Of a DNA stretch of 64,000 nucleotides, positions 1 through 64,000 are shown piece by piece. The notes below the pieces were generated by a model. That model worked only from the letters and a program-made list of their open reading frames with translations. It ran no database searches and was not told the DNA's origin. Each line of letters starts with the position of its first letter. Positions within the stretch are counted from its first letter, which is position 1. The position numbers were made by a program, and so were the translations under genes. Source of the DNA: Paracoccus sp. R12_2 (GTDB taxonomy: Bacteria > Pseudomonadota > Alphaproteobacteria > Rhodobacterales > Rhodobacteraceae); the NCBI RefSeq assembly GCF_017744015.1, contig NZ_JAGHRA010000018.1:1-64000 (forward strand), given 5' to 3'.

Positions 1-302
1 AACTGAACGGCCAGCCGCGTTCGATCCGGGTGCCGAACCGCAAGGTGGCGGGCAGCGCGGCGGCGCGGCCCAAGGCCGATCCGGCAAACGCAAGCCATGT
101 CGGTGCGCCGATGCCGGGCGTCGTGGCATCGGTCGCGGTCAACGCGGGGCAGGCGGTCAAGCAGGGCGACATGCTGCTGACCATCGAGGCGATGAAGATG
201 GAAACCGGCATCCATGCCGACCGCGACGGCACCATCAAGGCCCTGCACGTCGCCGCGGGTCAGCAGATCGACGCCAAGGATCTGATGGTCGAGTTCGAAT
301 AG
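1..302 (+). CDS. pyc: Pyruvate carboxylase, C-terminal biotinyl domain (partial)
   Basis: Only the 3' end of this gene is in the window; the reading frame is open from base 3. The last 80 or so residues form a biotinyl/lipoyl carrier domain with the biotinylation motif EAMKME, whose Lys would carry biotin. The residues just before it (LNGQPRSIRVPNR) resemble the linker before the carrier domain in pyruvate carboxylase, which makes pyruvate carboxylase more likely than an acyl-CoA carboxylase alpha subunit. The enzyme makes oxaloacetate from pyruvate and bicarbonate in the cytoplasm. It ends with TAG at 300-302. The 281 bases up to the RpiR gene hold no convincing gene. Assignment of the domain is secure; assignment of the enzyme is by family resemblance. 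Confidence 0.85.
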   Translation, partial: LNGQPRSIRVPNRKVAGSAAARPKADPANASHVGAPMPGVVASVAVNAGQAVKQGDMLLTIEAMKMETGIHADRDGTIKALHVAAGQQIDAKDLMVEFE

Positions 303-542
303 TGTCAGGATGAGCGCACACGATGACGACGCAGACGGCACAATCCAGACGGAGCCATAGTCGATTTTCGCTCGTCCAACTTGAGTTTCTCGGCGCATGC
401 TTGGGCTTGGCACCAGAAAACGCTACGGTGCCATCATTGCCCGAACAGTTCCCAGCTCTTTGCGATGGGGTCACGGAAACGGGAGAGTGCATATCTTTCT
501 TGTTCGAATTGGGCGAAAGTCCAAAAAGACGCTTGGGCATCT

Positions 543-558
543 GGCAATAAATGTTGCA
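543..558. promoter_or_regulatory. Candidate RpiR operator (autoregulatory site)
   Basis: GGCAATAAATGTTGCA is an imperfect inverted repeat (GCAAT / GTTGC) ending 25 bases before the likely RpiR start at 584. The same pattern, TGCAAY-4 bases-ATTGCA, recurs at 6069-6084 before the first sugar ABC operon and at 9537-9552 in a divergent promoter. That distribution suggests the operator of the RpiR protein encoded here. Binding is inferred, not shown. Confidence 0.5.
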
Positions 559-583
559 AGATAGCGCGAAAAGGAACTTGCAC

Positions 584-1456
584 ATGATGCCCCACCCGTC
601 CCCTCAAAACTACGAAGAGCTGATCAGGGTAATCCATGATCGCCACGACAACATGAGCAAGACTTATCAGCGAATTTCCGTCTTCTTGACTCAGAACCCG
701 AACGATGTCGCTGTGCAGTCGGTGAACGCGATCGCCGAGCGGTGCGGTATCCACGCCTCAAGCTTTGTGCGGTTCGCCCAGTCCTTGGGATACAAGGGAT
801 TCAAGGAGTTGCAGACGCTATTCCAAAAGCGACTGGCAACGGCAGCTCCTGGATTCGAAGCAAGAGTGAAGGCTTTAGAGGAAGAACTACAATCCTCCCC
901 GCAGCGGTCGGAGATGGGCTTTCTGCGTGATCTTGTCGTTCGGGATATCGCTTCGCTTCAATTGCTACTGGATGAGATTGATGACCAAGGCTTGGCATCG
1001 GCGGCGGACATCTTGTTCAAGGCCGATGTGATCTATTTGATCGGACAACTCAGAGCTGAGCCGGTCGTCGATCTTTTGCGCTATGTGTTAACGATGCTGG
1101 GAAAGCGGTGTGTTCTTCTGGATGCCAGCGGGGGACTTGCAACGCATATGGCGCGCACAATTGGAAAACGAGACGCCCTCGTTTCAGTCTCGTTCCGCTT
1201 CTACGCCAATGAAGTTGTGAATATTGTAGAAGAGGCTGGCCAGCGGGACACAACGATCATTGCGATAACTGATAGCACCCTGTCGCCGTTGGCGAAATGG
1301 GCGACGGTTTTGTTTCCGGTGCCGGAGCACGACTACACATTTTCCAGATCCTTGGCCGCGCCGATGTGTCTCGCGCAGGCATTGGTGGTGGCCGTCGCGG
1401 CGCGCGTGCAGCAGAATGTGGAAGATCCTAGAATTCCAACTGTGACGGGAAGCTAG
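584..1456 (+). CDS. RpiR/MurR-family transcriptional regulator
   Basis: The protein has an N-terminal RpiR-type helix-turn-helix (VNAIAERCGIHASSFVRFAQSLGYKGFKELQ) followed by a SIS sugar-phosphate-binding domain in the second half (YLIGQLRAEPVVDLLRYVL onward). Such regulators bind palindromes and respond to phosphosugars. I chose ATG 584 because AAGGAA (571-576) lies seven bases before it; an in-frame ATG at 551 would overlap the putative operator at 543-558. It is convergent with the TauE/SafE gene and the two stop codons overlap in the palindrome CTAG at 1453-1456. It probably regulates the adjacent sugar ABC operon and the oxidoreductase genes to 13 kb, because its candidate operators lie there. 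The ligand is unknown. Confidence 0.85.
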   Translation: MMPHPSPQNYEELIRVIHDRHDNMSKTYQRISVFLTQNPNDVAVQSVNAIAERCGIHASSFVRFAQSLGYKGFKELQTLFQKRLATAAPGFEARVKALEEELQSSPQRSEMGFLRDLVVRDIASLQLLLDEIDDQGLASAADILFKADVIYLIGQLRAEPVVDLLRYVLTMLGKRCVLLDASGGLATHMARTIGKRDALVSVSFRFYANEVVNIVEEAGQRDTTIIAITDSTLSPLAKWATVLFPVPEHDYTFSRSLAAPMCLAQALVVAVAARVQQNVEDPRIPTVTGS

Positions 1457-2223
1457 ATCCCTGCAATTCCGTCCCAGATCAACTTTAGCCCCACCAGCGC
1501 CACCGATGCATAGGTAAATGGATAGAAAACACTGGCTCTCATATGCCTAACTATCCAGCTTCCGAGATATGTTGCAAATATTGCAAGTGGCAGCATTGTC
1601 CCTGCACGAGCGAGGTTGTTGATATCCAGGCCGCCCATTGCGGCGTATGGGATGAGTTTGATGACATTCGTGGCGGCAAAGAACATGACGCACGTGCCAG
1701 TAAAGAGTCTGGGATCCAACCTGAGCGGGATCATATAGATCTGTAAGGGAGGGGCCCCCGCGTGTGCCACGAAACTGGCGTAGCCTGCCAGCCCTCCCCA
1801 AACGCGTGCAGAGGTTCCAGACCCAGTCGAAATTGGATCTGAGACCGTCCCAGCCACAGCGCGCAGCACGAACGCAAGCGAAACGATACCGACGATAACG
1901 CGGACGACTGAATCAGAGACAATCTCGGCTGTCGCCCAGCCAACCGCGATGCCGACCAGCGCTCCAGGAAAGAGAAGTCTAAAGATACTCCAGTTAACCC
2001 ACCCGCGCCAGCTGCTGACGCTGACAATATCCATGATGATCAGCACCGGTAGCAGGATGGATGCCGCCTTGAAAGGAGGCATGACCAACGCCATCAGAGG
2101 CACGCCAAGCAAGCTCATTCCGCCGAGTCCGCCCTTGGAAAGACCCACGAGCGCAACTGCCAAAGAGGTAATTGCGAGTTCAAGCGGCGTTGAGAAAATG
2201 TTCCAGACCATCCAATCGACCAT
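1453..2223 (-). CDS. TauE/SafE-family sulfite or sulfoacetate exporter-like membrane protein
   Basis: A hydrophobic protein of about 256 residues with the glycine-rich TauE/SafE start (ALVGLSKGGLGGMSLLGVPL) and seven or eight probable membrane helices. The family exports small organic or inorganic anions such as sulfite across the inner membrane; the substrate here is unknown. The frame stays open upstream to 2319, but that would overlap the upstream permease gene and add a charged, non-conserved leader, so ATG 2223 (or 2211) is preferred. It is the last gene of the operon SBP-ATPase-permease, transcribed leftwards. A TauE-like gene at the end of a ribose-type ABC operon is unusual and may mean that the substrate is a sulfonated or acidic sugar, but that is a guess. 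Confidence 0.75.
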   Translation of the reverse strand: MVDWMVWNIFSTPLELAITSLAVALVGLSKGGLGGMSLLGVPLMALVMPPFKAASILLPVLIIMDIVSVSSWRGWVNWSIFRLLFPGALVGIAVGWATAEIVSDSVVRVIVGIVSLAFVLRAVAGTVSDPISTGSGTSARVWGGLAGYASFVAHAGAPPLQIYMIPLRLDPRLFTGTCVMFFAATNVIKLIPYAAMGGLDINNLARAGTMLPLAIFATYLGSWIVRHMRASVFYPFTYASVALVGLKLIWDGIAGI

Positions 2224-2272
2224 TAACCAGAAGATCCGAGGCCGCAGCCCCGGATCAAAGGGATCGCACGAT

Positions 2273-3289
2273 TTATGCTTTTTTGCTTCGCGCTTTCTGG
2301 CGATAGACATCTGCGACAACCGCCGCGACGATTATCATGCCCTTCACGATCTCTTGGTAGTAGGCGTCGACCCGCAAGAACGTGAAACCGGACATCATTA
2401 GACCGAGAATTAGCGTGCCCACGACAGTGCCGAAAATCTTCCCGCGGCCTCCAGCCAAGGATGTGCCCCCGATCACAGCCGCAGCGATGGCATCAAGCTC
2501 ATACATCATGCCCATGCCCGCTTGAGCGGTTTCTGCGCGGGCTGCGGTCACGATACCCGCAAGGCCTGCCAGCAATCCTGCGATCGCGTAAACCTTGACC
2601 AGATGGCGCTGGACGTTGATCCCGGAGACGCGAGCCGCTTGCGGATTAGCTCCGATCGCATAGGTGAACTTTCCATACCTAGTATACTTTAGCGCGATAT
2701 GGAAAATCACCGCTACGCCAAGAAAGATGAATACCGGCAGAGCTCCGTTACCGATCGTGGCAAATCCTTCAGTAGGAAAGCTCACAGGTTGACCCTTCGT
2801 ATACCACTTCGCCACACCTCTAGCAGTAACCATCATCCCGAGAGTTGCGATGAATGGGGGGATGCCTGTGCGGGCAATCAGCAAACCGTTTACGATACCC
2901 GCAAATAAGCCCATGCAAAGACCAACTGCTAAAGGAATGATGACAGGCAATCCGGTCAGTGACGGATAAACGGCCCTTTCGTAACCCGATGCTTGGGCGA
3001 AGCTCATCGCCACCATTGCGGTCATTGCGACAACTGATCCGGAACTCAGGTCGATGCCACCAGTGATTATGACTTGCGTCACACCAATAGCGATGATCCC
3101 GACCACTGAAACCTGGAGAATCATAATTGTCAGGCGTTGGGGATTCATCAAGAAGCTCTGACCTTGAAATATCCAGCCAAGCACCTCGAATACCAAAGCA
3201 ACACCAATCAATACCATCAGGATGCTGAGATCGCTTGGTAAGCGGCGAATTTCCTTCCTCGCCGTCGGTTCAATCTGCACGTCTTCCAT
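2273..3289 (-). CDS. Ribose-type sugar ABC transporter permease
   Basis: A 338-residue BPD_transp_2 permease of the RbsC/XylH type, with about ten membrane segments and the family signature [15 protein letters not shown] near the first third. It also has [20 protein letters not shown] near the end, typical of carbohydrate-uptake transporter class 2 (CUT2). It forms the membrane pore for a monosaccharide or related compound, with the ATPase at 3328 and the binding protein at 4921. ATG 3289 follows GAGGAGCTAAG. The gap to the ATPase gene is 38 bases, so it is in the same operon. The 3' end overlaps an upstream extension of the TauE-like frame, but not the start chosen for that gene. Confidence 0.93.
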
Positions 3290-3327
3290 CTTAGCTCCTC
3301 CCTGCGCCCAGTAGACGCATGCGGACG

Positions 3328-4863
3328 TCAGCGCGCCGCCAGTTCCATAATTTTGACCTGATCAGCTTCTTGACGGTCGATAATTCCGGTCATGTGGCCC
3401 TCATGCATGACGAGGATCCGGTCTGACATTCCCAAGATTTCCGGCAACTCCGAAGAGATCATGATCACAGCCACGCCCTGCGCGGCCAGGCGAGAAATCA
3501 ATCGGTGAATCTCGGCCTTTGCACCGACGTCAATTCCCCGGGTGGGTTCATCAAGGATGAGGATCCGGGGTTTAGTCAGTAGCCAGCGTGCGATAAGGAC
3601 CTTCTGCTGATTGCCGCCCGAAAGGTTCTCTATCCGCTCTTCCATATTCGGGGTCTTTACCCGTAGAGCTTCGCGCATCTCGTCGCATAGCCGGCTAACG
3701 GTGCCTTGATCAACAAATCCAATCCTGACATTATTGTCCTGCAGCATGGCGATTTGCATGTTTTCGAGAATGCTTAGTGGCAGGAAACAACCAGTCTCTT
3801 TGCGATCCTCCGTTAGAAAAGCCATACCGTGCTTCATCGCGTCGGCGGGGGAACCAATAATGACCTCTTCCCCGTCGATGCGGATTTTGCCGGATGTCGC
3901 GGGCGTAACCCCGAAAAGAGCCTCGGCCACATTCGAGCGGCCCGAGCCGACGAGTCCCGCAAGGCCCAGGATCTCGCCCTTGCGAAGGTCGAAGCTTATA
4001 TCATGAAATACGCCATCCAATGTAAGGTGATCGACGCCCATTACGATATCGGTGATCTGCGCTTCTTCCTTGGGAAACATTTCCGTGATCTCGCGGCCGA
4101 CCATCATCCTGATTATGTCGTCTCGGTTCACATCCTCGCTTGCGTGGGTGCCGACATAGTGCCCATCGCGAAACACAGAAAACTCGTCCGCAATTTCGAA
4201 TAGTTCGTTCATCTTGTGGGTGATGTAGACGATCCCAATCCCACGGGCCTTCAGGTCTCGTATGATGCGGAAAAGATGATCCACTTCAGTTTCGGTCAAA
4301 GCGGATGTCGGCTCGTCCATGATCAGGACATCGGATTCATAACTGACCGCCTTGGCGATCTCGACCATCTGCCGCTGTGCGACAGTCAGGAAGCGAACCT
4401 CCGATAGGGGGTCGATGCGAATATTCAGCCGGTCAAATAGTTCCTGAGTCTGTCGCGCCATCTGTAGATGGTCCACGAGACCAAAGCGGTTCAGCGGCTC
4501 TCGCCGGATCCAGATGTTCTCGGCCACTGTCATGAAAGGCATGAGCGCCAGCTCTTGATGGATCATCGCGATTCCACGCTCCAGCGCATCAAGCGGTCCA
4601 TGTAGCGTCACTTCCTCTCCTCGAAGGCGAATCGTGCCGCGGTCCGGAGAATAAATGCCAGCTATAATCTTCATCAACGTGGATTTTCCGGCACCGTTTT
4701 CGCCCATCAACGCATGGACGGTCCCCTTCCGTAGACTGAACCGCACGTCATCCAGCGCGACTACCCCGGGAAACTCCTTGCGAATTCCGTCGATCTCAAG
4801 AAGCCTGTCGCCGACCTGCGATTTTACTCGCTCGATCGCCTCTTTGGTGTGTTCCGATATCAT
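3328..4863 (-). CDS. Ribose-type sugar ABC transporter ATP-binding protein
   Basis: A double ABC ATPase of about 511 residues, the RbsA/XylG type. The first domain has Walker [10 protein letters not shown] and Walker [12 protein letters not shown]. The second domain has the CUT2-type degenerate Walker A (GLVGSGRSN), then [17 protein letters not shown] and [15 protein letters not shown]. One half is therefore probably catalytically weak, as usual in this class. The start ATG 4863 follows AGGAGACCTTA; a longer frame to 4911 would run into the hairpin after the binding-protein gene. It powers uptake with the permease at 2273 and the binding protein at 4921. Confidence 0.95.
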
Positions 4864-4885
4864 TAAGGTCTCCTGATGCGAGTAT

Positions 4886-4913
4886 GGGCGACGCAGCAGC
4901 AACTGCGTCACCC
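4886..4913 (-). promoter_or_regulatory. Intra-operon hairpin between binding-protein and ATPase genes
   Basis: An inverted repeat, GGGCGACGCAG - 6 bases - CTGCGTCACCC (one mismatch), lies between the binding-protein stop and the ATPase start. There is no T-run, so it is more likely an mRNA-stabilising or partial-attenuation structure than a strong terminator. Hairpins at 17204-17228 and 37137-37161 hold the same position after other binding-protein genes. Confidence 0.55.
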
Positions 4914-4920
4914 ACTGGAA

Positions 4921-5847
4921 TCAGTTCTTTGCCTTGTATTCTGCGAGATTTTCGGGGGTGACCAACTCGAACGGCACGGTCACGCGCTGTTCGAATTCCT
5001 CGCCGCGCGCGATCTTCAGCACGGTGTCAAGCGCACCCTCACCTTGTCCCTTTGCCGATTGATAGACGGTGACATCAAGATCTCCCGCTTCCATGGCAGC
5101 CAGTGCATCTTGAGTTGCATCAACCCCAGAGACGATGACGTTGTCCATCGAGACACCGGCAGATTTGAGTGCTTGGATCGCGCCAAGCGCCATCTCGTCA
5201 TTGTTTGCAATGACGGCATCTGGCTGCAGCCCAGAGGTCATCCAGTTTGTCATCAGGTCCAGAGCAGGTGTTCGCATCCAGTTCGCAGTCTGTTGATCGA
5301 GGATCTCGATCCCTTGGCAATCGTCGCTTGCCAAGACCTCTTCGGTGGCTTTCGTGCGGCCGCGCTGCCCTGTAGTGCCGAGCTGGCCCATCAGGATAAC
5401 AGCCGTGCCCTCGCCTCCCATCAGCTTGCAGACCTCTGATGCTTCAAGCCGCCCAGCTTGCTCCTCGTCCGATCCTACCCAAGCCTGGTCTGCAGGAAAC
5501 TCGTCCATATTGGCGGGAAGCATATTCACGAAAACGAGCGGCACGCCGTATTGCTCGGCCATCTTCGACATTGCCTGACCTGAATCGGCGTCTACCAGCA
5601 TGGTGATAATGCCATCGACGCCCGATGCCGCGAAATTCTCGATCTGAGATTGCTGTCTAGCGATATCGCCCTGCGCATCTTCCATCTGCACCTCAACGCC
5701 CAAATCCTTGGCGTGGCTATCGATGTTCTGGCGAAGCACCGTCAGAAAGTTGTCATCAAACAGCGACATTGCTACGCCTATCGTTTCAGCATGCGCTGCG
5801 CTGGTCATTAGCGCGCAAACTGCCGAAGCGCTCAAAAGTTTTTTCAT
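4921..5847 (-). CDS. Ribose-type sugar ABC transporter periplasmic binding protein
   Basis: A 308-residue periplasmic binding protein of the RbsB type (Peripla_BP_4). A clear Sec signal peptide is present (MKKLLSASAVCALMTSAAHA, cut before E). The mature start TIGVAMSLFDDNFLTVLRQ resembles the ribose/xylose-binding family, as does VIANNDEMALGAIQALK in the second half. It captures the substrate for the ATPase and permease encoded just downstream. GGAGGAACACCG precedes ATG 5847. It is the first gene of its operon and a TGCAAT-AAAA-ATTGCA palindrome lies 222 bases upstream. It is closely similar in sequence to the solitary binding protein at 7312, suggesting duplication or related substrates. Confidence 0.93.
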   Translation of the reverse strand: MKKLLSASAVCALMTSAAHAETIGVAMSLFDDNFLTVLRQNIDSHAKDLGVEVQMEDAQGDIARQQSQIENFAASGVDGIITMLVDADSGQAMSKMAEQYGVPLVFVNMLPANMDEFPADQAWVGSDEEQAGRLEASEVCKLMGGEGTAVILMGQLGTTGQRGRTKATEEVLASDDCQGIEILDQQTANWMRTPALDLMTNWMTSGLQPDAVIANNDEMALGAIQALKSAGVSMDNVIVSGVDATQDALAAMEAGDLDVTVYQSAKGQGEGALDTVLKIARGEEFEQRVTVPFELVTPENLAEYKAKN

Positions 5848-5908
5848 CGGTGTTCCTCCAGTTGGCTCATGAAACTTCTCTTACGACGGCAGGCAAAGCT
5901 ATTCTGTG

Positions 5909-5930
5909 CGGAAAGCACTGGTGCTTTCCG
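5909..5930. promoter_or_regulatory. Perfect inverted repeat upstream of the sugar ABC operon
   Basis: CGGAAAGCAC-TG-GTGCTTTCCG is a perfect 10-base inverted repeat lying 62 bases before the binding-protein ATG. Its size fits either a dimeric-regulator operator or a hairpin in the 5' leader. It matches neither of the two RpiR-like motifs of this region. Confidence 0.45.
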
Positions 5931-6068
5931 TAGATCTGTCCGAGCCTTGTTTATCCCCGCTGCCGATCAGGCATACTGTTGGTCTGCTCGTTGCAGAGCC
6001 TGCCATCACCTCCCAGACGCAGACGAATCTGCCCCTTCAGTTGCAGCATACGCGCACGCCCCCATCCG

Positions 6069-6084
6069 TGCAATAAAAATTGCA
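6069..6084. promoter_or_regulatory. Candidate RpiR operator, perfect palindrome
   Basis: TGCAAT-AAAA-ATTGCA has perfect six-base arms. It belongs to the same motif class as 543-558 and 9537-9552. It lies between the oxidoreductase/binding-protein operon and the sugar ABC operon, so it probably controls the latter. Confidence 0.6.
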
Positions 6085-6321
6085 GAAATCGCATCAAGCA
6101 AAATATGCTTCCAACGGATCCAACCTCCAACATTCCTGACGCGAGCCTATCCACAGCCTTTCAGCTACATACTGTGCTGAGGGAAGAGGCCCGCCACCTC
6201 GGGTTGCAGTTGGTCAAGCCAACTGACTCTAGCCAGACCTTTTGAAAACAGCTCCTAAAAACAGAGCCTTGGATTCAAAGATCTCTGAATACTCAGATGA
6301 GCGTATCTGGTGGCACACATG

Positions 6322-7278
6322 CTAGATGGGGATCTCGAGCTTTCCACCACCAACCGTTAGAAGATCGGCAATCTGTAAAGCATAGCTGGTAGCAAAGAGA
6401 CCGTCTCGTGCAGAGGCAATCTCGGAGCATCGGCGGTTGTGCAGGACGGCGCGCACCCACGCTTGATCTTGAGCACGGTAGCTTTCAGCAAAGCGACGTA
6501 TCCAGTCGCTTGAATACGCAGCGGATGCGGCTCCTTCGCGTCGCAACCGCAAAACCGCTGGCTCGGCCATCGCGATTGTCCCGTCGCGGCCGACGATCTC
6601 AGTGTGAACGTGGTAGCCGTAGCTGGCGTTCATGAAGACTTCGATTGAGATAACGATCCCAAGATTGGTCTGGAGCTCGGCAAGGATCATGTCACCAGCC
6701 TCGCCTACTGAACTTAACCTGACGTAGGTAAACTCTACACCCAATAACCACCTACATATATCGATCTCGTGGACCATGGCATTGGAGATAATCATGGACC
6801 CATCGAACCAACTTGGTGCTACGCGGTTGCGGTGTGCACAACGCACCAGCATAGGCGTTCCAATCGCACCGTGGCACAAGGCTTCTTTCATCTCACGATA
6901 ACAGGGATCGAAGCGGCGCATGAACCCGACAGAAACCAGGTCTTGTCCTGAATCTGCTTCATAGATCTCGCGACATTGCATCACAGTGGCCGCGAGGGGT
7001 TTCTCGCACAAGACAGGCTTTCCCAAGCGCAGTGCCGTCATGACCAACTCATGGTGAGTGGCGTCCGGCGAAGCAAGAATCAAAGCATCCACCGCATCGC
7101 AATGGATCAGTGCCATCCCCTTCTGAAAGATCTTACCACCATACGACGCGGCTTGCGCCCTTCCTTCGTCAGGATCCGAGACGGCAACGAGCCGCGCACC
7201 CGCAATTTCTTCGGAGAGAAGGCGTGCATGAAGTCCGCCCATCACTCCTGCGCCGATGACGCCAACACCCAAGGTCAT
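6322..7278 (-). CDS. Gfo/Idh/MocA-family oxidoreductase (inositol-dehydrogenase-like)
   Basis: A 318-residue NAD(P)-dependent sugar or polyol dehydrogenase. The Rossmann motif GVGVIGAGVMGGLHARLL is at the N-terminus and the CEKPLA motif with its catalytic Lys follows near residue 95. The C-terminal domain has the HEIDICRWLLG motif, whose His and Asp belong to the active site. Members oxidise inositols, sugars or sugar lactones, and the substrate here is not evident. ATG 7278 follows AGGAAATATTC. It is the last gene of a three-gene set: oxidoreductase, binding protein, oxidoreductase. Confidence 0.88.
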   Translation of the reverse strand: MTLGVGVIGAGVMGGLHARLLSEEIAGARLVAVSDPDEGRAQAASYGGKIFQKGMALIHCDAVDALILASPDATHHELVMTALRLGKPVLCEKPLAATVMQCREIYEADSGQDLVSVGFMRRFDPCYREMKEALCHGAIGTPMLVRCAHRNRVAPSWFDGSMIISNAMVHEIDICRWLLGVEFTYVRLSSVGEAGDMILAELQTNLGIVISIEVFMNASYGYHVHTEIVGRDGTIAMAEPAVLRLRREGAASAAYSSDWIRRFAESYRAQDQAWVRAVLHNRRCSEIASARDGLFATSYALQIADLLTVGGGKLEIPI

Positions 7279-7311
7279 GAATATTTCCTAGCTGCACGAT
7301 ATTAATGGGGA

Positions 7312-8250
7312 TCAATTGCCGGAGAAATCGTCGGCGTTTTCTGCTGTCACCAGCTCGAACGGAATGTAGACCGCCCGATTTGCCGGTTCTTCCCCCCTCG
7401 CCATCGCCGCAGCAATTTCAAGCCCTTTGCGTCCTTGACCCGCTGCATCCTGAAAGACCGTAAGGTCGATGTCCCCGGCCTCCAGTCCCATCAACGCATC
7501 AGGCGTCGCATCGATACCTGCGACCACGACGTCGTGGGGATCGACCCCGGCCGCGTTTAGCGCTTGCGCCGCACCGATCGCCATTTCATCATTATTGGCA
7601 AAGATCACATCCAGTTCGAGCCCCGCAGTCAACCAGTTGGAAACCAAATCAGCGGCTTTGCTGCGCGACCAATCTGCAACCTGAGTATCTTCGACCTGAA
7701 CGAAGTTGCATGCAGGAGTCTTGACGTATTCTTGGACGGTTTCAGTCCGGACGCGACCTGCTTGAATAAAAAGGTCGCCGGCCAAAATAACCCCCTTCGC
7801 TACGCCATCGCCTACTTTCTCCTTGACCAATCGGCATGCCTCAGCTGCCTGGATCGTGCCTGCATCAACCTCACGTGAACCCACAAAGGCCTCAAGGGCG
7901 CCGAGGTTGTCTACATTCGGCGGCTCACGGTTGATATTGACAATCGGAATACCTGCCTCAGATGCCATCTTATTCATCTGCGTGATGGCATCCGAATCAA
8001 CTGCTACCACTATGATCGCATCCACACCCAAAGAGATGAAATTCTGGATCTGGCTCAGCTGTCGAGGCACATCGTTTTGGGCATCTTCAAACTGTAGAGT
8101 CACTTCCTCGGCTTTGCCCGCTTCTTCTATACCTTCTCGCAGGATGGTCAGAAAGTTATTGTCAAACTGGGCCATTGCGACGCCAATGTCCTGAGCGTGC
8201 ACGCTGAATGCCGACATCGCAAACGCTGCAGTGATCATCATTCGTTTCAT
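7312..8250 (-). CDS. Solitary sugar ABC binding protein (RbsB type)
   Basis: About 312 residues with a signal peptide MKRMMITAAFAMSAFSVHA and the mature start QDIGVAMAQFDNNFLTILREG. This is almost parallel to the binding protein at 4921 (ETIGVAMSLFDDNFLTVLRQ), so the two are paralogs. It has FANNDEMAIGAAQALNAAG in the second lobe. No ATPase or permease accompanies it; it sits between two Gfo/Idh/MocA genes. It may deliver substrate to one of the nearby transporters. ATG 8250 is chosen because GAGGAGGAACAAG precedes it. Confidence 0.9.
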   Translation of the reverse strand: MKRMMITAAFAMSAFSVHAQDIGVAMAQFDNNFLTILREGIEEAGKAEEVTLQFEDAQNDVPRQLSQIQNFISLGVDAIIVVAVDSDAITQMNKMASEAGIPIVNINREPPNVDNLGALEAFVGSREVDAGTIQAAEACRLVKEKVGDGVAKGVILAGDLFIQAGRVRTETVQEYVKTPACNFVQVEDTQVADWSRSKAADLVSNWLTAGLELDVIFANNDEMAIGAAQALNAAGVDPHDVVVAGIDATPDALMGLEAGDIDLTVFQDAAGQGRKGLEIAAAMARGEEPANRAVYIPFELVTAENADDFSGN

Positions 8251-8276
8251 CTTGTTCCTCCTCGTTGAAATATTCT

Positions 8277-9473
8277 CTACTTGTCGAATGTGCAGGATAC
8301 CCACTCCCCGCCCTTGGCGTTCGACCGGATAGCGGCCTGCACAAACGCTACGCCTGTCGCTCCCTCCTGTAGTCCGGGATAGCCAAGCAGACCCTTCGGG
8401 AGTTCACGTCCATCGCGGCGTGCCTCAACGGCTATCGCAAACTCTTCGTAGAGATTTCCCCAAGCGTCCGAGAGCGCTTCGGGATGGCCGCGAGGCATGT
8501 GAACGAAACGAGCGGCATCCGACAAAATGCCAGCACCATGGCCGCGCGAGAAGCGGACATGAGGAGAGTGGAAGGGGCGATGATGCAGGTATTCAGGATT
8601 CTCCTGATCCCATTCCAGCGTTCCTTTTGTTCCCGAAATGCGGATGCGCAAAGCACAGCTCGCCCCAGCAGCCGCTTGTGAAATGAGAAGGGTGCCGGGC
8701 ACACCATTCTCAAAGCGACAGTTCATGAAGGCGGTGTCTTCCAAGGGTTGATCGGCTCCCAGACGGTGGAATTCAGCGCGTAGTTCAGTCATGCGTAGAC
8801 CCGACACAAATTCGGCCAGATGGTGGGCATGAGTTCCAATATCCGCAGTGGTCGCGGCCCCTCCCACCTTCGCTGGATCCTGTCGCCAAGGAGTTCCAGA
8901 CCACGCGGCATCAGCCGGCAGTAACGCCATCTCCTGAAAATATTCGACGTGGATCTGCGTGATGTTGCCGATCGCTCCGTCACGCACCATCTGCCGTGCC
9001 TGCCGCACCATTGAATGCGCAGCGAAAGAGTAGGTCACACCGAAGATAAGCCCGGTTTGTCGCTGCTTTTCGATCAGTGCCTGCGCTTCGTCCAGCGTGT
9101 TGACCAGCGGCTTGTCCGAGATCACGTCGATGCCAGCATCCATGAACTCCATAGCGACAGAAAAATGCAGATGGTTTGGCACGGTAATCGCCACCGCGTC
9201 GATGCCGTCAGGTCTCGCAGCCTCCGTTGGCGCCATTTCCCGCCAATCGGTATAACTGCGGTCAGGATCCAACCCCCAGTCACGGCCTGAGGCCTTCGCC
9301 ACTTCGGCACGCGAAGACAGGGCGCCCGCGACGATCTGCCAGCGATCTGACAGGCGTGCGCCGCGTGCATGCACTTGCCCTATGAAAGCACCCGAGCCAC
9401 CGCCGACGACACCGAGGCGCAGTTTCCGGCGTGGGACAGGAAAGGCTCCCGCTGGGTTCTGAGTGTCGGACAT
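8277..9473 (-). CDS. Gfo/Idh/MocA-family oxidoreductase
   Basis: A 398-residue oxidoreductase, longer than its partner at 6322. The Rossmann motif LGVVGGGSGAFIG and the DKPLVNT motif with the catalytic Lys are present, followed by the TADIGTHAHHLAEF motif of the catalytic domain. It would oxidise a sugar, cyclitol or anhydrosugar with NAD(P) in the cytoplasm. ATG 9473 follows CGAGGAGGAACAAG; the frame remains open further upstream but that extension has no family features. It is the first gene of the operon that continues with the solitary binding protein and the second oxidoreductase, and is divergent from the ABC operon starting at 9597. Confidence 0.88.
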   Translation of the reverse strand: MSDTQNPAGAFPVPRRKLRLGVVGGGSGAFIGQVHARGARLSDRWQIVAGALSSRAEVAKASGRDWGLDPDRSYTDWREMAPTEAARPDGIDAVAITVPNHLHFSVAMEFMDAGIDVISDKPLVNTLDEAQALIEKQRQTGLIFGVTYSFAAHSMVRQARQMVRDGAIGNITQIHVEYFQEMALLPADAAWSGTPWRQDPAKVGGAATTADIGTHAHHLAEFVSGLRMTELRAEFHRLGADQPLEDTAFMNCRFENGVPGTLLISQAAAGASCALRIRISGTKGTLEWDQENPEYLHHRPFHSPHVRFSRGHGAGILSDAARFVHMPRGHPEALSDAWGNLYEEFAIAVEARRDGRELPKGLLGYPGLQEGATGVAFVQAAIRSNAKGGEWVSCTFDK

Positions 9474-9536
9474 CTTGTTCCTCCTCGACGTGTTCCGGTC
9501 TTGCCGAAGCAAAAGAAACCGCGGTTCGTCTCGGAT

Positions 9537-9552
9537 TGCAACAACTATTGCA
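9537..9552. promoter_or_regulatory. Candidate RpiR operator in divergent promoter
   Basis: TGCAAC-AACT-ATTGCA lies in the 123-base gap between two divergent operons. Five of six arm bases pair, and the site matches the motifs at 543-558 and 6069-6084. One site here could control both directions. Confidence 0.55.
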
Positions 9553-9596
9553 ATTATTTCTATATCGGTGTTTCTGTTGCGATGGAGGAATTCACC

Positions 9597-11132
9597 ATGC
9601 CGCAGAATCAGATGCCGGATGCGCTTCGGCTGGAAGGGATTGCACACGCCTTTGGCCCGAACAGGGTGCTAAATGGCATTGACCTGACACTCGCGGTGGG
9701 TGAGGTGCTGGCGCTGGTCGGGGAGAACGGCGCCGGAAAATCGACTTTGATGAAGATCATCGCGGGCTATCTGGCCCCCGGCGAGGGTCGGACGCGCTGG
9801 CAGGGCCAGCCGGTGTCCGCCGATCCGCAGGAAGCCGAGACCGCCGGGATCGTGCTGGTGCATCAGGAGTTCGCCCTGATCCCGGACCTTAGCGTTGCCG
9901 AGAACATCTTGCTGGGGCACGAGCCGACTCGGTGCGGTCTAATCGACTTTGCCGCCATGAATAAAGCGGCCGGTAACGCTCTCCAGCTTCTTAACTCCGA
10001 TATTGACCCGCGTGCAGGCATGGCCGGCCTTCCGGTATCGAGTTGGCAAATCGTCGAACTTGCCAAGGCCTTTGCCTCGGGCCCTCGGCTGCTTCTGATG
10101 GACGAGCCGACCGCAGTTCTGGGAGCGCGAGAGACCGAGGCGCTTTTCGCGCGCATCCGCGCCTTTGCGGCCGAAGGCGGCTCTGTCATCTTCACCTCGC
10201 ATCGGCTGGACGAGGTGCGGGCGATCTCGGACCGGGTCGCAGTTCTGCGCGACGGCACGATCACGTTGGACCGGCCCGCCGCCGGGCTGTCGGAACATGA
10301 CATTGCCTCGGCGATGATCGGGCGAGAGATGGAAGACCTGTTTCCGCCGCTCGCGCCCTATCCCACCGCTGCGCCGATCCTTGCGGTCGAGGGGCTGTCG
10401 GTCCCACGCGATTTCGGACCGCCGGTTCAGGATGCATCCTTTGCCGTAGCACCTGGCGAGATCCTGGGCATCGCCGGGCTCGTCGGCTCGGGCCGGACCG
10501 AGATGGTCGAGGCGCTTGTCGGATTGCGCTCGGCCAATGCGCGGCGTTTCATCCTGCGCGGGGCCGAGTCTCCCCTGCCCGATGCTGTCGAAGCTTGGCG
10601 GCTTGGCATCGCCTATCTGACCGAAGACCGAAAGTCGCGCGGCCTGCTTCTTGCCGAAAACGTCGAACTGAATACCAGCCTGACCATCAGCGCGCTAGCT
10701 GGCGGCACGCTCATTGACCGGGATGAGGATTCCCGCCGCTATGCCGATGCGCAAGCGCGTTACTCTATCCGCGCCGCCTCGCCGAAGATCGCGGTTGGTC
10801 GGCTTTCCGGCGGCAACCAACAAAAGGTGCTGATCGCCAAGACGCTGGCGCCCGATCCTGACGTGGTGATTCTGGACGAGCCAACGCGCGGCGTCGATAT
10901 CGGCGCCAAGATGCAGATCTATCAGGTGATCGCGGGACTCGCCCAGAATGGCAAGGCGGTGATTGTGATCTCGTCCGAGCTGCCGGAACTAATTGGCTTG
11001 GTACACCGGATCCTGGTGATGGATCGCGGCCGCGTCGCGGGCATCGTCACGCCCCCAGAAAGCACCCGACCGACCGAGCATGAAATCCTCAACCTCGCGC
11101 TTGGGCTTCAGAATCATGACGCTTCGACATGA
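9597..11132 (+). CDS. Sugar ABC transporter ATP-binding protein (CUT2 type)
   Basis: About 511 residues with two ABC domains. The first domain has Walker [10 protein letters not shown] and Walker B LLLMDEPTAVLG; the second has [24 protein letters not shown] and [16 protein letters not shown]. The frame is open back to 9369, but GGAGGAATTCACC before ATG 9597 fixes the start. The stop overlaps the next gene's start by four bases (ATGA). It is the first gene of an ATPase-permease-binding-protein operon divergent from the oxidoreductase operon. Confidence 0.95.
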   Translation: MPQNQMPDALRLEGIAHAFGPNRVLNGIDLTLAVGEVLALVGENGAGKSTLMKIIAGYLAPGEGRTRWQGQPVSADPQEAETAGIVLVHQEFALIPDLSVAENILLGHEPTRCGLIDFAAMNKAAGNALQLLNSDIDPRAGMAGLPVSSWQIVELAKAFASGPRLLLMDEPTAVLGARETEALFARIRAFAAEGGSVIFTSHRLDEVRAISDRVAVLRDGTITLDRPAAGLSEHDIASAMIGREMEDLFPPLAPYPTAAPILAVEGLSVPRDFGPPVQDASFAVAPGEILGIAGLVGSGRTEMVEALVGLRSANARRFILRGAESPLPDAVEAWRLGIAYLTEDRKSRGLLLAENVELNTSLTISALAGGTLIDRDEDSRRYADAQARYSIRAASPKIAVGRLSGGNQQKVLIAKTLAPDPDVVILDEPTRGVDIGAKMQIYQVIAGLAQNGKAVIVISSELPELIGLVHRILVMDRGRVAGIVTPPESTRPTEHEILNLALGLQNHDAST

Positions 11133-12088
11133 TACGCAATTCCTTGAGCCGGATGGGACCCTTGCTGGCACTGATTCTGTTATTTCTGGCCGGCAGCTTG
11201 TTGAGCCCAACCTTTCTGACATCTGAGAACCTGCTGAACGTGGTTACGCGATCATCGGTCATCGGCATCATCTCTGTCGGCGCGACCTTCGTCATCACCG
11301 CGCGAGGGCTGGATCTGTCGGTGGGCGCGATGGCAGCGCTGGTGGCGGGACTGTCGATACTGTGCATGAATGCGATGCTACCTACGCTCGGAGCCATGGG
11401 CGCGTTGTTTGCCGGTCTGGCGCTCGCCCTTGTCTTCGGCGGCGCGGCCGGGATGGCCAATGGCGCGCTAGTGGTCTGGGGCCGCATCGACGCCTTCATC
11501 GTCACGCTAGGGACGATGGGGATCATGCGCTCGCTGATCACTTGGATGTCAGACGGTGGCTCAATCTCGCTGGATTTTGCGCTGCGCGGCGTGGGTCGGC
11601 CGCTTTACTACGGCACCGTTCTGGGTGTTCCAGTGCCGGTGCTGATTTTCGCCGCGCTGGCGATACTGGGCGAGATCGCCATGACCCGGCTGCGATTCGG
11701 CCGCCATGTCATCGCTATCGGTTCGAACGCAGAGGTCGCGCGCCATTCCGCGATCCGCGTAGCCCGGGTGCGTATCGCGACCTACGCCTTTCAGGGGTTA
11801 TGCGTCGGCCTGGCAACGCTGATCTATATCCCGCGACTCGGCGCCGTGACGCCGTCGACCGGTATGCTGTGGGAACTTGAGGCCATCGCTGCTGTAATCA
11901 TCGGTGGCACCGCGCTGGCAGGCGGCTATGGGCGCGTCTGGGGCACGGTCGCCGGCGTGCTGATCCTAGGCCTCGTCGCCAATATCCTTAACCTGACCAG
12001 CTTCGTCAGCCCCCATCTGAACGGTGCATTCCAGGGTGCGATCATAGTGATCGCCGTCTTTCTGCAACGCCGTAGCACACCTTTTTGA
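11129..12088 (+). CDS. Sugar ABC transporter permease (CUT2 type)
   Basis: A 319-residue RbsC-like permease with about nine or ten membrane segments, the ARGLDLSVGAMAALVAG signature and the late motif VIIGGTALAGGYGRVWGTVAG. It is translationally coupled to the ATPase gene by a four-base overlap. The substrate is set by the binding protein encoded next. Confidence 0.93.
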   Translation: MIRNSLSRMGPLLALILLFLAGSLLSPTFLTSENLLNVVTRSSVIGIISVGATFVITARGLDLSVGAMAALVAGLSILCMNAMLPTLGAMGALFAGLALALVFGGAAGMANGALVVWGRIDAFIVTLGTMGIMRSLITWMSDGGSISLDFALRGVGRPLYYGTVLGVPVPVLIFAALAILGEIAMTRLRFGRHVIAIGSNAEVARHSAIRVARVRIATYAFQGLCVGLATLIYIPRLGAVTPSTGMLWELEAIAAVIIGGTALAGGYGRVWGTVAGVLILGLVANILNLTSFVSPHLNGAFQGAIIVIAVFLQRRSTPF

Positions 12089-12107
12089 ACCAAGAGGAGG
12101 AAATACC

Positions 12108-13067
12108 ATGGAACTGACACGCCGCCTGATCCTGGCTGCTGGTGCCGCAGGGCTTGCCCTGTCCACCACCTTGCCCGCGACCGCGCAGGAAAAGACCGCA
12201 AAGATCGGCATCGCCATACCCGCCGCCACTCATGGCTGGACCGGCGGGCTGAACTTCCATACCGAGCGCACCATCAAGGCGATGGAAGCGGCATTCCCGC
12301 AGCTCGAATTCGTGCTGACCACGGCTGGCGACGTGCAGACCCAGGTGAACAACGTCGAGGATCTAATCGCTCAGCAGATCGACGCGTTGGTGATTCTGCC
12401 GATGGAAAGCGACCCGCTGACCGAGCCGGTCAAGGCCGCCAAGGATCGGGGCATCTTTATCACCGCAGTGGATCGCGGCCTGTCCGAAGACGGCGTCGAG
12501 GACCTCTATGTCGGCGGCAACAACCCGCAATACGGCGTGGTCGCGGCCGAATACTTCAAGGGCAAATTCCCCGCCGGCGGCAAGGTCGTGGTGATGCGGG
12601 GCATTCCGACGGCCATCGACAACATCCGCATCGACGCGTTCCAGGAAACGCTCGAGGGCTCGGGAATCGAGATCCTCGACATGCAATATGCCAACTGGAA
12701 TCCCGATAAGGCCTTCGAGCTGATGCAGGACTATCTGACCCGCTTTCCGGAAATCGACGGCGTCTGGGCCGGCGACGACGACGCTGCTCTGGGCGCCCGG
12801 GCGGCCATCGAACAAGCTGGGCGGCAAGAGGGCATGGTGCTACTGGGCGGTTCGGGCATGAACCGGGTGATCAAGATGATCATGGACGGCGACACGCTGA
12901 TCGACGCTGATATCTTCTATCCGCCGACCCTGATCGCCCCCGCCATCGAGGTCACAGCGATGCGCTATGCGACACAATCCCCAATCCGTGGGCGCTATGT
13001 CTTGGACAGCCCGCTGATTACCAAGGAAAATGCCGAGGAATTCTATTTCCCGGACAGCCCCTATTGA
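12108..13067 (+). CDS. Sugar ABC transporter periplasmic binding protein
   Basis: A 319-residue RbsB-like protein. The signal peptide MELTRRLILAAGAAGLALSTTLPATAQ has a twin-Arg-like RR and a short hydrophobic core, so Sec or Tat export is possible. The mature part begins KIGIAIPAATHGWTGGLNFH; the second lobe has DGVWAGDDDAALGA. AGAGGAGGAAATACC precedes ATG 12108. Here the binding protein is the last operon gene, unlike the other systems in the window, and a strong terminator follows. Confidence 0.92.
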   Translation: MELTRRLILAAGAAGLALSTTLPATAQEKTAKIGIAIPAATHGWTGGLNFHTERTIKAMEAAFPQLEFVLTTAGDVQTQVNNVEDLIAQQIDALVILPMESDPLTEPVKAAKDRGIFITAVDRGLSEDGVEDLYVGGNNPQYGVVAAEYFKGKFPAGGKVVVMRGIPTAIDNIRIDAFQETLEGSGIEILDMQYANWNPDKAFELMQDYLTRFPEIDGVWAGDDDAALGARAAIEQAGRQEGMVLLGGSGMNRVIKMIMDGDTLIDADIFYPPTLIAPAIEVTAMRYATQSPIRGRYVLDSPLITKENAEEFYFPDSPY

Positions 13068-13073
13068 TCCAAA

Positions 13074-13098
13074 TGGGCGGGCGCATTGCGCCCGCCCA
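13074..13098. terminator. Bidirectional hairpin terminator
   Basis: TGGGCGGGCGCA-T-TGCGCCCGCCCA is a near-perfect GC-rich inverted repeat between the convergent binding-protein gene and aldehyde dehydrogenase gene. The T-run is poor on both sides, but the position supports a terminator for both operons. Confidence 0.7.
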
Positions 13099-13105
13099 TA
13101 TCATG

Positions 13106-14620
13106 CTAGCGAAGATCGACAGGCAGCAGTTCCATAGGCAGGTCCTGATAGCAAACCGGACGCAAGAAGCGGCGGATTGCCATGGTGCCGACTGAGGTCG
13201 CCCCGAAGTTTGTCGAGGCCGGATAGGGTCCGCCATGGACCATGGCATCGCAGACCTCGACTCCGGTGGGATAGCCGTTGACCAGAATGCGGCCCGCCTT
13301 GCGCTCCAGCACCGGCATCAGGCGCCTAGCGGTCCCGGTATCGCCCGCGTCGATGTGCAGGGTGGCTGTCAATTGACCAGCGAAACCATGCGCCAGTTCC
13401 ACCATCGCATTGATCGAGGATGCTCGAACGACCAGGCCGAGCGGACCGAACACTTCATCTGACAATTCGTGATCCGACAGGAAAGCGTCCGCCGAGACTT
13501 CGTAGAGGTTCGGCCCCACGTCGCGGCCCGTGCGGTCGGTGGTGTGGATGGGGCGCACCGAATTGCTTCCATCTAACCGCGCCTTGCCGGCTCGATAGGC
13601 ATCCGCAATGCCCGCAGTCAGCATCACCTGCGGCGCGACAGCGGCTAGCGCCTCGGCCGTCGCGGTGACAAGGTCATCACCCGCGGCGCCCTCGGGAACG
13701 ATGGCGATGCCAGGATTGGTGCAAAGCTGGCCCGCGCTGCCGGTCATGGACGCGGCCCACCCTTGGCCAATCTGCGTGCCACGCGCCTTCAGGGCCTCGG
13801 GCAGGATGAACATCGGGTTCACCGAGCCAAGCTCGCCGAAGAAGGGGATCGGCTCAGATCGCGCGGCGCAGAGGTCGAACAGCGCCCTGCCCCCGCCGAG
13901 GCTGCCGGTAAAACCTACCGCCTTGATCAGCGGATGCTGGACCAGCGCCGAGCCCACCTCGCGCGTTCCGCCCTGCACGAGCGAGAAGACACCGGGATGG
14001 ATGCCACATGAGCGGATGGCGGCCAGCGCGGCTTCGGCCACGATCTCGCTGGTGCCGGGATGGGCGGAATGTCCCTTGACTACGACCGGACAGCCGGCCG
14101 CCAGAGCGGAGGCCGTGTCGCCGCCCGCAACCGAGAAGGCCAGCGGAAAGTTCGAGGCGCCGAAGACCGCAACCGGCCCCATCGGACGCTGCGCCAGGCG
14201 AAGGTCCGGGCGGGGCAGCGGCTGGCGATCTGGCAGCACCGCATCATGCCGTCGGTCCAGGTAGTCGCCAGCGAGGATCGTCTGCGCGAACAGCCGCAAC
14301 TGCCCGGTTGTCCGCCCGCGCTCACCATTCAACCGCACCTCGGGCAGGCCGGTTTCGCGGCAGCCCATCTCGGTGATGTCGGCGGCACGCGCCTCGATCT
14401 CGTCCGCGATGGCGTTCAGGAAAGCGGCGCGATCCGCGCGTGTGCTGTAGCCATAGGACCAGAAGGAATCCTCGGCCGCGCGCGCAGCGCGATCCACCAG
14501 ATCCACCGTCCCCATCGAAAAGCGATCCGCCGGACCGTAAGCGGGCTCGTTATCGAACGTCCGGGTCGAGCCGACCCATCTACCCGCTATCAGATGCTTG
14601 CCATGTGGCGCGAACGTCAT
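13106..14620 (-). CDS. Alpha-ketoglutarate semialdehyde dehydrogenase-type aldehyde dehydrogenase
   Basis: A 504-residue NAD(P)-dependent aldehyde dehydrogenase. The layout matches the 2,5-dioxopentanoate dehydrogenase subgroup: FGASNFPLAFSVAGGDTASALAAG in the cofactor domain, catalytic base Glu263 in FFGELGSVNP and catalytic Cys300 in GSAGQLCTN. The enzyme would oxidise 2,5-dioxopentanoate to alpha-ketoglutarate, the last step of oxidative pentose, hexarate and hydroxyproline pathways. It is the last gene of the leftward operon after the ABC permease at 14646 (25-base gap). The FAH-family gene at 24079 could supply its substrate. Family subgroup is confident; pathway is inferred. Confidence 0.88.
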   Translation of the reverse strand: MTFAPHGKHLIAGRWVGSTRTFDNEPAYGPADRFSMGTVDLVDRAARAAEDSFWSYGYSTRADRAAFLNAIADEIEARAADITEMGCRETGLPEVRLNGERGRTTGQLRLFAQTILAGDYLDRRHDAVLPDRQPLPRPDLRLAQRPMGPVAVFGASNFPLAFSVAGGDTASALAAGCPVVVKGHSAHPGTSEIVAEAALAAIRSCGIHPGVFSLVQGGTREVGSALVQHPLIKAVGFTGSLGGGRALFDLCAARSEPIPFFGELGSVNPMFILPEALKARGTQIGQGWAASMTGSAGQLCTNPGIAIVPEGAAGDDLVTATAEALAAVAPQVMLTAGIADAYRAGKARLDGSNSVRPIHTTDRTGRDVGPNLYEVSADAFLSDHELSDEVFGPLGLVVRASSINAMVELAHGFAGQLTATLHIDAGDTGTARRLMPVLERKAGRILVNGYPTGVEVCDAMVHGGPYPASTNFGATSVGTMAIRRFLRPVCYQDLPMELLPVDLR

Positions 14621-14645
14621 TGCGTGCCTTTCTCAGTTGAGTGGA

Positions 14646-15635
14646 TCAGCCGAAATAGCGAACCCGGACGGCGTCGATGGCCACGGCGATGAAGATCATC
14701 ACGCCGCCGATCATACCAACATAGAAGGAGGGGACGTTGATGATGGCCAGCCCGACCTGAATCACGGTCAGCAGCAGCACGCCGCCCAGCACGCCGCGCA
14801 CATTGCCGCGCCCGCCGAAGACGCTGACGCCGCCGATGATGGGGGCCGCGATAGCATAGAGCAAGTAGCTGGAGCCTTGGTTCGAGGTGATCGCCATTTG
14901 CCACGAGCCCAGCAAGAACCCGGCCAGCGCCGCCAGAAAGCCTGAGATGGTATAGGTGATGACCTTGATGCGTGCGACGCGGATCCCGGCCGAGTTCGAG
15001 GCGACGGGATTGCCGCCCACGGCATAGATCGAACGCCCGAGCACCGTGCGGTGCAGCACCACCCCCATCACCGCCAACGCCAACAGGAACACCACCGGCA
15101 TGATCGGCCAGCCACCCAGCGTCGCCTGCCCGATCCAGACATAGCCGTCGGTAAGATTGGTCAGCGTCTTGCCCTGCGTCAGCGCCAGCAGTGCGCCTTG
15201 CAGGATGATCATCATCGACAGGGTCTCGATCAGCGAGACCATCTTCAACCGCGTGATGCAAAGGCCGTTGAAGAAGCCGATGAAGGTGCCCACGGCCAGC
15301 CCGACCAGCATGGCGATGAACCACGGCAAACCGAGGTCGGAATATGCCAACGCACCCACCGCCGCTGAAAAGCCGGCATTGGCGGGGATCGACAGATCGA
15401 TCTCGGCTACCAGCAGCGGCAGGGCGACCGCCAGCCCCAGCATGCCCAGCACAGTGGCCTGCACCATCACGTTCTGCAGGTTGAAGACGGTCAGGAAGTA
15501 GTCATTGAAGGCGCCGAAGATTACCACCAGCGAGATTAGCCAGATCCACACCACGTTATGCAGCACCCAGCCCAGCACTGCGTGACCGTTCGCCTTGCCT
15601 GCGTCCTGCGATGCATTAGCGGTTGCGTTGCTCAT
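14646..15635 (-). CDS. Sugar ABC transporter permease (CUT2 type)
   Basis: A permease of about 329 residues. It has AEIDLSIPANAGFSAAVGALA in the family signature position and IIGGVSVFGGRGNVRGVLGG near the end; nine or ten membrane helices are visible. ATG 15635 follows AAAAGGAGAACCGGCG. It belongs to the leftward operon binding protein - ATPase - permease - aldehyde dehydrogenase. Confidence 0.92.
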   Translation of the reverse strand: MSNATANASQDAGKANGHAVLGWVLHNVVWIWLISLVVIFGAFNDYFLTVFNLQNVMVQATVLGMLGLAVALPLLVAEIDLSIPANAGFSAAVGALAYSDLGLPWFIAMLVGLAVGTFIGFFNGLCITRLKMVSLIETLSMMIILQGALLALTQGKTLTNLTDGYVWIGQATLGGWPIMPVVFLLALAVMGVVLHRTVLGRSIYAVGGNPVASNSAGIRVARIKVITYTISGFLAALAGFLLGSWQMAITSNQGSSYLLYAIAAPIIGGVSVFGGRGNVRGVLGGVLLLTVIQVGLAIINVPSFYVGMIGGVMIFIAVAIDAVRVRYFG

Positions 15636-15661
15636 CGCCGGTTCTCCTTTTCCGGATCGCG

Positions 15662-17173
15662 TCATGTCTGCACCGAGGCGCGTAGACGCTCGACGGAGAT
15701 ATCCTCTCCCGTCAGGGTTTCCTTGATGCTGCCGCGGTCGAAGATGCAGACCCGGTCGGCGGCGCGCACCAGCTCGTCAGTGTCTGTCGAAACGATAATG
15801 ACCGAAACCCCGGTATCGCTGAGTTCATCGATGATGCGCAGGACGTCCTGTTTCACGCCCACGTCGATGCCGCGCGTGGGTTCGTCCACGATCAGCAGGC
15901 GCGGGTTCGTCGCCAACACGCGCCCCAGACAGACCTTCTGCTGGTTGCCACCGCTGAGGGTGTTTACCGCATAGTTCGCGTTCGGCGCCTTGATGCCCAT
16001 GGCACCGAAGTAATGCGCCACGACGGAGGCTTCTGCCTTGCGGTCGATGAACCCTGCCCGTGCCCGCGACGGCAGCGAGGACAGCGCGATATTGTCTCCG
16101 ATGGACATCTGCCCCACGGCACCATCCTTGCGGCGATCATCCGAAAGATAGGCGATCCCAACATCGAAGGCCACGCGCGGGTTGCCCGGTAACGGGCCTT
16201 CGCGACCGCCGAGCAAGATGGTGCCGCTTGCCGGGTGCAGGCCAATGATCGCACGCGCCAGTTCCTTCGCACCCGCACCTGGCAGGCCGGTAAAGCCCAG
16301 GATCTCGCCGGGCGCGATGTCCAACGCGTCGATGCACAGGTTCGTCCCGACTACGGCCCGAAGCCTTACGGCAGGCGCCTCGCCGTCATGGTCGCGGCGG
16401 CTGCGCTGGAACAGCTTCAGCCCCCGGCCCAGAACCAGTTCCGTCAGTTGCTCGGAACTGAGGGCTGAGACATCATCGGACTCGCCCGCCAGGTTGCCGT
16501 CGCGCAGCACCGACACCGCGTCGCAGATCTCTAGGATCTCGTCGTTGTAATGCGAAATGAAGATGAAGGTGACGCCCTCGGCCTTGAGCCTGCGCATGAA
16601 GTCGAACAGCACGCGCCGGTCGGCTACGGTCAGCGCGGCGGTGGGCTCATCCAGGATGATGACCCGGCCGCCCGAGAACATCGCACGCAGGATGTTCAGC
16701 TTGCGCCGCGCCACGGCGTCCAGACGCCCGGCCAGCACGCCGGGGTCGATCCCCGATCCTGCCAGCATCCGTGCCGCATCCGCACGCAACTTCCTCCAAT
16801 CGACAAGGCCACCCTGCGTAGGCCAGATTCCCAGCATCAGGTTCTCGGCCGCAGTCATGCTGTCGATGATCATCGGCTCTTGCGTGACCAGAAAGACGCC
16901 CGCCTCTTCCATCGCCCTGACATCGACATGGACGAGCAGCTGGCCATCCATCAGGATCCGGCCCGAGTTGGGCGTGTTCTGCCCCGAGATGATGCCCACC
17001 AGCGTAGATTTCCCGGCACCGTTCTCGCCCAGAAGACCGTGAATCGTGCCGCGGCAGATTTCCAGCGAAACCCCGCGCAACGCTTGGACGGGGCCATAGT
17101 TCTTGGTGATGTTTTCGATCCGCAGGATCGCGTCGTCGGCCGTATCCATGCCGCGCGTGTCATGAATCGTCAT
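15662..17173 (-). CDS. Sugar ABC transporter ATP-binding protein (CUT2 type)
   Basis: A 503-residue double ABC ATPase. It has Walker [22 protein letters not shown] in the first half, GLPGAGAKE as degenerate Walker A of the second half, then [15 protein letters not shown] and [28 protein letters not shown] precedes ATG 17173. The gap to the permease gene is 26 bases. Confidence 0.94.
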   Translation of the reverse strand: MTIHDTRGMDTADDAILRIENITKNYGPVQALRGVSLEICRGTIHGLLGENGAGKSTLVGIISGQNTPNSGRILMDGQLLVHVDVRAMEEAGVFLVTQEPMIIDSMTAAENLMLGIWPTQGGLVDWRKLRADAARMLAGSGIDPGVLAGRLDAVARRKLNILRAMFSGGRVIILDEPTAALTVADRRVLFDFMRRLKAEGVTFIFISHYNDEILEICDAVSVLRDGNLAGESDDVSALSSEQLTELVLGRGLKLFQRSRRDHDGEAPAVRLRAVVGTNLCIDALDIAPGEILGFTGLPGAGAKELARAIIGLHPASGTILLGGREGPLPGNPRVAFDVGIAYLSDDRRKDGAVGQMSIGDNIALSSLPSRARAGFIDRKAEASVVAHYFGAMGIKAPNANYAVNTLSGGNQQKVCLGRVLATNPRLLIVDEPTRGIDVGVKQDVLRIIDELSDTGVSVIIVSTDTDELVRAADRVCIFDRGSIKETLTGEDISVERLRASVQT

Positions 17174-17203
17174 CGGATTCCTCCCCCGACCTTCGCAGGC
17201 AGA

Positions 17204-17228
17204 TGTCGGAGCGCGGACCGCTCCGACA
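17204..17228 (-). promoter_or_regulatory. Intra-operon hairpin after binding-protein gene
   Basis: TGTCGGAGCG-CGGAC-CGCTCCGACA is a perfect ten-base-pair stem in the gap between the binding-protein stop and the ATPase start. It lacks a T-run. Its position is equivalent to the hairpins at 4886-4913 and 37137-37161 and probably lowers downstream expression or protects the binding-protein mRNA. Confidence 0.6.
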
Positions 17229-17245
17229 ATGATCGCGACCGCCGA

Positions 17246-18328
17246 TCAGGAATAGGGGATTCCCCAATCCTTCTCGGCCACGGCCCCCCAGTGGCGCGGA
17301 TCGGTGGCGTTGTCTTTGTTGATGACAAATGGCGGGATGATAAGTGTTGGGCCGGTCTTGCCCTCGACAATCTCGCCCTTTTCCCAAAAGTATTTCTGGT
17401 TCTCGTATGTGCCGATTGGCACTGCCTCGCCCTTGAGGGCATGCTTGACAATCATCTCGACCGCGATCTCGCCATAGGCGATGGGATCCTGCGAGACGCA
17501 TGCGTCCATATAGCCCTCCTGAATCCATTGCAGGGCAACAGGCTCGCCGTCGATATTGACGAAGATGACATGGCCGTCCTCGTCCACCTTCTTCCAGCGG
17601 CCCTTTTGCTGCAACGCCGTGGCGATGCCGCGTGCGGGCGAATCCGAAGGCGCATGCACAGCGTCCAGATCGGGGAACTCCGATAGGGTGGACAGCGTCA
17701 CCGACAGCATCTGCTCAAGCTGGCCTTCAGTCGGGCGCTCAAGATAGTTGATCTCGGGATATTGCGCGAAGACGGAATCCATTCCCTCCTTGCGCAACCG
17801 CCAGGCTACCGAAGCCAGCGCGCCATAGCAGTTCAACACCGTGCCCTTGGGGCTGCCGTGCTTCTTGACAAGGCGGTCCACAATCTCTTGCGCGGCCATC
17901 ACGCCGCCCTGGAAGTTGTCGAAGCTGACGGTGATAGCGACATCGCCGCCATCGGCGGGCGTGTCGATGATACCGACCGGGATGTTCTGGCGATTATATC
18001 GCCGGATCGCCGAAACAATAGCCTGGCTGTCGATCGGATCCGAGATGATGGCCGAGGGCTGGGACAAGAGCAGGCTTTGCCATTGCTCAAGCTGGCGTGT
18101 ATTGTCGAAATTGGCGTTGGTGGCTTGGAACTGACCCCCGGCGGCCGCGACGGCGCGCTTGACCGCCTCCTCCTGGATCACGAAGAAATAGTAGCCGAGG
18201 CTCTTGTTCGAATAGGGAATCGAAAGGGCGTTCTGCGCAAAAGCGCCCGGCCCCATCATTGCCCCAAGCCCCATCGCTGCACTCCCCGCAAGCACATTGC
18301 GCCGACTTATTCCGATCTCTTTAGTCAT
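17246..18328 (-). CDS. Sugar ABC transporter periplasmic binding protein
   Basis: About 360 residues. The N-terminus (KEIGISRRNVLAGSAAMGLGAMMGPGAFAQ) has a twin-arginine pair before a weak hydrophobic core and an AFA-Q cleavage site, so Tat export is likely. The body is a Peripla_BP_4 sugar-binding fold, with SDPIDSQAIVSAIRRYNRQ in the first lobe and DAVHAPSDSPARGIATALQQ in the second. CTGGGAGGATGTC precedes ATG 18328. It is the first gene of its operon; a TATAGTATTACTAGA operator candidate lies 26 bases upstream. Confidence 0.9.
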   Translation of the reverse strand: MTKEIGISRRNVLAGSAAMGLGAMMGPGAFAQNALSIPYSNKSLGYYFFVIQEEAVKRAVAAAGGQFQATNANFDNTRQLEQWQSLLLSQPSAIISDPIDSQAIVSAIRRYNRQNIPVGIIDTPADGGDVAITVSFDNFQGGVMAAQEIVDRLVKKHGSPKGTVLNCYGALASVAWRLRKEGMDSVFAQYPEINYLERPTEGQLEQMLSVTLSTLSEFPDLDAVHAPSDSPARGIATALQQKGRWKKVDEDGHVIFVNIDGEPVALQWIQEGYMDACVSQDPIAYGEIAVEMIVKHALKGEAVPIGTYENQKYFWEKGEIVEGKTGPTLIIPPFVINKDNATDPRHWGAVAEKDWGIPYS

Positions 18329-18353
18329 GACATCCTCCCAGGTGGTTCGTGAA

Positions 18354-18368
18354 TATAGTATTACTAGA
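18354..18368. promoter_or_regulatory. Candidate operator of the second RpiR regulator
   Basis: TATAGT-ATT-ACTAGA lies just upstream of the binding-protein start. It matches the perfect palindrome TGTAGT-TTC-ACTACA at 24045 in the core TAGTnnnACTA. RpiR/HexR-type proteins are known to use TGTARTnnnnYTACA-like sites. Confidence 0.55.
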
Positions 18369-18517
18369 TAATTGACGATTCTGTCAAGCGACGTCACATT
18401 GGAATCCACTTCTTCCGGCCGTGATTCCTGGCGTTAACTAACAAAAAATATAGGAAAATAGTAAGTTCCGGTGACGCCCCGCGCGAACTCCGCCCGCGCA
18501 GGCGCTTTTTACGGGCA

Positions 18518-18532
18518 TGAAGTTTTACTAGA
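18518..18532. promoter_or_regulatory. Candidate operator of the second RpiR regulator (weaker)
   Basis: TGAAGT-TTT-ACTAGA lies immediately after the rpiA stop codon and about 190 bases upstream of the binding-protein start. It keeps the AGTnnnACTA core but the left arm is degenerate. It could be a second site for the transporter promoter. Confidence 0.35.
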
Positions 18533-19240
18533 TCAGCGCATCGTCACATAGGACGAGCCGTCGAAGCAGCCGACGACCATCCCAACGGCCTCACGGGTGA
18601 AAAGACCGTTCTCAACCACGCCGGGAATACGGTTCAGTTCGATCTCCAAAGGAGCCGGATCGGCGATAACCGGGCCGCAATGACAATCGAGGATGAAATT
18701 GCCGCTATCCGTGACCACCGGCTGGCCGTCGCGCATCCGCCGCTCGATCCGGGCGTTTTCGATGCCGTGCCGGGTCAGGGTGCGCGCCACCATGCGCTCG
18801 GTCTGTTTCCAGGCAAACTGCACGACCTCGACCGGAAGGGGAAACCTGCCCAGGCTATCCACGATCTTGGTCTCGTCGCACACGCAGATCATCCGCTTCG
18901 AGGCGTGGGCAATGATCTTTTCCCACAGCAGGCAGGCGCCGCCGCCCTTTATCATCTTGAAGCTGCGGTCTATCTCGTCCGGGCCGTCCACGGTCAGGTC
19001 CAACTCTCCGATGTCGTTCGGGTCGGTGATCTCGATCCCGACCTCGCGCGCCACGTCGATGGTCGAGCGCGAGGTCGTTGTGCAGGCCAGCTTCAACCCT
19101 TCAGCCACATGTTTGCCCAGTTCCCGCACGAAGAAATGTGACGTGGTGCCCGAGCCGAGGCCCAGCTTCATCCCGTCATGGATGAAATCCTGGATCACGC
19201 GGCGCCCCGCGACTTTCTTGGCTTCGTCCTGCTGACTCAT
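18533..19240 (-). CDS. rpiA: Ribose-5-phosphate isomerase A
   Basis: A 235-residue RpiA enzyme that interconverts ribose 5-phosphate and ribulose 5-phosphate. The diagnostic motifs are present: GLGSGTTSHFFV phosphate loop, DGPDEID with the catalytic Asp, and KGGGACLLWEKI with the catalytic Glu nearby. GGGAGGAGGCGAAA precedes ATG 19240. It follows the RpiR regulator gene by 45 bases in the leftward operon ALDH-xylB-HAD-rpiR-rpiA. Its presence next to a xylulokinase gene supports entry of pentoses into the pentose phosphate pathway. Confidence 0.93.
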   Translation of the reverse strand: MSQQDEAKKVAGRRVIQDFIHDGMKLGLGSGTTSHFFVRELGKHVAEGLKLACTTTSRSTIDVAREVGIEITDPNDIGELDLTVDGPDEIDRSFKMIKGGGACLLWEKIIAHASKRMICVCDETKIVDSLGRFPLPVEVVQFAWKQTERMVARTLTRHGIENARIERRMRDGQPVVTDSGNFILDCHCGPVIADPAPLEIELNRIPGVVENGLFTREAVGMVVGCFDGSSYVTMR

Positions 19241-19285
19241 TTTCGCCTCCTCCCGCGCGGACCATGCCGCGCCGCTTCAGGGGTT

Positions 19286-20125
19286 TCAGATCTTGTCGGT
19301 CTGCCAGCTATCCAGCGCGGGAAGCTGGTCAGGGAACTCACTGCCGCTGGCGATCGCGATGCCGGTCACCAGCATGTTAGTGACCAGATGATGATTTAGC
19401 CGCGATGCCAGGGGCGTCATCAGTTCGGTCCGGTCATAAGGCAGCACCGCGATGACTGCGTCCGAGACCCGCGCAAGCGGACTGTCGCCAGCCGCAACCG
19501 AGACCACGCGGGCGCCGCCGGCCCGGGCGGCGGTGGCGACCTCGACCATCTGCTTGGTATGACCGGACTGCGAAAAAATCAGCGCGACGTCGCCGGGGCG
19601 AGCGCTTTCCGCATGCATCCATTGCCGCTGCTTGCCCAACAGCGCCTGGCAGCGCATTCTCAGGCGCTGGAACTTATGCTCGGCATCCAGCGCATTCACC
19701 TCGGAAATTCCGGTGGCGTAGATGCCCGTCCAGCTTGCCGCCTGCAAAAGCCGCGCCCCCTCTGCTACCTGCTCGGGGTCCAGATCCTCAGCCAGCCGCT
19801 GGACCGCATTCAGAGAATTGCGGCACGTCTTGCGGACGATATTGGCAATGCTGTCCTGCGGGGTGATCTGCTCATAGGCGAAGGGCGCCGAGGGAACGAG
19901 GCTTTGCGCCAGATTGAGCTTGAAGTCCTGATAGCCCTCGAAGCCGAAGCGGCGGCAGAAGCGCATGATCGTAGGATCGCTGACCGAACACAGTTCGGAC
20001 AGCCGTGCCATGCTCATATGAATCACTTCCGACGGGGCAGTGCCCACGTAATCGGCCACCCGCCGCTCGGCCGGGCGCATTTCTTCGCGTTCGTGCAGGA
20101 TGCGTTGCAACAGGCTAACGGTCAC
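19286..20125 (-). CDS. RpiR-family transcriptional regulator
   Basis: A 279-residue regulator with an N-terminal RpiR HTH (MARLSELCSVSDPTIMRFCRRFGFEGYQDFK) and a C-terminal SIS domain (YATGISEVNALDAEHKFQRL; LIFSQSGHTKQMVEVATAARAGG). The start is GTG 20125 after AAGGAGAAAAAAACA. It sits inside the pentose operon, and palindromes with a TAGTnnnACTA-like core at 18354, 23862 and 24045 are its likely operators, giving feedback control of the operon and the divergent FAH operon. A phosphopentose ligand is likely but not shown. Confidence 0.9.
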   Translation of the reverse strand: MTVSLLQRILHEREEMRPAERRVADYVGTAPSEVIHMSMARLSELCSVSDPTIMRFCRRFGFEGYQDFKLNLAQSLVPSAPFAYEQITPQDSIANIVRKTCRNSLNAVQRLAEDLDPEQVAEGARLLQAASWTGIYATGISEVNALDAEHKFQRLRMRCQALLGKQRQWMHAESARPGDVALIFSQSGHTKQMVEVATAARAGGARVVSVAAGDSPLARVSDAVIAVLPYDRTELMTPLASRLNHHLVTNMLVTGIAIASGSEFPDQLPALDSWQTDKI

Positions 20126-20144
20126 TGTTTTTTTCTCCTTGCCA

Positions 20145-20816
20145 CTATCGTGCGGCGGTAGCTTTGCGCTCGTGCTGCAACAAATCCGCCAAACGGGCCA
20201 ACCTGTGGTCCGGCTCTACCTCGACCCCGCCGCCGCCGCCCCATGTCACGGCATAGAACGGCACTTCCGCCGCCTTGGCCGTAGCTTGGTCGACAAGTGT
20301 ATCGCCGACATAGGCCCAGGTGCCGGGCTGAAGCTCCATCGCCTCGGCCACGGCCATCAGGTGGCGGGCATCAGGCTTACAGGCCGGGACCGCATCCGCT
20401 CCCACCGCTGCATCAAACAGATGGGCCAGGCCGAGTTGCTCCAAAACCTTACCCGTCACCGCATGGTTCTTGTTCGTGCAGATGCCAAGCCGCAGCCCGG
20501 CAGCGCGCAAAGCCGCAAGATCCTCGGGGACGTGATCGAAGAATCGGGTCCGTCCAGCGGGATCGTCCAGATAGGTCTGCAGATAACCCTGAAACGCACG
20601 CTCGACCGCCGCGTCGTCGTATGGGATGTCCTGATCGTCTAAAATGTCGGTAATCAGGCGGTGAGGGCCGTTGCCGATGAATCGCTCGACATAGTGGGGG
20701 TCTAGCTGGGGCCAGCCGTTGCCCCGGAAGCCCACGTTCAACGCCGCGGCGATATCGGGGGCGCTGTCGATCAGCGTTCCGTCCAAGTCGAAAACGAAAG
20801 CGGAATAGGTGGGCAT
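20145..20816 (-). CDS. HAD-family phosphatase, phosphoglycolate-phosphatase-like
   Basis: A 223-residue HAD phosphatase. Motif I FDLDGTLIDSAPDI with two Asp is at residue 9, motif II ICTNKN near residue 113, and motif IV YVGDTLVDQATAKAA near residue 175. The length and cap type resemble phosphoglycolate phosphatase. In this operon it may remove a phosphorylated by-product of pentose metabolism. AGGAGCTCGCTTGT precedes ATG 20816. It lies 18 bases from the xylulokinase gene. Confidence 0.85.
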   Translation of the reverse strand: MPTYSAFVFDLDGTLIDSAPDIAAALNVGFRGNGWPQLDPHYVERFIGNGPHRLITDILDDQDIPYDDAAVERAFQGYLQTYLDDPAGRTRFFDHVPEDLAALRAAGLRLGICTNKNHAVTGKVLEQLGLAHLFDAAVGADAVPACKPDARHLMAVAEAMELQPGTWAYVGDTLVDQATAKAAEVPFYAVTWGGGGGVEVEPDHRLARLADLLQHERKATAAR

Positions 20817-20834
20817 ACAAGCGAGCTCCTGCGA

Positions 20835-22340
20835 TTATTGATCGAAGATGGCATCGCCGAGCGCGGCGAAGCTGTCGCTCAGCGCCGGGTAGAGCGAGCA
20901 ATATATCTCATGCGCACGTGCATGGACGCGAGCAGCGGCGCGATCGGGCGTCTCGCGCGTCAGGTCGCGGCAGCATCGCGCAGCGGTCGCCGCGTCCGGC
21001 CAGACCCCCACGGCCAGCCCCGCCACCAGCGCCGCGCCAAAGGCCGCGCCCTCGGCCGCACCTTCGGTGGTCACCACGTCGCAATCGAACATGTCCGCCT
21101 GGATCTGACGCCACAGCGCCGAGCGTGCGCCCCCACCCGAAGCCTTGACGATGCGCCCGTCGATCCCCATCGGCCGCATAAGGGCGTGCATATCGGCGAA
21201 AGCATGCACCACCCCTTCCATCAGGGCACGGGTCAGGTCCGCGCGGCGATGTCGGGCGGTCAGCCCGATGAAGGCCCCGCGCGCCGAAGGATCGGGATGA
21301 GGGCAGCGTTCCCCGTTTAGATAGGGCAGGAACAGAAGGCCCCGCGCGCCGGCAGGGCTTTCGGCCGCCTCAGCCACAAGTTGCTCGAATGGCGGCGCAT
21401 CGGCGCAATGCGTATCGCGATACCAGCTCATCGCGCCACCCGCGTTCAGCGACACGCCCATGCAATGCCACTTGTCGGCGGCGACATTGCAAAACACCTG
21501 CAGCTTGCCGTCGGGATTGTCCTGCGGCGCATCCAGCGCCGCGGCCAGTATCCCTGCCGTGCCCATGGTGGTCTGCAGCTCGCCCGGCGCGATCACGCCC
21601 GAGCCGATGGTCTGGATCACGCTGTCGCCGCCGCCGCCCGCGACCGGAACTCCTTCCTGCAAACCGAAAAGCGCGGCGCCCTTGGCGGAGATTTGGCCGG
21701 TGATTTCTTGCGATTCAAAGACTGGGGGCAACCGGGCCGGGTCGATGCCCGCCATCTCGATCAGCCCCGTCGCCCATTGCCGGCGGCGCACGTCGAAAAG
21801 CCCGGTTCCCGATGCGTCAGAGACCTCGCTGGCCACCTCGCCGGTCAGGCGCAGGCGCAGATAATCCTTGGGGTTCAGCATCAGGGACGTGCGCGCGAAC
21901 AACGCGGGCTCGTGGTTGCGCATCCACAGGATCTTGCCCCCGGTATAGCCGACCAGCATCCGGTTGTTGGTGGCGGCGAGCAAGCCTTCCAGCCCGCCGG
22001 CGGCCTCGGTCAGCGCCGCGCATTCGGTGCCATTGCGCTGGTCGTTCCACAGGATTGCCGGACGCAGCACGCGATGGCCCACATCCAGCGGCGTCAGCCC
22101 GTGCATCTGGCCCGACAAACCAATGCACAGGATCTCGACCCCTGGCACTTTGGCCAGCGCCCCGGCCACGGCCTTGCGCGCGCCTTCGATCCACAATTCG
22201 GGATCCTGCTCGGTCCAGCCCGGGCGCGGCTGGGACAACGGATAGGTCGCGGTATCGGCCGCGAGCACTGCGCCGTCGGTGCCGATCAGAAGCGCTTTGC
22301 ACCCCGAGGTGCCGATGTCGATGCCCAGAAGCGTCTGCAT
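20835..22340 (-). CDS. xylB: Xylulokinase (FGGY carbohydrate kinase)
   Basis: A 501-residue FGGY kinase. The N-terminal ATP-binding motif is GIDIGTSGCKALLIG; GLSGQMHGLTPLD is the XylB-type substrate loop; KASGGGARSALWRQIQADM is the second FGGY signature. It would phosphorylate D-xylulose to xylulose 5-phosphate. The downstream rpiA and the polyol dehydrogenase at 26195 fit a pentitol/pentose route. The stop of the aldehyde dehydrogenase gene is three bases before its start. A related pentulose specificity cannot be excluded. Confidence 0.9.
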   Translation of the reverse strand: MQTLLGIDIGTSGCKALLIGTDGAVLAADTATYPLSQPRPGWTEQDPELWIEGARKAVAGALAKVPGVEILCIGLSGQMHGLTPLDVGHRVLRPAILWNDQRNGTECAALTEAAGGLEGLLAATNNRMLVGYTGGKILWMRNHEPALFARTSLMLNPKDYLRLRLTGEVASEVSDASGTGLFDVRRRQWATGLIEMAGIDPARLPPVFESQEITGQISAKGAALFGLQEGVPVAGGGGDSVIQTIGSGVIAPGELQTTMGTAGILAAALDAPQDNPDGKLQVFCNVAADKWHCMGVSLNAGGAMSWYRDTHCADAPPFEQLVAEAAESPAGARGLLFLPYLNGERCPHPDPSARGAFIGLTARHRRADLTRALMEGVVHAFADMHALMRPMGIDGRIVKASGGGARSALWRQIQADMFDCDVVTTEGAAEGAAFGAALVAGLAVGVWPDAATAARCCRDLTRETPDRAAARVHARAHEIYCSLYPALSDSFAALGDAIFDQ

Positions 22341-22343
22341 GGC

Positions 22344-23825
22344 TCAGGCCCCGACACCGTGATGCAGCCGAACATGCTTGAAGTTGAAATATTCAAGCAG
22401 CCCTTCGCGCCCGTGCTCATAGCCGACGCCGCTTTGCTTTCGGCCGCCATAGGGAGCGTTCATGATCCCGGCGTCGACATTGTTGATCGCCACATTGCCG
22501 TAGTCCAGCCCCGCAGACAGGACATGGATCTCGGCCAGATCACGGGCATAAACGTAAGAGGCCAGCCCATAGGGCGTGTCGTTCGCCAATTCGACGGCCT
22601 CGGCCAGGTCGTCATAGACCGCGACGCCGACCAGTGGACCGAAGGTTTCCTCGCTCATCACCAACATCTCATGCGTGCAATCGGCGACCACGGTTGGACG
22701 GAAGAAGTGTCCCTTGGCATATTCCGAGCCCTCGGGCGCCTTGCCACCCGCAACCAGCCGCGCGCCTTGTGCCACCGCGTCCGCCAGATGGGTTCGCGTC
22801 TTGGTCAGTGGCTCAGCCGAAGCCATGGCACCCAGATCTGCCGCCGGATGCGTCAATCCATTATCCACGCTGAGCGCATCCGCCGCCTGCCCCAACCCCG
22901 CCAGGAATTCCTCATAGACCGAGCGGTGGACGTAGATCCGGTTGATGGCGATGCAGATCTGGCCGCAATTGCGAAAGCTACGGCGGGCCGCGCCCTTGAC
23001 CGCCGCCGCGATATCTGCACTGGCGGTCACGATCATCGGACAATTGCCCCCCAATTCCAGCGATAGCCGCTTTACCTGCGGGCAGCTTTGCTGGATGTGC
23101 AAGCCGACCGCGCTGGAGCCAGTGAAGGCAATCTTATCCACCTGCGGATGCTCGACCAGCGCTTGCCCGACCTGCGAGCCCTTGCCGGTCAGCACGTTGA
23201 CGACGCCTGCAGGAATCCCGGCCTCTAGGCATTTTTCGGCAATCGCCAGCGCGGTGAAGGGGGTGATCTCGGCAGGCTTAATGACGATGGTGCAACCCGA
23301 TGCAAGGCTGGCGCACAGTTTCCAGCCGACCAGTTCTGCCGGATAGTTCCAGGGCGTGATCGCGCCCACGACGCCGATGGGTTCGCGCACCACGAGGCTT
23401 TGAAAGCCGGGTTGTTCGTTCGGAACGATCTCGCCATGCACGCGGGTCGCCTCTTCGGCGTAGAAATGGCACGCCTCGGCCAGCTTCAGGATCTCGCCCC
23501 TGGCCTCGTTGACCGGCTTTCCCTGCTCGGCGGTCATGATGCGCGCCATGGCCAGCGCATCGGCGACGATCAGGTCACCCAAACGATGCAGCGCAGTGGC
23601 GCGCGCCTTGGGTAGTTCCGCGGCCCAAGGGCGGAAGGCGCGGCGGGCGGCCTGCACGGCGGCCTCGATTTCGGCCTCGGTTGCAGCGGCAATGTGGCCG
23701 ATGGTCTCGCCCGTTGCCGGATCCTCGACCGGCAGGCGATTGCCCGCGCCAGGACGTAGCGCGCCATCGATGAAGAGCATGCAGTCCAGTCGGCCTATCG
23801 ATTCCAGAATGGATTGATCTGTCAT
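22344..23825 (-). CDS. NAD(P)-dependent aldehyde dehydrogenase (succinate-semialdehyde-dehydrogenase-like)
   Basis: A 493-residue aldehyde dehydrogenase. It has TPWNYP (158-162), the catalytic Glu257 in LELGGNCP and the nucleophile Cys291 in NCGQICIA. Overall it resembles the succinate-semialdehyde/glycolaldehyde group rather than the KGSADH at 13106. A role in oxidising an aldehyde formed during pentose breakdown is likely; the substrate is open. It is the first gene of the operon running leftwards to rpiA, with GGGAG before the ATG and an operator candidate 37 bases upstream. Confidence 0.88.
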   Translation of the reverse strand: MTDQSILESIGRLDCMLFIDGALRPGAGNRLPVEDPATGETIGHIAAATEAEIEAAVQAARRAFRPWAAELPKARATALHRLGDLIVADALAMARIMTAEQGKPVNEARGEILKLAEACHFYAEEATRVHGEIVPNEQPGFQSLVVREPIGVVGAITPWNYPAELVGWKLCASLASGCTIVIKPAEITPFTALAIAEKCLEAGIPAGVVNVLTGKGSQVGQALVEHPQVDKIAFTGSSAVGLHIQQSCPQVKRLSLELGGNCPMIVTASADIAAAVKGAARRSFRNCGQICIAINRIYVHRSVYEEFLAGLGQAADALSVDNGLTHPAADLGAMASAEPLTKTRTHLADAVAQGARLVAGGKAPEGSEYAKGHFFRPTVVADCTHEMLVMSEETFGPLVGVAVYDDLAEAVELANDTPYGLASYVYARDLAEIHVLSAGLDYGNVAINNVDAGIMNAPYGGRKQSGVGYEHGREGLLEYFNFKHVRLHHGVGA

Positions 23826-23861
23826 GGTTCTGGCAACTCCCTCGTCCTCATGACGCTAAAA

Positions 23862-23876
23862 TATAGCATAACTAGC
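23862..23876. promoter_or_regulatory. Candidate RpiR operator for the pentose operon
   Basis: TATAGC-ATA-ACTAGC lies just upstream of the aldehyde dehydrogenase ATG, followed at once by a partly overlapping ACTAGCTACTAGC. It resembles 18354-18368 and 24045-24059. It lies in the 253-base divergent promoter region. Confidence 0.5.
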
Positions 23877-24044
23877 TACTAGCAAGGGGGATTGTGAAAG
23901 GTCGCCCGTGACGGGTGTATAGCCCGTCCGCAGAATGTTACTCATATATTTGTTTATAATTATTAAATTCGGATCTCTGATGACGATACGAAAATTTCCG
24001 TCACCATTCCACACGAACCTTCTTGACGAGAATCTATCATAATA

Positions 24045-24059
24045 TGTAGTTTCACTACA
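24045..24059. promoter_or_regulatory. RpiR/HexR-type operator, perfect palindrome
   Basis: TGTAGT-TTC-ACTACA is a perfect six-base inverted repeat ending 19 bases before the FAH-family gene start. The form TGTAGTnnnACTACA is the known site type of HexR-like RpiR proteins. The nearest RpiR gene (19286) is the likely regulator. Confidence 0.7.
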
Positions 24060-24078
24060 AATCGAGGAGGCGAAACTC

Positions 24079-25221
24079 ATGCTACCCAATTCACCCGAAA
24101 CCGCAAAGCTTGTCGGCCGTATCTGGCGCCCGGGCAAAGGTCCGTGCGTGGTGGTCCTGCGCGATGGTGCCATGATCGACGTTACCGAATCGGTCGTCTC
24201 CATCGCCGATTTCCTGGACGACGATCCGGCAGGCCGTTTCGACGGCCTGACCGGCGAAGCCGTCGGCAGGCCCGAGGAGTTGGTGTTGGACCCGGCGGAA
24301 ATGGGCTATCACGCCGAACGCCCCTGTCTGCTAACGCCGTGCGATTTCCAGGCGCTGAAAGCCTGTGGCGTGACTTTCGCGCAAAGCATGGTAGAGCGGG
24401 TGATCGATGAGCGCACCTCGGGCGATCCGGCCCGCGCAGACCAGTTGCGCCAGCGCATCGGCACGCTGATCGGCGACAGCCTGTCGAGTATCGAGGCAGG
24501 TTCCGAAAAGGCCGCCGAGGTCAAGGCGGCGCTGATCGCCGAGGGACTTTGGTCGCAATATCTGGAAGTCGGCATCGGCCCGGATGCAGAGGTCTTCACC
24601 AAGTCGCAGCCGATGTCGGCAGTCGGCCATGGCGCACAGGTGGGCGTGAACCGCATTTCGGACTGGAACAATCCTGAGCCCGAAGTGGTGCTGGCGGTGG
24701 ACAGCCAAGGCAACATTCGCGGCGCGACACTGGGCAACGACGTAAACCTGCGTGATGTCGAGGGACGCTCGGCCCTATTGCTGGGCAAAGCCAAGGACAA
24801 CAACGCCTCGTGCAGCATCGGTCCGTTCATCCGCCTGTTCGACGATGCCTTCAGCCTTGCCGACATCGAAAACGCCACGCTGACCATGGCCGTCACCGGC
24901 ACCGATGGTTTCCATATGTCCGGTCGCTCGAACATGGCCGAGATCAGCCGCAAGCCCGCCGACCTCGTCGCGCAGACGATGAATAAGTCGCATCAATATC
25001 CCGACGGCTTCATGCTGTTTCTGGGCACCATGTTTGCCCCTACGCAGGACCGCGCCGAGAAGGGATCGGGGTTCACCCACAAACCGGGCGACGTGGTGGA
25101 AATCTCGACCCCACTTCTGGGCGCGCTGCGCAACACGGTCGTCCATTCCGACGAGGCTGCGCCATGGATCTTCGGCACCCGTGCCCTGATGCGCAACTTG
25201 GCCGGACGGGGGCTGCTGTGA
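24079..25221 (+). CDS. Fumarylacetoacetate-hydrolase-family enzyme (sugar-acid dehydratase/hydrolase type)
   Basis: A 380-residue FAH-superfamily protein with a family-specific N-terminal extension. The metal-binding region includes EPEVVLAVDSQG and GNDVNLRDVEGRSALLLGKAKDNNASCSIGPF, where the acidic residues and Lys are typical of the family. Related enzymes dehydrate 2-keto-3-deoxy-pentonates to alpha-ketoglutarate semialdehyde, or cleave 2,4-diketo-3-deoxy sugar acids. The first role would link it to the semialdehyde dehydrogenase at 13106, but this is inference. GAGGAGGCGAAACTC precedes ATG 24079. The next gene overlaps it (GTGA). Confidence 0.85.
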   Translation: MLPNSPETAKLVGRIWRPGKGPCVVVLRDGAMIDVTESVVSIADFLDDDPAGRFDGLTGEAVGRPEELVLDPAEMGYHAERPCLLTPCDFQALKACGVTFAQSMVERVIDERTSGDPARADQLRQRIGTLIGDSLSSIEAGSEKAAEVKAALIAEGLWSQYLEVGIGPDAEVFTKSQPMSAVGHGAQVGVNRISDWNNPEPEVVLAVDSQGNIRGATLGNDVNLRDVEGRSALLLGKAKDNNASCSIGPFIRLFDDAFSLADIENATLTMAVTGTDGFHMSGRSNMAEISRKPADLVAQTMNKSHQYPDGFMLFLGTMFAPTQDRAEKGSGFTHKPGDVVEISTPLLGALRNTVVHSDEAAPWIFGTRALMRNLAGRGLL

Positions 25222-26183
25222 GCGAAGCCGCATTGAAACTAGTCGTCACCGACCAGGCCTTCGGCGATACCCGACACGAACGGGCGGCCGCCACAGCCGC
25301 CGGAGCTACTTTCGCCGAATTTCAGTGTCGCAGCGAGGATGAGGTGCTGGAGGTGGTCCGCGGCGTCCATGCCGTCCTGAACAACTTCGCACCGATGACC
25401 CGGAAGGTGATGGCGGCGATGGCGCCGGGCGCGGTCGTGGTGCGCTATGGCGTGGGCGTCGACAATGTCGATCTGGCCGCCGCGCGGGATCTGGGCGTGC
25501 GCGTTTGCAACGTGCCCGATTACGGCGTGGACGAGGTCGCCGACCATGCCGCCGCGATGACGCTGGCGTTGGCACGCAAGCTGGACAGTTATGACGACGG
25601 CATCCGCGCCGGCGAATGGAAGATCGGCGCGATGGTGGACGGGCTGCGCTCGCTGCGCGACACTACTGTGGGCCTGATCGGGCTGGGCCGGATCGCGCGG
25701 GCATATGCTGCGCGGATGGCCGTATTCGGCTGCCGCATCACCGGCTTCGATCCCTTCATACCCGAGGACCAGATCCGCACTGCCGGCATCTGCCCCCAGC
25801 CCCGCGACGAGGTGGTTGCCAGCGCCAATGTGCTGTCGCTGCATGTCCCGCTGACACCCGAGACGCGACACCTAATCGACGCCGCCGCCATCACCCGGAT
25901 GCCGACTGGCGCGATTCTGATCAACTGCTCGCGCGGCGGACTGGTCGATGAGGACGCGCTGGCCGCGGCGCTGGTTTCCGGGCATCTGTCCGGCGCCGGC
26001 CTCGACGTGTTCGAGAAAGAGCCCCTGCCCGCCGGCTCGCCCTTGCAGCAGGCGCCACATGTGCTCATGTCGCCCCATGCCGCTTTCTACTCGGACGCCT
26101 CGGTCGATGCTCTGCAACGGCTGGCGTCGGAGGAGGCGTTGCGTGGTTTGCGCGGCGAACCTTTGCGCTGCGCACTGACCTGA
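25218..26183 (+). CDS. D-isomer-specific 2-hydroxyacid dehydrogenase
   Basis: About 321 residues. It has the NAD-binding motif GLIGLGRIARAYAARM, the substrate-binding Arg in LINCSRGGLVDEDAL, and the catalytic pair Glu (GLDVFEKEPLP) and His (SPHAAFYSD). It would reduce or oxidise a 2-keto/2-hydroxy acid with NAD(P). The start is GTG 25218, overlapping the FAH stop in GTGA, which implies translational coupling; the frame is open further upstream only as part of the FAH gene. It may act on a keto sugar acid of this pathway. Confidence 0.88.
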   Translation: MSEAALKLVVTDQAFGDTRHERAAATAAGATFAEFQCRSEDEVLEVVRGVHAVLNNFAPMTRKVMAAMAPGAVVVRYGVGVDNVDLAAARDLGVRVCNVPDYGVDEVADHAAAMTLALARKLDSYDDGIRAGEWKIGAMVDGLRSLRDTTVGLIGLGRIARAYAARMAVFGCRITGFDPFIPEDQIRTAGICPQPRDEVVASANVLSLHVPLTPETRHLIDAAAITRMPTGAILINCSRGGLVDEDALAAALVSGHLSGAGLDVFEKEPLPAGSPLQQAPHVLMSPHAAFYSDASVDALQRLASEEALRGLRGEPLRCALT

Positions 26184-26194
26184 GGGAGGTTCGA

Positions 26195-26956
26195 ATGGAT
26201 TACAGGGCGAAACAAGACCTGACCGGCAAGCTGGCTCTGGTCACCGGCGCTGGCCAGGGCATCGGCGCCGCCATCGCTGAGGGGTTGGCCGCCACTGGGG
26301 CTGAGGTGATCTGCACTGACATTCTGCGCGAGCGCGCCGAAATCACCGCCGGCGATCTGACGGCAAGGGGCTTCAAGGCGCGGGCCGAGGCACTGGACGT
26401 GACCGACAGCTCCGGTATCGACGCGCTGGCGGCCGCGCTGCAGCCGCTGGACGTTCTGGTCTGCAATGCCGGCATTGTCACCAACACCCCAGCCGAGGAC
26501 ATGAAGGACGCGGAATGGGATCGGGTTATAGCCGTGAACCTGACCGGCGTCTTCCGCACCTGTCGCGGCTTCGGGCGGCGCATGCTGGAGGCCGGGCGCG
26601 GCTCGATCGTCAATATTGGCTCGATGTCTGCCCAGATCGTTAACGTGCCACAGCCGCAATGCCATTACAACGCCTCGAAGGCCGGCGTGCATCACCTGAC
26701 GAAATCGCTGGCGGTCGAATGGGCCACGCGCGGGATCCGGGTGAACGCCGTTGCGCCGACCTATATCGAGACCCCACTGCTGCACGGGTTGGAGAGCCAG
26801 CCCGGACTGGTGTCCCGATGGCTGGAGATGACGCCTGCTGAACGGATGGGGCAACCGGACGAAATCGCATCGGTGGTGCAGTTCCTCGCCTCGGACGCGT
26901 CTAGCCTGCTGACCGGCGCGATAATCAACGCCGATGCGGGCTATACTTGCATCTGA
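26195..26956 (+). CDS. SDR-family polyol dehydrogenase (galactitol-dehydrogenase-like)
   Basis: A 253-residue short-chain dehydrogenase. It has the cofactor motif VTGAGQGIGAA, NAG in the central strand, and catalytic Ser-Tyr-Lys in NIGSMSAQIV and HYNASKAGVHHLTKSLA. The start (DYRAKQDLTGK) and end (GAIINADAGYTCI) resemble Rhodobacter galactitol dehydrogenase and related pentitol dehydrogenases. It would oxidise a sugar alcohol to a ketose with NAD, which the kinase at 20835 could phosphorylate. A ribosome site GGGAGG lies before ATG 26195. It ends the divergent FAH operon. Confidence 0.88.
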   Translation: MDYRAKQDLTGKLALVTGAGQGIGAAIAEGLAATGAEVICTDILRERAEITAGDLTARGFKARAEALDVTDSSGIDALAAALQPLDVLVCNAGIVTNTPAEDMKDAEWDRVIAVNLTGVFRTCRGFGRRMLEAGRGSIVNIGSMSAQIVNVPQPQCHYNASKAGVHHLTKSLAVEWATRGIRVNAVAPTYIETPLLHGLESQPGLVSRWLEMTPAERMGQPDEIASVVQFLASDASSLLTGAIINADAGYTCI

Positions 26957-27026
26957 CCGCCGCGCGACGAAGGATCACCGAACACCTGCAGGTTCTGACG
27001 GCCCACCTTGAACAAAAGAAACAGGG

Positions 27027-27420
27027 ATGAGACATATGGCCGTGGTCATCGGCGCGGGATTTGCCGGGCTGCAGGTCGTGCTGGGTCTGAAGGCCGTGGA
27101 TCGGGCCGTTACTTTGATCGACCAGCGCAACCATCGTCTGTTCCAGCCGCTGCTCTATCACGTGGCGCCCACGTTGCTGGCGACCTCGGACATCACTTAG
27201 CCGAATCCGCGCGCTGATGCGCGAGCGAAGGAACGTCACCACGCTGCTGGTCACGGTGCAGGACATCGACCGGGCCGCAAACGAAGTCGTCCAGCGGAAT
27301 GGCGAGCTCGTGCCCATTGACGCCTTGGTCATCGCCACCTGCGTCCGCCACGCCTTTTTTGGCAACGACTGGTGGGGATCCGATGCGCATGGGCTCAAGA
27401 CGGCGTTGTTGCGCAAATCA
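27027..27420 (+). pseudogene. Broken NADH dehydrogenase type II-like flavoprotein gene
   Basis: The first 57 codons encode an FAD-binding start typical of NDH-2 (VVIGAGFAGLQ, then RNHRLFQPLLYHVAPTLLATSDIT), ending at TAG 27198-27200. The homology then continues one base out of frame as RIRALMRERRNVTTLLVTVQDID and VIATCVRHAFFGNDWW...GLKT. In the family this region reads DIxWPIR, so a Trp codon has become TAG and one extra A has entered just after it. After GLKT (about 27400) the homology fades and the C-terminal half is missing. This is a decayed fragment beside the mobile region. Confidence 0.75.
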
Positions 27421-27803
27421 GCGTTCGGGCAGATGGTCCCCTTTCCCGTGGCCCTTCAGGCGATAGCCTCGATTTCGGCCCTGCAGAGGGCCGAGAAGGG
27501 GTTCATGATTGCGATGCGGATCTGGCTTTGGCGGTCTGGCAGCTGGGGTGTCGGGTCTTGATCCGCTCACCGAAGAGCCCAATGCGGTTTACCTGCGCCT
27601 CGACCCGACTTCGCACACGGTAACCCGCCCATTTCTTCCAGAGTGCCCTACCGAGGTGCCGAGTTGCAAAGTTGCACGCAGGGACTCGATTCGCGCAACT
27701 GCTGCGGGACAGTCTTCCTTCCAGGCGCGACCGTTGCGGCGGATAGATATGACAGCATCGCCGCGTGTCGTAGGCACCGTCCCCGGACGCGGCGACAATC
27801 TCT

Positions 27804-27940
27804 TCATCCTCGGGAATTGTGACTCAGCGAGATATCGTCGAAGCGCATCAAGGCATCGTGCGAGAGTCCGATGCTGTCGGCAACATCCTCAACAGTGGGT
27901 CGGAGGGTCTTCGCGACCTCTTGTGGGTCCAGCATCATAT
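27804..27940 (-). pseudogene. Possible fragment of an Xre/MbcA/ParS-type antitoxin gene
   Basis: On the minus strand a frame reads MLDPQEVAKTLRPTVEDVADSIGLSHDAL, which fits the N-terminal helix-turn-helix of the Xre/MbcA/ParS antitoxin group. The frame stops at 27804 after SLSHNSRG, and no toxin-binding C-terminal domain or RES-type toxin gene is visible. If correct it is a remnant of a toxin-antitoxin pair. The match is short and from memory, so confidence is low. Confidence 0.25.
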
Positions 27941-28436
27941 TATCGGCAGACAGCGGTATGCGCCACGTTCTGATCCGCATCACGTCGAGAAGCATTCTCT
28001 TCTGACCTCGAAAATAAACCCTCGTGGACGGTGCCATCCACCAGATGATCGGTGCGGCGGATGAAGTCTTCGAACAGCTCCGACTGATCCCGACGGATCG
28101 GATCGTCGCGTCGTTCTCTATGCAGATACAGGGTGGCCGAAGCAGTGACTATGATTGCTGCGACAGCATTGAAGATCTCGAGCGCGCCCATGTCGGGCAT
28201 CCCTCCCAAAAGACGACAGACATATTGCCGCCGCAGGCGTATCAACGATCAAACCCAGAAGTGAAATCTTGTGTGAGAGGCGCCAAAAAGCAAGAGCGTC
28301 GCGTCAGGCTGACCTCTCGCAGACAAATTGCTTCTGAATTGTCAACGACACCAGCGTCGATGTCGGTCAATTTTATCGAAGCTCAGCGGCAGTCAGCGAC
28401 GGCTTAGGGGCGCGGCACCGGCGGCGTAGACGCGCT

Positions 28437-28483
28437 CCCCCTATATATGTTCCGACATCTCTATCGAGATGTCGTATAGGGGG
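28437..28483. repeat. Compound inverted repeat
   Basis: Outer arms CCCCCTATA (28437-28445) and TATAGGGGG (28475-28483) enclose perfect inner arms CGACATCTC (28453-28461) and GAGATGTCG (28466-28474), with a 7-base asymmetry on the left. The chance of such nested arms is low. It could be a regulatory hairpin, a resolution or recombination site, or part of an element end. Confidence 0.5.
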
Positions 28484-29158
28484 AAATTCGAAGTGAGGCA
28501 ATCTCAGCTCCGAAGAGAAAGATTGCCCGTGTTGCCCGATGCCCACAGCACGTGCGACGAAGACTGTAACCCCCTGCCCCATCCAATTGCTGGCTCTGCT
28601 CGGAAACGGCTAGACTTCCCTCACCATGCTGAACAACGTCGCACATATCACCCTTCTCGCCTCCCGGCGAATACGCTGACTCTCGAGGGTCAGCGCCCGG
28701 GCGGTCACAGCGATTAACAGCATCGCTCTGACTGTGCGACTATCCTCGCCCTCCACGTTCCCGCTTCCATCGATATCGTCGCTGCGTCGAGATCGGCGAG
28801 TTCTCTGGACCAGGATCGCGATGATTCGGCGAAGCCACCCCAACATCGGCGACTGCCATTCCAAGATTCTCGACTGCGGCACATAATCGGCCGAGTTAGC
28901 GCGGTTCCCGATTCGAACAGGGCGCGGCTGTGAAAACGCCCTTCGTTCCACGGAAATCGTGGGGAATTGGTGCGCTGACAGGAGATGAAGACGGCAGGCA
29001 GTTTGCATTTTCGCAAAGCTGATTGGGGGGAATGCATACCACCGAATGAAACGCAGTCAAGAATTTGACATCAAACAATTTTGTGTCGATCACCCTGCCC
29101 GCCGAGACCCTCCGGCATCTGGCTCTTCGCTCAAGGAGAAACGATGGAAGCATAAGAA

Positions 29159-29191
29159 AACGGCCCCGCGGTTTGCCGACCGCGAAGCCGT
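29159..29191. terminator. Hairpin in gene-poor region
   Basis: ACGGCCCCGCGGT and ACCGCGAAGCCGT pair around a TTGCCG loop with two mismatches. A T-run is absent on the plus strand; the minus strand has only a weak TTTTC tail. It may be a remnant terminator. Confidence 0.35.
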
Positions 29192-29458
29192 TCGAGGCAG
29201 ACCGAAGCCTACCGCAGGTTAATGCCGGATCGCTATCAGCGAGCATGCTCTGAAGCAAGCTTTCCGGCGCGCTGAGGTCTCCTCCCGCACCTTGAGGCGT
29301 CCCTACATACCGAGCTCCGACCCAACTGCCGTCGATTTAAATTCGCTGGCGATTGGCCTCGCATGTCTGCAGGACGCAGACGCCTCATTCGGCCAAACCA
29401 AACATGGCCAACGCCGTCCCCAGAGGGCGGCGATCAACCCCCTATGAGGAAAATCCTA

Positions 29459-30169
29459 ATGCGCGAATATCACCGCGAACATCTGGGCGGCTTTGCTCCA
29501 CCCTTGCCGAGCTCCGCAGACCGGATGGTCGCGACGAGCTCCAGGGCTCATTTCTGTGGCCATGTCGTCATCGGCGATGGGTCAGGTCGCGGCGCGATCT
29601 CCGGAGTCACGCCCCGGGTTGTGCACGTCGAGAGCCATCTCGAACTCTGCTGGTGTCTCTGCCTGTCCGTCCGTCCTGACATCATCGACCTGCGCGAGCA
29701 GGCGCGGTTCGACTGGTTCGACGAGGATGGCGAGGTCCGTTCCCATTTCTTCGACCTGCTCGTAACCCGAAACGATGGAAGCCGACTGGCCTGTGCCATC
29801 CGCCCCGCCATCCGCAGTCGTGGGCGCCTCGGCCGACAGCTGCCCAGGATTGCGACCCAGGTGCGTGCCAGCGGCTTCGCAGATGATGTCCGCCTCCTGA
29901 CAGATCACGATCTCGACTCGGTGGAACTTCACAACGCCTGGATCCTGCATGGCATTCGTGTCGGCGATCAGCAGGTCGATGCAAGAGCCGTCGACGTGTT
30001 CGAGACATTGTCCGGCACGGCAACACTGTCGGAGCTCACTTCACGGATCGGCCTGGGGGTCGTCGGCTTTCGTGCGCTGCTCCGACTTCTGCGCAGCGGC
30101 CACCTCCAAATGCTTCGGTCCGAAAAAATCACCCCGTCCGCAACAGTCTACAAAGGGAGCAACCTCTGA
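29459..30169 (+). CDS. TnsA-like transposition endonuclease
   Basis: About 236 residues, first gene of a tnsA-tnsB-tnsC-tniQ set. The middle has the restriction-like fold pattern of TnsA: VESHLE with the first acid, EQARFDWFDEDG, and FFDLLVTRNDG with the second acid. At the position of the catalytic QxK/xxK motif it reads CAIRP, so Arg replaces the Lys. The C-terminal part (DVFETLSGTATLSELTSRIG onward) looks like a winged helix. ATG 29459 follows GAGGAAAATCCTA; ATG 29444 is an alternative. In Tn7, TnsA makes the 5' cuts that turn copy-in into cut-and-paste; the Arg makes its activity doubtful. It overlaps the transposase start in TGATG. Confidence 0.65.
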   Translation: MREYHREHLGGFAPPLPSSADRMVATSSRAHFCGHVVIGDGSGRGAISGVTPRVVHVESHLELCWCLCLSVRPDIIDLREQARFDWFDEDGEVRSHFFDLLVTRNDGSRLACAIRPAIRSRGRLGRQLPRIATQVRASGFADDVRLLTDHDLDSVELHNAWILHGIRVGDQQVDARAVDVFETLSGTATLSELTSRIGLGVVGFRALLRLLRSGHLQMLRSEKITPSATVYKGSNL

Positions 30170-32351
30170 TGCATATGCCCAACCTGTCCTTCGACGCCGA
30201 TCGCCATCACTACGCCTTCGGTCACTACGACCGCATCACGCTCGACGGCGTGTCCTACAAGACCGTCACCCATGGCCGGAATGAGGTAGGCTGGGTGCTA
30301 CAGCGGGACGATGATTCCGGCCTCTGCGCGTCCTTTTCCCATAGCGAGTTGAGCCGCATGGGCTCGACGGGGCGGATCCGGGTCGAGCATAACTATCGTG
30401 CCCCAGAGACTGCGAAGGCTCGGCTTCTCGGTGCCGGAATGCGAATTTCCGAGCTGCCTTCCGCCAAAGCTGCCCGGGTCACCCGGAAAAGCGCCTATGT
30501 CGAAGCCTTCCGTGAACTTCTGCAGGAAAACCTGATCAAGATCACGGATGAAAGCATCAAGGCCTGCAAGGACCTGCTTCGCAGCCGGGCCATGGACTAT
30601 GCCCGCAAGCTGACGGGCGGTCTCGGCACGCCCATGTCCGAGGATATCTCCAATATGCCCTCAGCACGCACGCTGCGGCGCTGGATCCAATCGTTCCGCG
30701 ATCTTGGCATGAGTGGGCTGATCGATGCAATGGACAAACGTGGCAATCGCAACCGAGCGATGAGCGGTGAAGAGCAAGCGCTGATGATGCGGGAAGTCGA
30801 TGGTTATGCCAGCGAGGAACGGCCGACCATCAGGACCATCCATGTCAACGTCTGTCTCGCCTTCAAGGCGCGAAACGAAGATCGCCGAGACCGCGGCCTG
30901 CATCCCTTCAACATTCCGAGCTACGAGACCGTCCGCCGGGCCATCAATCGCCTGGAGCCGTATACAGTCACCCTCAAACGTGAGGGTGCCGAGGCTGCGC
31001 GCAAGAAGTTCATGCCGGTGGGTGAAGGACTGCAACTCACCCGTCCGCTCGAGCGGGTAGAGATCGACGAAAACACGATCGACATCATCTCGTTTGCTGA
31101 AAGCGCGGGTCTCATGGCGCTTCTGACCGAAGAGGAACGAAACCTCCTCGGATTGGACAAAGGGAAGGCTCGCTGGTTCGTGACGGTCGCCATCTGCGCG
31201 ACGACGCGCTGCATCCTCGGCATGGCATTCTCACGGTCCGCGAAGGAAGAGGCTTCACTGCAAGTTCTGCAGATGATCCTGCGTGACAAGGGGAAATGGG
31301 CCGACGCGACAGGGTCGCTCGGGTTCTGGGACATGCATGGCACCCCGATCCTCATCGTCACCGACAATGGCGCGGCCTTCAAATCGGAACGCTTCAGGAT
31401 CGCCTGCGCCGATCTCGGCATCACCACCATGCGTGCCCCGCCGCTTTGCCAGAGATGCGCGCCCGGAACGAGCGGTTCTTCGACAGCCTCCGAACCGGTC
31501 TGCATCCGCGCCTGCCCGGAAACACCTTCGGCAGCATCCGGGCCAAGGGAAATGCCGATCCCGAGGCCCGTGCCGTGCTCACCTTCGACGACCTGGCCTT
31601 CTGCCTGGTGCGCTGGATCGTCGACATCTACCATAATACTCCGCATGCCGGACTGGGCGGCGAGACGCCCCTCGACTGCTGGCGGCGGCTGACTGCCCAA
31701 TGGGGTGTGCAACCGCCTCCTGATGCAGAAACCCGGCGCGCCGTTTTCGGAGAGCGCATGACGCGCAAACTGACGCGTGAGGGCGTAACTGTTCTGGGTA
31801 TGCGCTACCATTCCGAGGCGCTGGCCCAGTGGATTCTCCGGCGCGGGGAGCGCGATGTCGAAGTGCGCTGGCATCCCGACGATATCAGCAGGGTCAACGT
31901 CTACGCGGGCGGGCAGAACTTTGAGGTCCGCGCGGTCCATGACGGCTTCCAGGGGGTGTCGGCACGGCAGTGGTTGGCCGCAACACGCGAACTGCGGTCT
32001 ACCCATGCCGCACGCACGACCCGCGATCGAGAGTCTGTGCTGGAAGCGGTCAGCGCGATCAAGGCGCGCAGCACAGCGGCGACGAAGCTGGCCGGACTTC
32101 TGGTTGATGAATGGTCTCCTGAACGAATTCGGCGCGAGGAGCAGCGCCTCTTCACCGGCTTCTCGATTTCCGGCGAAAAGCAGGCGCCCGTCCGGGAAAC
32201 GGATGGCCTCGGCCGCTCGATCCCCGAACAGGAAGGCCCTTCGGCACCCAGCACCGCCCAGCCCTCGGCGCCGAGCGGACTGGCGCGTGACGTTGCGGCG
32301 ACCGGGCCCACTGAGCAGAAAGCGCCCACCACCTGGACGATCACGGAGTAA
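30169..32351 (+). pseudogene. TnsB/TniA-family DDE transposase, frameshifted
   Basis: Two frames together make one Mu/Tn7-type transposase of about 727 residues. The first (30169 to about 31440) carries the DNA-binding N-terminus, Asp300 in RVEIDENTID and Asp399 in VTDNGAAFKSERF. The homology then moves one base back, to the frame ending at 32351. That frame reads ALPEMRARNERFFDSL, whose Glu (31470-31472) is the catalytic E, followed by LVRWIVDIYHNTPHAGLGGETP and the Mu C-terminal domain. A single-base loss within about 31432-31450 explains this. No classical slippery heptamer for programmed -1 frameshifting is visible there. Unless it is a sequencing error, the catalytic triad is split and the transposase inactive. 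Confidence 0.8.
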
Positions 32352-32352
32352 G

Positions 32353-33312
32353 ATGATGCCGAACCCTGCCGAAATCGCGCAGATCATGGATAAACTGCGC
32401 CGCCGCCGCATCAACACGAACCGCGATACGGACTTCGCGTGCCATCTTGAACGCCTGCTTTGCAGGCACGATAATGGCGATCTTTCGCACGAGCCACGTC
32501 GCTTCTCGGATGGCCGCGAAACCCGGGGCGTCATGGTGATCGACGGCGCGGGAGGGGGCAAGACGACGCTGATCGCCCGTGCCCTCGAAAGGCATCCGGT
32601 TCTCGTTGGGAAGACCGGCCGGCATTATCTCGACGCCAGCGTCCCCAGCCCGGCAACCTTCAAGAGCATGGGCAATACCTTGCTGCACCGCAGTGGTTAT
32701 CCGGTCATCGCCGGAAACCGCGAGGGCTGGAGCTTGTGGGAGACGCTGCGAGGGCGTCTCAAGGATCTTGGGATCACCGTTTTGTGGATCGATGAGGCCC
32801 ATGATCTGTTCTGCGCCGACAAGAACCTGATCCTGCGGGCCATCAAGGCGCTGATGCAGGGGGACGAGGCCATCATCCCCATTCTCTCCGGCACCGAGAT
32901 GCTGCGCGAGATCGTCCGGTCTGATCCCCAGGTCCAGCGCCGCTTCTCGACCCTGGTTCTGCCGCCTGTGTCTGAGGCAGCAGACGGCAACTGTTTCTGG
33001 CACGTTCTCGATGAATATTGCCGAACTGCTGGCCTCCAGCCGCCGACCGACATCGATCTCATGCCGCGTCTCTTCCATGCGGCGAGATACCGCTTTGGCA
33101 GATGTGTCGACACCATCATCGGGGCGATCGAGCAGGCACTTGAAGGTAATGCTTCAAGCCTCGACATCGGGCATTTCGCCGAGTTCTGGGGCATACAGGA
33201 AGGATGCTTCCTCGATCAGAACGTCTTCACCGCCGTCGACTGGCAGTCGGTCGATCCGGACAGAGACGAGCAGCACGAAATGCCGAGGGCGCGCCGCAGG
33301 CGGAGGCGGTAA
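32353..33312 (+). CDS. TniB/TnsC-family transposition ATPase
   Basis: A 319-residue AAA+ ATPase. Walker A is GAGGGKTT (65-72), Walker B is LWIDEAHDLF (145-153), and SGTEML followed by QVQRRFSTL fits sensor and arginine-finger regions of TniB. In Tn5053- and Tn7-like elements this regulator links target selection to the transposase. ATG 32353 lies one base after the transposase stop. It ends in a basic tail (RARRRRRR) and its stop overlaps the next start in TAATG. This frame looks intact. Confidence 0.9.
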   Translation: MMPNPAEIAQIMDKLRRRRINTNRDTDFACHLERLLCRHDNGDLSHEPRRFSDGRETRGVMVIDGAGGGKTTLIARALERHPVLVGKTGRHYLDASVPSPATFKSMGNTLLHRSGYPVIAGNREGWSLWETLRGRLKDLGITVLWIDEAHDLFCADKNLILRAIKALMQGDEAIIPILSGTEMLREIVRSDPQVQRRFSTLVLPPVSEAADGNCFWHVLDEYCRTAGLQPPTDIDLMPRLFHAARYRFGRCVDTIIGAIEQALEGNASSLDIGHFAEFWGIQEGCFLDQNVFTAVDWQSVDPDRDEQHEMPRARRRRRR

Positions 33313-34250
33313 TGAGACCTGCCCTGTTTCCGCTGCTGCCGTTCGCGGCCGATGAAACCACGTGCTCCTGGGCTGCCCGCATGGCAGCATTTCATGCGCG
33401 TAGTTCCGTCGGGACGTTCCTGCGCGACCTGAATCTTGATCCGCATCTCATGGCCTTGGGTGATCGGGACGAGATTGGTCGGCTTTGTGAGATTGCCGGA
33501 CAGGATCCGCGACCGGTTCTCGGCAACACGCTCACCCGCTTGAAAGGAAGCGCTCATGCGCTCGGTCGCGATATGATGCGAACAATCCTGTGTCCCGCGA
33601 CACGGATCCGTTTCTGTCCGGCCTGCATCGCCCTGGACGATGCAGCTTCAGTGGCAACGAACCAGAATCCTGCAGTTCATCGGCGCGAACGGCTGATCTG
33701 GCGTTTCAGACCAGTGCGGACATGCCCTCACCACGGCGTCGATCTCGAGTGCCGCGTCCGGCCTGCCGACAATCACGTTATGGGTGCCTTTGGCGAAATC
33801 GGGCCCGGATCAGTCCACTTGCTGACCAGCATTGACTATGAAGGCGAATTGCGTTCCGCATCCAGCCTTCAGCGCTACGTGGCGGAGAGGATCTCGGGCA
33901 ATGCCACGGATCACTGGCTGGACACGGTTCCGCTGGAACAGGTCGTCCGTTTCAGTGAGCTGCTCGGTGCCATCCTTCTCCATGGTCCTCGCACATTTTT
34001 GGAGGACCTGTCGGAACCTGAATTGTGCGCCGCCGGCGCCGTCGGATGGACCAATGTTTCTCACGGAGAGCAGAGTATCACCAGGGCGCTGCATGTCGTG
34101 CATGCGCAGCACCACTTTGATGTTGGCAGCAAGGCACGGTCTTTTCGGGATACGTTCTACAATCTCGTTGAGGAGGTCGAGTATTACCCGAGCACATCTC
34201 CCTTTCGAGCCTTACTTCGGCGTCATGTCGAACACTCTGCCCTGAACTGA
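33312..34250 (+). CDS. TniQ-family target-selection protein
   Basis: A 312-residue TniQ protein. The N-terminus LFPLLPFAADETTCSWAARMAAFH is typical. A zinc-binding array is present: CPATRIRFCPAC, followed by CPHHGVDLEC about 60 residues later. TniQ/TnsD proteins recruit the transposition complex to a target. The C-terminus ends soon after YYPSTSPFRALL, shorter than the larger TnsD proteins, so a C-terminal DNA-binding part may be missing; this is uncertain. It is the last gene of the module and is followed by a strong terminator. No Cas gene or guide array is nearby. Confidence 0.88.
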   Translation: MRPALFPLLPFAADETTCSWAARMAAFHARSSVGTFLRDLNLDPHLMALGDRDEIGRLCEIAGQDPRPVLGNTLTRLKGSAHALGRDMMRTILCPATRIRFCPACIALDDAASVATNQNPAVHRRERLIWRFRPVRTCPHHGVDLECRVRPADNHVMGAFGEIGPGSVHLLTSIDYEGELRSASSLQRYVAERISGNATDHWLDTVPLEQVVRFSELLGAILLHGPRTFLEDLSEPELCAAGAVGWTNVSHGEQSITRALHVVHAQHHFDVGSKARSFRDTFYNLVEEVEYYPSTSPFRALLRRHVEHSALN

Positions 34251-34295
34251 CCCTACGGTCGCGGGGCCACCAAACGAACAATCTTGATTCTGATG

Positions 34296-34323
34296 AAAGG
34301 CCGCCCACGGGCGGCCTTTTTTT
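34296..34323 (+). terminator. Rho-independent terminator after the transposition module
   Basis: AAAGGCCGCCC-AC-GGGCGGCC is followed by seven T. It is a textbook intrinsic terminator 46 bases after the tniQ stop. Confidence 0.9.
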
Positions 34324-34481
34324 GGTGCTCATCTGGATATATCGCTGGTCACTAATTGCGGTGAAAGTGGACATGTTGACAAAATTCGTATCCTGACGCC
34401 AACCATTTATCCATTTAAAACAACGTATTAAGATAGCCCGATTCTCTGCGAATGGTCAGTATTTATGTGCTCGGACAAGAA

Positions 34482-34512
34482 TTGTCGCGAACTGGCAAAG
34501 TTGATTTGTCGC
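34482..34512. repeat. Direct TTGTCGC repeats
   Basis: TTGTCGC occurs at 34482-34488 and 34506-34512, 24 bases apart in the same orientation, flanked by similar AT-rich bases. Spacing of about two helical turns suits tandem protein sites such as TnsB-binding sites. Only two copies are seen, so it could be chance. Confidence 0.3.
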
Positions 34513-34617
34513 CTCTGCCCTGACGGATGACCCTTGTGCCATCCAGAGACGGGTCATGAGGAACCGCGATATGGGGCTTGTTGTGATGAGCGAGCGATAG
34601 ATTCAGAAGATCGAGAC

Positions 34618-35052
34618 TCAGTCGCGGGTCAAGGACACCACGCGGCGGATCGCTGCGGCATAACCCTCCAGCCCAAGCCCGGCGATCACGCCGTCGGCGC
34701 GCAGCGAAACATAGGAATGATGGCGGAATGCCTCGCGCTTGTGCACCTGGCTGATGTGAACTTCGATCACCGGCCCGTCAAAAGCGTTCAGCGCGTCCAG
34801 GATCGCGACCGAGGTGTGGGTCAGGGCGGCCGGGTTGATGACGATGCCGCAGGCCGCCTCGCGCGCCGCGTGGATCCAGTCCACGATCTGGCCCTCCCAA
34901 TTCGACTGCCGAATCAGGATGTCGTGGCTGTCGCCGGCGGCATCCCGGCACAGCAGCTCGACATCCTCTAGCGACTCTCGGCCATATATTTCGGGCTGGC
35001 GGCGCCCAAGCAGGTTCAGGTTCGGGCCATTCAGCACATGGATCGTCTTCAT
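34618..35052 (-). CDS. aroQ: Type II 3-dehydroquinate dehydratase
   Basis: A 144-residue type II dehydroquinase. It has the N-terminal [18 protein letters not shown] with the catalytic Tyr, [16 protein letters not shown], and [17 protein letters not shown] with the catalytic His region. It makes 3-dehydroshikimate in the shikimate pathway, or acts in quinate catabolism. It stands alone on the minus strand just after the mobile region and is intact. AroQ proteins usually have 140-150 residues, as here. Confidence 0.94.
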
Positions 35053-35153
35053 TCGTCAACTTTCTGGGATAAGCTAGGGATGCCGCGATCCTAACCCGTC
35101 AAAAGGGTGCCCGTCAGCGGATTTCTTGATGGCAGAGGGCCTTGGGCCGTGCG

Positions 35154-36218
35154 TCACGCCACCTGCACCTCTGGGTCCACCGCCTCGCTGTCGTCGGGGG
35201 CGATCATCTCGGTCACGCATTTCTGCAAGGTGATCACGCCCAGATGCGTCCCGTCCCTGCTGACGATGTTGGCACGGTTCGTCTCGGCATTGGTCATTGC
35301 CCGTGCGGCCTCTTCCAGCAGCGTCGTCGCGGTCAGCGTCACCGACGTTTCCGCCCGTTCGCCCTTGCGCATGATGGTGCGGACCGAGATCACATGGCCG
35401 CGGTTCACGTCCCGCACGAAGCTGCTGATATAGTCGTCGGCGGGTCGCAGGACGATCTGTTCGCCCGTACCCTGCTGGATGATCCTGCCGTCGCGCAGAA
35501 TCGCGATCCGGTCGCCAAGGCGCAGCGCCTCGTCCAGATCATGGGTGATGAAGATGATCGTCTTGTGCAGCTCTGCCTGCAGGTCCAGCAGGACCGATTG
35601 CATGTCGGTTCGGATCAGCGGGTCCAGCGCCGAGAACGCCTCGTCCATCAGCAGGATCTCGGCGTCGTTGGTCAGCGCACGGGCAAGGCCCACGCGCTGC
35701 TGCATGCCGCCGGACAACTGGTTTGGATAGCTTTCCTCGAACCCGTCCAGTCCCACCCTGCTGATCCAGCGCCGGGCACGTTCGCCGGCCTCTTTTTCGC
35801 CGACGCCGCGGATGTTCAGCCCATAGGTGGTATTCTCAAGCACTGTGCGATGCGGAAACAGTGCGAATTTCTGAAAGACCATCGCGGTCTTTTCGCGGCG
35901 GAACTGGCGCAATTCGGTCTGCGACATCTTCACGATGTCGCGGTCCTCGAAGATCACCTCGCCCGATGTCGGTTCGATCAGGCGGTTGATGTGCCGGATC
36001 AGCGTCGATTTTCCGGACCCGGAAAGACCCATCACCACCTGGATCTTGCCTGCGGGTATAGTCAGGGTGATGTCGTCCAGGCCCAGAACGTGGTTATGCT
36101 TGGCCTTCAGCTCTTCCTTGGTCATGCCCGCCTCGACATCGGCCACATGGGCCGCGCCGTTCGGACCGAAGATCTTGTAAAGCCTGTTGATCTGAATTTC
36201 GTGTGTCGCCTCAGCCAT
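35154..36218 (-). CDS. Quaternary-amine (betaine/choline type) ABC transporter ATP-binding protein
   Basis: About 354 residues of the ProV/OpuAA type. It has Walker A GLSGSGKST, signature LSGGMQQRVGLARAL, Walker B ILLMDEAFSALDPLIR, and the long N-terminal region with VEAGMTKEELKAKHNHVLGL typical of this family. A CBS-like C-terminal region follows. It energises uptake of an osmoprotectant such as glycine betaine, choline or proline betaine. ATG 36218 overlaps the permease stop (ATGGCTGA). It is last in the leftward operon binding protein-permease-ATPase. Confidence 0.92.
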   Translation of the reverse strand: MAEATHEIQINRLYKIFGPNGAAHVADVEAGMTKEELKAKHNHVLGLDDITLTIPAGKIQVVMGLSGSGKSTLIRHINRLIEPTSGEVIFEDRDIVKMSQTELRQFRREKTAMVFQKFALFPHRTVLENTTYGLNIRGVGEKEAGERARRWISRVGLDGFEESYPNQLSGGMQQRVGLARALTNDAEILLMDEAFSALDPLIRTDMQSVLLDLQAELHKTIIFITHDLDEALRLGDRIAILRDGRIIQQGTGEQIVLRPADDYISSFVRDVNRGHVISVRTIMRKGERAETSVTLTATTLLEEAARAMTNAETNRANIVSRDGTHLGVITLQKCVTEMIAPDDSEAVDPEVQVA

Positions 36219-37095
36219 GCACGGCCTCCAGATGCTTCTGCAGACGCTTGCCATAGGCCTGCGTCGCGCGGTCGAAGATGATCGCGATGGCGACGATCGC
36301 CAGTCCGTTCATCACGCCAAGGGTGAAATACTGGTTGTTGATCGCCTGCAGGACCGGCTGGCCCAATCCGCGCACACCGATCATCGAGGCCACAACGACC
36401 ATCGCAAGGCTCATCATGATGGTCTGGTTCACGCCCGCCATGATGGTCGGCAGCGCCAGCGGCAACTGCACGTCCTTCAGTTTCTGGCGCGGGTTCGACC
36501 CGAACGCCTCGGCGGCCTCCAGCACGTCGGCGGGAACGTGACGGATGCCCAGATTGGTCAGGCGGATGACCGGCGGCACGGCATAGATCACCACCGCGAT
36601 CACGCCCGGCACCTTGCCAAGCCCGAAGATCATCACCACGGGGATCAGATAGACGAAACTGGGCATGGTCTGCATCATGTCCAGGACCGGCGTGATCAGC
36701 TGGTTGGCGCGGTCCGAGCGCGCCATCAGGATGCCGGCGGGAATGCCGATCACCACGGCGATCATCGTGCAGACCGCGACCATGGCGATGGTCCGCATCG
36801 TATCCTCCCACATCCCGAAGAACCCGATCAGGCAAAGGGCGACGATCGTGCCCACGACGATCTGCCAGCTTCGGCTGAGCGCCCAGACCAGACCGGCGAT
36901 GGCTGCCAGGACAAGAATCCAGGGACTGCCGATCAGCAGATCCTCGATAAACACCAGAAGCACCTGGATCGGGTGAAACATGGCCTCCAGCGTCTCGCCA
37001 TAGGCGCGGGTAAAATCGCGAAAGGCGCCGTCGATGGCGATGCGCATGTCGCGCAGGTCGCCACGGCCGAGGGATGGGAATTCAATCAGGTCCAT
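36211..37095 (-). CDS. Quaternary-amine ABC transporter permease
   Basis: A 294-residue ProW-type permease. About six or seven membrane segments are visible with the binding-protein-dependent transport loop EAAEAFGSNPRQKLKDVQLPLALPTIMAG. The line MMQTMPSFVYLIPVVMIFGLG is highly characteristic of ProW/OpuAB. It is coupled by an eight-base overlap to the ATPase gene. Confidence 0.92.
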   Translation of the reverse strand: MDLIEFPSLGRGDLRDMRIAIDGAFRDFTRAYGETLEAMFHPIQVLLVFIEDLLIGSPWILVLAAIAGLVWALSRSWQIVVGTIVALCLIGFFGMWEDTMRTIAMVAVCTMIAVVIGIPAGILMARSDRANQLITPVLDMMQTMPSFVYLIPVVMIFGLGKVPGVIAVVIYAVPPVIRLTNLGIRHVPADVLEAAEAFGSNPRQKLKDVQLPLALPTIMAGVNQTIMMSLAMVVVASMIGVRGLGQPVLQAINNQYFTLGVMNGLAIVAIAIIFDRATQAYGKRLQKHLEAVHG

Positions 37096-37136
37096 TGTTC
37101 TTCTTCTTTGTCAGTTCGCCGGTCGTCCGAACGAAA

Positions 37137-37161
37137 GCGGGGCGTGACCTGCACGCCCCGC
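37137..37161 (-). promoter_or_regulatory. Intra-operon hairpin after betaine-type binding-protein gene
   Basis: GCGGGGCGTG-ACCTG-CACGCCCCGC is a perfect ten-base stem in the 81-base gap between binding protein and permease genes. On the minus strand it is followed only by TTTCG, so read-through is expected. It probably lets the binding protein be made in excess. Confidence 0.6.
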
Positions 37162-37176
37162 CTGTCTGCTTGCTGA

Positions 37177-38172
37177 TCAGAGCGCGTCCTTGACCTTGGC
37201 GGCCACATCCTCGCTGACCCATGCGGACCAGACCTCGGGATGGTTCTCAAGGAAGTACCAGGCGCCGTCCTCGTTGGTGGCCTGATTTTCGCCCATCCAT
37301 GCCAGCAGCCCGTTCACGGTCTCGTTGGTCCAGGCGCGCTTGCCCAGGTAATCCATCGTCACCGCATTATTCTCGGCGAACTCCTCGGTCACGGCGGTGA
37401 ACACGTCCGAACGCGGCCATTCATTCAACTGCGGCTCGGGGCAGTTGTTGACGACCGTGCAGGTGTCCCACTGCTCGCGGTTATGTTCGACACCCAGTTC
37501 CAGCTTGGTCATGTCGTATTTGCCGAGGATCGCGGTCGGCGCCCAGTAATAGCCCAACCAGCCTTCTTCACGGTTGAAGGCGCGCGCGATCGAACCGTCA
37601 AGTCCGGCGGCAGACCCGGAATCGACCAGTTCGAACCCCTTATCCTCGCCGTTCAGCGCGCGATACTGGTTCGCTGTGATGATCTGGCAGGCCCATCCCG
37701 ACGGGCAGTTGAAGAACGCGCCCTTACTGCTGTCCTCGGCGCCGGGGAACAGATCCGGATTGGCCAACGCGTCCTCGATGGTCTTGATGCCATGTTCTTC
37801 GGACAGCCAGGTCGGCACCCAGAAGCCTTCGACACCGCCATCGGACAGGATCTCCGACGCGATCACGATGCGCCCTTCCTCGACTGCGGCATCCAGCGGG
37901 ATCTTGACCGCGTTGACCCAAAGCTCGGGCGCCACATCGGGTTCGCCCTTCTCGTTCATCGAGGTGAAGGTCGGCACGGTATCGCCGGTGACCAGCGCCA
38001 CATCGCAGCCATAACCTTCTTCCAGGATGATCTTGTCGACCCAGGCGGCCAGTCCGGCCGAGGCCCAGTTCATTTCGGCGATGGTCAGGCTGCCGCAGTC
38101 TTCGGCCGCGAAGGCCGCGGGCGCCGCGACCATCAGACCGGCAACAGCCAGTGCGGGTTTCAGGGCTTTCAT
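37177..38172 (-). CDS. Quaternary-amine ABC transporter binding protein
   Basis: A 331-residue OpuAC/ProX-type periplasmic protein. The signal peptide is MKALKPALAVAGLMVAAPAAFA. The mature part has LTIAEMNWASAGLAAWVDKIILEEGYGCDV and PELWVNAVKIPLDAAVEEGR, as in choline- or betaine-binding proteins, with several Trp residues suited to cation-pi binding (GWLGYYWAPTAILGKYDM). It is first in its operon. The 230 bases upstream are AT-rich and hold its promoter region. Confidence 0.9.
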   Translation of the reverse strand: MKALKPALAVAGLMVAAPAAFAAEDCGSLTIAEMNWASAGLAAWVDKIILEEGYGCDVALVTGDTVPTFTSMNEKGEPDVAPELWVNAVKIPLDAAVEEGRIVIASEILSDGGVEGFWVPTWLSEEHGIKTIEDALANPDLFPGAEDSSKGAFFNCPSGWACQIITANQYRALNGEDKGFELVDSGSAAGLDGSIARAFNREEGWLGYYWAPTAILGKYDMTKLELGVEHNREQWDTCTVVNNCPEPQLNEWPRSDVFTAVTEEFAENNAVTMDYLGKRAWTNETVNGLLAWMGENQATNEDGAWYFLENHPEVWSAWVSEDVAAKVKDAL

Positions 38173-38402
38173 GAGACGTCCTTTCGTTTCTTGTCACATT
38201 CGGGGGCCGAACGGCCCCGCGACTGGCCGCACAGGGCGGCCGCAAGCACGCAAGCTTGGAAAAATCATAGAACACCGATCACCGCTTGTCACACATTCGC
38301 GACGCGGAATTCCCAAATTACTGATACTTATTGCTTTTTGTTAACCGCTTTGGCGGATTTTGGGCATTGGCGCGTTCATGCCGAAGATCGTTGCCTGCAG
38401 CA

Positions 38403-39896
38403 TCAGGACGGCGTGGGAACGATGCTGCGCCGCGATAGCCACAGCGACAGGGCCAGAAAGGCGATCGTCAGGACATAGATCGTGACGGCAATCGGGCTTT
38501 CGACAAGGATCGTGAAATCCCCGCCCGAGATCGACAGCGCCCGACGCAGATTGTTTTCCATGTCCATGCCCAGAAGCAGGCCAAGCACCACCGGCACAAG
38601 CGAAAACTCCAGCTTGCGCAGCACGAAGCCAAGGATACCGAACCCGACCATGACCATCAGGTCAAATGCAGCATGCGTGATCGCATAGACGCCCAGATAG
38701 CTGATCGCGACGACCAGCGGCATCAAGCCCCAAGCAGGCAGGCCAAGGACGCGGGTGAACATGCCGATCAGCGGCAGGTTCAGGATCAGCAACACCAGGT
38801 TCGCCAGATACAGTGCGGCGACCAGGCCCCAGACCAGATCGGGGCTGCGCTGAAACAGCAACGGGCCGGGCTGGATGTTCAGCGAAATCAGCATCGCCAG
38901 CATCACCGCAGTGGTCCCCGACCCCGGCACCCCCAGCGTCAGCATCGGAATCAGCGCGCCGCCGCTGGCGGCGTTGTTGCCAGCCTCGGGGGCGGCCACG
39001 CCGCGCGGGTCGCCCTGCCCGAACGTGCCCTTGTCGCTGAGCCTTTTCTCGAAGCTGTAGGACATCACCGCCCCCAGCGATGCCCCGGCACCCGGCAGGA
39101 TGCCCGCAACGAAGCCGATCAGCGATCCACGAAGCGAGGCACCCAACCCTTCGCGCACGCGGCTGAAACGCGGGAAGACACGGCCCGGCGGAACCAAACC
39201 GCCGCCATGCGCCCGTTCTTCAAGAAAGAACAGGATCTCGGAAAGCGCGAACAGCCCGACCAGCGCCACGATGGGATCGAAGCCGTCATAAAGATTGAAG
39301 CTGCCGAAGGTATAACGGGCCACCCCGGTGGATGGGTCAAGCCCCACCGTGCCAAGCATCAGCCCCAGCATCGCGGCCAGCAGCGTCTTGCGCGGGTCGG
39401 TGCCCGTGATCCCGCCGATCGTGGCAAAGGCCATCACATACAGCGCGAAATAATCGGAGGGCCCGAAATGTATCGCGGCCTTGGCCAGCATCGGGGCGAA
39501 CAATGTCAGCCCGATCGTCGCCAGCGTCGCGCCGATGAAGGACGCCACGCCCGAGATCGCCAGCGCGTCGGCCGCCTGCCCCTTCTTCGCCATCGGATAG
39601 CCGTCCAGCGTCGTCATGATCGCCGGCTCGTCGCCCGGAATGTTCAACAGGATCGCGCTGATCCGCCCGCCATACATGCAGCCGTAGTAGACAGCGGACA
39701 GCAGGATCATCGACGAGGTCGCGTCCAGTCCGAAGGCGAAGGTCAGCGGGATCAGGATCGCCACGCCATTGACCGGACCCAGCCCCGGCAGCGCGCCGAT
39801 CAGTGTCCCGGCAAAGCAGCCGCCGAAGATCAGGGCCAGATTGATGGGCAGCGCGGCAACGGCAAAGCCGGACCACAGCGAAGACAGAATTTCCAT
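38403..39896 (-). CDS. tctA: Tripartite tricarboxylate transporter large membrane protein
   Basis: About 497 residues with eleven or twelve membrane helices. TctA signatures are clear: GALPGLGPVNGVAILIPLTF near the start, GRISAILLNIPGDEPAIMTTLDG, and GVAAPEAGNNAASGGALIPMLTLGVPGSGTTAVML in the middle. It is the transport channel of the three-part system that takes up di- or tricarboxylates using the binding protein TctC. ATG 39896 lies directly after the tctB stop. Confidence 0.94.
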   Translation of the reverse strand: MEILSSLWSGFAVAALPINLALIFGGCFAGTLIGALPGLGPVNGVAILIPLTFAFGLDATSSMILLSAVYYGCMYGGRISAILLNIPGDEPAIMTTLDGYPMAKKGQAADALAISGVASFIGATLATIGLTLFAPMLAKAAIHFGPSDYFALYVMAFATIGGITGTDPRKTLLAAMLGLMLGTVGLDPSTGVARYTFGSFNLYDGFDPIVALVGLFALSEILFFLEERAHGGGLVPPGRVFPRFSRVREGLGASLRGSLIGFVAGILPGAGASLGAVMSYSFEKRLSDKGTFGQGDPRGVAAPEAGNNAASGGALIPMLTLGVPGSGTTAVMLAMLISLNIQPGPLLFQRSPDLVWGLVAALYLANLVLLILNLPLIGMFTRVLGLPAWGLMPLVVAISYLGVYAITHAAFDLMVMVGFGILGFVLRKLEFSLVPVVLGLLLGMDMENNLRRALSISGGDFTILVESPIAVTIYVLTIAFLALSLWLSRRSIVPTPS

Positions 39897-39897
39897 G

Positions 39898-40329
39898 TCA
39901 GCCAAACCATGTGCCGACCAGGGGCAGCGGCAGCCCCATCAGCCGGTCGAACAGAAGATACAATCCCGGCGCGGCAAGACCCGCGGTCACGACACCGGCC
40001 AGCGCGGTCGCGCCCATCAGCAGGCCAAGCCCAAGGATCGACACGAAACTGGTTGCGACGAACCCAAGCGGTTCCAGCATCAGCGCGTAGAAGATCAGCA
40101 GCGCCACCGCCGCCGCCTGCCGCGCCAGACCCGCAGGCCCGGCCCAGATGGCGGTGTGGCGCGGCCATATCGCCAGAGACAGTCCCAGAATGATCGCCGG
40201 GATGCCGACCACGCGCGGAAAGATCGCAGGTCCCAGCGGATCGCCGAAACCTGCGGTATATCCCGCCGACAACCAGACATAGCCGGTTGCCAGCAGCACG
40301 AAAGCCAGTCCGGCAAGCCGGTCTGTCAC
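39898..40329 (-). CDS. tctB: Tripartite tricarboxylate transporter small membrane protein
   Basis: A 143-residue membrane protein with four probable helices and the TctB pattern AGFGDPLGPAIFPRVVGIPAIILGL near the start and ALMLEPLGFVATSFV in the middle. The start is GTG 40329, overlapping the tctC stop in GTGA. It is the small partner of TctA. Confidence 0.88.
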   Translation of the reverse strand: MTDRLAGLAFVLLATGYVWLSAGYTAGFGDPLGPAIFPRVVGIPAIILGLSLAIWPRHTAIWAGPAGLARQAAAVALLIFYALMLEPLGFVATSFVSILGLGLLMGATALAGVVTAGLAAPGLYLLFDRLMGLPLPLVGTWFG

Positions 40330-41291
40330 TGGATGACCCCGATCTGACGCGAGATCTCGGCCATCTGTTCCTCTTGTTCGGCCACATAGGCGCTGAACTC
40401 TTCGCCGCCGCGCCAGATCGGCTCCAGCCCACTTGCCTTCGCGGTTTCCTGCCAGCCTTCACTGTCATACAGCGTCTTCAGCTTATCGACCCAGGCAGCA
40501 TAATCATCGTCGCTAACCTCGCCACCGGTGTAGAAGCCGCGCCAGTTATAGCCGGTCACATCATAACCCTGCGACTTGGCCGTGGGCAGGTCGGGAAAGG
40601 CCGAAACCGGCTGATCCGACAGCAGCGCCAGAACCCGGATGTCGCCCGATTCGACGAAACCCCTGATTTCGCCGAGGTCGGTCGAGACCAGATCGACCTG
40701 GCCACCCATCATTTGCGTCACTGCGGGGCTGCCGCCATCGAACTGGACCCAGCGGATCTGGTCCAACCCATCGACTTTGCCGGCCTGCGCCAGCAGCAGC
40801 AGACGAATGTGATCCCAGCCGCCCGCGCCGGACGATCCGGAGGTGACGACCGAAGTCGGATCTTCTTTCAGCCGAGCCATCAGGTCGTCCAGCGACTGGA
40901 TATCGCTGTCCTTGGCAACCGCAATCGTGCCGACATCCGCGCCAAGCATCGCCAGCCAGCGCATCGCATCGGTTCCGGCAGGATACTTGCCCTGCGCGAT
41001 CTGGGTGATGCCCACGGTCGAGGTCGCGACCAGCAGTTCCGCATCATCGGCGCGCTTGCCCGCGACATTGGCATAGGCCACTGCGCCGACGCCGCCGGGC
41101 ATGTTGGTGACCTGCATGTTCCCGTCGACCAGACCTTGTTCAGAAAGCAGGCGGCCAACTTCGCGGCAAGTAAAGTCCCAGCCACCGCCTGGGTCGGCCG
41201 GGGCAATGCACTCGGCCGCAGTCGCGGGCAGCGCGAACAGCATCGTGGCAGCCACCCCGGCGGCTTTCAGCCCGTTCAGTTTCCGGATCAT
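40326..41291 (-). CDS. tctC: Tripartite tricarboxylate transporter periplasmic binding protein
   Basis: A 321-residue Bug-family receptor. The signal peptide is MIRKLNGLKAAGVAATMLFALPATAA. The mature part has CIAPADPGGGWDFTCREVGRLL, the carboxylate-binding start loop, and SVVTSGSSGAGGWDHIRL. It binds a carboxylate for TctA/TctB. It follows the GntR gene by 29 bases in the same direction and is probably co-transcribed with it. The ligand may be the acid used by the adjacent lyase/CoA-transferase pair. Confidence 0.92.
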   Translation of the reverse strand: MIRKLNGLKAAGVAATMLFALPATAAECIAPADPGGGWDFTCREVGRLLSEQGLVDGNMQVTNMPGGVGAVAYANVAGKRADDAELLVATSTVGITQIAQGKYPAGTDAMRWLAMLGADVGTIAVAKDSDIQSLDDLMARLKEDPTSVVTSGSSGAGGWDHIRLLLLAQAGKVDGLDQIRWVQFDGGSPAVTQMMGGQVDLVSTDLGEIRGFVESGDIRVLALLSDQPVSAFPDLPTAKSQGYDVTGYNWRGFYTGGEVSDDDYAAWVDKLKTLYDSEGWQETAKASGLEPIWRGGEEFSAYVAEQEEQMAEISRQIGVIQ

Positions 41292-41320
41292 CCTTGTTCC
41301 TCCCTTAGATGATGGTTCTT

Positions 41321-42001
41321 TTATTCTCCGACGATGCCACGGCGACCCATGAAGCGCCTTGCATTTTCGATGGCATCACGAACTTCAAGTCTGACCGAAG
41401 CCGAATGGGCCCGCACCGCCCGCGCAGCGCCCTCGGCGTCGCGCGCCTCGATCAGGTTCAGGATCGCGCTATGTTCGCGATGCGTGGTCGCACGCCCTTC
41501 CTCGGACGCGAAGCTCAGCCAGCGGGCGCGCAGGGTGCGCAAGGTCACGTCTTGCAGCGCGGTCTCCAGGCAGCGGTTTCGTGACAGCGCGGCGCAGCGG
41601 ACGTGAAAATCAAGGCCCATCTCCAGCCAGCGTTCGGGTGTGAATTCTTCATGGCTGAAGTTCATGCTGTGCCGGATCGCCGCGATCTGTTCCGGCGTCG
41701 CCAGCTTGGCCGCCAGCCTGACGGCCTGAGGCTCGACGATGTCGCGAAAGGCGAACACCTCGTCAATCTCGGCCATATCGAAGGGCGCGATGGCATAACT
41801 GCGACCGTCCCGCACCACCAGCCCGTCACGGACCAGATGGAACAGCGCCTCGCGGATCGGTGTGCGCGACACCTGGAACTGCGCCTCCAGCGCGCGTTCG
41901 CTGACCGGCTCGCCCGGCACCAGATCCAGCGACAGGATCGCGAAACGCAGCCGAGACAGGATGTCCCGATCATCGGTCTGCTGTTCTGTCGATGCCATCA
42001 T
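41321..42001 (-). CDS. GntR-family regulator with FCD domain
   Basis: A 226-residue FadR-subfamily regulator. The winged helix reads LVPGEPVSERALEAQFQVSRTPIREALFHLVRDGLV; the FCD domain follows with FRDIVEPQAVRLAAKL and HEEFTPERWLEMGLDFHVRCAAL, His and Asp residues being the usual metal/ligand site. GAGGAGGCGTCA precedes ATG 42001. The perfect palindrome ATTGGTATACCAAT lies 17 bases upstream, so it probably controls itself, tctCBA and the divergent lyase operon in response to a carboxylate. Confidence 0.92.
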   Translation of the reverse strand: MMASTEQQTDDRDILSRLRFAILSLDLVPGEPVSERALEAQFQVSRTPIREALFHLVRDGLVVRDGRSYAIAPFDMAEIDEVFAFRDIVEPQAVRLAAKLATPEQIAAIRHSMNFSHEEFTPERWLEMGLDFHVRCAALSRNRCLETALQDVTLRTLRARWLSFASEEGRATTHREHSAILNLIEARDAEGAARAVRAHSASVRLEVRDAIENARRFMGRRGIVGE

Positions 42002-42017
42002 TGACGCCTCCTCAAAA

Positions 42018-42031
42018 ATTGGTATACCAAT
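42018..42031. promoter_or_regulatory. GntR/FCD operator, perfect palindrome
   Basis: ATTGGTATACCAAT is a perfect 14-base palindrome in the 72-base gap between the divergent GntR gene and the lyase gene. TTGGTATACCAA is the usual kind of site for FCD-type GntR proteins. Confidence 0.75.
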
Positions 42032-42073
42032 CTGGAATTCAATTGCAAGCCGCTTCTATTCAGGGGGATACCG

Positions 42074-43027
42074 ATGGCCAGCCGGATAAATGGCTTTCCC
42101 GAACAGGCCGTCATCACCGAGGTCGGTCCGCGTGACGGGCTGCAGTCGGAGCCGGGCTTCGTGCCGACCGACGACAAGATCGCGCTGATCCGCGCGCTGA
42201 TCGATGCCGGGCTGCGCCGGTTCGAGGTGACGTCGTTCGTCTCACCCCGCGCGGTCCCTCAGATGCGCGACGCGGCCGAGGTGATGGCGGTGTTTCGCGA
42301 TCGCGACGACCTGCACCTGACCGCGCTGGTGCCCAATGCCCGTGGCGCCGAGGCGGCGATCGAGGCGGGCGTCGATGCGATGGTGCTGTTCGCGTCGGCA
42401 TCCGAAAGCCACAATCTGAAGAACGTGAACCGCAGCCGCGCCGAGTCGCTGCAGGGTTTCGCCCAGATCGCCCGGCTGGCAGAAGACTCTGGCGTGCGCC
42501 TGCAAGGGGCAATCGCCACGGCGTTCGGATGCCCTTTCGAGGGGGATGTGGACGTGCAGGCGGTCGTTGATCAGGCCAAGGCCTATCGCGATCTGGGCAT
42601 GGACTACATCACCCTGGGCGACACGACCGGGATGGCGACACCCGTATTGGTGGCGGAACGGGTTGGGGCACTGCGGCCGGTTCTGCCCGAAACCGATCTG
42701 GCACTGCATTTCCACAACACGCGCGGTGTCGGGCTGGCCTGCGCCTATGCGGGGCTGTCACTGGGTGTCACCCATTACGAATCCAGCATCGGCGGGCTTG
42801 GCGGTTGCCCCTTCGTGCCGCGCGCCACAGGCAATGTCGCGACCGAAGATCTGGTCTATCTGTGCCACGAAAGCGGGGTCGAGACCGGCACCGACCTGGG
42901 CAGGCTGATCGACGCGGCGCATCTGGCCGAGCGGATCGTGGGGCGCGAACTGCCCGGCCAGATCATGAAGGCGGGGCCGCGCCTGCAAACCGCCAGCATG
43001 GACAGCGTGAGGACCGCTAATGGCTGA
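42074..43027 (+). CDS. Hydroxymethylglutaryl-CoA lyase-family enzyme
   Basis: A 317-residue HMGL-like TIM-barrel lyase. It has EVGPRDGLQSE at the N-terminus, TLGDTTGMATP in the middle, LHFHNTRGVGLA with metal-binding His residues, and the Cys signature GGLGGCPFVPRATGN. It would split HMG-CoA into acetyl-CoA and acetoacetate, or cleave a related 3-hydroxyacyl-CoA. The paired CoA transferase gene starts inside its last codons. The neighbouring carboxylate transporter suggests growth on an imported acid such as 3-hydroxy-3-methylglutarate; that is inference. Confidence 0.9.
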   Translation: MASRINGFPEQAVITEVGPRDGLQSEPGFVPTDDKIALIRALIDAGLRRFEVTSFVSPRAVPQMRDAAEVMAVFRDRDDLHLTALVPNARGAEAAIEAGVDAMVLFASASESHNLKNVNRSRAESLQGFAQIARLAEDSGVRLQGAIATAFGCPFEGDVDVQAVVDQAKAYRDLGMDYITLGDTTGMATPVLVAERVGALRPVLPETDLALHFHNTRGVGLACAYAGLSLGVTHYESSIGGLGGCPFVPRATGNVATEDLVYLCHESGVETGTDLGRLIDAAHLAERIVGRELPGQIMKAGPRLQTASMDSVRTANG

Positions 43028-44222
43028 ACCGGTGAAAGGGCCGCTGGACGGCCTGCGCGTGATCGACCTGACCCGCGTCCTGTCGGGCCCCTTCTGCACC
43101 ATGATCCTTGGCGATCTGGGCGCGGATGTCATCAAGATCGAACCTCCCAAGGGCGATCCGGTTCGTGCGCAGGGGACCATGACCGACGGGCGTTCAGGCT
43201 ATTTTGCAGGCTTCAACCGCAACAAGCGATCGGTCGTGCTGGATCTTTACAGCGATGCCGGCAAGGCCGTGCTGCGCCGTCTGCTGGCGGATGCCGATGT
43301 CCTGGTCGAGAATTTCCGCCCCGGCACGCTGGACAAGCTGGGCCTGGACGAAACGACCCTGAAAGACCTGAACCCGCGCCTGATCGTGGCCAGCGTGAAC
43401 GGCTATGGCAGCACTGGTCCCTATGTGGATCGCCCGGCCTTCGACTTCATCGCGCAGGCGATGAGCGGCTTCATGGGGGTGAATGGCGAACCGGACGGGC
43501 CGCCGATGCGTGCAGCCCCGCCCGTCAGCGATCTGATCGCCGGGATCTATGCGGCGACGGGCATCCTTGCGGCCGTGATCTGCCGCCAGAAAACGGGTCA
43601 GGGTCAGACGGTCGAGGTTGCGATGGTCAACGGGCTTCTCAGCCTGATGGCCTATCTGTCATCCGAATATTTCGCGACGGACAAGGTGCCGCAGCGGACC
43701 GGTAACGATCATCCGCTGGTGTATCCCTACGGCCTGTTCACCTGCTCGGACGGGCAGATCGCGGTTGCAAACTCGCATGACCAGATCCTGACGCGGTTCT
43801 TGGAAACACTGGACCTGGGCTGGATCATGACCGACCCGCGCTATGATACCAACCCCAAGCGGATGGCCGCACGCGAGGAACTGCGCGACCTGATCGACAG
43901 CCGGATGGCCGGCAAGCCCCGCGATCACTGGCTGTCGGTTCTGAACGCGGCGGGCGTGCCCTGCGGAATCGTGCAGGACTTGCAGCAGGTCTTCTCGGAC
44001 CCTCAGATCGCCGCGCAGGACATGGTGATCGAGGCGCCATGGCAGGATGGACCGGCGCTGAAGGTACTGGGATTTCCGATCAAGCTGAACGGCACGCCCT
44101 GCGCCGTTCACCGCCCGGTGCCCCGCCTTGGCGGTGGCACCGCCGAGGTTCTGACCGAGGCCGGGTTCGATCAGGCCCAGATCGCGGCACTTGTGCAGGA
44201 TGGCACGATCGGCACGGACTGA
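43020..44222 (+). CDS. CaiB/BaiF-family (type III) CoA transferase
   Basis: A 400-residue family III CoA transferase. The start GLRVIDLTRVLSGPFCTMILGDLGADVIKIEPPKGDPVR is diagnostic, as are FAGFNRNKRSVVLDL and the catalytic-Asp region AFDFIAQAMSGFM. It moves CoA between carboxylic acids, and would activate the acid that the preceding lyase cleaves. Its ATG overlaps the lyase stop by eight bases. Confidence 0.92.
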   Translation: MAEPVKGPLDGLRVIDLTRVLSGPFCTMILGDLGADVIKIEPPKGDPVRAQGTMTDGRSGYFAGFNRNKRSVVLDLYSDAGKAVLRRLLADADVLVENFRPGTLDKLGLDETTLKDLNPRLIVASVNGYGSTGPYVDRPAFDFIAQAMSGFMGVNGEPDGPPMRAAPPVSDLIAGIYAATGILAAVICRQKTGQGQTVEVAMVNGLLSLMAYLSSEYFATDKVPQRTGNDHPLVYPYGLFTCSDGQIAVANSHDQILTRFLETLDLGWIMTDPRYDTNPKRMAAREELRDLIDSRMAGKPRDHWLSVLNAAGVPCGIVQDLQQVFSDPQIAAQDMVIEAPWQDGPALKVLGFPIKLNGTPCAVHRPVPRLGGGTAEVLTEAGFDQAQIAALVQDGTIGTD

Positions 44223-44296
44223 TCCGCGTCGCTTTCGTTTGACGGCCCCTGTCCTTGCTGCGATGAGGGCCGCGAACAGCGCGGAAGGACCATGAC

Positions 44297-44986
44297 ATGT
44301 CTGACATCGAAGCGGTGATCTTCGACCTGGACGGATGTCTGGTGGACAGCGAGGTCCACTCGCTGGAGGTTCTGGCAGCCGAACTGGCCGACGCAGGCAT
44401 GGGTGAAATGACTGTTCAGCTTCTGCGAGAGCGGTTTCTGGGCGTCTCGATCGCCGCCATCATCGATCATGCCGTCCAGCGCAGCGGGCAGCCCCGCCCC
44501 GACGGTTTCGCCGAACGCTTCGAGGATCGATTGTTCCAACGGTTCCGCAGCCGGTTGCGCCTGATCGAGGGTGTACCCGAATTGCTGGAAACGCTGCGCG
44601 CCCGCGGCATTGCCACGGCCATCGCCACCGGCAGTTCGGTTCGGCGTCTGGCGGTGACGCTGGATTGCGTCGGATTGACGGACGACTTCAAGGGCACGGG
44701 CTTCAGCGCCGATCAGGTCGCACGCGGCAAACCGGCCCCGGACCTGTTCCTGCTGGCTGCAAATGGTCTGGGCGTGGCCCCCTATCGTTGTGCGGTGATG
44801 GAGGATTCGCCCCTTGGCGTCGCCGGTGCGATCAGCGCCGGGATGCGTCCGGTCGGCTTCGTCGGCGGCAGCCACCTGGACGGAATGCGCGACACGCATG
44901 CGGCTCGACTGCGTGACGCGGGCGCGTTCACCATCCGGGACGATGCCGCGAAGATGGCAGACGCGCTACTTGACGGCGCAATGTAG
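44297..44986 (+). CDS. HAD-superfamily phosphatase
   Basis: A 229-residue HAD-IA phosphatase. Motif I is VIFDLDGCLVDSEVHS, motif II ATGSS, motif III GKPAPD, motif IV MEDSPLGVAGA. It resembles sugar-phosphatase or beta-phosphoglucomutase-like members. GGAAGGACC precedes the start. It is 74 bases downstream of the CoA-transferase gene and may be independent. Confidence 0.87.
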   Translation: MSDIEAVIFDLDGCLVDSEVHSLEVLAAELADAGMGEMTVQLLRERFLGVSIAAIIDHAVQRSGQPRPDGFAERFEDRLFQRFRSRLRLIEGVPELLETLRARGIATAIATGSSVRRLAVTLDCVGLTDDFKGTGFSADQVARGKPAPDLFLLAANGLGVAPYRCAVMEDSPLGVAGAISAGMRPVGFVGGSHLDGMRDTHAARLRDAGAFTIRDDAAKMADALLDGAM

Positions 44987-45119
44987 CCCGCCCTTTGGCT
45001 CTGCCCGGAACCGGGTCAGCCGCCAGCCGTTGTGATCGCGAAGGCGTGAACGGTCTCCCGGTGTCATCCGGGCGGCACATGCCGCAGGAATGCAGGACAT
45101 TGGCAAACAGCGTTGTAAG

Positions 45120-47474
45120 ATGACAGTAACAAGACTTCGGATGACGGGCCTGCTGGTCCTGCTGACCTTCGTATTGAATTTTTTGGCCCCGGCCAGCTTG
45201 CTGGCGCAGACCGACGATGGTTCCGCAGAAACGACTGGCAGCACCGAAACCGACGTCGAGGCGCGAAGCAGTCTTGAGATTCTGCTGGAAGTCATCGAGG
45301 ATGATCAGGCACGGGCCGCGCTGGTCGAGGATCTGCGCGCAGCGCAGCAGCAGGCAGCGCCTCCGGTGGATGATCAGATCGTCGAGACGCTGGCCCCTGC
45401 CGACGCGGCCATACCACCCGAGGGGATGTCTTTCGGCCGCCGGATCGCCCTGATCACACAGGATGCGGCGCAGGATATCGCCTCGCGTGCAGGTGCGGTC
45501 TGGACGCAGCTTGGACAGGCATCCGATGCGTTTGACGGGCTCAGCGGAAATGAGGCCGGCGTGCTGATCGAGGCGCTGAGGGATCTGGCGTTGGTCATCG
45601 TGGTGACCGTGGCTGTCTTCGTGGCGCTGCGGCGGGCGGGCAAGGCGGTCTATGCCAGAATGGGGGCGACGGCGCGCGACAGCGGCGTGGTCAGAACGAT
45701 TTTTCTGTTCATCGCCTCGGCGCTGATGGACGCGCTGATCGTGATCGTCGCCTGGGGCGTCGGCTACCTGATCGCGACCATGCTGCTTGGCGATGTCGGC
45801 AGTATTGGCATCCGACAGACGCTGTATCTGAATGCGTTCCTGCTGGTCGAGATGGCCAAGGTCGTCGTCCGGCTGGTGCTGTCGCCATCCGCGCATAATC
45901 TGCGGCCGCTTCCGATCTCGGATATGGCGGCGCGTTATCTGACGCGGCGAGTCAATCTTATGGTCGGGCTTGTCGGCTATGGTCAGTTGCTGGTCGTGCC
46001 GATCCTGAATGCCAATGTCTCGATGGAGGCAGGGCGCGCGGTGTCGGCGCTGATCGCGCTGACGGTGGTGGGCATTGCGATCTGGCTGGTGCTGCGCAAT
46101 CGCCGGCCAGTGGCCGACTGGCTGGAGGGCGGCGGGCAGACCGATGCACGCCGCGCCACGACACCGCACGGCTTCGCCGAACCCGGTCACGATCAGGATC
46201 TGCATCCAGACTGCGGCGAGCCGATTTCGGGTCGCAGGAAGCGTGGGCTTTTCCATGCGCTGGTACGGAACTGGCATCTGCCGGTGCTGCTGTATCTGCT
46301 GGTCATGCTGGTCTTGGTGTTGATCCAGCCCGGCGACGCGGCATTCCGGTCGCTGCTGAATTCGGGTCAGGTTCTGGTCGCGGCGCTGGTCGGCATGACC
46401 CTGTCGGGCATCCTGACGCGCGTGATCGTCGGCGGGGTTCACCTGCCGGAAAACGTGAATGCGCGCCTGCCGTTGCTGGAACGGCGGTTGAACACCTTCG
46501 TGCCGAAGGCGCTGTTCGTGCTGCGGCTGGTGATCTTCGCGCTGGTCTTGATCTTCGCGCTGAACGCGATCAACATCATCGATCTGCGCGAATGGATGGC
46601 CAGCCGGATCGGCGTCCAGCTGACCGGCACGATCTTCTCGGTCGCGGCCATCCTGATGATGGCATTCCTGGTCTGGGTCGCACTGACCTCGTGGGTGGAT
46701 TACCGGCTGAATCCGGAATTCGGCTCGGTCGCCACCTCGCGGGAACAGACCCTGCTGTCGCTGCTGCGAAATGCCGCCACAATCGCCCTTCTGGTCGTGA
46801 CCCTGATGTTCGTGCTGGCCGAGATCGGCCTCGACATCGCGCCCCTCTTGGCATCTGCGGGGGTGCTGGGTCTGGCAATCGGCTTTGGCGCGCAAAAGAT
46901 GGTGCAGGACATCATCACCGGCATCTTCATCCAGTTCGAGAACGCGATGAATGTCGGCGACGTGGTCACGGTCGGCGGAACGACCGGCACGGTCGAACGC
47001 CTGACGATCCGTTCGGTCAGTCTTCGCGATCTGGCGGGCGCGTTCCACGTCATTCCGTTTTCATCGGTGGACATGGTCACGAATTATGTCCGCGAGTTCG
47101 GCTATTTCGTCTGCGACATGGGCGTGGCCTATCGCGAGAATATCGCCGAGGTGAAGCAGGCGATGCTGGATGCATTCGAAAGGCTGCGGTCAGATCCCGA
47201 TCAGTCCGCGCTGATCCTGGGCGATCTGGAATGGTTCGGCATCAATTCGTTCGGCGACAGCGCAGTGGTGGTCCGGGCCCGGATCAAATGCGTTCCCGGA
47301 TCGCAATGGGGCGTCGGGCGTGCCTATAACGGCCTGCTGAAAGAGATCTTCGACGACCGCGATATCGAGATCCCGTTCCCGCATCAGACCATCTATCTGG
47401 GCGAATCCAAGCAAGGCACGACACAACCCATCCGCATCGCGGCAGAGGACGGCTCGACACCCTCGACGGCATGA
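45120..47474 (+). CDS. Large MscS-family mechanosensitive channel
   Basis: About 784 residues. A signal peptide (RLRMTGLLVLLTFVLNFLAPASLLA) is followed by a soluble acidic region, then about ten membrane helices. The MscS core follows: IAPLLASAGVLGLAIGFGAQKMVQDIITGIFIQFENAMNVGDVVTV (pore helix and beta domain) and a cytoplasmic C-terminus with NYVREFGYFVCDMGVAY. It belongs to the larger YbdG/MscM-like members that release solutes on osmotic downshock. The start could also be ATG 45090; 45120 gives the better signal peptide. It is on the plus strand and convergent with the kinase gene. Confidence 0.88.
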   Translation: MTVTRLRMTGLLVLLTFVLNFLAPASLLAQTDDGSAETTGSTETDVEARSSLEILLEVIEDDQARAALVEDLRAAQQQAAPPVDDQIVETLAPADAAIPPEGMSFGRRIALITQDAAQDIASRAGAVWTQLGQASDAFDGLSGNEAGVLIEALRDLALVIVVTVAVFVALRRAGKAVYARMGATARDSGVVRTIFLFIASALMDALIVIVAWGVGYLIATMLLGDVGSIGIRQTLYLNAFLLVEMAKVVVRLVLSPSAHNLRPLPISDMAARYLTRRVNLMVGLVGYGQLLVVPILNANVSMEAGRAVSALIALTVVGIAIWLVLRNRRPVADWLEGGGQTDARRATTPHGFAEPGHDQDLHPDCGEPISGRRKRGLFHALVRNWHLPVLLYLLVMLVLVLIQPGDAAFRSLLNSGQVLVAALVGMTLSGILTRVIVGGVHLPENVNARLPLLERRLNTFVPKALFVLRLVIFALVLIFALNAINIIDLREWMASRIGVQLTGTIFSVAAILMMAFLVWVALTSWVDYRLNPEFGSVATSREQTLLSLLRNAATIALLVVTLMFVLAEIGLDIAPLLASAGVLGLAIGFGAQKMVQDIITGIFIQFENAMNVGDVVTVGGTTGTVERLTIRSVSLRDLAGAFHVIPFSSVDMVTNYVREFGYFVCDMGVAYRENIAEVKQAMLDAFERLRSDPDQSALILGDLEWFGINSFGDSAVVVRARIKCVPGSQWGVGRAYNGLLKEIFDDRDIEIPFPHQTIYLGESKQGTTQPIRIAAEDGSTPSTA

Positions 47475-47503
47475 CATCGGTCAGTTCGGCGTGGCAGCCG
47501 CGA

Positions 47504-49777
47504 TCAGTCCGCGATATCGATGGGCAGGCTGGCCTGACGGTCATTGCCGATCGCCGGCATGATCGCGCGCGCCAGCGTCGCGGGCGATATGGGCTTGTGC
47601 AGGATCTGGATGCTGCGGCTCGCGGCCTCTTGCTGAAGCGCGTCCGAGCGGTTCGCGGTCATCAGGCATTGCACCGACGTCGCCGGAAGCAGACCGGCCA
47701 GACCGGTCAAGCATGCAATTCCGTCCATGCCGGAACCAAGCTGGTAATCCACAAGGCAAAGATCCGGCTCGACCCCGGTTTCCTCGATCAAGGCAATCGC
47801 GTCTTCGCCGGACGAAACGTCCAGCACGTCGATGCCCCATTGTTCCAGCAGTTGCGACAGCGCCAGCGTCATCTCGGCGTCGTTTTCCACGATCAGAGCG
47901 GTCAGGTCGGCCACGCGGTCCTGCGCTGGGGGCTGTGCGGGATGGCCGGCCGCCGCGCAAAGATCGCCCTGTCGGGTCGAAGCCACCTCGACCGAGAAGG
48001 TCGAGCCCCGCCCGGCCGCCGACCTCAGGTCCAGCCGGTGACCCAACAAGGCGGCAGCGCGGTCGACGATCGCCAACCCCAGACCAAGCCCTTCGGCGGC
48101 GGATGCCTTGGCGTCCAGACGTTTGAACTCGGTGAAGATCACCTGCTGATCCTCGTCCGCGATGCCGCGGCCGCTGTCGCGAACCTGGATCAGCTGGCTG
48201 TGGTGCCGGTCTCGGGCCGCGACCAGGATGCGCCCGGTATCGCTGTAGCGGATCGCGTTCGAGATCAGGTTCTGCAGGATGCGCCGCAGATAGATCCGGT
48301 CCGAAACCACGGTCGCGCGGGTCGGCCGGAAGACTAGCTGCAGCCCCTTCTGTTCGGCCAGTGGCGTGAAATCCTCGCGCAGTTGATCAAACAGCGGCCC
48401 CAGCGAGATGGGCTCGATGGTCAGCGCCGCCTGCCCCGCCTCAAGGCGCGAAATGTCCAGCAGCGCCTCCAGCAGCGCGCCGACCGAATCAAGAGAACGC
48501 TGGGTCTTTTCCAGTCTTGCGCGATGGCGCGGGTCGTCGATGTCCTCGATCAGAGACCCCACATACAGCGTGGCTGCGGACAGCGGCTGCATCAGATCAT
48601 GGCCCACCGCCGCAACGAACCGGACCCGTGATGCATTTGCGCGCTCTGCCCGCGCCAGCGCGTCTTCCAGTTCCAGCGTGCGTTCGGTCACGCGCGCCTC
48701 CAGCGTCTCGTTTGCCCGGCGGATCTGCTGCATCGCCTCGCGGTGTTCGGTGATGTCGTCGATCGACATCACGAAGCCACCGTCGGGAATCTCCTGCGCA
48801 AAGATGGCAAAGCTGCGGCCGCCGCCTTCGCGCCGCAATTCGACCTGAAAGCTGGTCTTGCGTCGGACAGAACGGACCCAGTCGGCCAGCATGTTCGCCC
48901 CGCGATGCGGGGGAAAGGCGAAGTGCGTGCGCAATTGCTTCCACATCTCATCGAAATGCGTGCCGGTGCGCAGCCGGGCCCGCGGCAGGGCCAGCATTTC
49001 CGCCAGATTGGCGTTCCAGCCCAACAGCCGCAGGCGGCCATCGAAGATGCACACACCCAAGGGCACATGATCCAGTGTCGCCTGCAGGATCCGGGCCTGA
49101 TCATCCAGCATTCGGCCACGCTCTTCGCGTTCGGACCGGATCAGCTGTGTCACCTCGGTCTGGATGATCGCGGTGCTGCCATCCGCAGTGCGTTGTTCCG
49201 AAACCTGCACCCAACGTCCCTCGGCCATCTGCTGGGTCAGCATGAAATGCCGTTCGCTGTGGCGCTGACGCCGCATCGCGATCCAGTCATCGCGGCTCAT
49301 CCCCTCGGGCATGACCAGATGCCGCGATCCGGCGGCCAGCCGCAGATAGTCATCAAAGCGCAGCCCCGGCCTCAGCCCGTCCACGATATCCGGCAGCAGC
49401 GCGTTGAAGCGCGAATTGCACATGATCAGCACATCCGACGCGTCGAACAGGGCAAATCCCTCTTGCACCGCCTCGATCGCATTGGCCATGTTCTGGCGGG
49501 CGATATCCTTGTCGCGCCACGCATCGGCCAGCCGCGCATTCGAGGCATTCAGCAGATCCAGCGCATGTTCCAGTTCGCGCGTGCGGGCGCGCACCTCGTC
49601 CTCCAGCACGGCGGCGCGCTGGAACTGGGCATAACCGACGCCGTTGTCATCGGGCAGGTTCTCAACATGGCGGATCAGGGACTGGGTGATGCGCGCCAGC
49701 TTCTCATGACGTCTTGCAAGATCGTCGCAGGGCGACATCATCCGGTCGATATCCGCAGGCAGGCGGGGTTCCGTCAT
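47504..49777 (-). CDS. PAS-domain hybrid histidine kinase (NahK-like)
   Basis: A 757-residue hybrid kinase. A coiled-coil N-terminus (about 50-100) leads to two PAS-like domains (about 100-215 and 230-345), a HisKA domain with phospho-acceptor His393 in AVGHDLMQPLS, a HATPase domain (NLISNAIRYS; VRDSGRGIA; GLGLGLAIVDR) and a receiver domain with Asp677 in LCLVDYQLG. No membrane segment is seen, so it is cytoplasmic. The layout and the overlapping FIST gene upstream match NahK/NosP systems that sense nitric oxide and affect biofilm. The pairing is by analogy. Confidence 0.9.
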   Translation of the reverse strand: MTEPRLPADIDRMMSPCDDLARRHEKLARITQSLIRHVENLPDDNGVGYAQFQRAAVLEDEVRARTRELEHALDLLNASNARLADAWRDKDIARQNMANAIEAVQEGFALFDASDVLIMCNSRFNALLPDIVDGLRPGLRFDDYLRLAAGSRHLVMPEGMSRDDWIAMRRQRHSERHFMLTQQMAEGRWVQVSEQRTADGSTAIIQTEVTQLIRSEREERGRMLDDQARILQATLDHVPLGVCIFDGRLRLLGWNANLAEMLALPRARLRTGTHFDEMWKQLRTHFAFPPHRGANMLADWVRSVRRKTSFQVELRREGGGRSFAIFAQEIPDGGFVMSIDDITEHREAMQQIRRANETLEARVTERTLELEDALARAERANASRVRFVAAVGHDLMQPLSAATLYVGSLIEDIDDPRHRARLEKTQRSLDSVGALLEALLDISRLEAGQAALTIEPISLGPLFDQLREDFTPLAEQKGLQLVFRPTRATVVSDRIYLRRILQNLISNAIRYSDTGRILVAARDRHHSQLIQVRDSGRGIADEDQQVIFTEFKRLDAKASAAEGLGLGLAIVDRAAALLGHRLDLRSAAGRGSTFSVEVASTRQGDLCAAAGHPAQPPAQDRVADLTALIVENDAEMTLALSQLLEQWGIDVLDVSSGEDAIALIEETGVEPDLCLVDYQLGSGMDGIACLTGLAGLLPATSVQCLMTANRSDALQQEAASRSIQILHKPISPATLARAIMPAIGNDRQASLPIDIAD

Positions 49778-50901
49778 CGGCCGTCATCCAGATCGTAGAA
49801 CGCCACGCCGGTAAAGGTCTGGTTGACATGCATGCTGCCGAACTGTTCGCCATAGGTCGAAAACCCGGCGACCCGATGTTCGCGCAGGATGCGCGAGACC
49901 TCGGACACCAGCTGCCGGCTTTCCGCGTCGATGCGCCGAAAGATACAGTCAAAGGCCAGCATCATGCCGGGTTCACGTTCGGCGCGCATCTGCGCCAGCG
50001 CGGTGTCGAGATGCGCGGCGATGCTGCTTTCCTCGGACAGGGTCAGGACCATGCCTTCGGCCACGGCGCCGAAAAAGATCAGCGCGTTGTCCGGTCCCAC
50101 CCCACGGATCGAGCGGACATGATGTCGCCCGCCCGCCCGCACCAGAACGGGGCGGGTCGCAAAGACAACGCTGCCCAGGCTTTCGACCGGCACCGACAGA
50201 AGCCTGGCATATTCCAGTGCCGCCGGTTCATCGTTGATGCGCAGGACCGCGCGGCTTTGCGGATCGGCGGCGGTGACAACCATCTGCGTGCGCGAGGGCC
50301 GCGTCGAATCCAACGAAAAGGTCTGCAACGGCGCGCGTGCGCGCAACAGGCACAATACCGCCGCACGATCATGTGCGGCGCCGCGCGCAAAGATCTGGGT
50401 CTGCTTGAACCGACGCCCGTCCCCGGCCGAACCGCCGATCACGGGAACCGGCCCAAGCCCCCCCGCCAGCGAGGCGATCAGCGATTCCTCGTGCCCTGAC
50501 ACGCCGTCCACCATGAGGATACCCAACTCATGCGGGAAATCCTCGGCCCTGCGATGCAGGTTCTGGCGCGCGGTCTGCAGCTGCGCCACGACGACCCGAG
50601 AATCGACTTCATCCAGCGGATCGATCAACACCGTCTCGACCGCAAAGGCTGCGGCTGGAAATGCGACCGCGACGATCCGCCCCTCGGCATAGCCATCCTC
50701 GCACAGCTCTCCGGCGGTGGTGCATCCGGAGATCTCGGCCTGAGGGAACAGACTGCCGGCGCGATGCAGTATACCCGAAGGATCGGCCTGCGACGCCGCA
50801 AAGATCAGAACCAGAGCGAAGGGGCCTTGGCCAAGATCAGCGGCCAGGCTGCGGACAGGATCTGGATTATCGGCCGGGACGGACGCGCGAACCGGAATCA
50901 T
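49774..50901 (-). CDS. FIST-domain sensor protein (NosP-like)
   Basis: About 375 residues with a FIST_N domain (FALVLIFAASQADPSGILHRAGSLFPQAEISGCTTAGELCEDGY; VIGGSAGDGRRFKQTQIF) and a C-terminal FIST_C domain (VNQTFTGVAFYDLDDGR). FIST proteins are sensory; NosP members bind heme and nitric oxide and inhibit the partner kinase. The gene overlaps the kinase start by four bases (ATGA). ATG 50901 is chosen; an in-frame GTG at 50916 is possible. Heme ligands cannot be fixed from sequence alone. Confidence 0.85.
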   Translation of the reverse strand: MIPVRASVPADNPDPVRSLAADLGQGPFALVLIFAASQADPSGILHRAGSLFPQAEISGCTTAGELCEDGYAEGRIVAVAFPAAAFAVETVLIDPLDEVDSRVVVAQLQTARQNLHRRAEDFPHELGILMVDGVSGHEESLIASLAGGLGPVPVIGGSAGDGRRFKQTQIFARGAAHDRAAVLCLLRARAPLQTFSLDSTRPSRTQMVVTAADPQSRAVLRINDEPAALEYARLLSVPVESLGSVVFATRPVLVRAGGRHHVRSIRGVGPDNALIFFGAVAEGMVLTLSEESSIAAHLDTALAQMRAEREPGMMLAFDCIFRRIDAESRQLVSEVSRILREHRVAGFSTYGEQFGSMHVNQTFTGVAFYDLDDGR

Positions 50902-50931
50902 CGTCCGACGTTCCACGCCGTATCGGGGGTG

Positions 50932-51642
50932 CTATGAAGTTCCTCCTGCATCGGAAAGCTGTCCCGTCATCGTTGCGTCGCGCGCCAGCAGGACAGCCTG
51001 TGTGCGCGACGAGACCCCCAATTTGCGCATGATTGCCGTGACATGCGCCATGACCGTCGTCTCGGCGATCGACAGTTCGTAGGCTATTTGCTTATTCATC
51101 ATGCCGTCACAGATCAAATCAAGAATCTTCGCCTGCTGCCGGGTCAGTTGGGACAGGCTGCGGATCGCCCTGTCCATGTTGTCGGGCGCCATCGCACCGG
51201 GTTCCCGATCACAGGGCAGGTCCGGCGCATAGACCTCGCCCGCCGCCAAGGACTGAAAAGCGGCGCGAAACACCTCGCGCCGGGAATGCTTGGGCACGAA
51301 TCCGGCCGCCCCCGCCGCCAGCGACGCCCGGATTACCCGCGTCTCGTTCACGGACGTCACCAACAAGATCGGGATCTCGGGCGCGATTCGGCGCAGGGCA
51401 ACCAGGCCTTCCAAACCATCGACATCGGGCAGGTTCAGATCCAGCAGGATTACGTCGAAGTCACGCCCATCCTCAAGAAACTGAGCAGCCTGCGCCAGAC
51501 TTTCGGCATGGGTCACACGCTCGATCCCGGACACGGATTGCAGCGTCATCGCAAGTGCGTCACCGAACAGCGGATGATCCTCGACGATCAGCGCGGTACG
51601 GAAGACCGGCTTTGTGCCGCTACGGAACAGCCTGTCGGACAT
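50932..51642 (-). CDS. NarL/LuxR-type response regulator
   Basis: A 236-residue response regulator. The receiver domain has TALIVEDHPLFGDAL with the acidic pocket, phospho-acceptor Asp68 in VILLDLNLPD, and Lys in GFVPKHSR. A GerE-type HTH follows (LTRQQAKILDLICDGMMNKQIAYELSIAETTVMAHV). It lies just upstream of the FIST and kinase genes, in the same direction, and is the probable output of that kinase. Its targets are unknown. Confidence 0.92.
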   Translation of the reverse strand: MSDRLFRSGTKPVFRTALIVEDHPLFGDALAMTLQSVSGIERVTHAESLAQAAQFLEDGRDFDVILLDLNLPDVDGLEGLVALRRIAPEIPILLVTSVNETRVIRASLAAGAAGFVPKHSRREVFRAAFQSLAAGEVYAPDLPCDREPGAMAPDNMDRAIRSLSQLTRQQAKILDLICDGMMNKQIAYELSIAETTVMAHVTAIMRKLGVSSRTQAVLLARDATMTGQLSDAGGTS

Positions 51643-51748
51643 GGATACACCTCGCAGCGAAGAACCATCCCCTGCAGCTTAGGTCGTATTTGCGTTCAGG
51701 CCGACCTGTAAATTGGTCGCATGGACGGCGACAGACAGCATGGTCCGA

Positions 51749-52192
51749 TCAGTCGCCTGCGGCAGCCGTTGCAAAGCCGCGCAGTGCCTGTTCCATCTTG
51801 TCCAGGTAGGGCGCGTCGTCGTCCAGATCCAGATCGTCGAACATGTCCTCGGGTTCCTGCCACAGGATCTGGGTCTGGTCGCCGTCGCGATAGACCAGCA
51901 TCTTCATCGGCAGATACAGCCCGGCGCGTATGTCCTGCTGCATCGGCTGGCTGCCCAGTTTGGGGTTACCGAAGATCAGCACCTGTGAATCGGCCATCTC
52001 CATCCCCGCGTCGCTTGCGCCCTTTGCGTGATCGACGCGGGCAAACACCGTCGCCCCAGCATCCGCGACGGCGGCCTCTAGCCTGTCCATCACTTCGGCG
52101 ACAGGACGCTGGGTCGCGACACTTTCCGTATCGGCTTGTGCGGGCAGCGCCATAAGGGCGGCTGCGACGGCGGTCGGAAACAGGCGGGACAT
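51749..52192 (-). CDS. Exported DUF302 domain protein
   Basis: About 147 residues. The signal peptide MSRLFPTAVAAALMALPAQA is followed by a DUF302 domain (VAEVMDRLEAAVADAGATVFARVDHAKGA; LIFGNPKLGSQPMQQDIRAGLYLPMKMLVY). The tail is acidic (EDMFDDLDLDDDAPYL). DUF302 function is not settled. CAAGGAGATATCGAC precedes ATG 52192, so the longer upstream frame is not used. Confidence 0.85.
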   Translation of the reverse strand: MSRLFPTAVAAALMALPAQADTESVATQRPVAEVMDRLEAAVADAGATVFARVDHAKGASDAGMEMADSQVLIFGNPKLGSQPMQQDIRAGLYLPMKMLVYRDGDQTQILWQEPEDMFDDLDLDDDAPYLDKMEQALRGFATAAAGD

Positions 52193-52262
52193 GTCGATAT
52201 CTCCTTGCTGATGGCGGGTCGCTGACCAACGATATTGTGGGGAACTGGTTCCCGTCCCGCTG

Positions 52263-52595
52263 TCACTCTTGATGCGCGGATTGCGGCAGCCGCATCCCCT
52301 GGCGCAGCGGGACATGCGGTGCATCGATTCCCAACTCCTCCAGGAACGATACCAGCCCGTTGATCGTCTTGAAGCTTCGCATGTCGGCCAAGTTCCGCGC
52401 GGTCACCAGACGGCGCAGCTGGTCGCCATCCGGCGAGATCGCGCAAATGACCCATTGCCCGAAATAGTTGGCGTGACGTTTCTGCGCCGACGCCAGGCAA
52501 GTGATCTCGATTCGCCAGCCCTGCCCTACCAGATGGCGAAAACGATCCTCGGTCACCGCGTCAGACTGGTTTTCCGGAAATGTCGATTGCACCAA
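52263..52595 (-). CDS. Small hypothetical protein
   Basis: A 110-residue protein starting at GTG 52595, with AGAGGA about ten bases upstream. I do not recognise a family. It is soluble, has WVICAISPDGDQLRRLVTARN (beta-strand-like) and ends with SFKTINGLVSFLEELGI, a plausible helix. It lies between the DUF302 and luxI genes in the same direction. It could be a quorum-sensing-linked gene, but that rests only on position. Confidence 0.5.
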   Translation of the reverse strand: MVQSTFPENQSDAVTEDRFRHLVGQGWRIEITCLASAQKRHANYFGQWVICAISPDGDQLRRLVTARNLADMRSFKTINGLVSFLEELGIDAPHVPLRQGMRLPQSAHQE

Positions 52596-52766
52596 CGAAG
52601 ATCCTCTGCGACCGAATCCGCTTCGTCCGCAAGCCGTATCATTGATGCAAAACGGAAAAATTCCGTCAAGGCAAAATCGACCGCCACGCCATCGGCGACT
52701 GTGCGACGCCCATGACCGACCAGCAATTCGGCAAAACTGCGCCGTCAGATCGCCCTGCGCGAAGGC

Positions 52767-53399
52767 CTAGTGATGCATGTGCGGCTGCGGCGCAGACGGC
52801 TGAGGTCGCCCGACGGGGGCGCGCACGGGACAGGCAAAGGCAAGAAACCGGCCGTCATCATTGCGCACGACATCGCCAAGCGGTTCAGGCGTCCATCCAA
52901 GTCGCGATGCCATGCGCAAAAACGCCGGGGGACCCAGAAACAGGCAGTCGGTCGCGCCGATCCGGTGCAGGTAACCGTTGGCAGCTTCCAGAATTTGTTC
53001 GGCCAGCCCCGACCGATGGACTGCGGCAAAGCGGGTCAGTTCCCAGCACTTCGGGTCTGTGGGCGGCGCATCGTAGCACAGATGATGCGGCATTCCCGGC
53101 AATAAACCCAGATGTGCATCCCTGATCATGTAAGAATAACTGACCTTTCCTTTCCCGAACAGCTTGTCGGTCCGCTTCAGCCGCGCGCCGCCCAGAACCT
53201 CACCATCCTCATGGGCGATCACATAGGCGGTGTCGAAGGTATCGTATTGCTCGAACTCGATCCCTTCCGCGTGATGCAGTGGCCAGCACATCTGGTCCAC
53301 GAAAATTTTCTTGCGGAACTCGAAGAACTTGGCAACCAGGTCGAACCGGTCCATGTCAAATGGCAGGACGAGAACATCGACCCGCAAGGTGGAATTCAT
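52767..53399 (-). CDS. Acyl-homoserine-lactone synthase (LuxI family)
   Basis: A 210-residue LuxI-type synthase. Family residues are in place: Arg29, Phe33 and Trp39 in FRKKIFVDQMCW, the acidic cluster in EFEQYDTFDTAYVI, Arg73 in GGARLKRT, and Glu120/Arg123 in CWELTRFA. It makes an acyl-homoserine lactone signal from S-adenosylmethionine and an acyl carrier. GAGGTAAAAG precedes the ATG. It follows the small gene at 53417 with a 17-base gap and is divergent from luxR. Confidence 0.93.
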   Translation of the reverse strand: MNSTLRVDVLVLPFDMDRFDLVAKFFEFRKKIFVDQMCWPLHHAEGIEFEQYDTFDTAYVIAHEDGEVLGGARLKRTDKLFGKGKVSYSYMIRDAHLGLLPGMPHHLCYDAPPTDPKCWELTRFAAVHRSGLAEQILEAANGYLHRIGATDCLFLGPPAFLRMASRLGWTPEPLGDVVRNDDGRFLAFACPVRAPVGRPQPSAPQPHMHH

Positions 53400-53416
53400 C
53401 TTTTACCTCAGAAATG

Positions 53417-53626
53417 TTAGTGCTTGAGAAAATCGGGAAGCTTGGCAAGCCCAAGGAACTGGCGGCCGCCGGTGATGCGGTTGGGCAACCAAAGCCCCCC
53501 CTCGCGCACCTCGACAGTCAGGACACCGTCATCGGCGTATGCATCGAAATATTCCAGCATCGTTTCGACCATGTCCCTGCTGAACTCAGCGTTTGCCAGC
53601 TTCCGTTCGTTGAACGCTGTTACCAT
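53417..53626 (-). CDS. Small protein between luxI and luxR
   Basis: 69 residues from ATG 53626, with GGAGAG six bases upstream; ATG 53638 would add four residues. The sequence (VTAFNERKLANAEFSRDMVETMLEYFDAYADDG, then LTVEVREGGLWLPNRITGG) is soluble and slightly acidic. I do not recognise the family. It is first in an operon with luxI, sharing the promoter gap with luxR. A role in quorum-sensing control is possible. Confidence 0.65.
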   Translation of the reverse strand: MVTAFNERKLANAEFSRDMVETMLEYFDAYADDGVLTVEVREGGLWLPNRITGGRQFLGLAKLPDFLKH

Positions 53627-53711
53627 CTGACTCTCCATACTGGTGTAAGGGCACTAAAAACGCGTAAAAGGACGCTGTCGCGGACAAAATTGCAAAAGTG
53701 ACTTCTGGGCA

Positions 53712-53725
53712 TATCCCATAAGCTA
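53712..53725. promoter_or_regulatory. Repeated motif in luxR promoter region
   Basis: TATCCCATAAGCTA lies in the luxR/luxI-side gap, and its left part overlaps the palindrome TGGGCATATCCCA. A 13-of-14 match, TATCCCAAAAGCTA, recurs at 54410-54423 just after luxR. It might be a LuxR-type binding site, but it does not resemble a classic lux box. Confidence 0.35.
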
Positions 53726-53758
53726 CTTTGCCCATCACATGAGCGCGAGGAGGCGGAA

Positions 53759-54379
53759 TTGCTGCATGATCTGATCCCAAATTTCGGCGACGAGATTGCC
53801 GAACTGCACCGCTTGGCGCCGTCGGGCTGGATCATGGGATTCAACCTGACCTATCAGGGGCCAGAGCATCTGTATAACGCCTACCCCGAGGAATGGCGCG
53901 ACATCTATCAGGAACGGAACTACTTCTTCGCGGATCCGATCGCCCGCTGGACGGTCGAGAACGAGGGCTGGATTCGCTGGTCCGACGTTCGCAAGCGGCC
54001 AGAGGATATGGCTTTCATGCACGCCGCGCAGCAATTTCGCCTGAATTTCGGCGTGGCGATTTCACGCAAGACCGATCTGAAGCGGTCGTTTCTGACCCTG
54101 TCGCATCCACGTCGCGAGTTCACCGACGACGAGATCGTCACCCTGTCCACGAAATTCAACCTGTGGACGGATCTGGTGCTGAACCGCGCCTCATTGACCG
54201 GGGCCGAACTGGCGGTCCTGGAATGCCTTCGCGATGGGCTGGCACAGGGTGCCATCGCCGCCAAGCTGGGTATCGCCGAGGCCACGGTAAAGCAACGCGC
54301 CCAGAAGGCCTGCGCCAAACTTGGGGCAAAGACCCGCACGCAAGCCGTGGCGATCGCAGTGGCCCGGAACTATCTTTGA
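53759..54379 (+). CDS. LuxR-family quorum-sensing regulator
   Basis: A 206-residue protein with an autoinducer-binding domain and a GerE HTH. The first has LYNAYPEEWRDIYQERNYFFADPIARW and GWIRWSDV, including the Asp59-Pro60 and Trp residues that contact acyl-homoserine lactone. The HTH is LAVLECLRDGLAQGAIAAKLGIAEATVKQR. The start is TTG 53759 after GAGGAGGCGGAA. It is 206 residues, shorter than many LuxR proteins (about 240), with a shortened N-terminus. The divergent luxI at 52767 is the likely partner. Confidence 0.92.
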   Translation: MLHDLIPNFGDEIAELHRLAPSGWIMGFNLTYQGPEHLYNAYPEEWRDIYQERNYFFADPIARWTVENEGWIRWSDVRKRPEDMAFMHAAQQFRLNFGVAISRKTDLKRSFLTLSHPRREFTDDEIVTLSTKFNLWTDLVLNRASLTGAELAVLECLRDGLAQGAIAAKLGIAEATVKQRAQKACAKLGAKTRTQAVAIAVARNYL

Positions 54380-54409
54380 ACCGCCCGGTGCAGAATTGGC
54401 TGCTCGGCG

Positions 54410-54423
54410 TATCCCAAAAGCTA
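54410..54423. repeat. Second copy of the luxR-region motif
   Basis: TATCCCAAAAGCTA, 31 bases after the luxR stop and before the convergent polysaccharide gene, differs at one base from 53712-53725. See that entry. Confidence 0.35.
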
Positions 54424-54445
54424 TCGTCGTGGCTGTTTGCCAAGC

Positions 54446-55504
54446 CTAGAAGAACCTGCGCCTTATCCGATCCATGATTGCCAGCAGATACCAATTCAGG
54501 CGCAACCCGACGCGGGTCACCGTCGATCCGTCCGGCTTTGGGTCCGGGTTGAACGACCTGATCCGCTGTCCGATCTGGAAGCTGTCATCGGCACGAACGC
54601 AATAGCTGCACAGATACCAGAACAGAAACTTGTGGCGCCAGGACAAGGAGGGCGGATCGGGTCGGGCGATGGCGGCGGCCAGTTCCACATGGCTTCGCAC
54701 CTGTTGCACCGCCATCCCGAAATCGGACGCAGCAAAGCTGATCACGGGGCGGTCTTGCAGCAGGGCCTCGAAGAGAACGCCGGAATTGGCTCCCACGACC
54801 AGTTCCGCATCGGGGATCAGGTCATAGATCGATCGATCCGATAACACGACCTCCGGGCGCTGTCGCAGCTCTTGCAATACGGCGTCGATCCGGCGACTTC
54901 GACAGCGGGGATGACGCTTGATGACCGTAGTCAACCCGCGCGCGGATGCGGCATCGACGATCGTTTTCAGAGCCGCGCGACTATCCAGCCACAATCCCTG
55001 CGCCACGCTGTCGTTTCGCAGTTGTAGCGGAACGAAAACATACCCGCCCGCGATGTGGCGCGCCTCGGCGGGTGGTTGCGGATATTTCGATCGGTTGCCT
55101 TGCCGCAATTCATGCCCGAGACGGCTGACGAAAGACGCAGCGGCGCGATCGTCGCCAGCCCCGATCTGGTCACGGAAGCGTTCTGGAAACCGGGCAAGTT
55201 CGGAAAAGCAGGAATAGCCCATCCGATCCATCGTATAGAATGGCGGAACGTAGGATTCCTTGCAGCGCAGGATATTCCCGGCTTCGCCATAGGAATGAAA
55301 GCTGATGACCAGATTCCCCGAGGCGGTCGGCCGCGCGGCGCGTTCGGCGCCGCGAGGAAGCCAGACCGGATCGATCAGCACCCGCATTCCGGCCAAGGCG
55401 GACAGAAGCGCGCTGTAGAAAAGACGGTGCCGATCGCCGTCTTCGGGGTTCATGAACCAGGCTTCCGGCACCTCCAGCGTGACGGTCTTGCGTAAGGCGC
55501 CCAT
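54446..55504 (-). CDS. Capsular polysaccharide biosynthesis transferase-like protein
   Basis: A 352-residue protein whose second half (GYVFVPLQLRNDSV, TVIKRHPRC, DAELVVGANSGVLFEALLQDRPVISF) has the pattern of the KpsS/KpsC-type capsule synthesis domain, a GT-B-like glycosyltransferase region. No signal peptide or membrane helix is seen. It is the third gene of a leftward operon after the SGNH-type gene and the giant fusion protein. Sugar donor and acceptor are unknown. Confidence 0.7.
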   Translation of the reverse strand: MGALRKTVTLEVPEAWFMNPEDGDRHRLFYSALLSALAGMRVLIDPVWLPRGAERAARPTASGNLVISFHSYGEAGNILRCKESYVPPFYTMDRMGYSCFSELARFPERFRDQIGAGDDRAAASFVSRLGHELRQGNRSKYPQPPAEARHIAGGYVFVPLQLRNDSVAQGLWLDSRAALKTIVDAASARGLTTVIKRHPRCRSRRIDAVLQELRQRPEVVLSDRSIYDLIPDAELVVGANSGVLFEALLQDRPVISFAASDFGMAVQQVRSHVELAAAIARPDPPSLSWRHKFLFWYLCSYCVRADDSFQIGQRIRSFNPDPKPDGSTVTRVGLRLNWYLLAIMDRIRRRFF

Positions 55505-55542
55505 ATCCGATGCGGCGGGCGGGAAGTTGCGGTCGATATCGC

Positions 55543-58500
55543 TCAGATCCGTTCTCCCATCGGAAAGAGCAGCCGGCCCACAAGCTTTGCGGCGGGATTG
55601 TTCAGATTGCGGACGAACGCAACGGGATCAGCGTGCAGACGGCGCACCGCATCATCGCCCCCGCGACGCTGGACCAGCGGTTGAAGAAGCCGTATCCAGA
55701 AGCGCAGGATCTGCCGCGGCCCCAGCGTGCTGCTGTTTGAGTAGGCAAGCCAGCGCAGCCGCGGATGGCGGCCCACCCAATGCTGATCGGCAAAGGCCTT
55801 GGGATTTGCGCGAAGCTGGTTGGCCAGATCGGGTCGGCCGCGCTGACGATAGACCATCGCAAGCAGCGGCACGGACGACCAGAGCCGCCAGCCGAACACG
55901 CCGAAATTCACGATGCCGCGCGACCGCGAGCCGCCGGGGCGCGGCTTTCGACGGTTCCCATAGGCAGATTCGACGATCTCGAATTCGGCCAGGTGGACGG
56001 GGCAATCGGCGGGCGCGGCCGCGCGCTGTGGGAAAAGCTGTTCCCCGGGAACACCAAAATAGTCCCGCGCAATGCGATCATTGCCAGCGCGCGCCGCGTG
56101 CATGATCTGGTCTGCCGTCTCGTCTGTCAGGAACCAGGGGCCCGGCATGTCAAGCTGGTTTGCCTGACGCCAGGCATTCAGGCCAGACACGGCTTCCTCG
56201 ATGAAAGTCAGATAGGCTTTCATGTCGCGAAATGGACGTTTGTTGAACTGGCGGATCAGTTCGACATGGGCGGCCGACAGCCGCGCATCATTACTTTTGT
56301 TCTGGGCCGGGGCAGGCAGCGTCGCGATCTCGGAAAGCCCGGTAATCTCGGCAAAATCACTGGTGATGTTCCACGACCCTCCACGGGTCCGCTGATACCG
56401 CCGAAGATGCAGGGCATCGCGGGGCAGAAGCTGTTCCCAGTCGCGCACAAGGCGATCATAGTCCAGCCAGTCCCGGGTCTGCTTCTCGCCAAGCCAGGTC
56501 GCGAAGCGCACGGACCTGCTGCTGATTGCACCGCCTGCCACGAACTCGGCATATTGCGAATTTGCCCATTCGTCCTGACGGCGCAAATAGACCACCATCT
56601 CGGTCGGAAAATCACTGAAATAGCCGGGCAGCGCCAACGCTTTGGGGTTCAGAAAGAACGCCTCGGAGGACAGGATGATGGTGTGGACATGACCCGGCAT
56701 CAGCGCCAGACCGTTCAGGATATGCTGGCGCGGGTCGGGATTTCCGCTGGAAGCTGCCTCCATGAACCGGGCATGTCCGGCCTGCTTGTGGGGTCGGTCG
56801 GCCTGCCAGAAAAGCCCGATCTCGGGATACCAGATACCCTTGCGCAGAAGTTCCGGCCGGTTGTCTTCCAGCAGGTGTTGCAGAATGGTGCTGCCGGTCT
56901 TCGTGGCACCCAGATGCAGGATCAGGCGAGGCCGCTCGTCGGTCTGTGTAGGCGGTGTACTTGGCGCGCTGACACGATCATTCCGCGCATACAGGTTCAG
57001 CGCCTGCTGCAGGCCATGATGGGCGGGATCCTGTGGAGTGCGCAGGTATTCGCGATACAGATCGTCCGCAGCGATCGGCGCCATTGCAAGCGCAGCCTCG
57101 ATCAGGTCGACGCGGCGCATCCGCGTCGCGGCCAGCAGCAACCCATAGGCGTTCGCGCGCAGATGCCGTTCCGACAATTGCGACGGCGCCGAGATAAGAT
57201 CCTGCGGCTGAAGCCCGGCGCGATCCAGCGTCTGTGCCAGCGCCGCGATGAAGGTTTCGGTCTTCTGTTCGGCCAATGCCGTCTTCCACGCGAAGCCGAA
57301 GTAAAGATAGTGCAGGAACTGCGACACCTGGAACCGCGCCAGCCACCAATGCGGCGACGACGGTTCCAAAGCGCCGTGATCCTGCAACTGACTCACGACC
57401 AGATCGAAATTCTGCAACTGATCGCGCACATCGGACATGGTCTGGGCACGCCGCACCGCGGAATCCGGCCGAACCCGATAGACCACACCATTGCTGTCGG
57501 ACAGCGAGATGACCGGATCGGCCATATAGGCCTGCAACAGGAACGCGCGTTCCTCGCGATAGGTGGTGAGGAACCGCACATTGCCGCGGTTCAGGAAGTC
57601 GCGCCGATACAGCCAGTTCCAGAAATGGCGCGAATGCGCGATTGCGCGATGCTTTGTCAGCGACGTGCGCCTGACCTCGCGGGGGAAATAGCTCTCGGTT
57701 GTGTCGGGCCGCATCTGCAGCACCGCGCCGCTTTCGTCTTCGACCTGTTCGTGTCGCTTGCGGAAGCGGACCATGTCGGCATTGTCCGCATCCGCCACGG
57801 CGACGATATTCGACAGATGTGCAGGATCGGGCATGTAGTCGTCAGGGTCAATGAACAGAACATAACGGCCCCGCGCCAGATCAATCCCCTGATTGCGGAC
57901 GAACCCGGGACCGGCATTTTCGCTGCGTCGGATCAGCCTGATCCGGGGATCGCGGTCGCAATAGGCCTGAATCACCGCAGCCGAATTGTCGGGGCTGACA
58001 TCGTCGATCAGGATGACTTCGAAATCCCTCATGCTCTGGCGCTGAATGGATTCGATGCACTCGCCGACATAGCGTTCCACGCCATGCACCGGAATGACGA
58101 TAGACACCACCGGTTCGGCCGATGCGGATGTCGGAACTGGCTGAACCGGGCGGTTCGCCTCGATGAAATCCAGCACATCCTCGATCCGGGCCGGAACGTC
58201 GCCTTCCGGCAGATGGTAGATCGTGTACCAGATGTAGAATGCGTGGAAGAATTCGATCAGGTCACGCTTGCGGTGACGATGCGGCACCTCGGCCCGGTCG
58301 TCGGTCAATCCCCAGCCCGCATAGCAAGGCGCGCCGAAACAGACCACCTCTTTGCCGGCCAGCAGCGCTTCCAGCCCCATACCGCTTGTGCCGACATAGA
58401 CCTTGTCGACCTTGTCGAACAGGTCGAAGGGATTTACCCCGTCGCGCAGGATGCGGACCCGGCCTTCCGATTTCAAGTGATCGAAATAGCCGCGTCGCGT

Positions 58501-59289
58501 CCCGCCCTTGACCCAGTTGAGGTCGGGATGCGTCTTGACCAGAATTTCGGCGTCCGGGTTCTCGTCGATCGCCGCAGCCAGCATTGCCTTGAAATCGTCA
58601 GCGGACGCCCGGCCATAGAAGGTCGAGGCATCCGAGAAGTTCTGGTCCACCACCAGCACACGACGCGAGTAGCCGGGTGACGTTTCAGGCGTGAAGAACG
58701 GCTGCGAATTGTATTTCGAGATCTTCGCCTCGACGATCCGGCGCATCGCCGCCTTGGCGCGGGCGCGTTCCGCATCGGACAGAGTGAATTCGCTGTTCAG
58801 CCGCTGGTCCAGCCTGGTTTCGTAGTCTGCCATGTAATACTGGGCGCGATCATCGAAGATATAACCCAGGCAGGCCTGCCGGGGATCGCGCGATGCCAAC
58901 GCCTCGGACCAGCTTGTGGTCGAGGCCAGGAAGCCCATCTCGAAGAACAGCACATCGTCGTCTGCACGCACATGCGGCAGCAATGCCTGGGTGCTGTCAT
59001 GCGATTTCGACAGGTCGTCAAGGATCGCCCCGTACATCAGCACAGGCGCGTCTTCGTCGATCCGCCGTTCGTCCACCGCGATCAGGTTGGGAAACAGCCG
59101 GGGCAGGTTGGCAGAGAAGGCACCGGTAAGGTTGCGACGACGAAAGCCGATGCGATGGGGCAACAAGCGCCGGTTCAGAAGGTCTTCGCGAAAATCCGTG
59201 ACGTCGCGCGCGACGGGTCGATCCAGAAGCTTGAGGAAGTTCGTGTAAAGCTCCGAACCTTCGGTCTGGATGTCGTGCTGGTTGCTCAT
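55543..59289 (-). CDS. Three-domain capsule transferase / GT2 / sulfotransferase-like fusion protein
   Basis: A 1,248-residue protein from ATG 59289; the further open frame upstream has no family features. About 200-375 is a KpsC/KpsS-type capsule domain (ILVKTHPDLN; VYVGTSGMGLEALLAGKEVVCFGAPCYAGWGL). Residues 393-620 are a GT2 glycosyltransferase (VVSIVIPVHGVERYVGECIESI; DPDD at 481-484 as metal site). About 787-1080 is sulfotransferase-like, with a P-loop-like LILHLGATKTGSTILQHLL for the sulfate donor. The tail after 1100 is basic and unassigned. It would build and perhaps sulfate a surface polysaccharide. Fusing all three activities is unusual. It lies between the SGNH gene and the smaller capsule gene. 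Confidence 0.85.
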   Translation of the reverse strand: MSNQHDIQTEGSELYTNFLKLLDRPVARDVTDFREDLLNRRLLPHRIGFRRRNLTGAFSANLPRLFPNLIAVDERRIDEDAPVLMYGAILDDLSKSHDSTQALLPHVRADDDVLFFEMGFLASTTSWSEALASRDPRQACLGYIFDDRAQYYMADYETRLDQRLNSEFTLSDAERARAKAAMRRIVEAKISKYNSQPFFTPETSPGYSRRVLVVDQNFSDASTFYGRASADDFKAMLAAAIDENPDAEILVKTHPDLNWVKGGTRRGYFDHLKSEGRVRILRDGVNPFDLFDKVDKVYVGTSGMGLEALLAGKEVVCFGAPCYAGWGLTDDRAEVPHRHRKRDLIEFFHAFYIWYTIYHLPEGDVPARIEDVLDFIEANRPVQPVPTSASAEPVVSIVIPVHGVERYVGECIESIQRQSMRDFEVILIDDVSPDNSAAVIQAYCDRDPRIRLIRRSENAGPGFVRNQGIDLARGRYVLFIDPDDYMPDPAHLSNIVAVADADNADMVRFRKRHEQVEDESGAVLQMRPDTTESYFPREVRRTSLTKHRAIAHSRHFWNWLYRRDFLNRGNVRFLTTYREERAFLLQAYMADPVISLSDSNGVVYRVRPDSAVRRAQTMSDVRDQLQNFDLVVSQLQDHGALEPSSPHWWLARFQVSQFLHYLYFGFAWKTALAEQKTETFIAALAQTLDRAGLQPQDLISAPSQLSERHLRANAYGLLLAATRMRRVDLIEAALAMAPIAADDLYREYLRTPQDPAHHGLQQALNLYARNDRVSAPSTPPTQTDERPRLILHLGATKTGSTILQHLLEDNRPELLRKGIWYPEIGLFWQADRPHKQAGHARFMEAASSGNPDPRQHILNGLALMPGHVHTIILSSEAFFLNPKALALPGYFSDFPTEMVVYLRRQDEWANSQYAEFVAGGAISSRSVRFATWLGEKQTRDWLDYDRLVRDWEQLLPRDALHLRRYQRTRGGSWNITSDFAEITGLSEIATLPAPAQNKSNDARLSAAHVELIRQFNKRPFRDMKAYLTFIEEAVSGLNAWRQANQLDMPGPWFLTDETADQIMHAARAGNDRIARDYFGVPGEQLFPQRAAAPADCPVHLAEFEIVESAYGNRRKPRPGGSRSRGIVNFGVFGWRLWSSVPLLAMVYRQRGRPDLANQLRANPKAFADQHWVGRHPRLRWLAYSNSSTLGPRQILRFWIRLLQPLVQRRGGDDAVRRLHADPVAFVRNLNNPAAKLVGRLLFPMGERI

Positions 59290-59436
59290 CGCCGTGGTTG
59301 GTTCCTGTGTCGTCGCGGTGCGGCGAGGCCGGTCTGATCCACGCCGCCTGCCGGGGTAGCAGGCAGGCGCGTCATGCCAGCCGCCACACGCGAAAGGCAA
59401 GTGCAAAGTGCCGCAGCTCTCTCCGGTCGGAGAAAC

Positions 59437-60471
59437 TTAGCCTGCCACCTCTGCCAGAACGCCGATCATGCCGCCTCTGGCGGCAGCATCTGCACCGGTT
59501 TCCGGCGGGCACGCCCCATTCCAGGCCAACGTATGTTGCACGACGGGCTTTCTTGAAACCTTGCATGCAGAAACGACCAGACACTCTTCGACGGTAAGAG
59601 GCTTGTTGACAGGATTCCATGGAATCAGATGCTTCAACTGAACCTGAGGCCCGGATTCTCGCCGACTGATCTGAACGGCATAGGGGCCGCGCTTCTGGGT
59701 TTCCGTTTCAAAACGAATGGGCGGCTCACGATGGGTCGACAGCAAGAGACACGCAAGCAGGCGCCCGCTCATATTGATCCGCAACGAGTCTGCAAACGGA
59801 TATATCTCACAATCCAGTATCCGGTTCGAAAACCGGATCGGGGTGGGGGCGGACGGCATCAGGAACTGCAGATCCTTCCCCTCATAACGGGCAGCCTGCG
59901 CCTCGGCTTCCGGGATCACAGCCTGACTGGCCTGTTCCAGTACTGCCTGCGCAAGCGCGCGCAGGAAATCCGTTTCGGTCGAGTAATGGGGATTGTCGCG
60001 ATACAACACGTCCGCCGACAGATGGCTGAAGTCGCGCAGCCACAATTGCTGCGCGTCCACGCTGTGCAGGCCATATCGCGCCAGCAGGTCGGCCAGGGCC
60101 CCGCGATAGAGGCTTTGTTCTTCGCCCGTCGCTTCGGATTTGTTGTACAGCAGAACGGGCAGCACCCGATAGCCGCGACGGCGGCAGATCTCAAGCAGCC
60201 AGCGATTGTGATACATCATCACCCGCCCGGCCAGCCCGTTTGCGAAGTAGTTCGCCTCGTTAAGTGAATATTCCCACAGGATCACGGGATCAGGTGGCAG
60301 ATCGACGCAGCTGAGAAGGCGATAAAGCCCCATAGCTGTCGTAGCCGCACCTATGCTGAGATTGATGACCTGATCCGGGCGAGGATGCATGGCCTTCAAC
60401 TGATCGACCCAGCCATCCCGAAGCAACGAGTTCGAGCCACCGATAACCACAACCGCCGGGGTTTCGTGCAT
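59437..60471 (-). CDS. SGNH/GDSL-like hydrolase or acyltransferase
   Basis: A 344-residue protein with SGNH-like blocks: VVVIGGSNSLLRDGW with the nucleophile Ser, NLSIGAATTAMG, EYSLNEANYF with the block-III Asn, and DNPHYS with the Asp/His pair. No signal peptide, so it would act in the cytoplasm on a nucleotide sugar or a nascent polysaccharide, as an esterase or acyl transferase. GAGGCAGG precedes ATG 60471. It is the first gene of the polysaccharide operon; the C-terminal 140 residues are unassigned. Confidence 0.75.
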   Translation of the reverse strand: MHETPAVVVIGGSNSLLRDGWVDQLKAMHPRPDQVINLSIGAATTAMGLYRLLSCVDLPPDPVILWEYSLNEANYFANGLAGRVMMYHNRWLLEICRRRGYRVLPVLLYNKSEATGEEQSLYRGALADLLARYGLHSVDAQQLWLRDFSHLSADVLYRDNPHYSTETDFLRALAQAVLEQASQAVIPEAEAQAARYEGKDLQFLMPSAPTPIRFSNRILDCEIYPFADSLRINMSGRLLACLLLSTHREPPIRFETETQKRGPYAVQISRRESGPQVQLKHLIPWNPVNKPLTVEECLVVSACKVSRKPVVQHTLAWNGACPPETGADAAARGGMIGVLAEVAG

Positions 60472-60724
60472 GTCCTGCCTCTTGCGTCCTCGATCCTTGA
60501 GAGGGCGTTCTTCTTTGTCTCTGCAATGCCGCCGCGCGGGCGGTTTCCGGCGCGCCTGTTCCCGACATGCGCGGTTTTCACCACATCAACGATAGGCAGG
60601 ATATCTGCCACAGGTTTCGGCACGGGCACAAGGATTCTGATGTGCCGCGGCAAGAAGCAGGACCAGGGCCGGCGCGATCACGGGCCGGACGTCGGAAGCA
60701 CGCCCGGTCACGATCCTGACTGCG

Positions 60725-61465
60725 TCACAGGGCCTGCCGCGCGCGCGCCGTCGCGAACAGATAGCCGTCGAAGGACGGATCCTCATAATCGGAAAGCTGC
60801 ATCAGCGTCGCGCTGACATTTCCGATGTGGTCGCCCATGGCCTTGCGGGCGCGCTGGCTGTCGCGCGCGCGAAGCGCGTCGAAGATTTCCTGATGGTCGT
60901 CCAGCCAGCGCGTGCGATAGGCGTCGTCGAAGATGCGGCTGTGCAGCTGCGCCCACATGCGGCTGCGTGCCCGCCGTTCCCACAGATCGGCGACCGTGCG
61001 GACCAGCACCCCGTTCTGGGTCGCCTCGGCGATCAGCAGGTGGAACCGCTGGTCACCGGAATAGTCCCCGGTGCCTTCGGCGATGTTGCGACGTTCCTGA
61101 TCCAGCGCCTCGCGCATCGCGGTGATGTCGGCCTTGGTCACGGTCGCGGCGGCCAGCCCTGCGACCGCACTTTCGATGACCATGCGCGCTTCCAGCAGTT
61201 CGAACGGTCCGATATCGTCCTCTGCGACGACCGGGACGGTCGCCGGCTCCATCAGGTAGATGCCTGAACCCTGGCGCACCTGAACCAGCCCTTCGACCTC
61301 CAGCATGATGACCGCGTCACGCACAAGGCTGCGCCCGACATCCAGCCGCAGCGCGATCTGGCGTTCGGTCAGAAATCGGTCACCGGCGCGATATCCCTCG
61401 GCACGGATCAGGGCGCGCAGTTCGGCCGCGACATCCTGATAGCGACGTTGCTGTGTCTCGCTCAT
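60725..61465 (-). CDS. GntR-family regulator with FCD domain
   Basis: A 246-residue FadR-subfamily protein. The winged helix reads YRAGDRFLTERQIALRLDVGRSLVRDAVIMLEVEGLVQVRQGSG and the FCD domain follows (RMVIESAVAGLAAATVTKADI; DQRFHLLIAEATQNGVL). It resembles ExuR/UxuR regulators of hexuronate use. Its ATG overlaps the beta-glucuronidase stop in ATGA, so it is in that operon and likely controls it in response to a uronic acid. Confidence 0.9.
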   Translation of the reverse strand: MSETQQRRYQDVAAELRALIRAEGYRAGDRFLTERQIALRLDVGRSLVRDAVIMLEVEGLVQVRQGSGIYLMEPATVPVVAEDDIGPFELLEARMVIESAVAGLAAATVTKADITAMREALDQERRNIAEGTGDYSGDQRFHLLIAEATQNGVLVRTVADLWERRARSRMWAQLHSRIFDDAYRTRWLDDHQEIFDALRARDSQRARKAMGDHIGNVSATLMQLSDYEDPSFDGYLFATARARQAL

Positions 61466-63246
61466 GCGTCCCCTGCCGCCCTGCGGGCATAGAAATCGGC
61501 CAGAATGCCGAAGGCCTCCTTGCGGGTGGTCTTGTCGGCGGCAACCAGCCCCTTGCGGTTCCAGCCCCGCTGATAGATGCCCTGCCGGCGCTCGGTCCTG
61601 AAGTCATAGAGGATCCAGGGCGACATCCCCTTGACGTAGTCAAGCCTGGACAGCGTCGCGATCTGCCTGCGATAGACCTCTGCCTGATAGGCTTCGGAGA
61701 ACAGGCCGGTCCTGGGGCCCTGCGGCGTGATGTCGGCATCCGCGCCGGTTTCGGAAATCACCACGGGACGGTCGGGGTCGGAATTGCGCCCGATGGTTTC
61801 CAGATCCTCGAAATCCTTGTCATACCAGCCGTAATATTCGTTGATCCCGATGATATCCAGATGCGCGGCCAACCGGTCCTCGATCCGCAGGGTGGTGTGG
61901 TTGACCAGGCAGGCCGCCGCAATCAGGCGCGTCGGATCCATCTGGCGGGCCAGGGCCGCCAGGTCGGACATGAAGGCGAGCCGCGCATCGGTGTCGGGGT
62001 TTTCGTTGCCCACCGACCAGATCACGACCGAGGCGCGGTTGCGGTCGCGGCGCACCAGCTCGGCCAGTTGATTGCGCGCATCGGCCCGCGTGGCAGGGTT
62101 GGTGAAATCGATAGCCCAATAAACCGGGATCTCGGCCCAGATCAGGATGCCGCGTTCATCGGCCATGCGCGAGGCAGCCTCGTGATGCGGATAATGGGCC
62201 AGCCGCATGAAATTGCAGTTCAGCGCCCTGGCATGGTCGAATCGGCGGGTCAGGTCTTCATGATTGGTGACCTTGCCCAGCTTTTCGTCGTCCTCATGCA
62301 CGGCGATGCCGCGCAGCCAGATCGGGTTTCCGTTCAGCAGGATCTCGGTCCCGCGGCGCTCGATCTGCCGAAAGCCGACGCGGTCGGTCACACGGTCGGG
62401 ACCTGCGGTCAGTTCGACGTCGTAAAGATGCGGGTCATCAGTGGACCACAGGCGCGGCTTGGCGGCGATCTCGACCACGGCGCGGCCGTGTATCAGAGGA
62501 ATTATCTGGTCGACCAATCCGTCGATGCGCAGACGGGCCTCGGTCGCGCCCTCGACCTCGATCTCGGCACGGATCAGGTCATAGCAGCCCGGCGCCAGCG
62601 CCACGAACAGATCGCGGATCACCGTGCCCGGCGTGCGATACAACGACACCTCGCGATAGATGCCGCCATAGTTGAACCAGTCGGTGTTCTGCATCGGCAG
62701 GCGGTCGGGGCGGCGGCGATTGTCCACGAACAGCATCAGCCAGTTGCGTCCGGGCAGCACGTGATCGGTCAGTTCCGCGAAGAACGGGGTCGAGGCACCC
62801 AGATGATTGCCCAGATAGACCCCGTTCAGAAACACCTTGCAGTCATAGCTGGCAGCACCGATCCGCAGGAACAGCCGCCCTTCCGGGTCGGGTTCAATGT
62901 CCAGCGGGCGCGTGTACCAGGAACCGCCCTCGAAGAAATACCAGCGATCCTGCAACATCTGCCAGTTCGAGGGCACGGGCACGGTCTCGCCCATATGCGG
63001 GTCATAGTCCCAGGGCAGGGATCGGTCGGCGGGATCGCCGGGCTGCATGGCGAACCATTTCTGGCGCAGCCCGGTATCCAGCAGATCGACGCAGAAATTC
63101 CAGTCGCCATCCAGCGATTGCGCATTGCGGCCGCCGGTGAAGATCATGCCCTGCGCCGTCAGATCGCGCCTGTCATAGGCGCGATCATAGGCTTCGTCAT
63201 GCAGGGCCGCCAAGGCGTTCTCGGCCAGATCCGAACGTTCAAGCAT
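61462..63246 (-). CDS. Beta-glucuronidase-like glycoside hydrolase family 2 enzyme
   Basis: A 594-residue GH2 enzyme with N-terminal jelly roll (GDWNFCVDLLDTGLRQ), immunoglobulin-like middle domain and C-terminal TIM barrel. Acid/base Glu is in WSVGNENPDTD and the nucleophile Glu in VVISETGADAD. The loops RLAHYPHHEAASRMADERGILIWAEIP and NEYYGWYDKD match beta-glucuronidases. It would release glucuronic acid in the cytoplasm, since no signal peptide is present. Neighbours (TRAP binding protein, GntR) support glucuronide uptake and use. Beta-galactosidase-type activity is less likely. Confidence 0.87.
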   Translation of the reverse strand: MLERSDLAENALAALHDEAYDRAYDRRDLTAQGMIFTGGRNAQSLDGDWNFCVDLLDTGLRQKWFAMQPGDPADRSLPWDYDPHMGETVPVPSNWQMLQDRWYFFEGGSWYTRPLDIEPDPEGRLFLRIGAASYDCKVFLNGVYLGNHLGASTPFFAELTDHVLPGRNWLMLFVDNRRRPDRLPMQNTDWFNYGGIYREVSLYRTPGTVIRDLFVALAPGCYDLIRAEIEVEGATEARLRIDGLVDQIIPLIHGRAVVEIAAKPRLWSTDDPHLYDVELTAGPDRVTDRVGFRQIERRGTEILLNGNPIWLRGIAVHEDDEKLGKVTNHEDLTRRFDHARALNCNFMRLAHYPHHEAASRMADERGILIWAEIPVYWAIDFTNPATRADARNQLAELVRRDRNRASVVIWSVGNENPDTDARLAFMSDLAALARQMDPTRLIAAACLVNHTTLRIEDRLAAHLDIIGINEYYGWYDKDFEDLETIGRNSDPDRPVVISETGADADITPQGPRTGLFSEAYQAEVYRRQIATLSRLDYVKGMSPWILYDFRTERRQGIYQRGWNRKGLVAADKTTRKEAFGILADFYARRAAGDA

Positions 63247-63261
63247 GGCGTCCCTGTTCCC

Positions 63262-64000
63262 TTATTCTGCCGAGGCGCGGATCTGTTCGATCAGCCCGGC
63301 CAGTTCTGGATTGGCCTCTTCGGCTTCTTGATACATCGGCTGCACGGCTTCGATGAACGGGGCCTTGTCGACCTCGTGGATCTCGACGCCCATATCGGCC
63401 TGCGCCTCCTCGATGGCGGCATCCGATGCTTCTTTCCATGCGGCCGTATGCGAGACCATCGAGTTGTGGGCCGCCGTCGACAGCGCCTGCTGTTCCTCGG
63501 GCGTCAGCCCGTCCCAGGCGCAGTTCGAGATGAACACGACCGACGGGATCATGGTATGTTCGTCCAGCGAGAAATGCTTGGCGACCTCGCCGTGGCGGGC
63601 GGTGGTCAGCGCGGTCGGGTTGTTCTCGGCCCCGTCCACGACGCCCTGCTGCAGCGCGGAATACAGTTCGCCCCAGCCGATCGGCGTCGGGTTGCCGCCC
63701 AGAAGTTCGACCATGCGCACGGCCGATGGGCTGGGCTGGACACGCATCTTCATGCCTTCCAGATCAGCGGGCGAATTGATCGCCTTGTTGGCATAGAAGG
63801 ACCGCGCGCCTTCGGTGTAATAGGCCAGCCCGCGGATCCCGCTTTCGATGCCGGAATCAAGGATTTCCTTGCCGATATCGCCGGTGATCACATCGTTGAA
63901 ATGGTCCTCGCTGGCGAAGATATAGGGCAGGTTGAACACGGCATAGGACGGCACGAAAGCTTCCAGCTCCGCCGCGTTCGACCGGGCCATGTCCAGCGAA
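63262..64000 (-). CDS. TRAP transporter binding protein (DctP family), partial
   Basis: The window cuts the 5' end; 246 C-terminal residues remain, open at 64000. It has the DctP features LEAFVPSYAVFNLPYIFASEDHF, NSPADLEGMKMRVQPSPSAVRMVELLGGNPTPIGWGELYSALQQGVVDGAENNPTAL, the Arg in MKMRVQP being the usual carboxylate ligand. It takes up an acidic sugar or glucuronide with membrane partners outside the window. The beta-glucuronidase gene starts 15 bases downstream. It is not an internal start: ATG 63988-63990 is inside the gene. Confidence 0.92.
   Translation of the reverse strand, partial: SLDMARSNAAELEAFVPSYAVFNLPYIFASEDHFNDVITGDIGKEILDSGIESGIRGLAYYTEGARSFYANKAINSPADLEGMKMRVQPSPSAVRMVELLGGNPTPIGWGELYSALQQGVVDGAENNPTALTTARHGEVAKHFSLDEHTMIPSVVFISNCAWDGLTPEEQQALSTAAHNSMVSHTAAWKEASDAAIEEAQADMGVEIHEVDKAPFIEAVQPMYQEAEEANPELAGLIEQIRASAE

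Follow-up and report, generated by a model that had tools for sequence, protein, structure and literature searches.

A Tn7-like transposon family of Paracoccus with dif as its probable attachment site

The four-gene transposition module of the window (the whole stretch of 64,000 nucleotides from Paracoccus sp. R12_2 that was analysed) very probably belongs to a family of Tn7-like transposons of Paracoccus that use dif, the XerC/XerD site of chromosome-dimer resolution, as their attachment site. To separate linked chromosomes, bacteria rely on dif, a short sequence that is conserved, present in few copies, and required for chromosomes to segregate cleanly. Insertion is site- and orientation-specific, as in other Tn7-like elements: in 8 of the 8 copies compared, the element has the same orientation, and a distance of 29-32 bp separates its distal (A) end from the inner TTAT of dif (in one copy, of a dif-like variant).

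The transposition module and the element that carries it

The TnsA-like, DDE transposase, TniB, and TniQ genes form a real four-gene module in the window, with the tight coupling described in the earlier note: the end of the TnsA-like gene overlaps the ATG of the transposase gene (TGATG), one base separates the transposase stop at 32351 from TniB at 32353, and TniB and TniQ overlap at TAATG. The features of the module and its surroundings are the following:

1..29100 (inner limit approximate), no strand: cargo, genes of sugar/polyol transport and catabolism (contig overlaps, synteny, Pfam on window proteins)
29144..29215, + strand: conserved leader upstream of tnsA, with a short SD-ATG-stop frame, a hairpin, and then CGAGGCAGACCG (sequence, alignment of six elements)
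29459..30169, + strand: TnsA-like gene (NCBIfam NF033179, 1.8e-08, below its cut-off)
30169..31440, + strand: DDE transposase (TnsB), first part, with Asp399 of TDNGAAF (rve, 3e-05, below cut-off)
31446..32351, + strand: DDE transposase, second part, in the next frame, with the catalytic Glu region PEMRARNERFF and a Mu-type C-terminal domain (Mu-transpos_C, 8.3e-12)
32353..33312, + strand: TniB, a TnsC-type AAA+ ATPase (Pfam TniB, 9.4e-13)
33312..34250, + strand: TniQ, core-only, 312 aa (Pfam TniQ, 1.9e-15)
34402..34477, + strand: TniQ-side transposon end, with the outer end on the other strand, TGTCCGAGCACATAAATACTGACCATTCGC (homology boundary with G096, end likeness across five elements)
34478..34482, no strand: target-site duplication AGAAT (partner at C13 27761-27765, before the distal end)
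34618..35052, - strand: aroQ (type II dehydroquinase), a flanking host gene outside the element (DHquinase_II, 1.2e-54)

The ORF that holds the TnsA-like gene opens at 29363. The family scores of its product are weak (Pfam, 0.093; the NCBIfam model above, TnsA_like_Actin, has a curated cut-off), and the protein is 59-68% identical to TnsA of P. aminovorans, P. versutus, and the genomes G107 and G117. The first part of the transposase is 66-80% identical to the copies of the clade found at dif (the dif clade), TniB is 75-76% identical to that of P. aminovorans and G107, and all module genes have pN/pS values below 1 (0.20-0.62). The assignment of the module as Tn7-like is upheld by its gene families and homologous loci: a TnsB/Mu-type DDE transposase, an AAA+ TnsC/TniB ATPase, and TniQ share one operon with a TnsA-like endonuclease gene (a below-cut-off profile score, with homologues in relatives), and the element has TGT...ACA ends, repeated transposase-site-like sequences (read by eye), and a 5-bp duplication. 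The search of other genomes for the same gene order, as proposed earlier, found tnsA-transposase-tniB-tniQ in 22 of the 28 related loci compared, so the order in the window is not unusual. A repABC-type antisense RNA was considered for the leader and rejected, since the score for Rfam model RF00489 was 27.9, below its gathering score of 50, and the model also matched a plain terminator in L085; searches with the leader sequence returned no convincing repABC region, only two short matches in a plasmid without gene annotation.

The module is the TniQ-side end of an element of ∼59.8 kb (59,826 bp, a length that depends on joining contigs through a resolved collapsed assembly repeat), which covers window positions 1-34477 and part of contig C13 of the same genome. 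The TniQ-side terminus at 34477 reads ...GCTCGGACA, then AGAAT, and homology of 95.9% with the sister species G096, in which the empty insertion site is seen, has its boundary at 34479. The distal end, at C13:27766, reads AGAAT followed by TGTCGGACC...; an element lying wholly inside the window, with its left end near 26.9-29.4 kb, was rejected, as there is no AGAAT-TGT there and the end is on C13. The earlier view of a module without cargo therefore had to be abandoned: between the distal end and tnsA, cargo fills the window from position 1 to about 29 kb plus 22 kb of C13. Positions 1-302 belong to a second copy of a gene read as pyc, of which they form the 3' end; the rest of the cargo in 1..29100 has just scattered partial matches among the matches listed in G096. 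The neighbour of a HamB-like helicase gave no family match, and no full Hachiman system is therefore claimed.

Both ends were found in seven copies, and equal 5-bp duplications flank five of them: the window's own element (59,826 bp, AGAAT) and those of P. aminovorans (32,202 bp, ACCTT), G107 (57,667 bp, CCGCC), G117 (9,835 bp, ACCGA), and G086 (24,146 bp, GTTGC). Equal duplications were required in the search for the ends in P. aminovorans, G117, and G086, but not for the own element (empty site) or G107 (end predicted from dif). The duplications are unequal in P. kondratievae (GCCCG/CGCAT), whose copy was found by TniQ homology, and in G075 (GTGCG/GACGG). A first candidate for the G107 end (38,439 bp; 8 of 14 letters; apparently within coding sequence) was replaced by the dif-predicted one. 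For most of the sister-clade elements, the search for ends found none. No gene beyond the four tns genes was common to five elements among the ORFs of at least 100 aa of the G117 element. CRISPR-associated transposons carry a Cas effector and a CRISPR array; in the 9.8 kb of G117, by our reading of the ORFs, the four tns genes, an IS21-like pair, and a phosphoesterase leave little space for anything more.

In the assembly, the transposase frame is broken between Asp399 and the catalytic Glu: the first part tracks the relatives to about 31440, and the second stays open in the following frame as far as 32351. Alignment with intact relatives, a check suggested in the earlier note, agrees with its account of a frameshifted transposase beside three open genes, since all five dif-clade copies have both parts collinear within one reading frame, which in P. 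aminovorans is 727 aa long. The term "degraded" fits the transposase alone and not the ends, the target duplications, or the other three frames, all intact, nor the pN/pS values. Because of the broken frame, the window's element is probably immobile at present; its ends might still be moved in trans by an intact relative.

An assembly or sequencing error in an active element is a rather unlikely source of the break. It would account for a lesion that is the only one seen across the four genes and for transposase parts that look constrained (pN/pS of 0.23-0.39 against dif-clade relatives), but the assembly has a rated completeness of 99.99% and contamination of 0.07%, and the stretch at the break is, in our reading, not a long homopolymer. 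There is next to no chance that a programmed frameshift makes one transposase from the two frames: apart from the geometry, with both frames long up- and downstream, nothing favours it, whereas relatives encode the same stretch in a single frame and we recognize no typical slippery heptamer. Retention of TnsA, TniB, and TniQ for a host function after the death of the transposon would explain why these frames are open and constrained but is very unlikely, as a single lesion with intact ends and duplications means that the open neighbour genes need no new function.

Insertion beside dif

In four Paracoccus elements, the distance from the distal end to CATAAYNCNGRTTAT is 29-31 bp; it is 30-32 bp in each of the four copies outside the motif discovery, those of G107, P. 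versutus, P. kondratievae, and a remnant in G075 with a variant (dif-like) core. The targeting rule was rightly considered worth seeking; the att site reported as absent next to the module exists beside the other end, off the window. Taking each arm as 11 bp, the A end falls ∼22-25 bp outside the XerC arm. The insertion leaves dif intact and should therefore be harmless.

The motif is read as dif on account of its presence in 108 of the 125 genus genomes (2 matches in all for a reversed-pattern control) and of the GC skew, which flips from positive to negative at the motif in 7 of the 8 contigs tested (G023 is flat). There is no flip at the site of the window's element (-0.014 on the left, -0.011 on the right) or where the motif recurs in this genome, on C22 (+0.049, +0.010). 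The reverse complement, TCNGTA-TTATGTAAC, agrees with the published spacer-XerD layout. Sequence conservation is lacking in the spacer that separates dif from the insertion (0.39-0.41 bits per column, compared with 0.32 for random sequence and 1.64 for the core). Among 394 family genomes, dif with the A-end pattern occurs in one, the window's own, so the pattern is seen only in Paracoccus; a match in an AT-rich viral contig, with no recognisable tns gene within 3.4 kb, was taken as chance.

A preference for the replication terminus or for AT-rich spacers, with closeness to dif as a by-product, would fit the A+T-rich, intergenic flanks of the copies whose flanks were read. The constant spacing, spread over only 3 bp with the same orientation in 8 of 8 copies, is a strong argument against it; the rule also holds on both chromosome-size contigs (G107, G086) and plasmids, and the exact motif is absent from 12 of 13 sister-clade elements in the 31-99 kb fetched and lies 20 kb off in the other, G003. 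Such a by-product is highly improbable. The dif rule also serves to find element ends, having led to that of G107, and through it Paracoccus islands for metabolism, arsenic resistance, and possibly defence are tied to a single type of vehicle.

TniQ, TnsA, and the proposed route to dif

In the dif clade, TniQ is core-only, 311-314 aa in 5 of 5 copies, without the long C-terminal extension seen in its relatives, which have 492-742 aa in all 21 with unbroken ORFs (the broken ORFs of G121 and G075a were excluded here and from the TniQ tree; G113, on the same plasmid as P. seriniphilus L025, was left out of the comparison and the trees). The clade has a support of 100/100 in the TniQ tree; in the TniB tree, the G075 remnant was given no label, and the dif label therefore has to change twice. 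An AlphaFold model of TniQ alone had a mean pLDDT of 35, and searches of solved structures with TnsA, TniQ, and TniB gave nothing informative.

We infer that TnsB binds the element ends, that TniB/TnsC acts as an ATPase bridge, and that the short TniQ brings this bridge, and with it the transposase, to dif, perhaps a dif bound by XerC/XerD; most likely, TniQ would dock on dif occupied by these host proteins. Direct reading of dif DNA by TniQ, with XerC/XerD uninvolved, is plausible at somewhat less than an even chance: DNA alone suffices for a fixed spacing of 29-32 bp, and the core motif is the sole strongly shared feature of the flanks. Against it stands the missing C-terminal extension, since Faure et al. 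suggest that TniQ extensions might confer target-DNA recognition; the TniQ of CAST elements is described there as largely the core (PMC10293859).

As aligned by us, the TnsA-like protein keeps the E and FD positions of the PD-(D/E)xK site and has Arg (CAIRP) at the Lys position. The same Arg is found in all five aligned dif-clade copies (own, P. aminovorans, G107, G117, and P. versutus) and in G116, G143, G075b, Qalk, and G121, whereas the other rows have Lys (VKP); the short or excluded rows G086, G020, ownC49, and G061 were omitted. The replacement may have inactivated the nuclease, leaving cointegrates. In an extension of the docking proposal that we regard as doubtful, XerC/XerD at dif would replace a transposon-encoded selector, and Xer recombination between donor and target dif would resolve the cointegrates in place of the resolvase carried by Tn5053-type elements; dif would then have been chosen because it is a near-universal landing pad and a resolution site at once.

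Comparison with known systems

Tn7 carries TnsABCDE, uses attTn7 at glmS, and inserts in one orientation at a fixed distance, with a 5-bp duplication and TGT/ACA ends. The Paracoccus elements share with it TnsA, TnsB, a TnsC-type ATPase, a TniQ-family selector, this mode of insertion, and the type of ends and duplication; they differ in a core-only TniQ, in the lack of a common gene found beyond the four, and in a target that is dif and not the TnsD-dependent site downstream of glmS. Tn5053/Tn402 elements are res-site hunters with their own resolvase, TniR, and without TnsA. A DDE transposase, TniB, TniQ, and a recombinase site as the target are common to both groups, but the Paracoccus elements have a TnsA-like gene, go to dif instead of res, and show no resolvase among the genes found common to five elements.

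Tn6022, a Tn7-like element that targets comM, also has a short TniQ (369 aa), which, according to PMC10293859, is accompanied by a partner protein, TnsF, with an inactive XerH-like tyrosine recombinase region. The Paracoccus elements differ in their target, dif, and in that no shared fifth gene was found among them; the partner proposed for their TniQ is the host's Xer proteins.

A dif-targeting rule for this class of Tn7-like elements was not found in the literature searched. What appears to be new is a Tn7-like variant with dif as its attachment site, the precedent for dif targeting being the IS1202 family. According to PMC10132070, its "dif site hunters," including ISAjo2 and ISAba71, are single-gene insertion sequences that resemble the Paracoccus elements in inserting by dif/pdif on the XerC side in a fixed orientation, in a 5-bp duplication, in TGT/ACA ends, and in a TnsB-like DDE transposase; the paper describes elements of 1.5 kb, 5 bp from the XerC site, that encode no further Tn7-type proteins. 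The Paracoccus elements, by contrast, have four genes, span 9.8-59.8 kb, and lie some 22-25 bp away from the XerC arm. For a Tn7-like element that carries cargo, insertion at a constant distance from dif means an attachment site that is widely available and probably does no harm. The list of known Tn7-like targets would gain dif, and the IS1202 hunters would be joined by a second case of dif targeting with an architecture unlike theirs, which makes it directly testable whether the transposition machinery sees DNA or Xer protein.

Four-gene module and ends of the element

The four frames and their translational coupling at 29459-34250 are as the earlier note described them in the window sequence:

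29459-30169, TnsA-like protein
30169-32351, transposase, in two parts
32353-33312, TniB
33312-34250, TniQ

In family searches with the window proteins, TniB and TniQ matched clearly, as did the Mu-type C-terminal domain of the transposase; TnsA and the first transposase part (integrase core) scored below the family cut-offs. The frameshift that the same note had placed between Asp399 and the catalytic Glu is present in the assembly, as a frame change at about 31440-31446. Comparison with intact relatives bears this out, as both transposase parts are collinear and in one frame in 5 of 5 copies of the dif clade (elements with a core-only TniQ inserted near dif, the XerC/XerD chromosome-dimer resolution site). 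The P. aminovorans transposase is a single 727-aa protein, and that of genome G117 is one 781-aa ORF with a listed start upstream of the likely ATG. Pairwise pN/pS values in six copies were 0.20 to 0.62 across all genes, highest for TniQ, so the module frames were under constraint until recently. All four genes recur, in the same order, in 22 of 28 related loci with tniB.

In the window's genome (4.07 Mb, 51 contigs), the element was delimited against the sister genome G096, which is 95.9% identical to the window for 12.3 kb from 34479 on and dissimilar left of 34479; the final 55 bases of G096 before that boundary have an 82% match in the window's genome, on contig C13. The flank on C13 reads ...CCCAGATAGAAT then TGTCGGACCTACGATATATTGACCATTC, the window at the TniQ-side boundary ...GCTCGGACA then AGAATTGTCGCG, and the empty site in G096 CCCAGATGGAATTGTCGCG. 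Judged from these junctions and the empty site, the window's own element thus ends at C13:27766 (distal, non-TniQ end) and at window position 34477, and AGAAT is its 5-bp target duplication. Over 8.4 kb, G096 contig C14 and the left flank on C13 share 96% identity. The contigs overlap by 127 bases: the end of C13 recurs at the start of C34 and at the end of C44, and the end of C34 recurs at the start of the window's contig (C9) and at the start of C2 in reverse orientation. G096 contig C33 is collinear with C44-C34-C2; C13-C34-C9 is the path left over and gives a predicted element length of 59,826 bp.

TniB relatives (E <= 1e-40) are present in 22 of 125 genus genomes, and a boundary search for equal 5-bp flanks with similar ends delimited three further elements, listed below. 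The element end sequences are similar, near TGTCGAACAACTGAAATAATGGCCATTC. The window's genome also carries a second, distant Tn7-like set (C49:183561-184355, stretch L033), with a 33-34% identical TniB and a long TniQ of 625 aa.

Elements delimited in the boundary search
P. aminovorans plasmid IV: record 366594-398795; 32,202 bp; duplication ACCTT; arsenic operon as cargo
G117: 9,835 bp; duplication ACCGA
G086: 24,146 bp; duplication GTTGC

The putative dif motif and the insertion rule

The earlier note left the targeting rule unknown and proposed comparing flanks; this comparison revealed a shared motif, CATAAYNCNGRTTAT, in the flank past the distal end, 29-31 bp off, in four elements (own, P. 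aminovorans, G117 and G086). Of 125 genus genomes, 108 carry the motif, usually in one or two copies, with two matches in total for the reversed control. GC skew, compared over 20 kb on each side in eight large contigs, changes from plus to minus at the motif in seven and is flat in G023; the sign stays the same at the motif beside the window's element (-0.014 to the left, -0.011 to the right) and at the second motif of the same genome (+0.049, +0.010). On the opposite strand the motif reads ATAA-TCNGTA-TTATGTAAC, which fits the Acinetobacter dif layout of XerC arm, spacer and XerD arm, the latter being TTATGTTAAAT (PMC10132070). Because of its genus-wide occurrence, the skew flips and the Xer-type layout, the motif is read here as the putative dif site. 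Prediction of dif failed for Paracoccus denitrificans, according to Kono et al. (PMC3025954), and dif was mapped on Paracoccus replicons in a 2026 paper (PMC13342612).

All four copies that had not been used to find the rule end 30-32 bp from the motif or, in one copy, from a variant of it. The sole exact motif of genome G107 lies 32 bp from the junction of CCGCC with TGTATAACAACTGAAA, and CCGCC is also found past the other end of this 57,667-bp element. In P. versutus DSM 582, the motif is at L021:3096 and the end is 31 bp on, the contig terminating before the other end. The copy on a P. kondratievae plasmid, found via TniQ homology, has the motif at 81236, its end at 81282 (31 bp) and its far end at 132412; its duplications are unequal (GCCCG vs CGCAT), so this copy may be rearranged. 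The 3.1-kb remnant in G075, also with unequal duplications, ends 30 bp from a variant core. The same end is towards dif in 8 of 8 copies. Between dif and the insertion, the spacers have little sequence information in common (0.39-0.41 bits per column; mean 0.32 and maximum 0.46 over 300 random sets), and the dif core has 1.64 bits per column.

The exact motif was absent from the 31-99 kb around each of 12 of 13 sister-clade elements (related elements, with ends determined for few); in sister-clade genome G003 it is 20 kb away. Across 394 genomes of the family (two from Paracoccus, the window's own included, and a single one from each of 392 further genera), a pattern combining dif with the end signature, which ends of differing sequence would escape, matched the window's own genome alone; the control matched none.

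Distinguishing features and cargo

The TniQ tree unites the five bounded dif elements (support 100/100), and the TniB tree places the G075 remnant with them (100/99). The dif-clade TniQ proteins have 311-314 aa from their likely starts (longest ORFs, 313-384 aa); in 21 relatives whose tniQ ORF is unbroken, the longest ORFs span 492-742 aa. Among ORFs of at least 100 aa in the G117 element, only the four tns genes and their antisense frames are common to all five bounded elements. An AAA ATPase is encoded near the distal end in the own (L117:10180-11286), P. aminovorans (L150:23352-24464) and G107 (composite) elements; its relatives are also seen near sister-clade elements (composites G116, G105, G008 and G036), about 1-2 kb after the tniQ matches in the last three. 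A metallophosphoesterase is found in G117, P. aminovorans and P. kondratievae; G086 has a fragment of it.

At the presumed PD-(D/E)xK lysine position, TnsA has Arg in all five aligned dif-clade sequences as well as five sister rows (G116, G143, G075b, Qalk and G121), and Lys in the rest. No dif was seen near the sister elements G116, G143, G075b and G121, so the change from Lys to Arg may be older than the dif habit. A leader upstream of tnsA is conserved at window 29144-29215 and at the equivalent place in L021, L022, L083, L085 and L086: a short SD-ATG-stop frame in several copies (by eye), a hairpin of varying sequence, then CGAGGCAGACC. A 70% match to it directly precedes a more distant element of Ketogulonicigenium, and the leader could possibly serve attenuation or antisense control.

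C34 plus window 1-302 reads as a second copy of a putative pyruvate carboxylase gene, located in the cargo. C34 (3,262 bp, L129) is collapsed in the assembly with the native copy, so the two must be near identical; they differ by 5 mismatches within the last 302 bp. Beyond 302, the window gave only scattered partial matches to G096, the longest 66% over 1.8 kb (40 candidates scored per search). Near the distal end, on contig C13, L117:12545-16697 encodes a 1,089-aa helicase (PADLOC PDC-M23B, 2.5e-31; HamB, 4.1e-27) and a 296-aa neighbor with no family match, a possible cargo defense system. An IS5-family transposase remnant at window 27402-27764 is 83% identical to sequence surrounding an IS5 transposase annotated in P. 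seriniphilus.

Possible mechanism and precedents

In Tn7, TnsB recognizes the ends and, together with TnsA, excises the element, and TnsC forms the bridge to the selector (Faure et al., PMC10293859). In the dif clade, the core-only TniQ would act at dif, and XerC/XerD bound to dif could be its platform. This reading is favored because of the analogy with two systems covered in the same paper: CAST TniQ, which is largely the core, long extensions being those that might confer DNA recognition, and Tn6022, whose short TniQ is paired with TnsF, a protein with an inactive XerH-like region. The main rival is that TniQ itself reads dif directly. A Tn7-like element at dif was not reported among the literature matches listed for Tn7-type elements combined with dif or XerC/XerD (few subscription papers, bioRxiv preprints excluded), and none of PMC10293859, PMC8649781 and PMC11406308 uses "dif" as a whole word in its main text. 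Within that literature, the nearest precedent for the Paracoccus Tn7-like dif elements is the IS1202 dif hunters, which also target dif.
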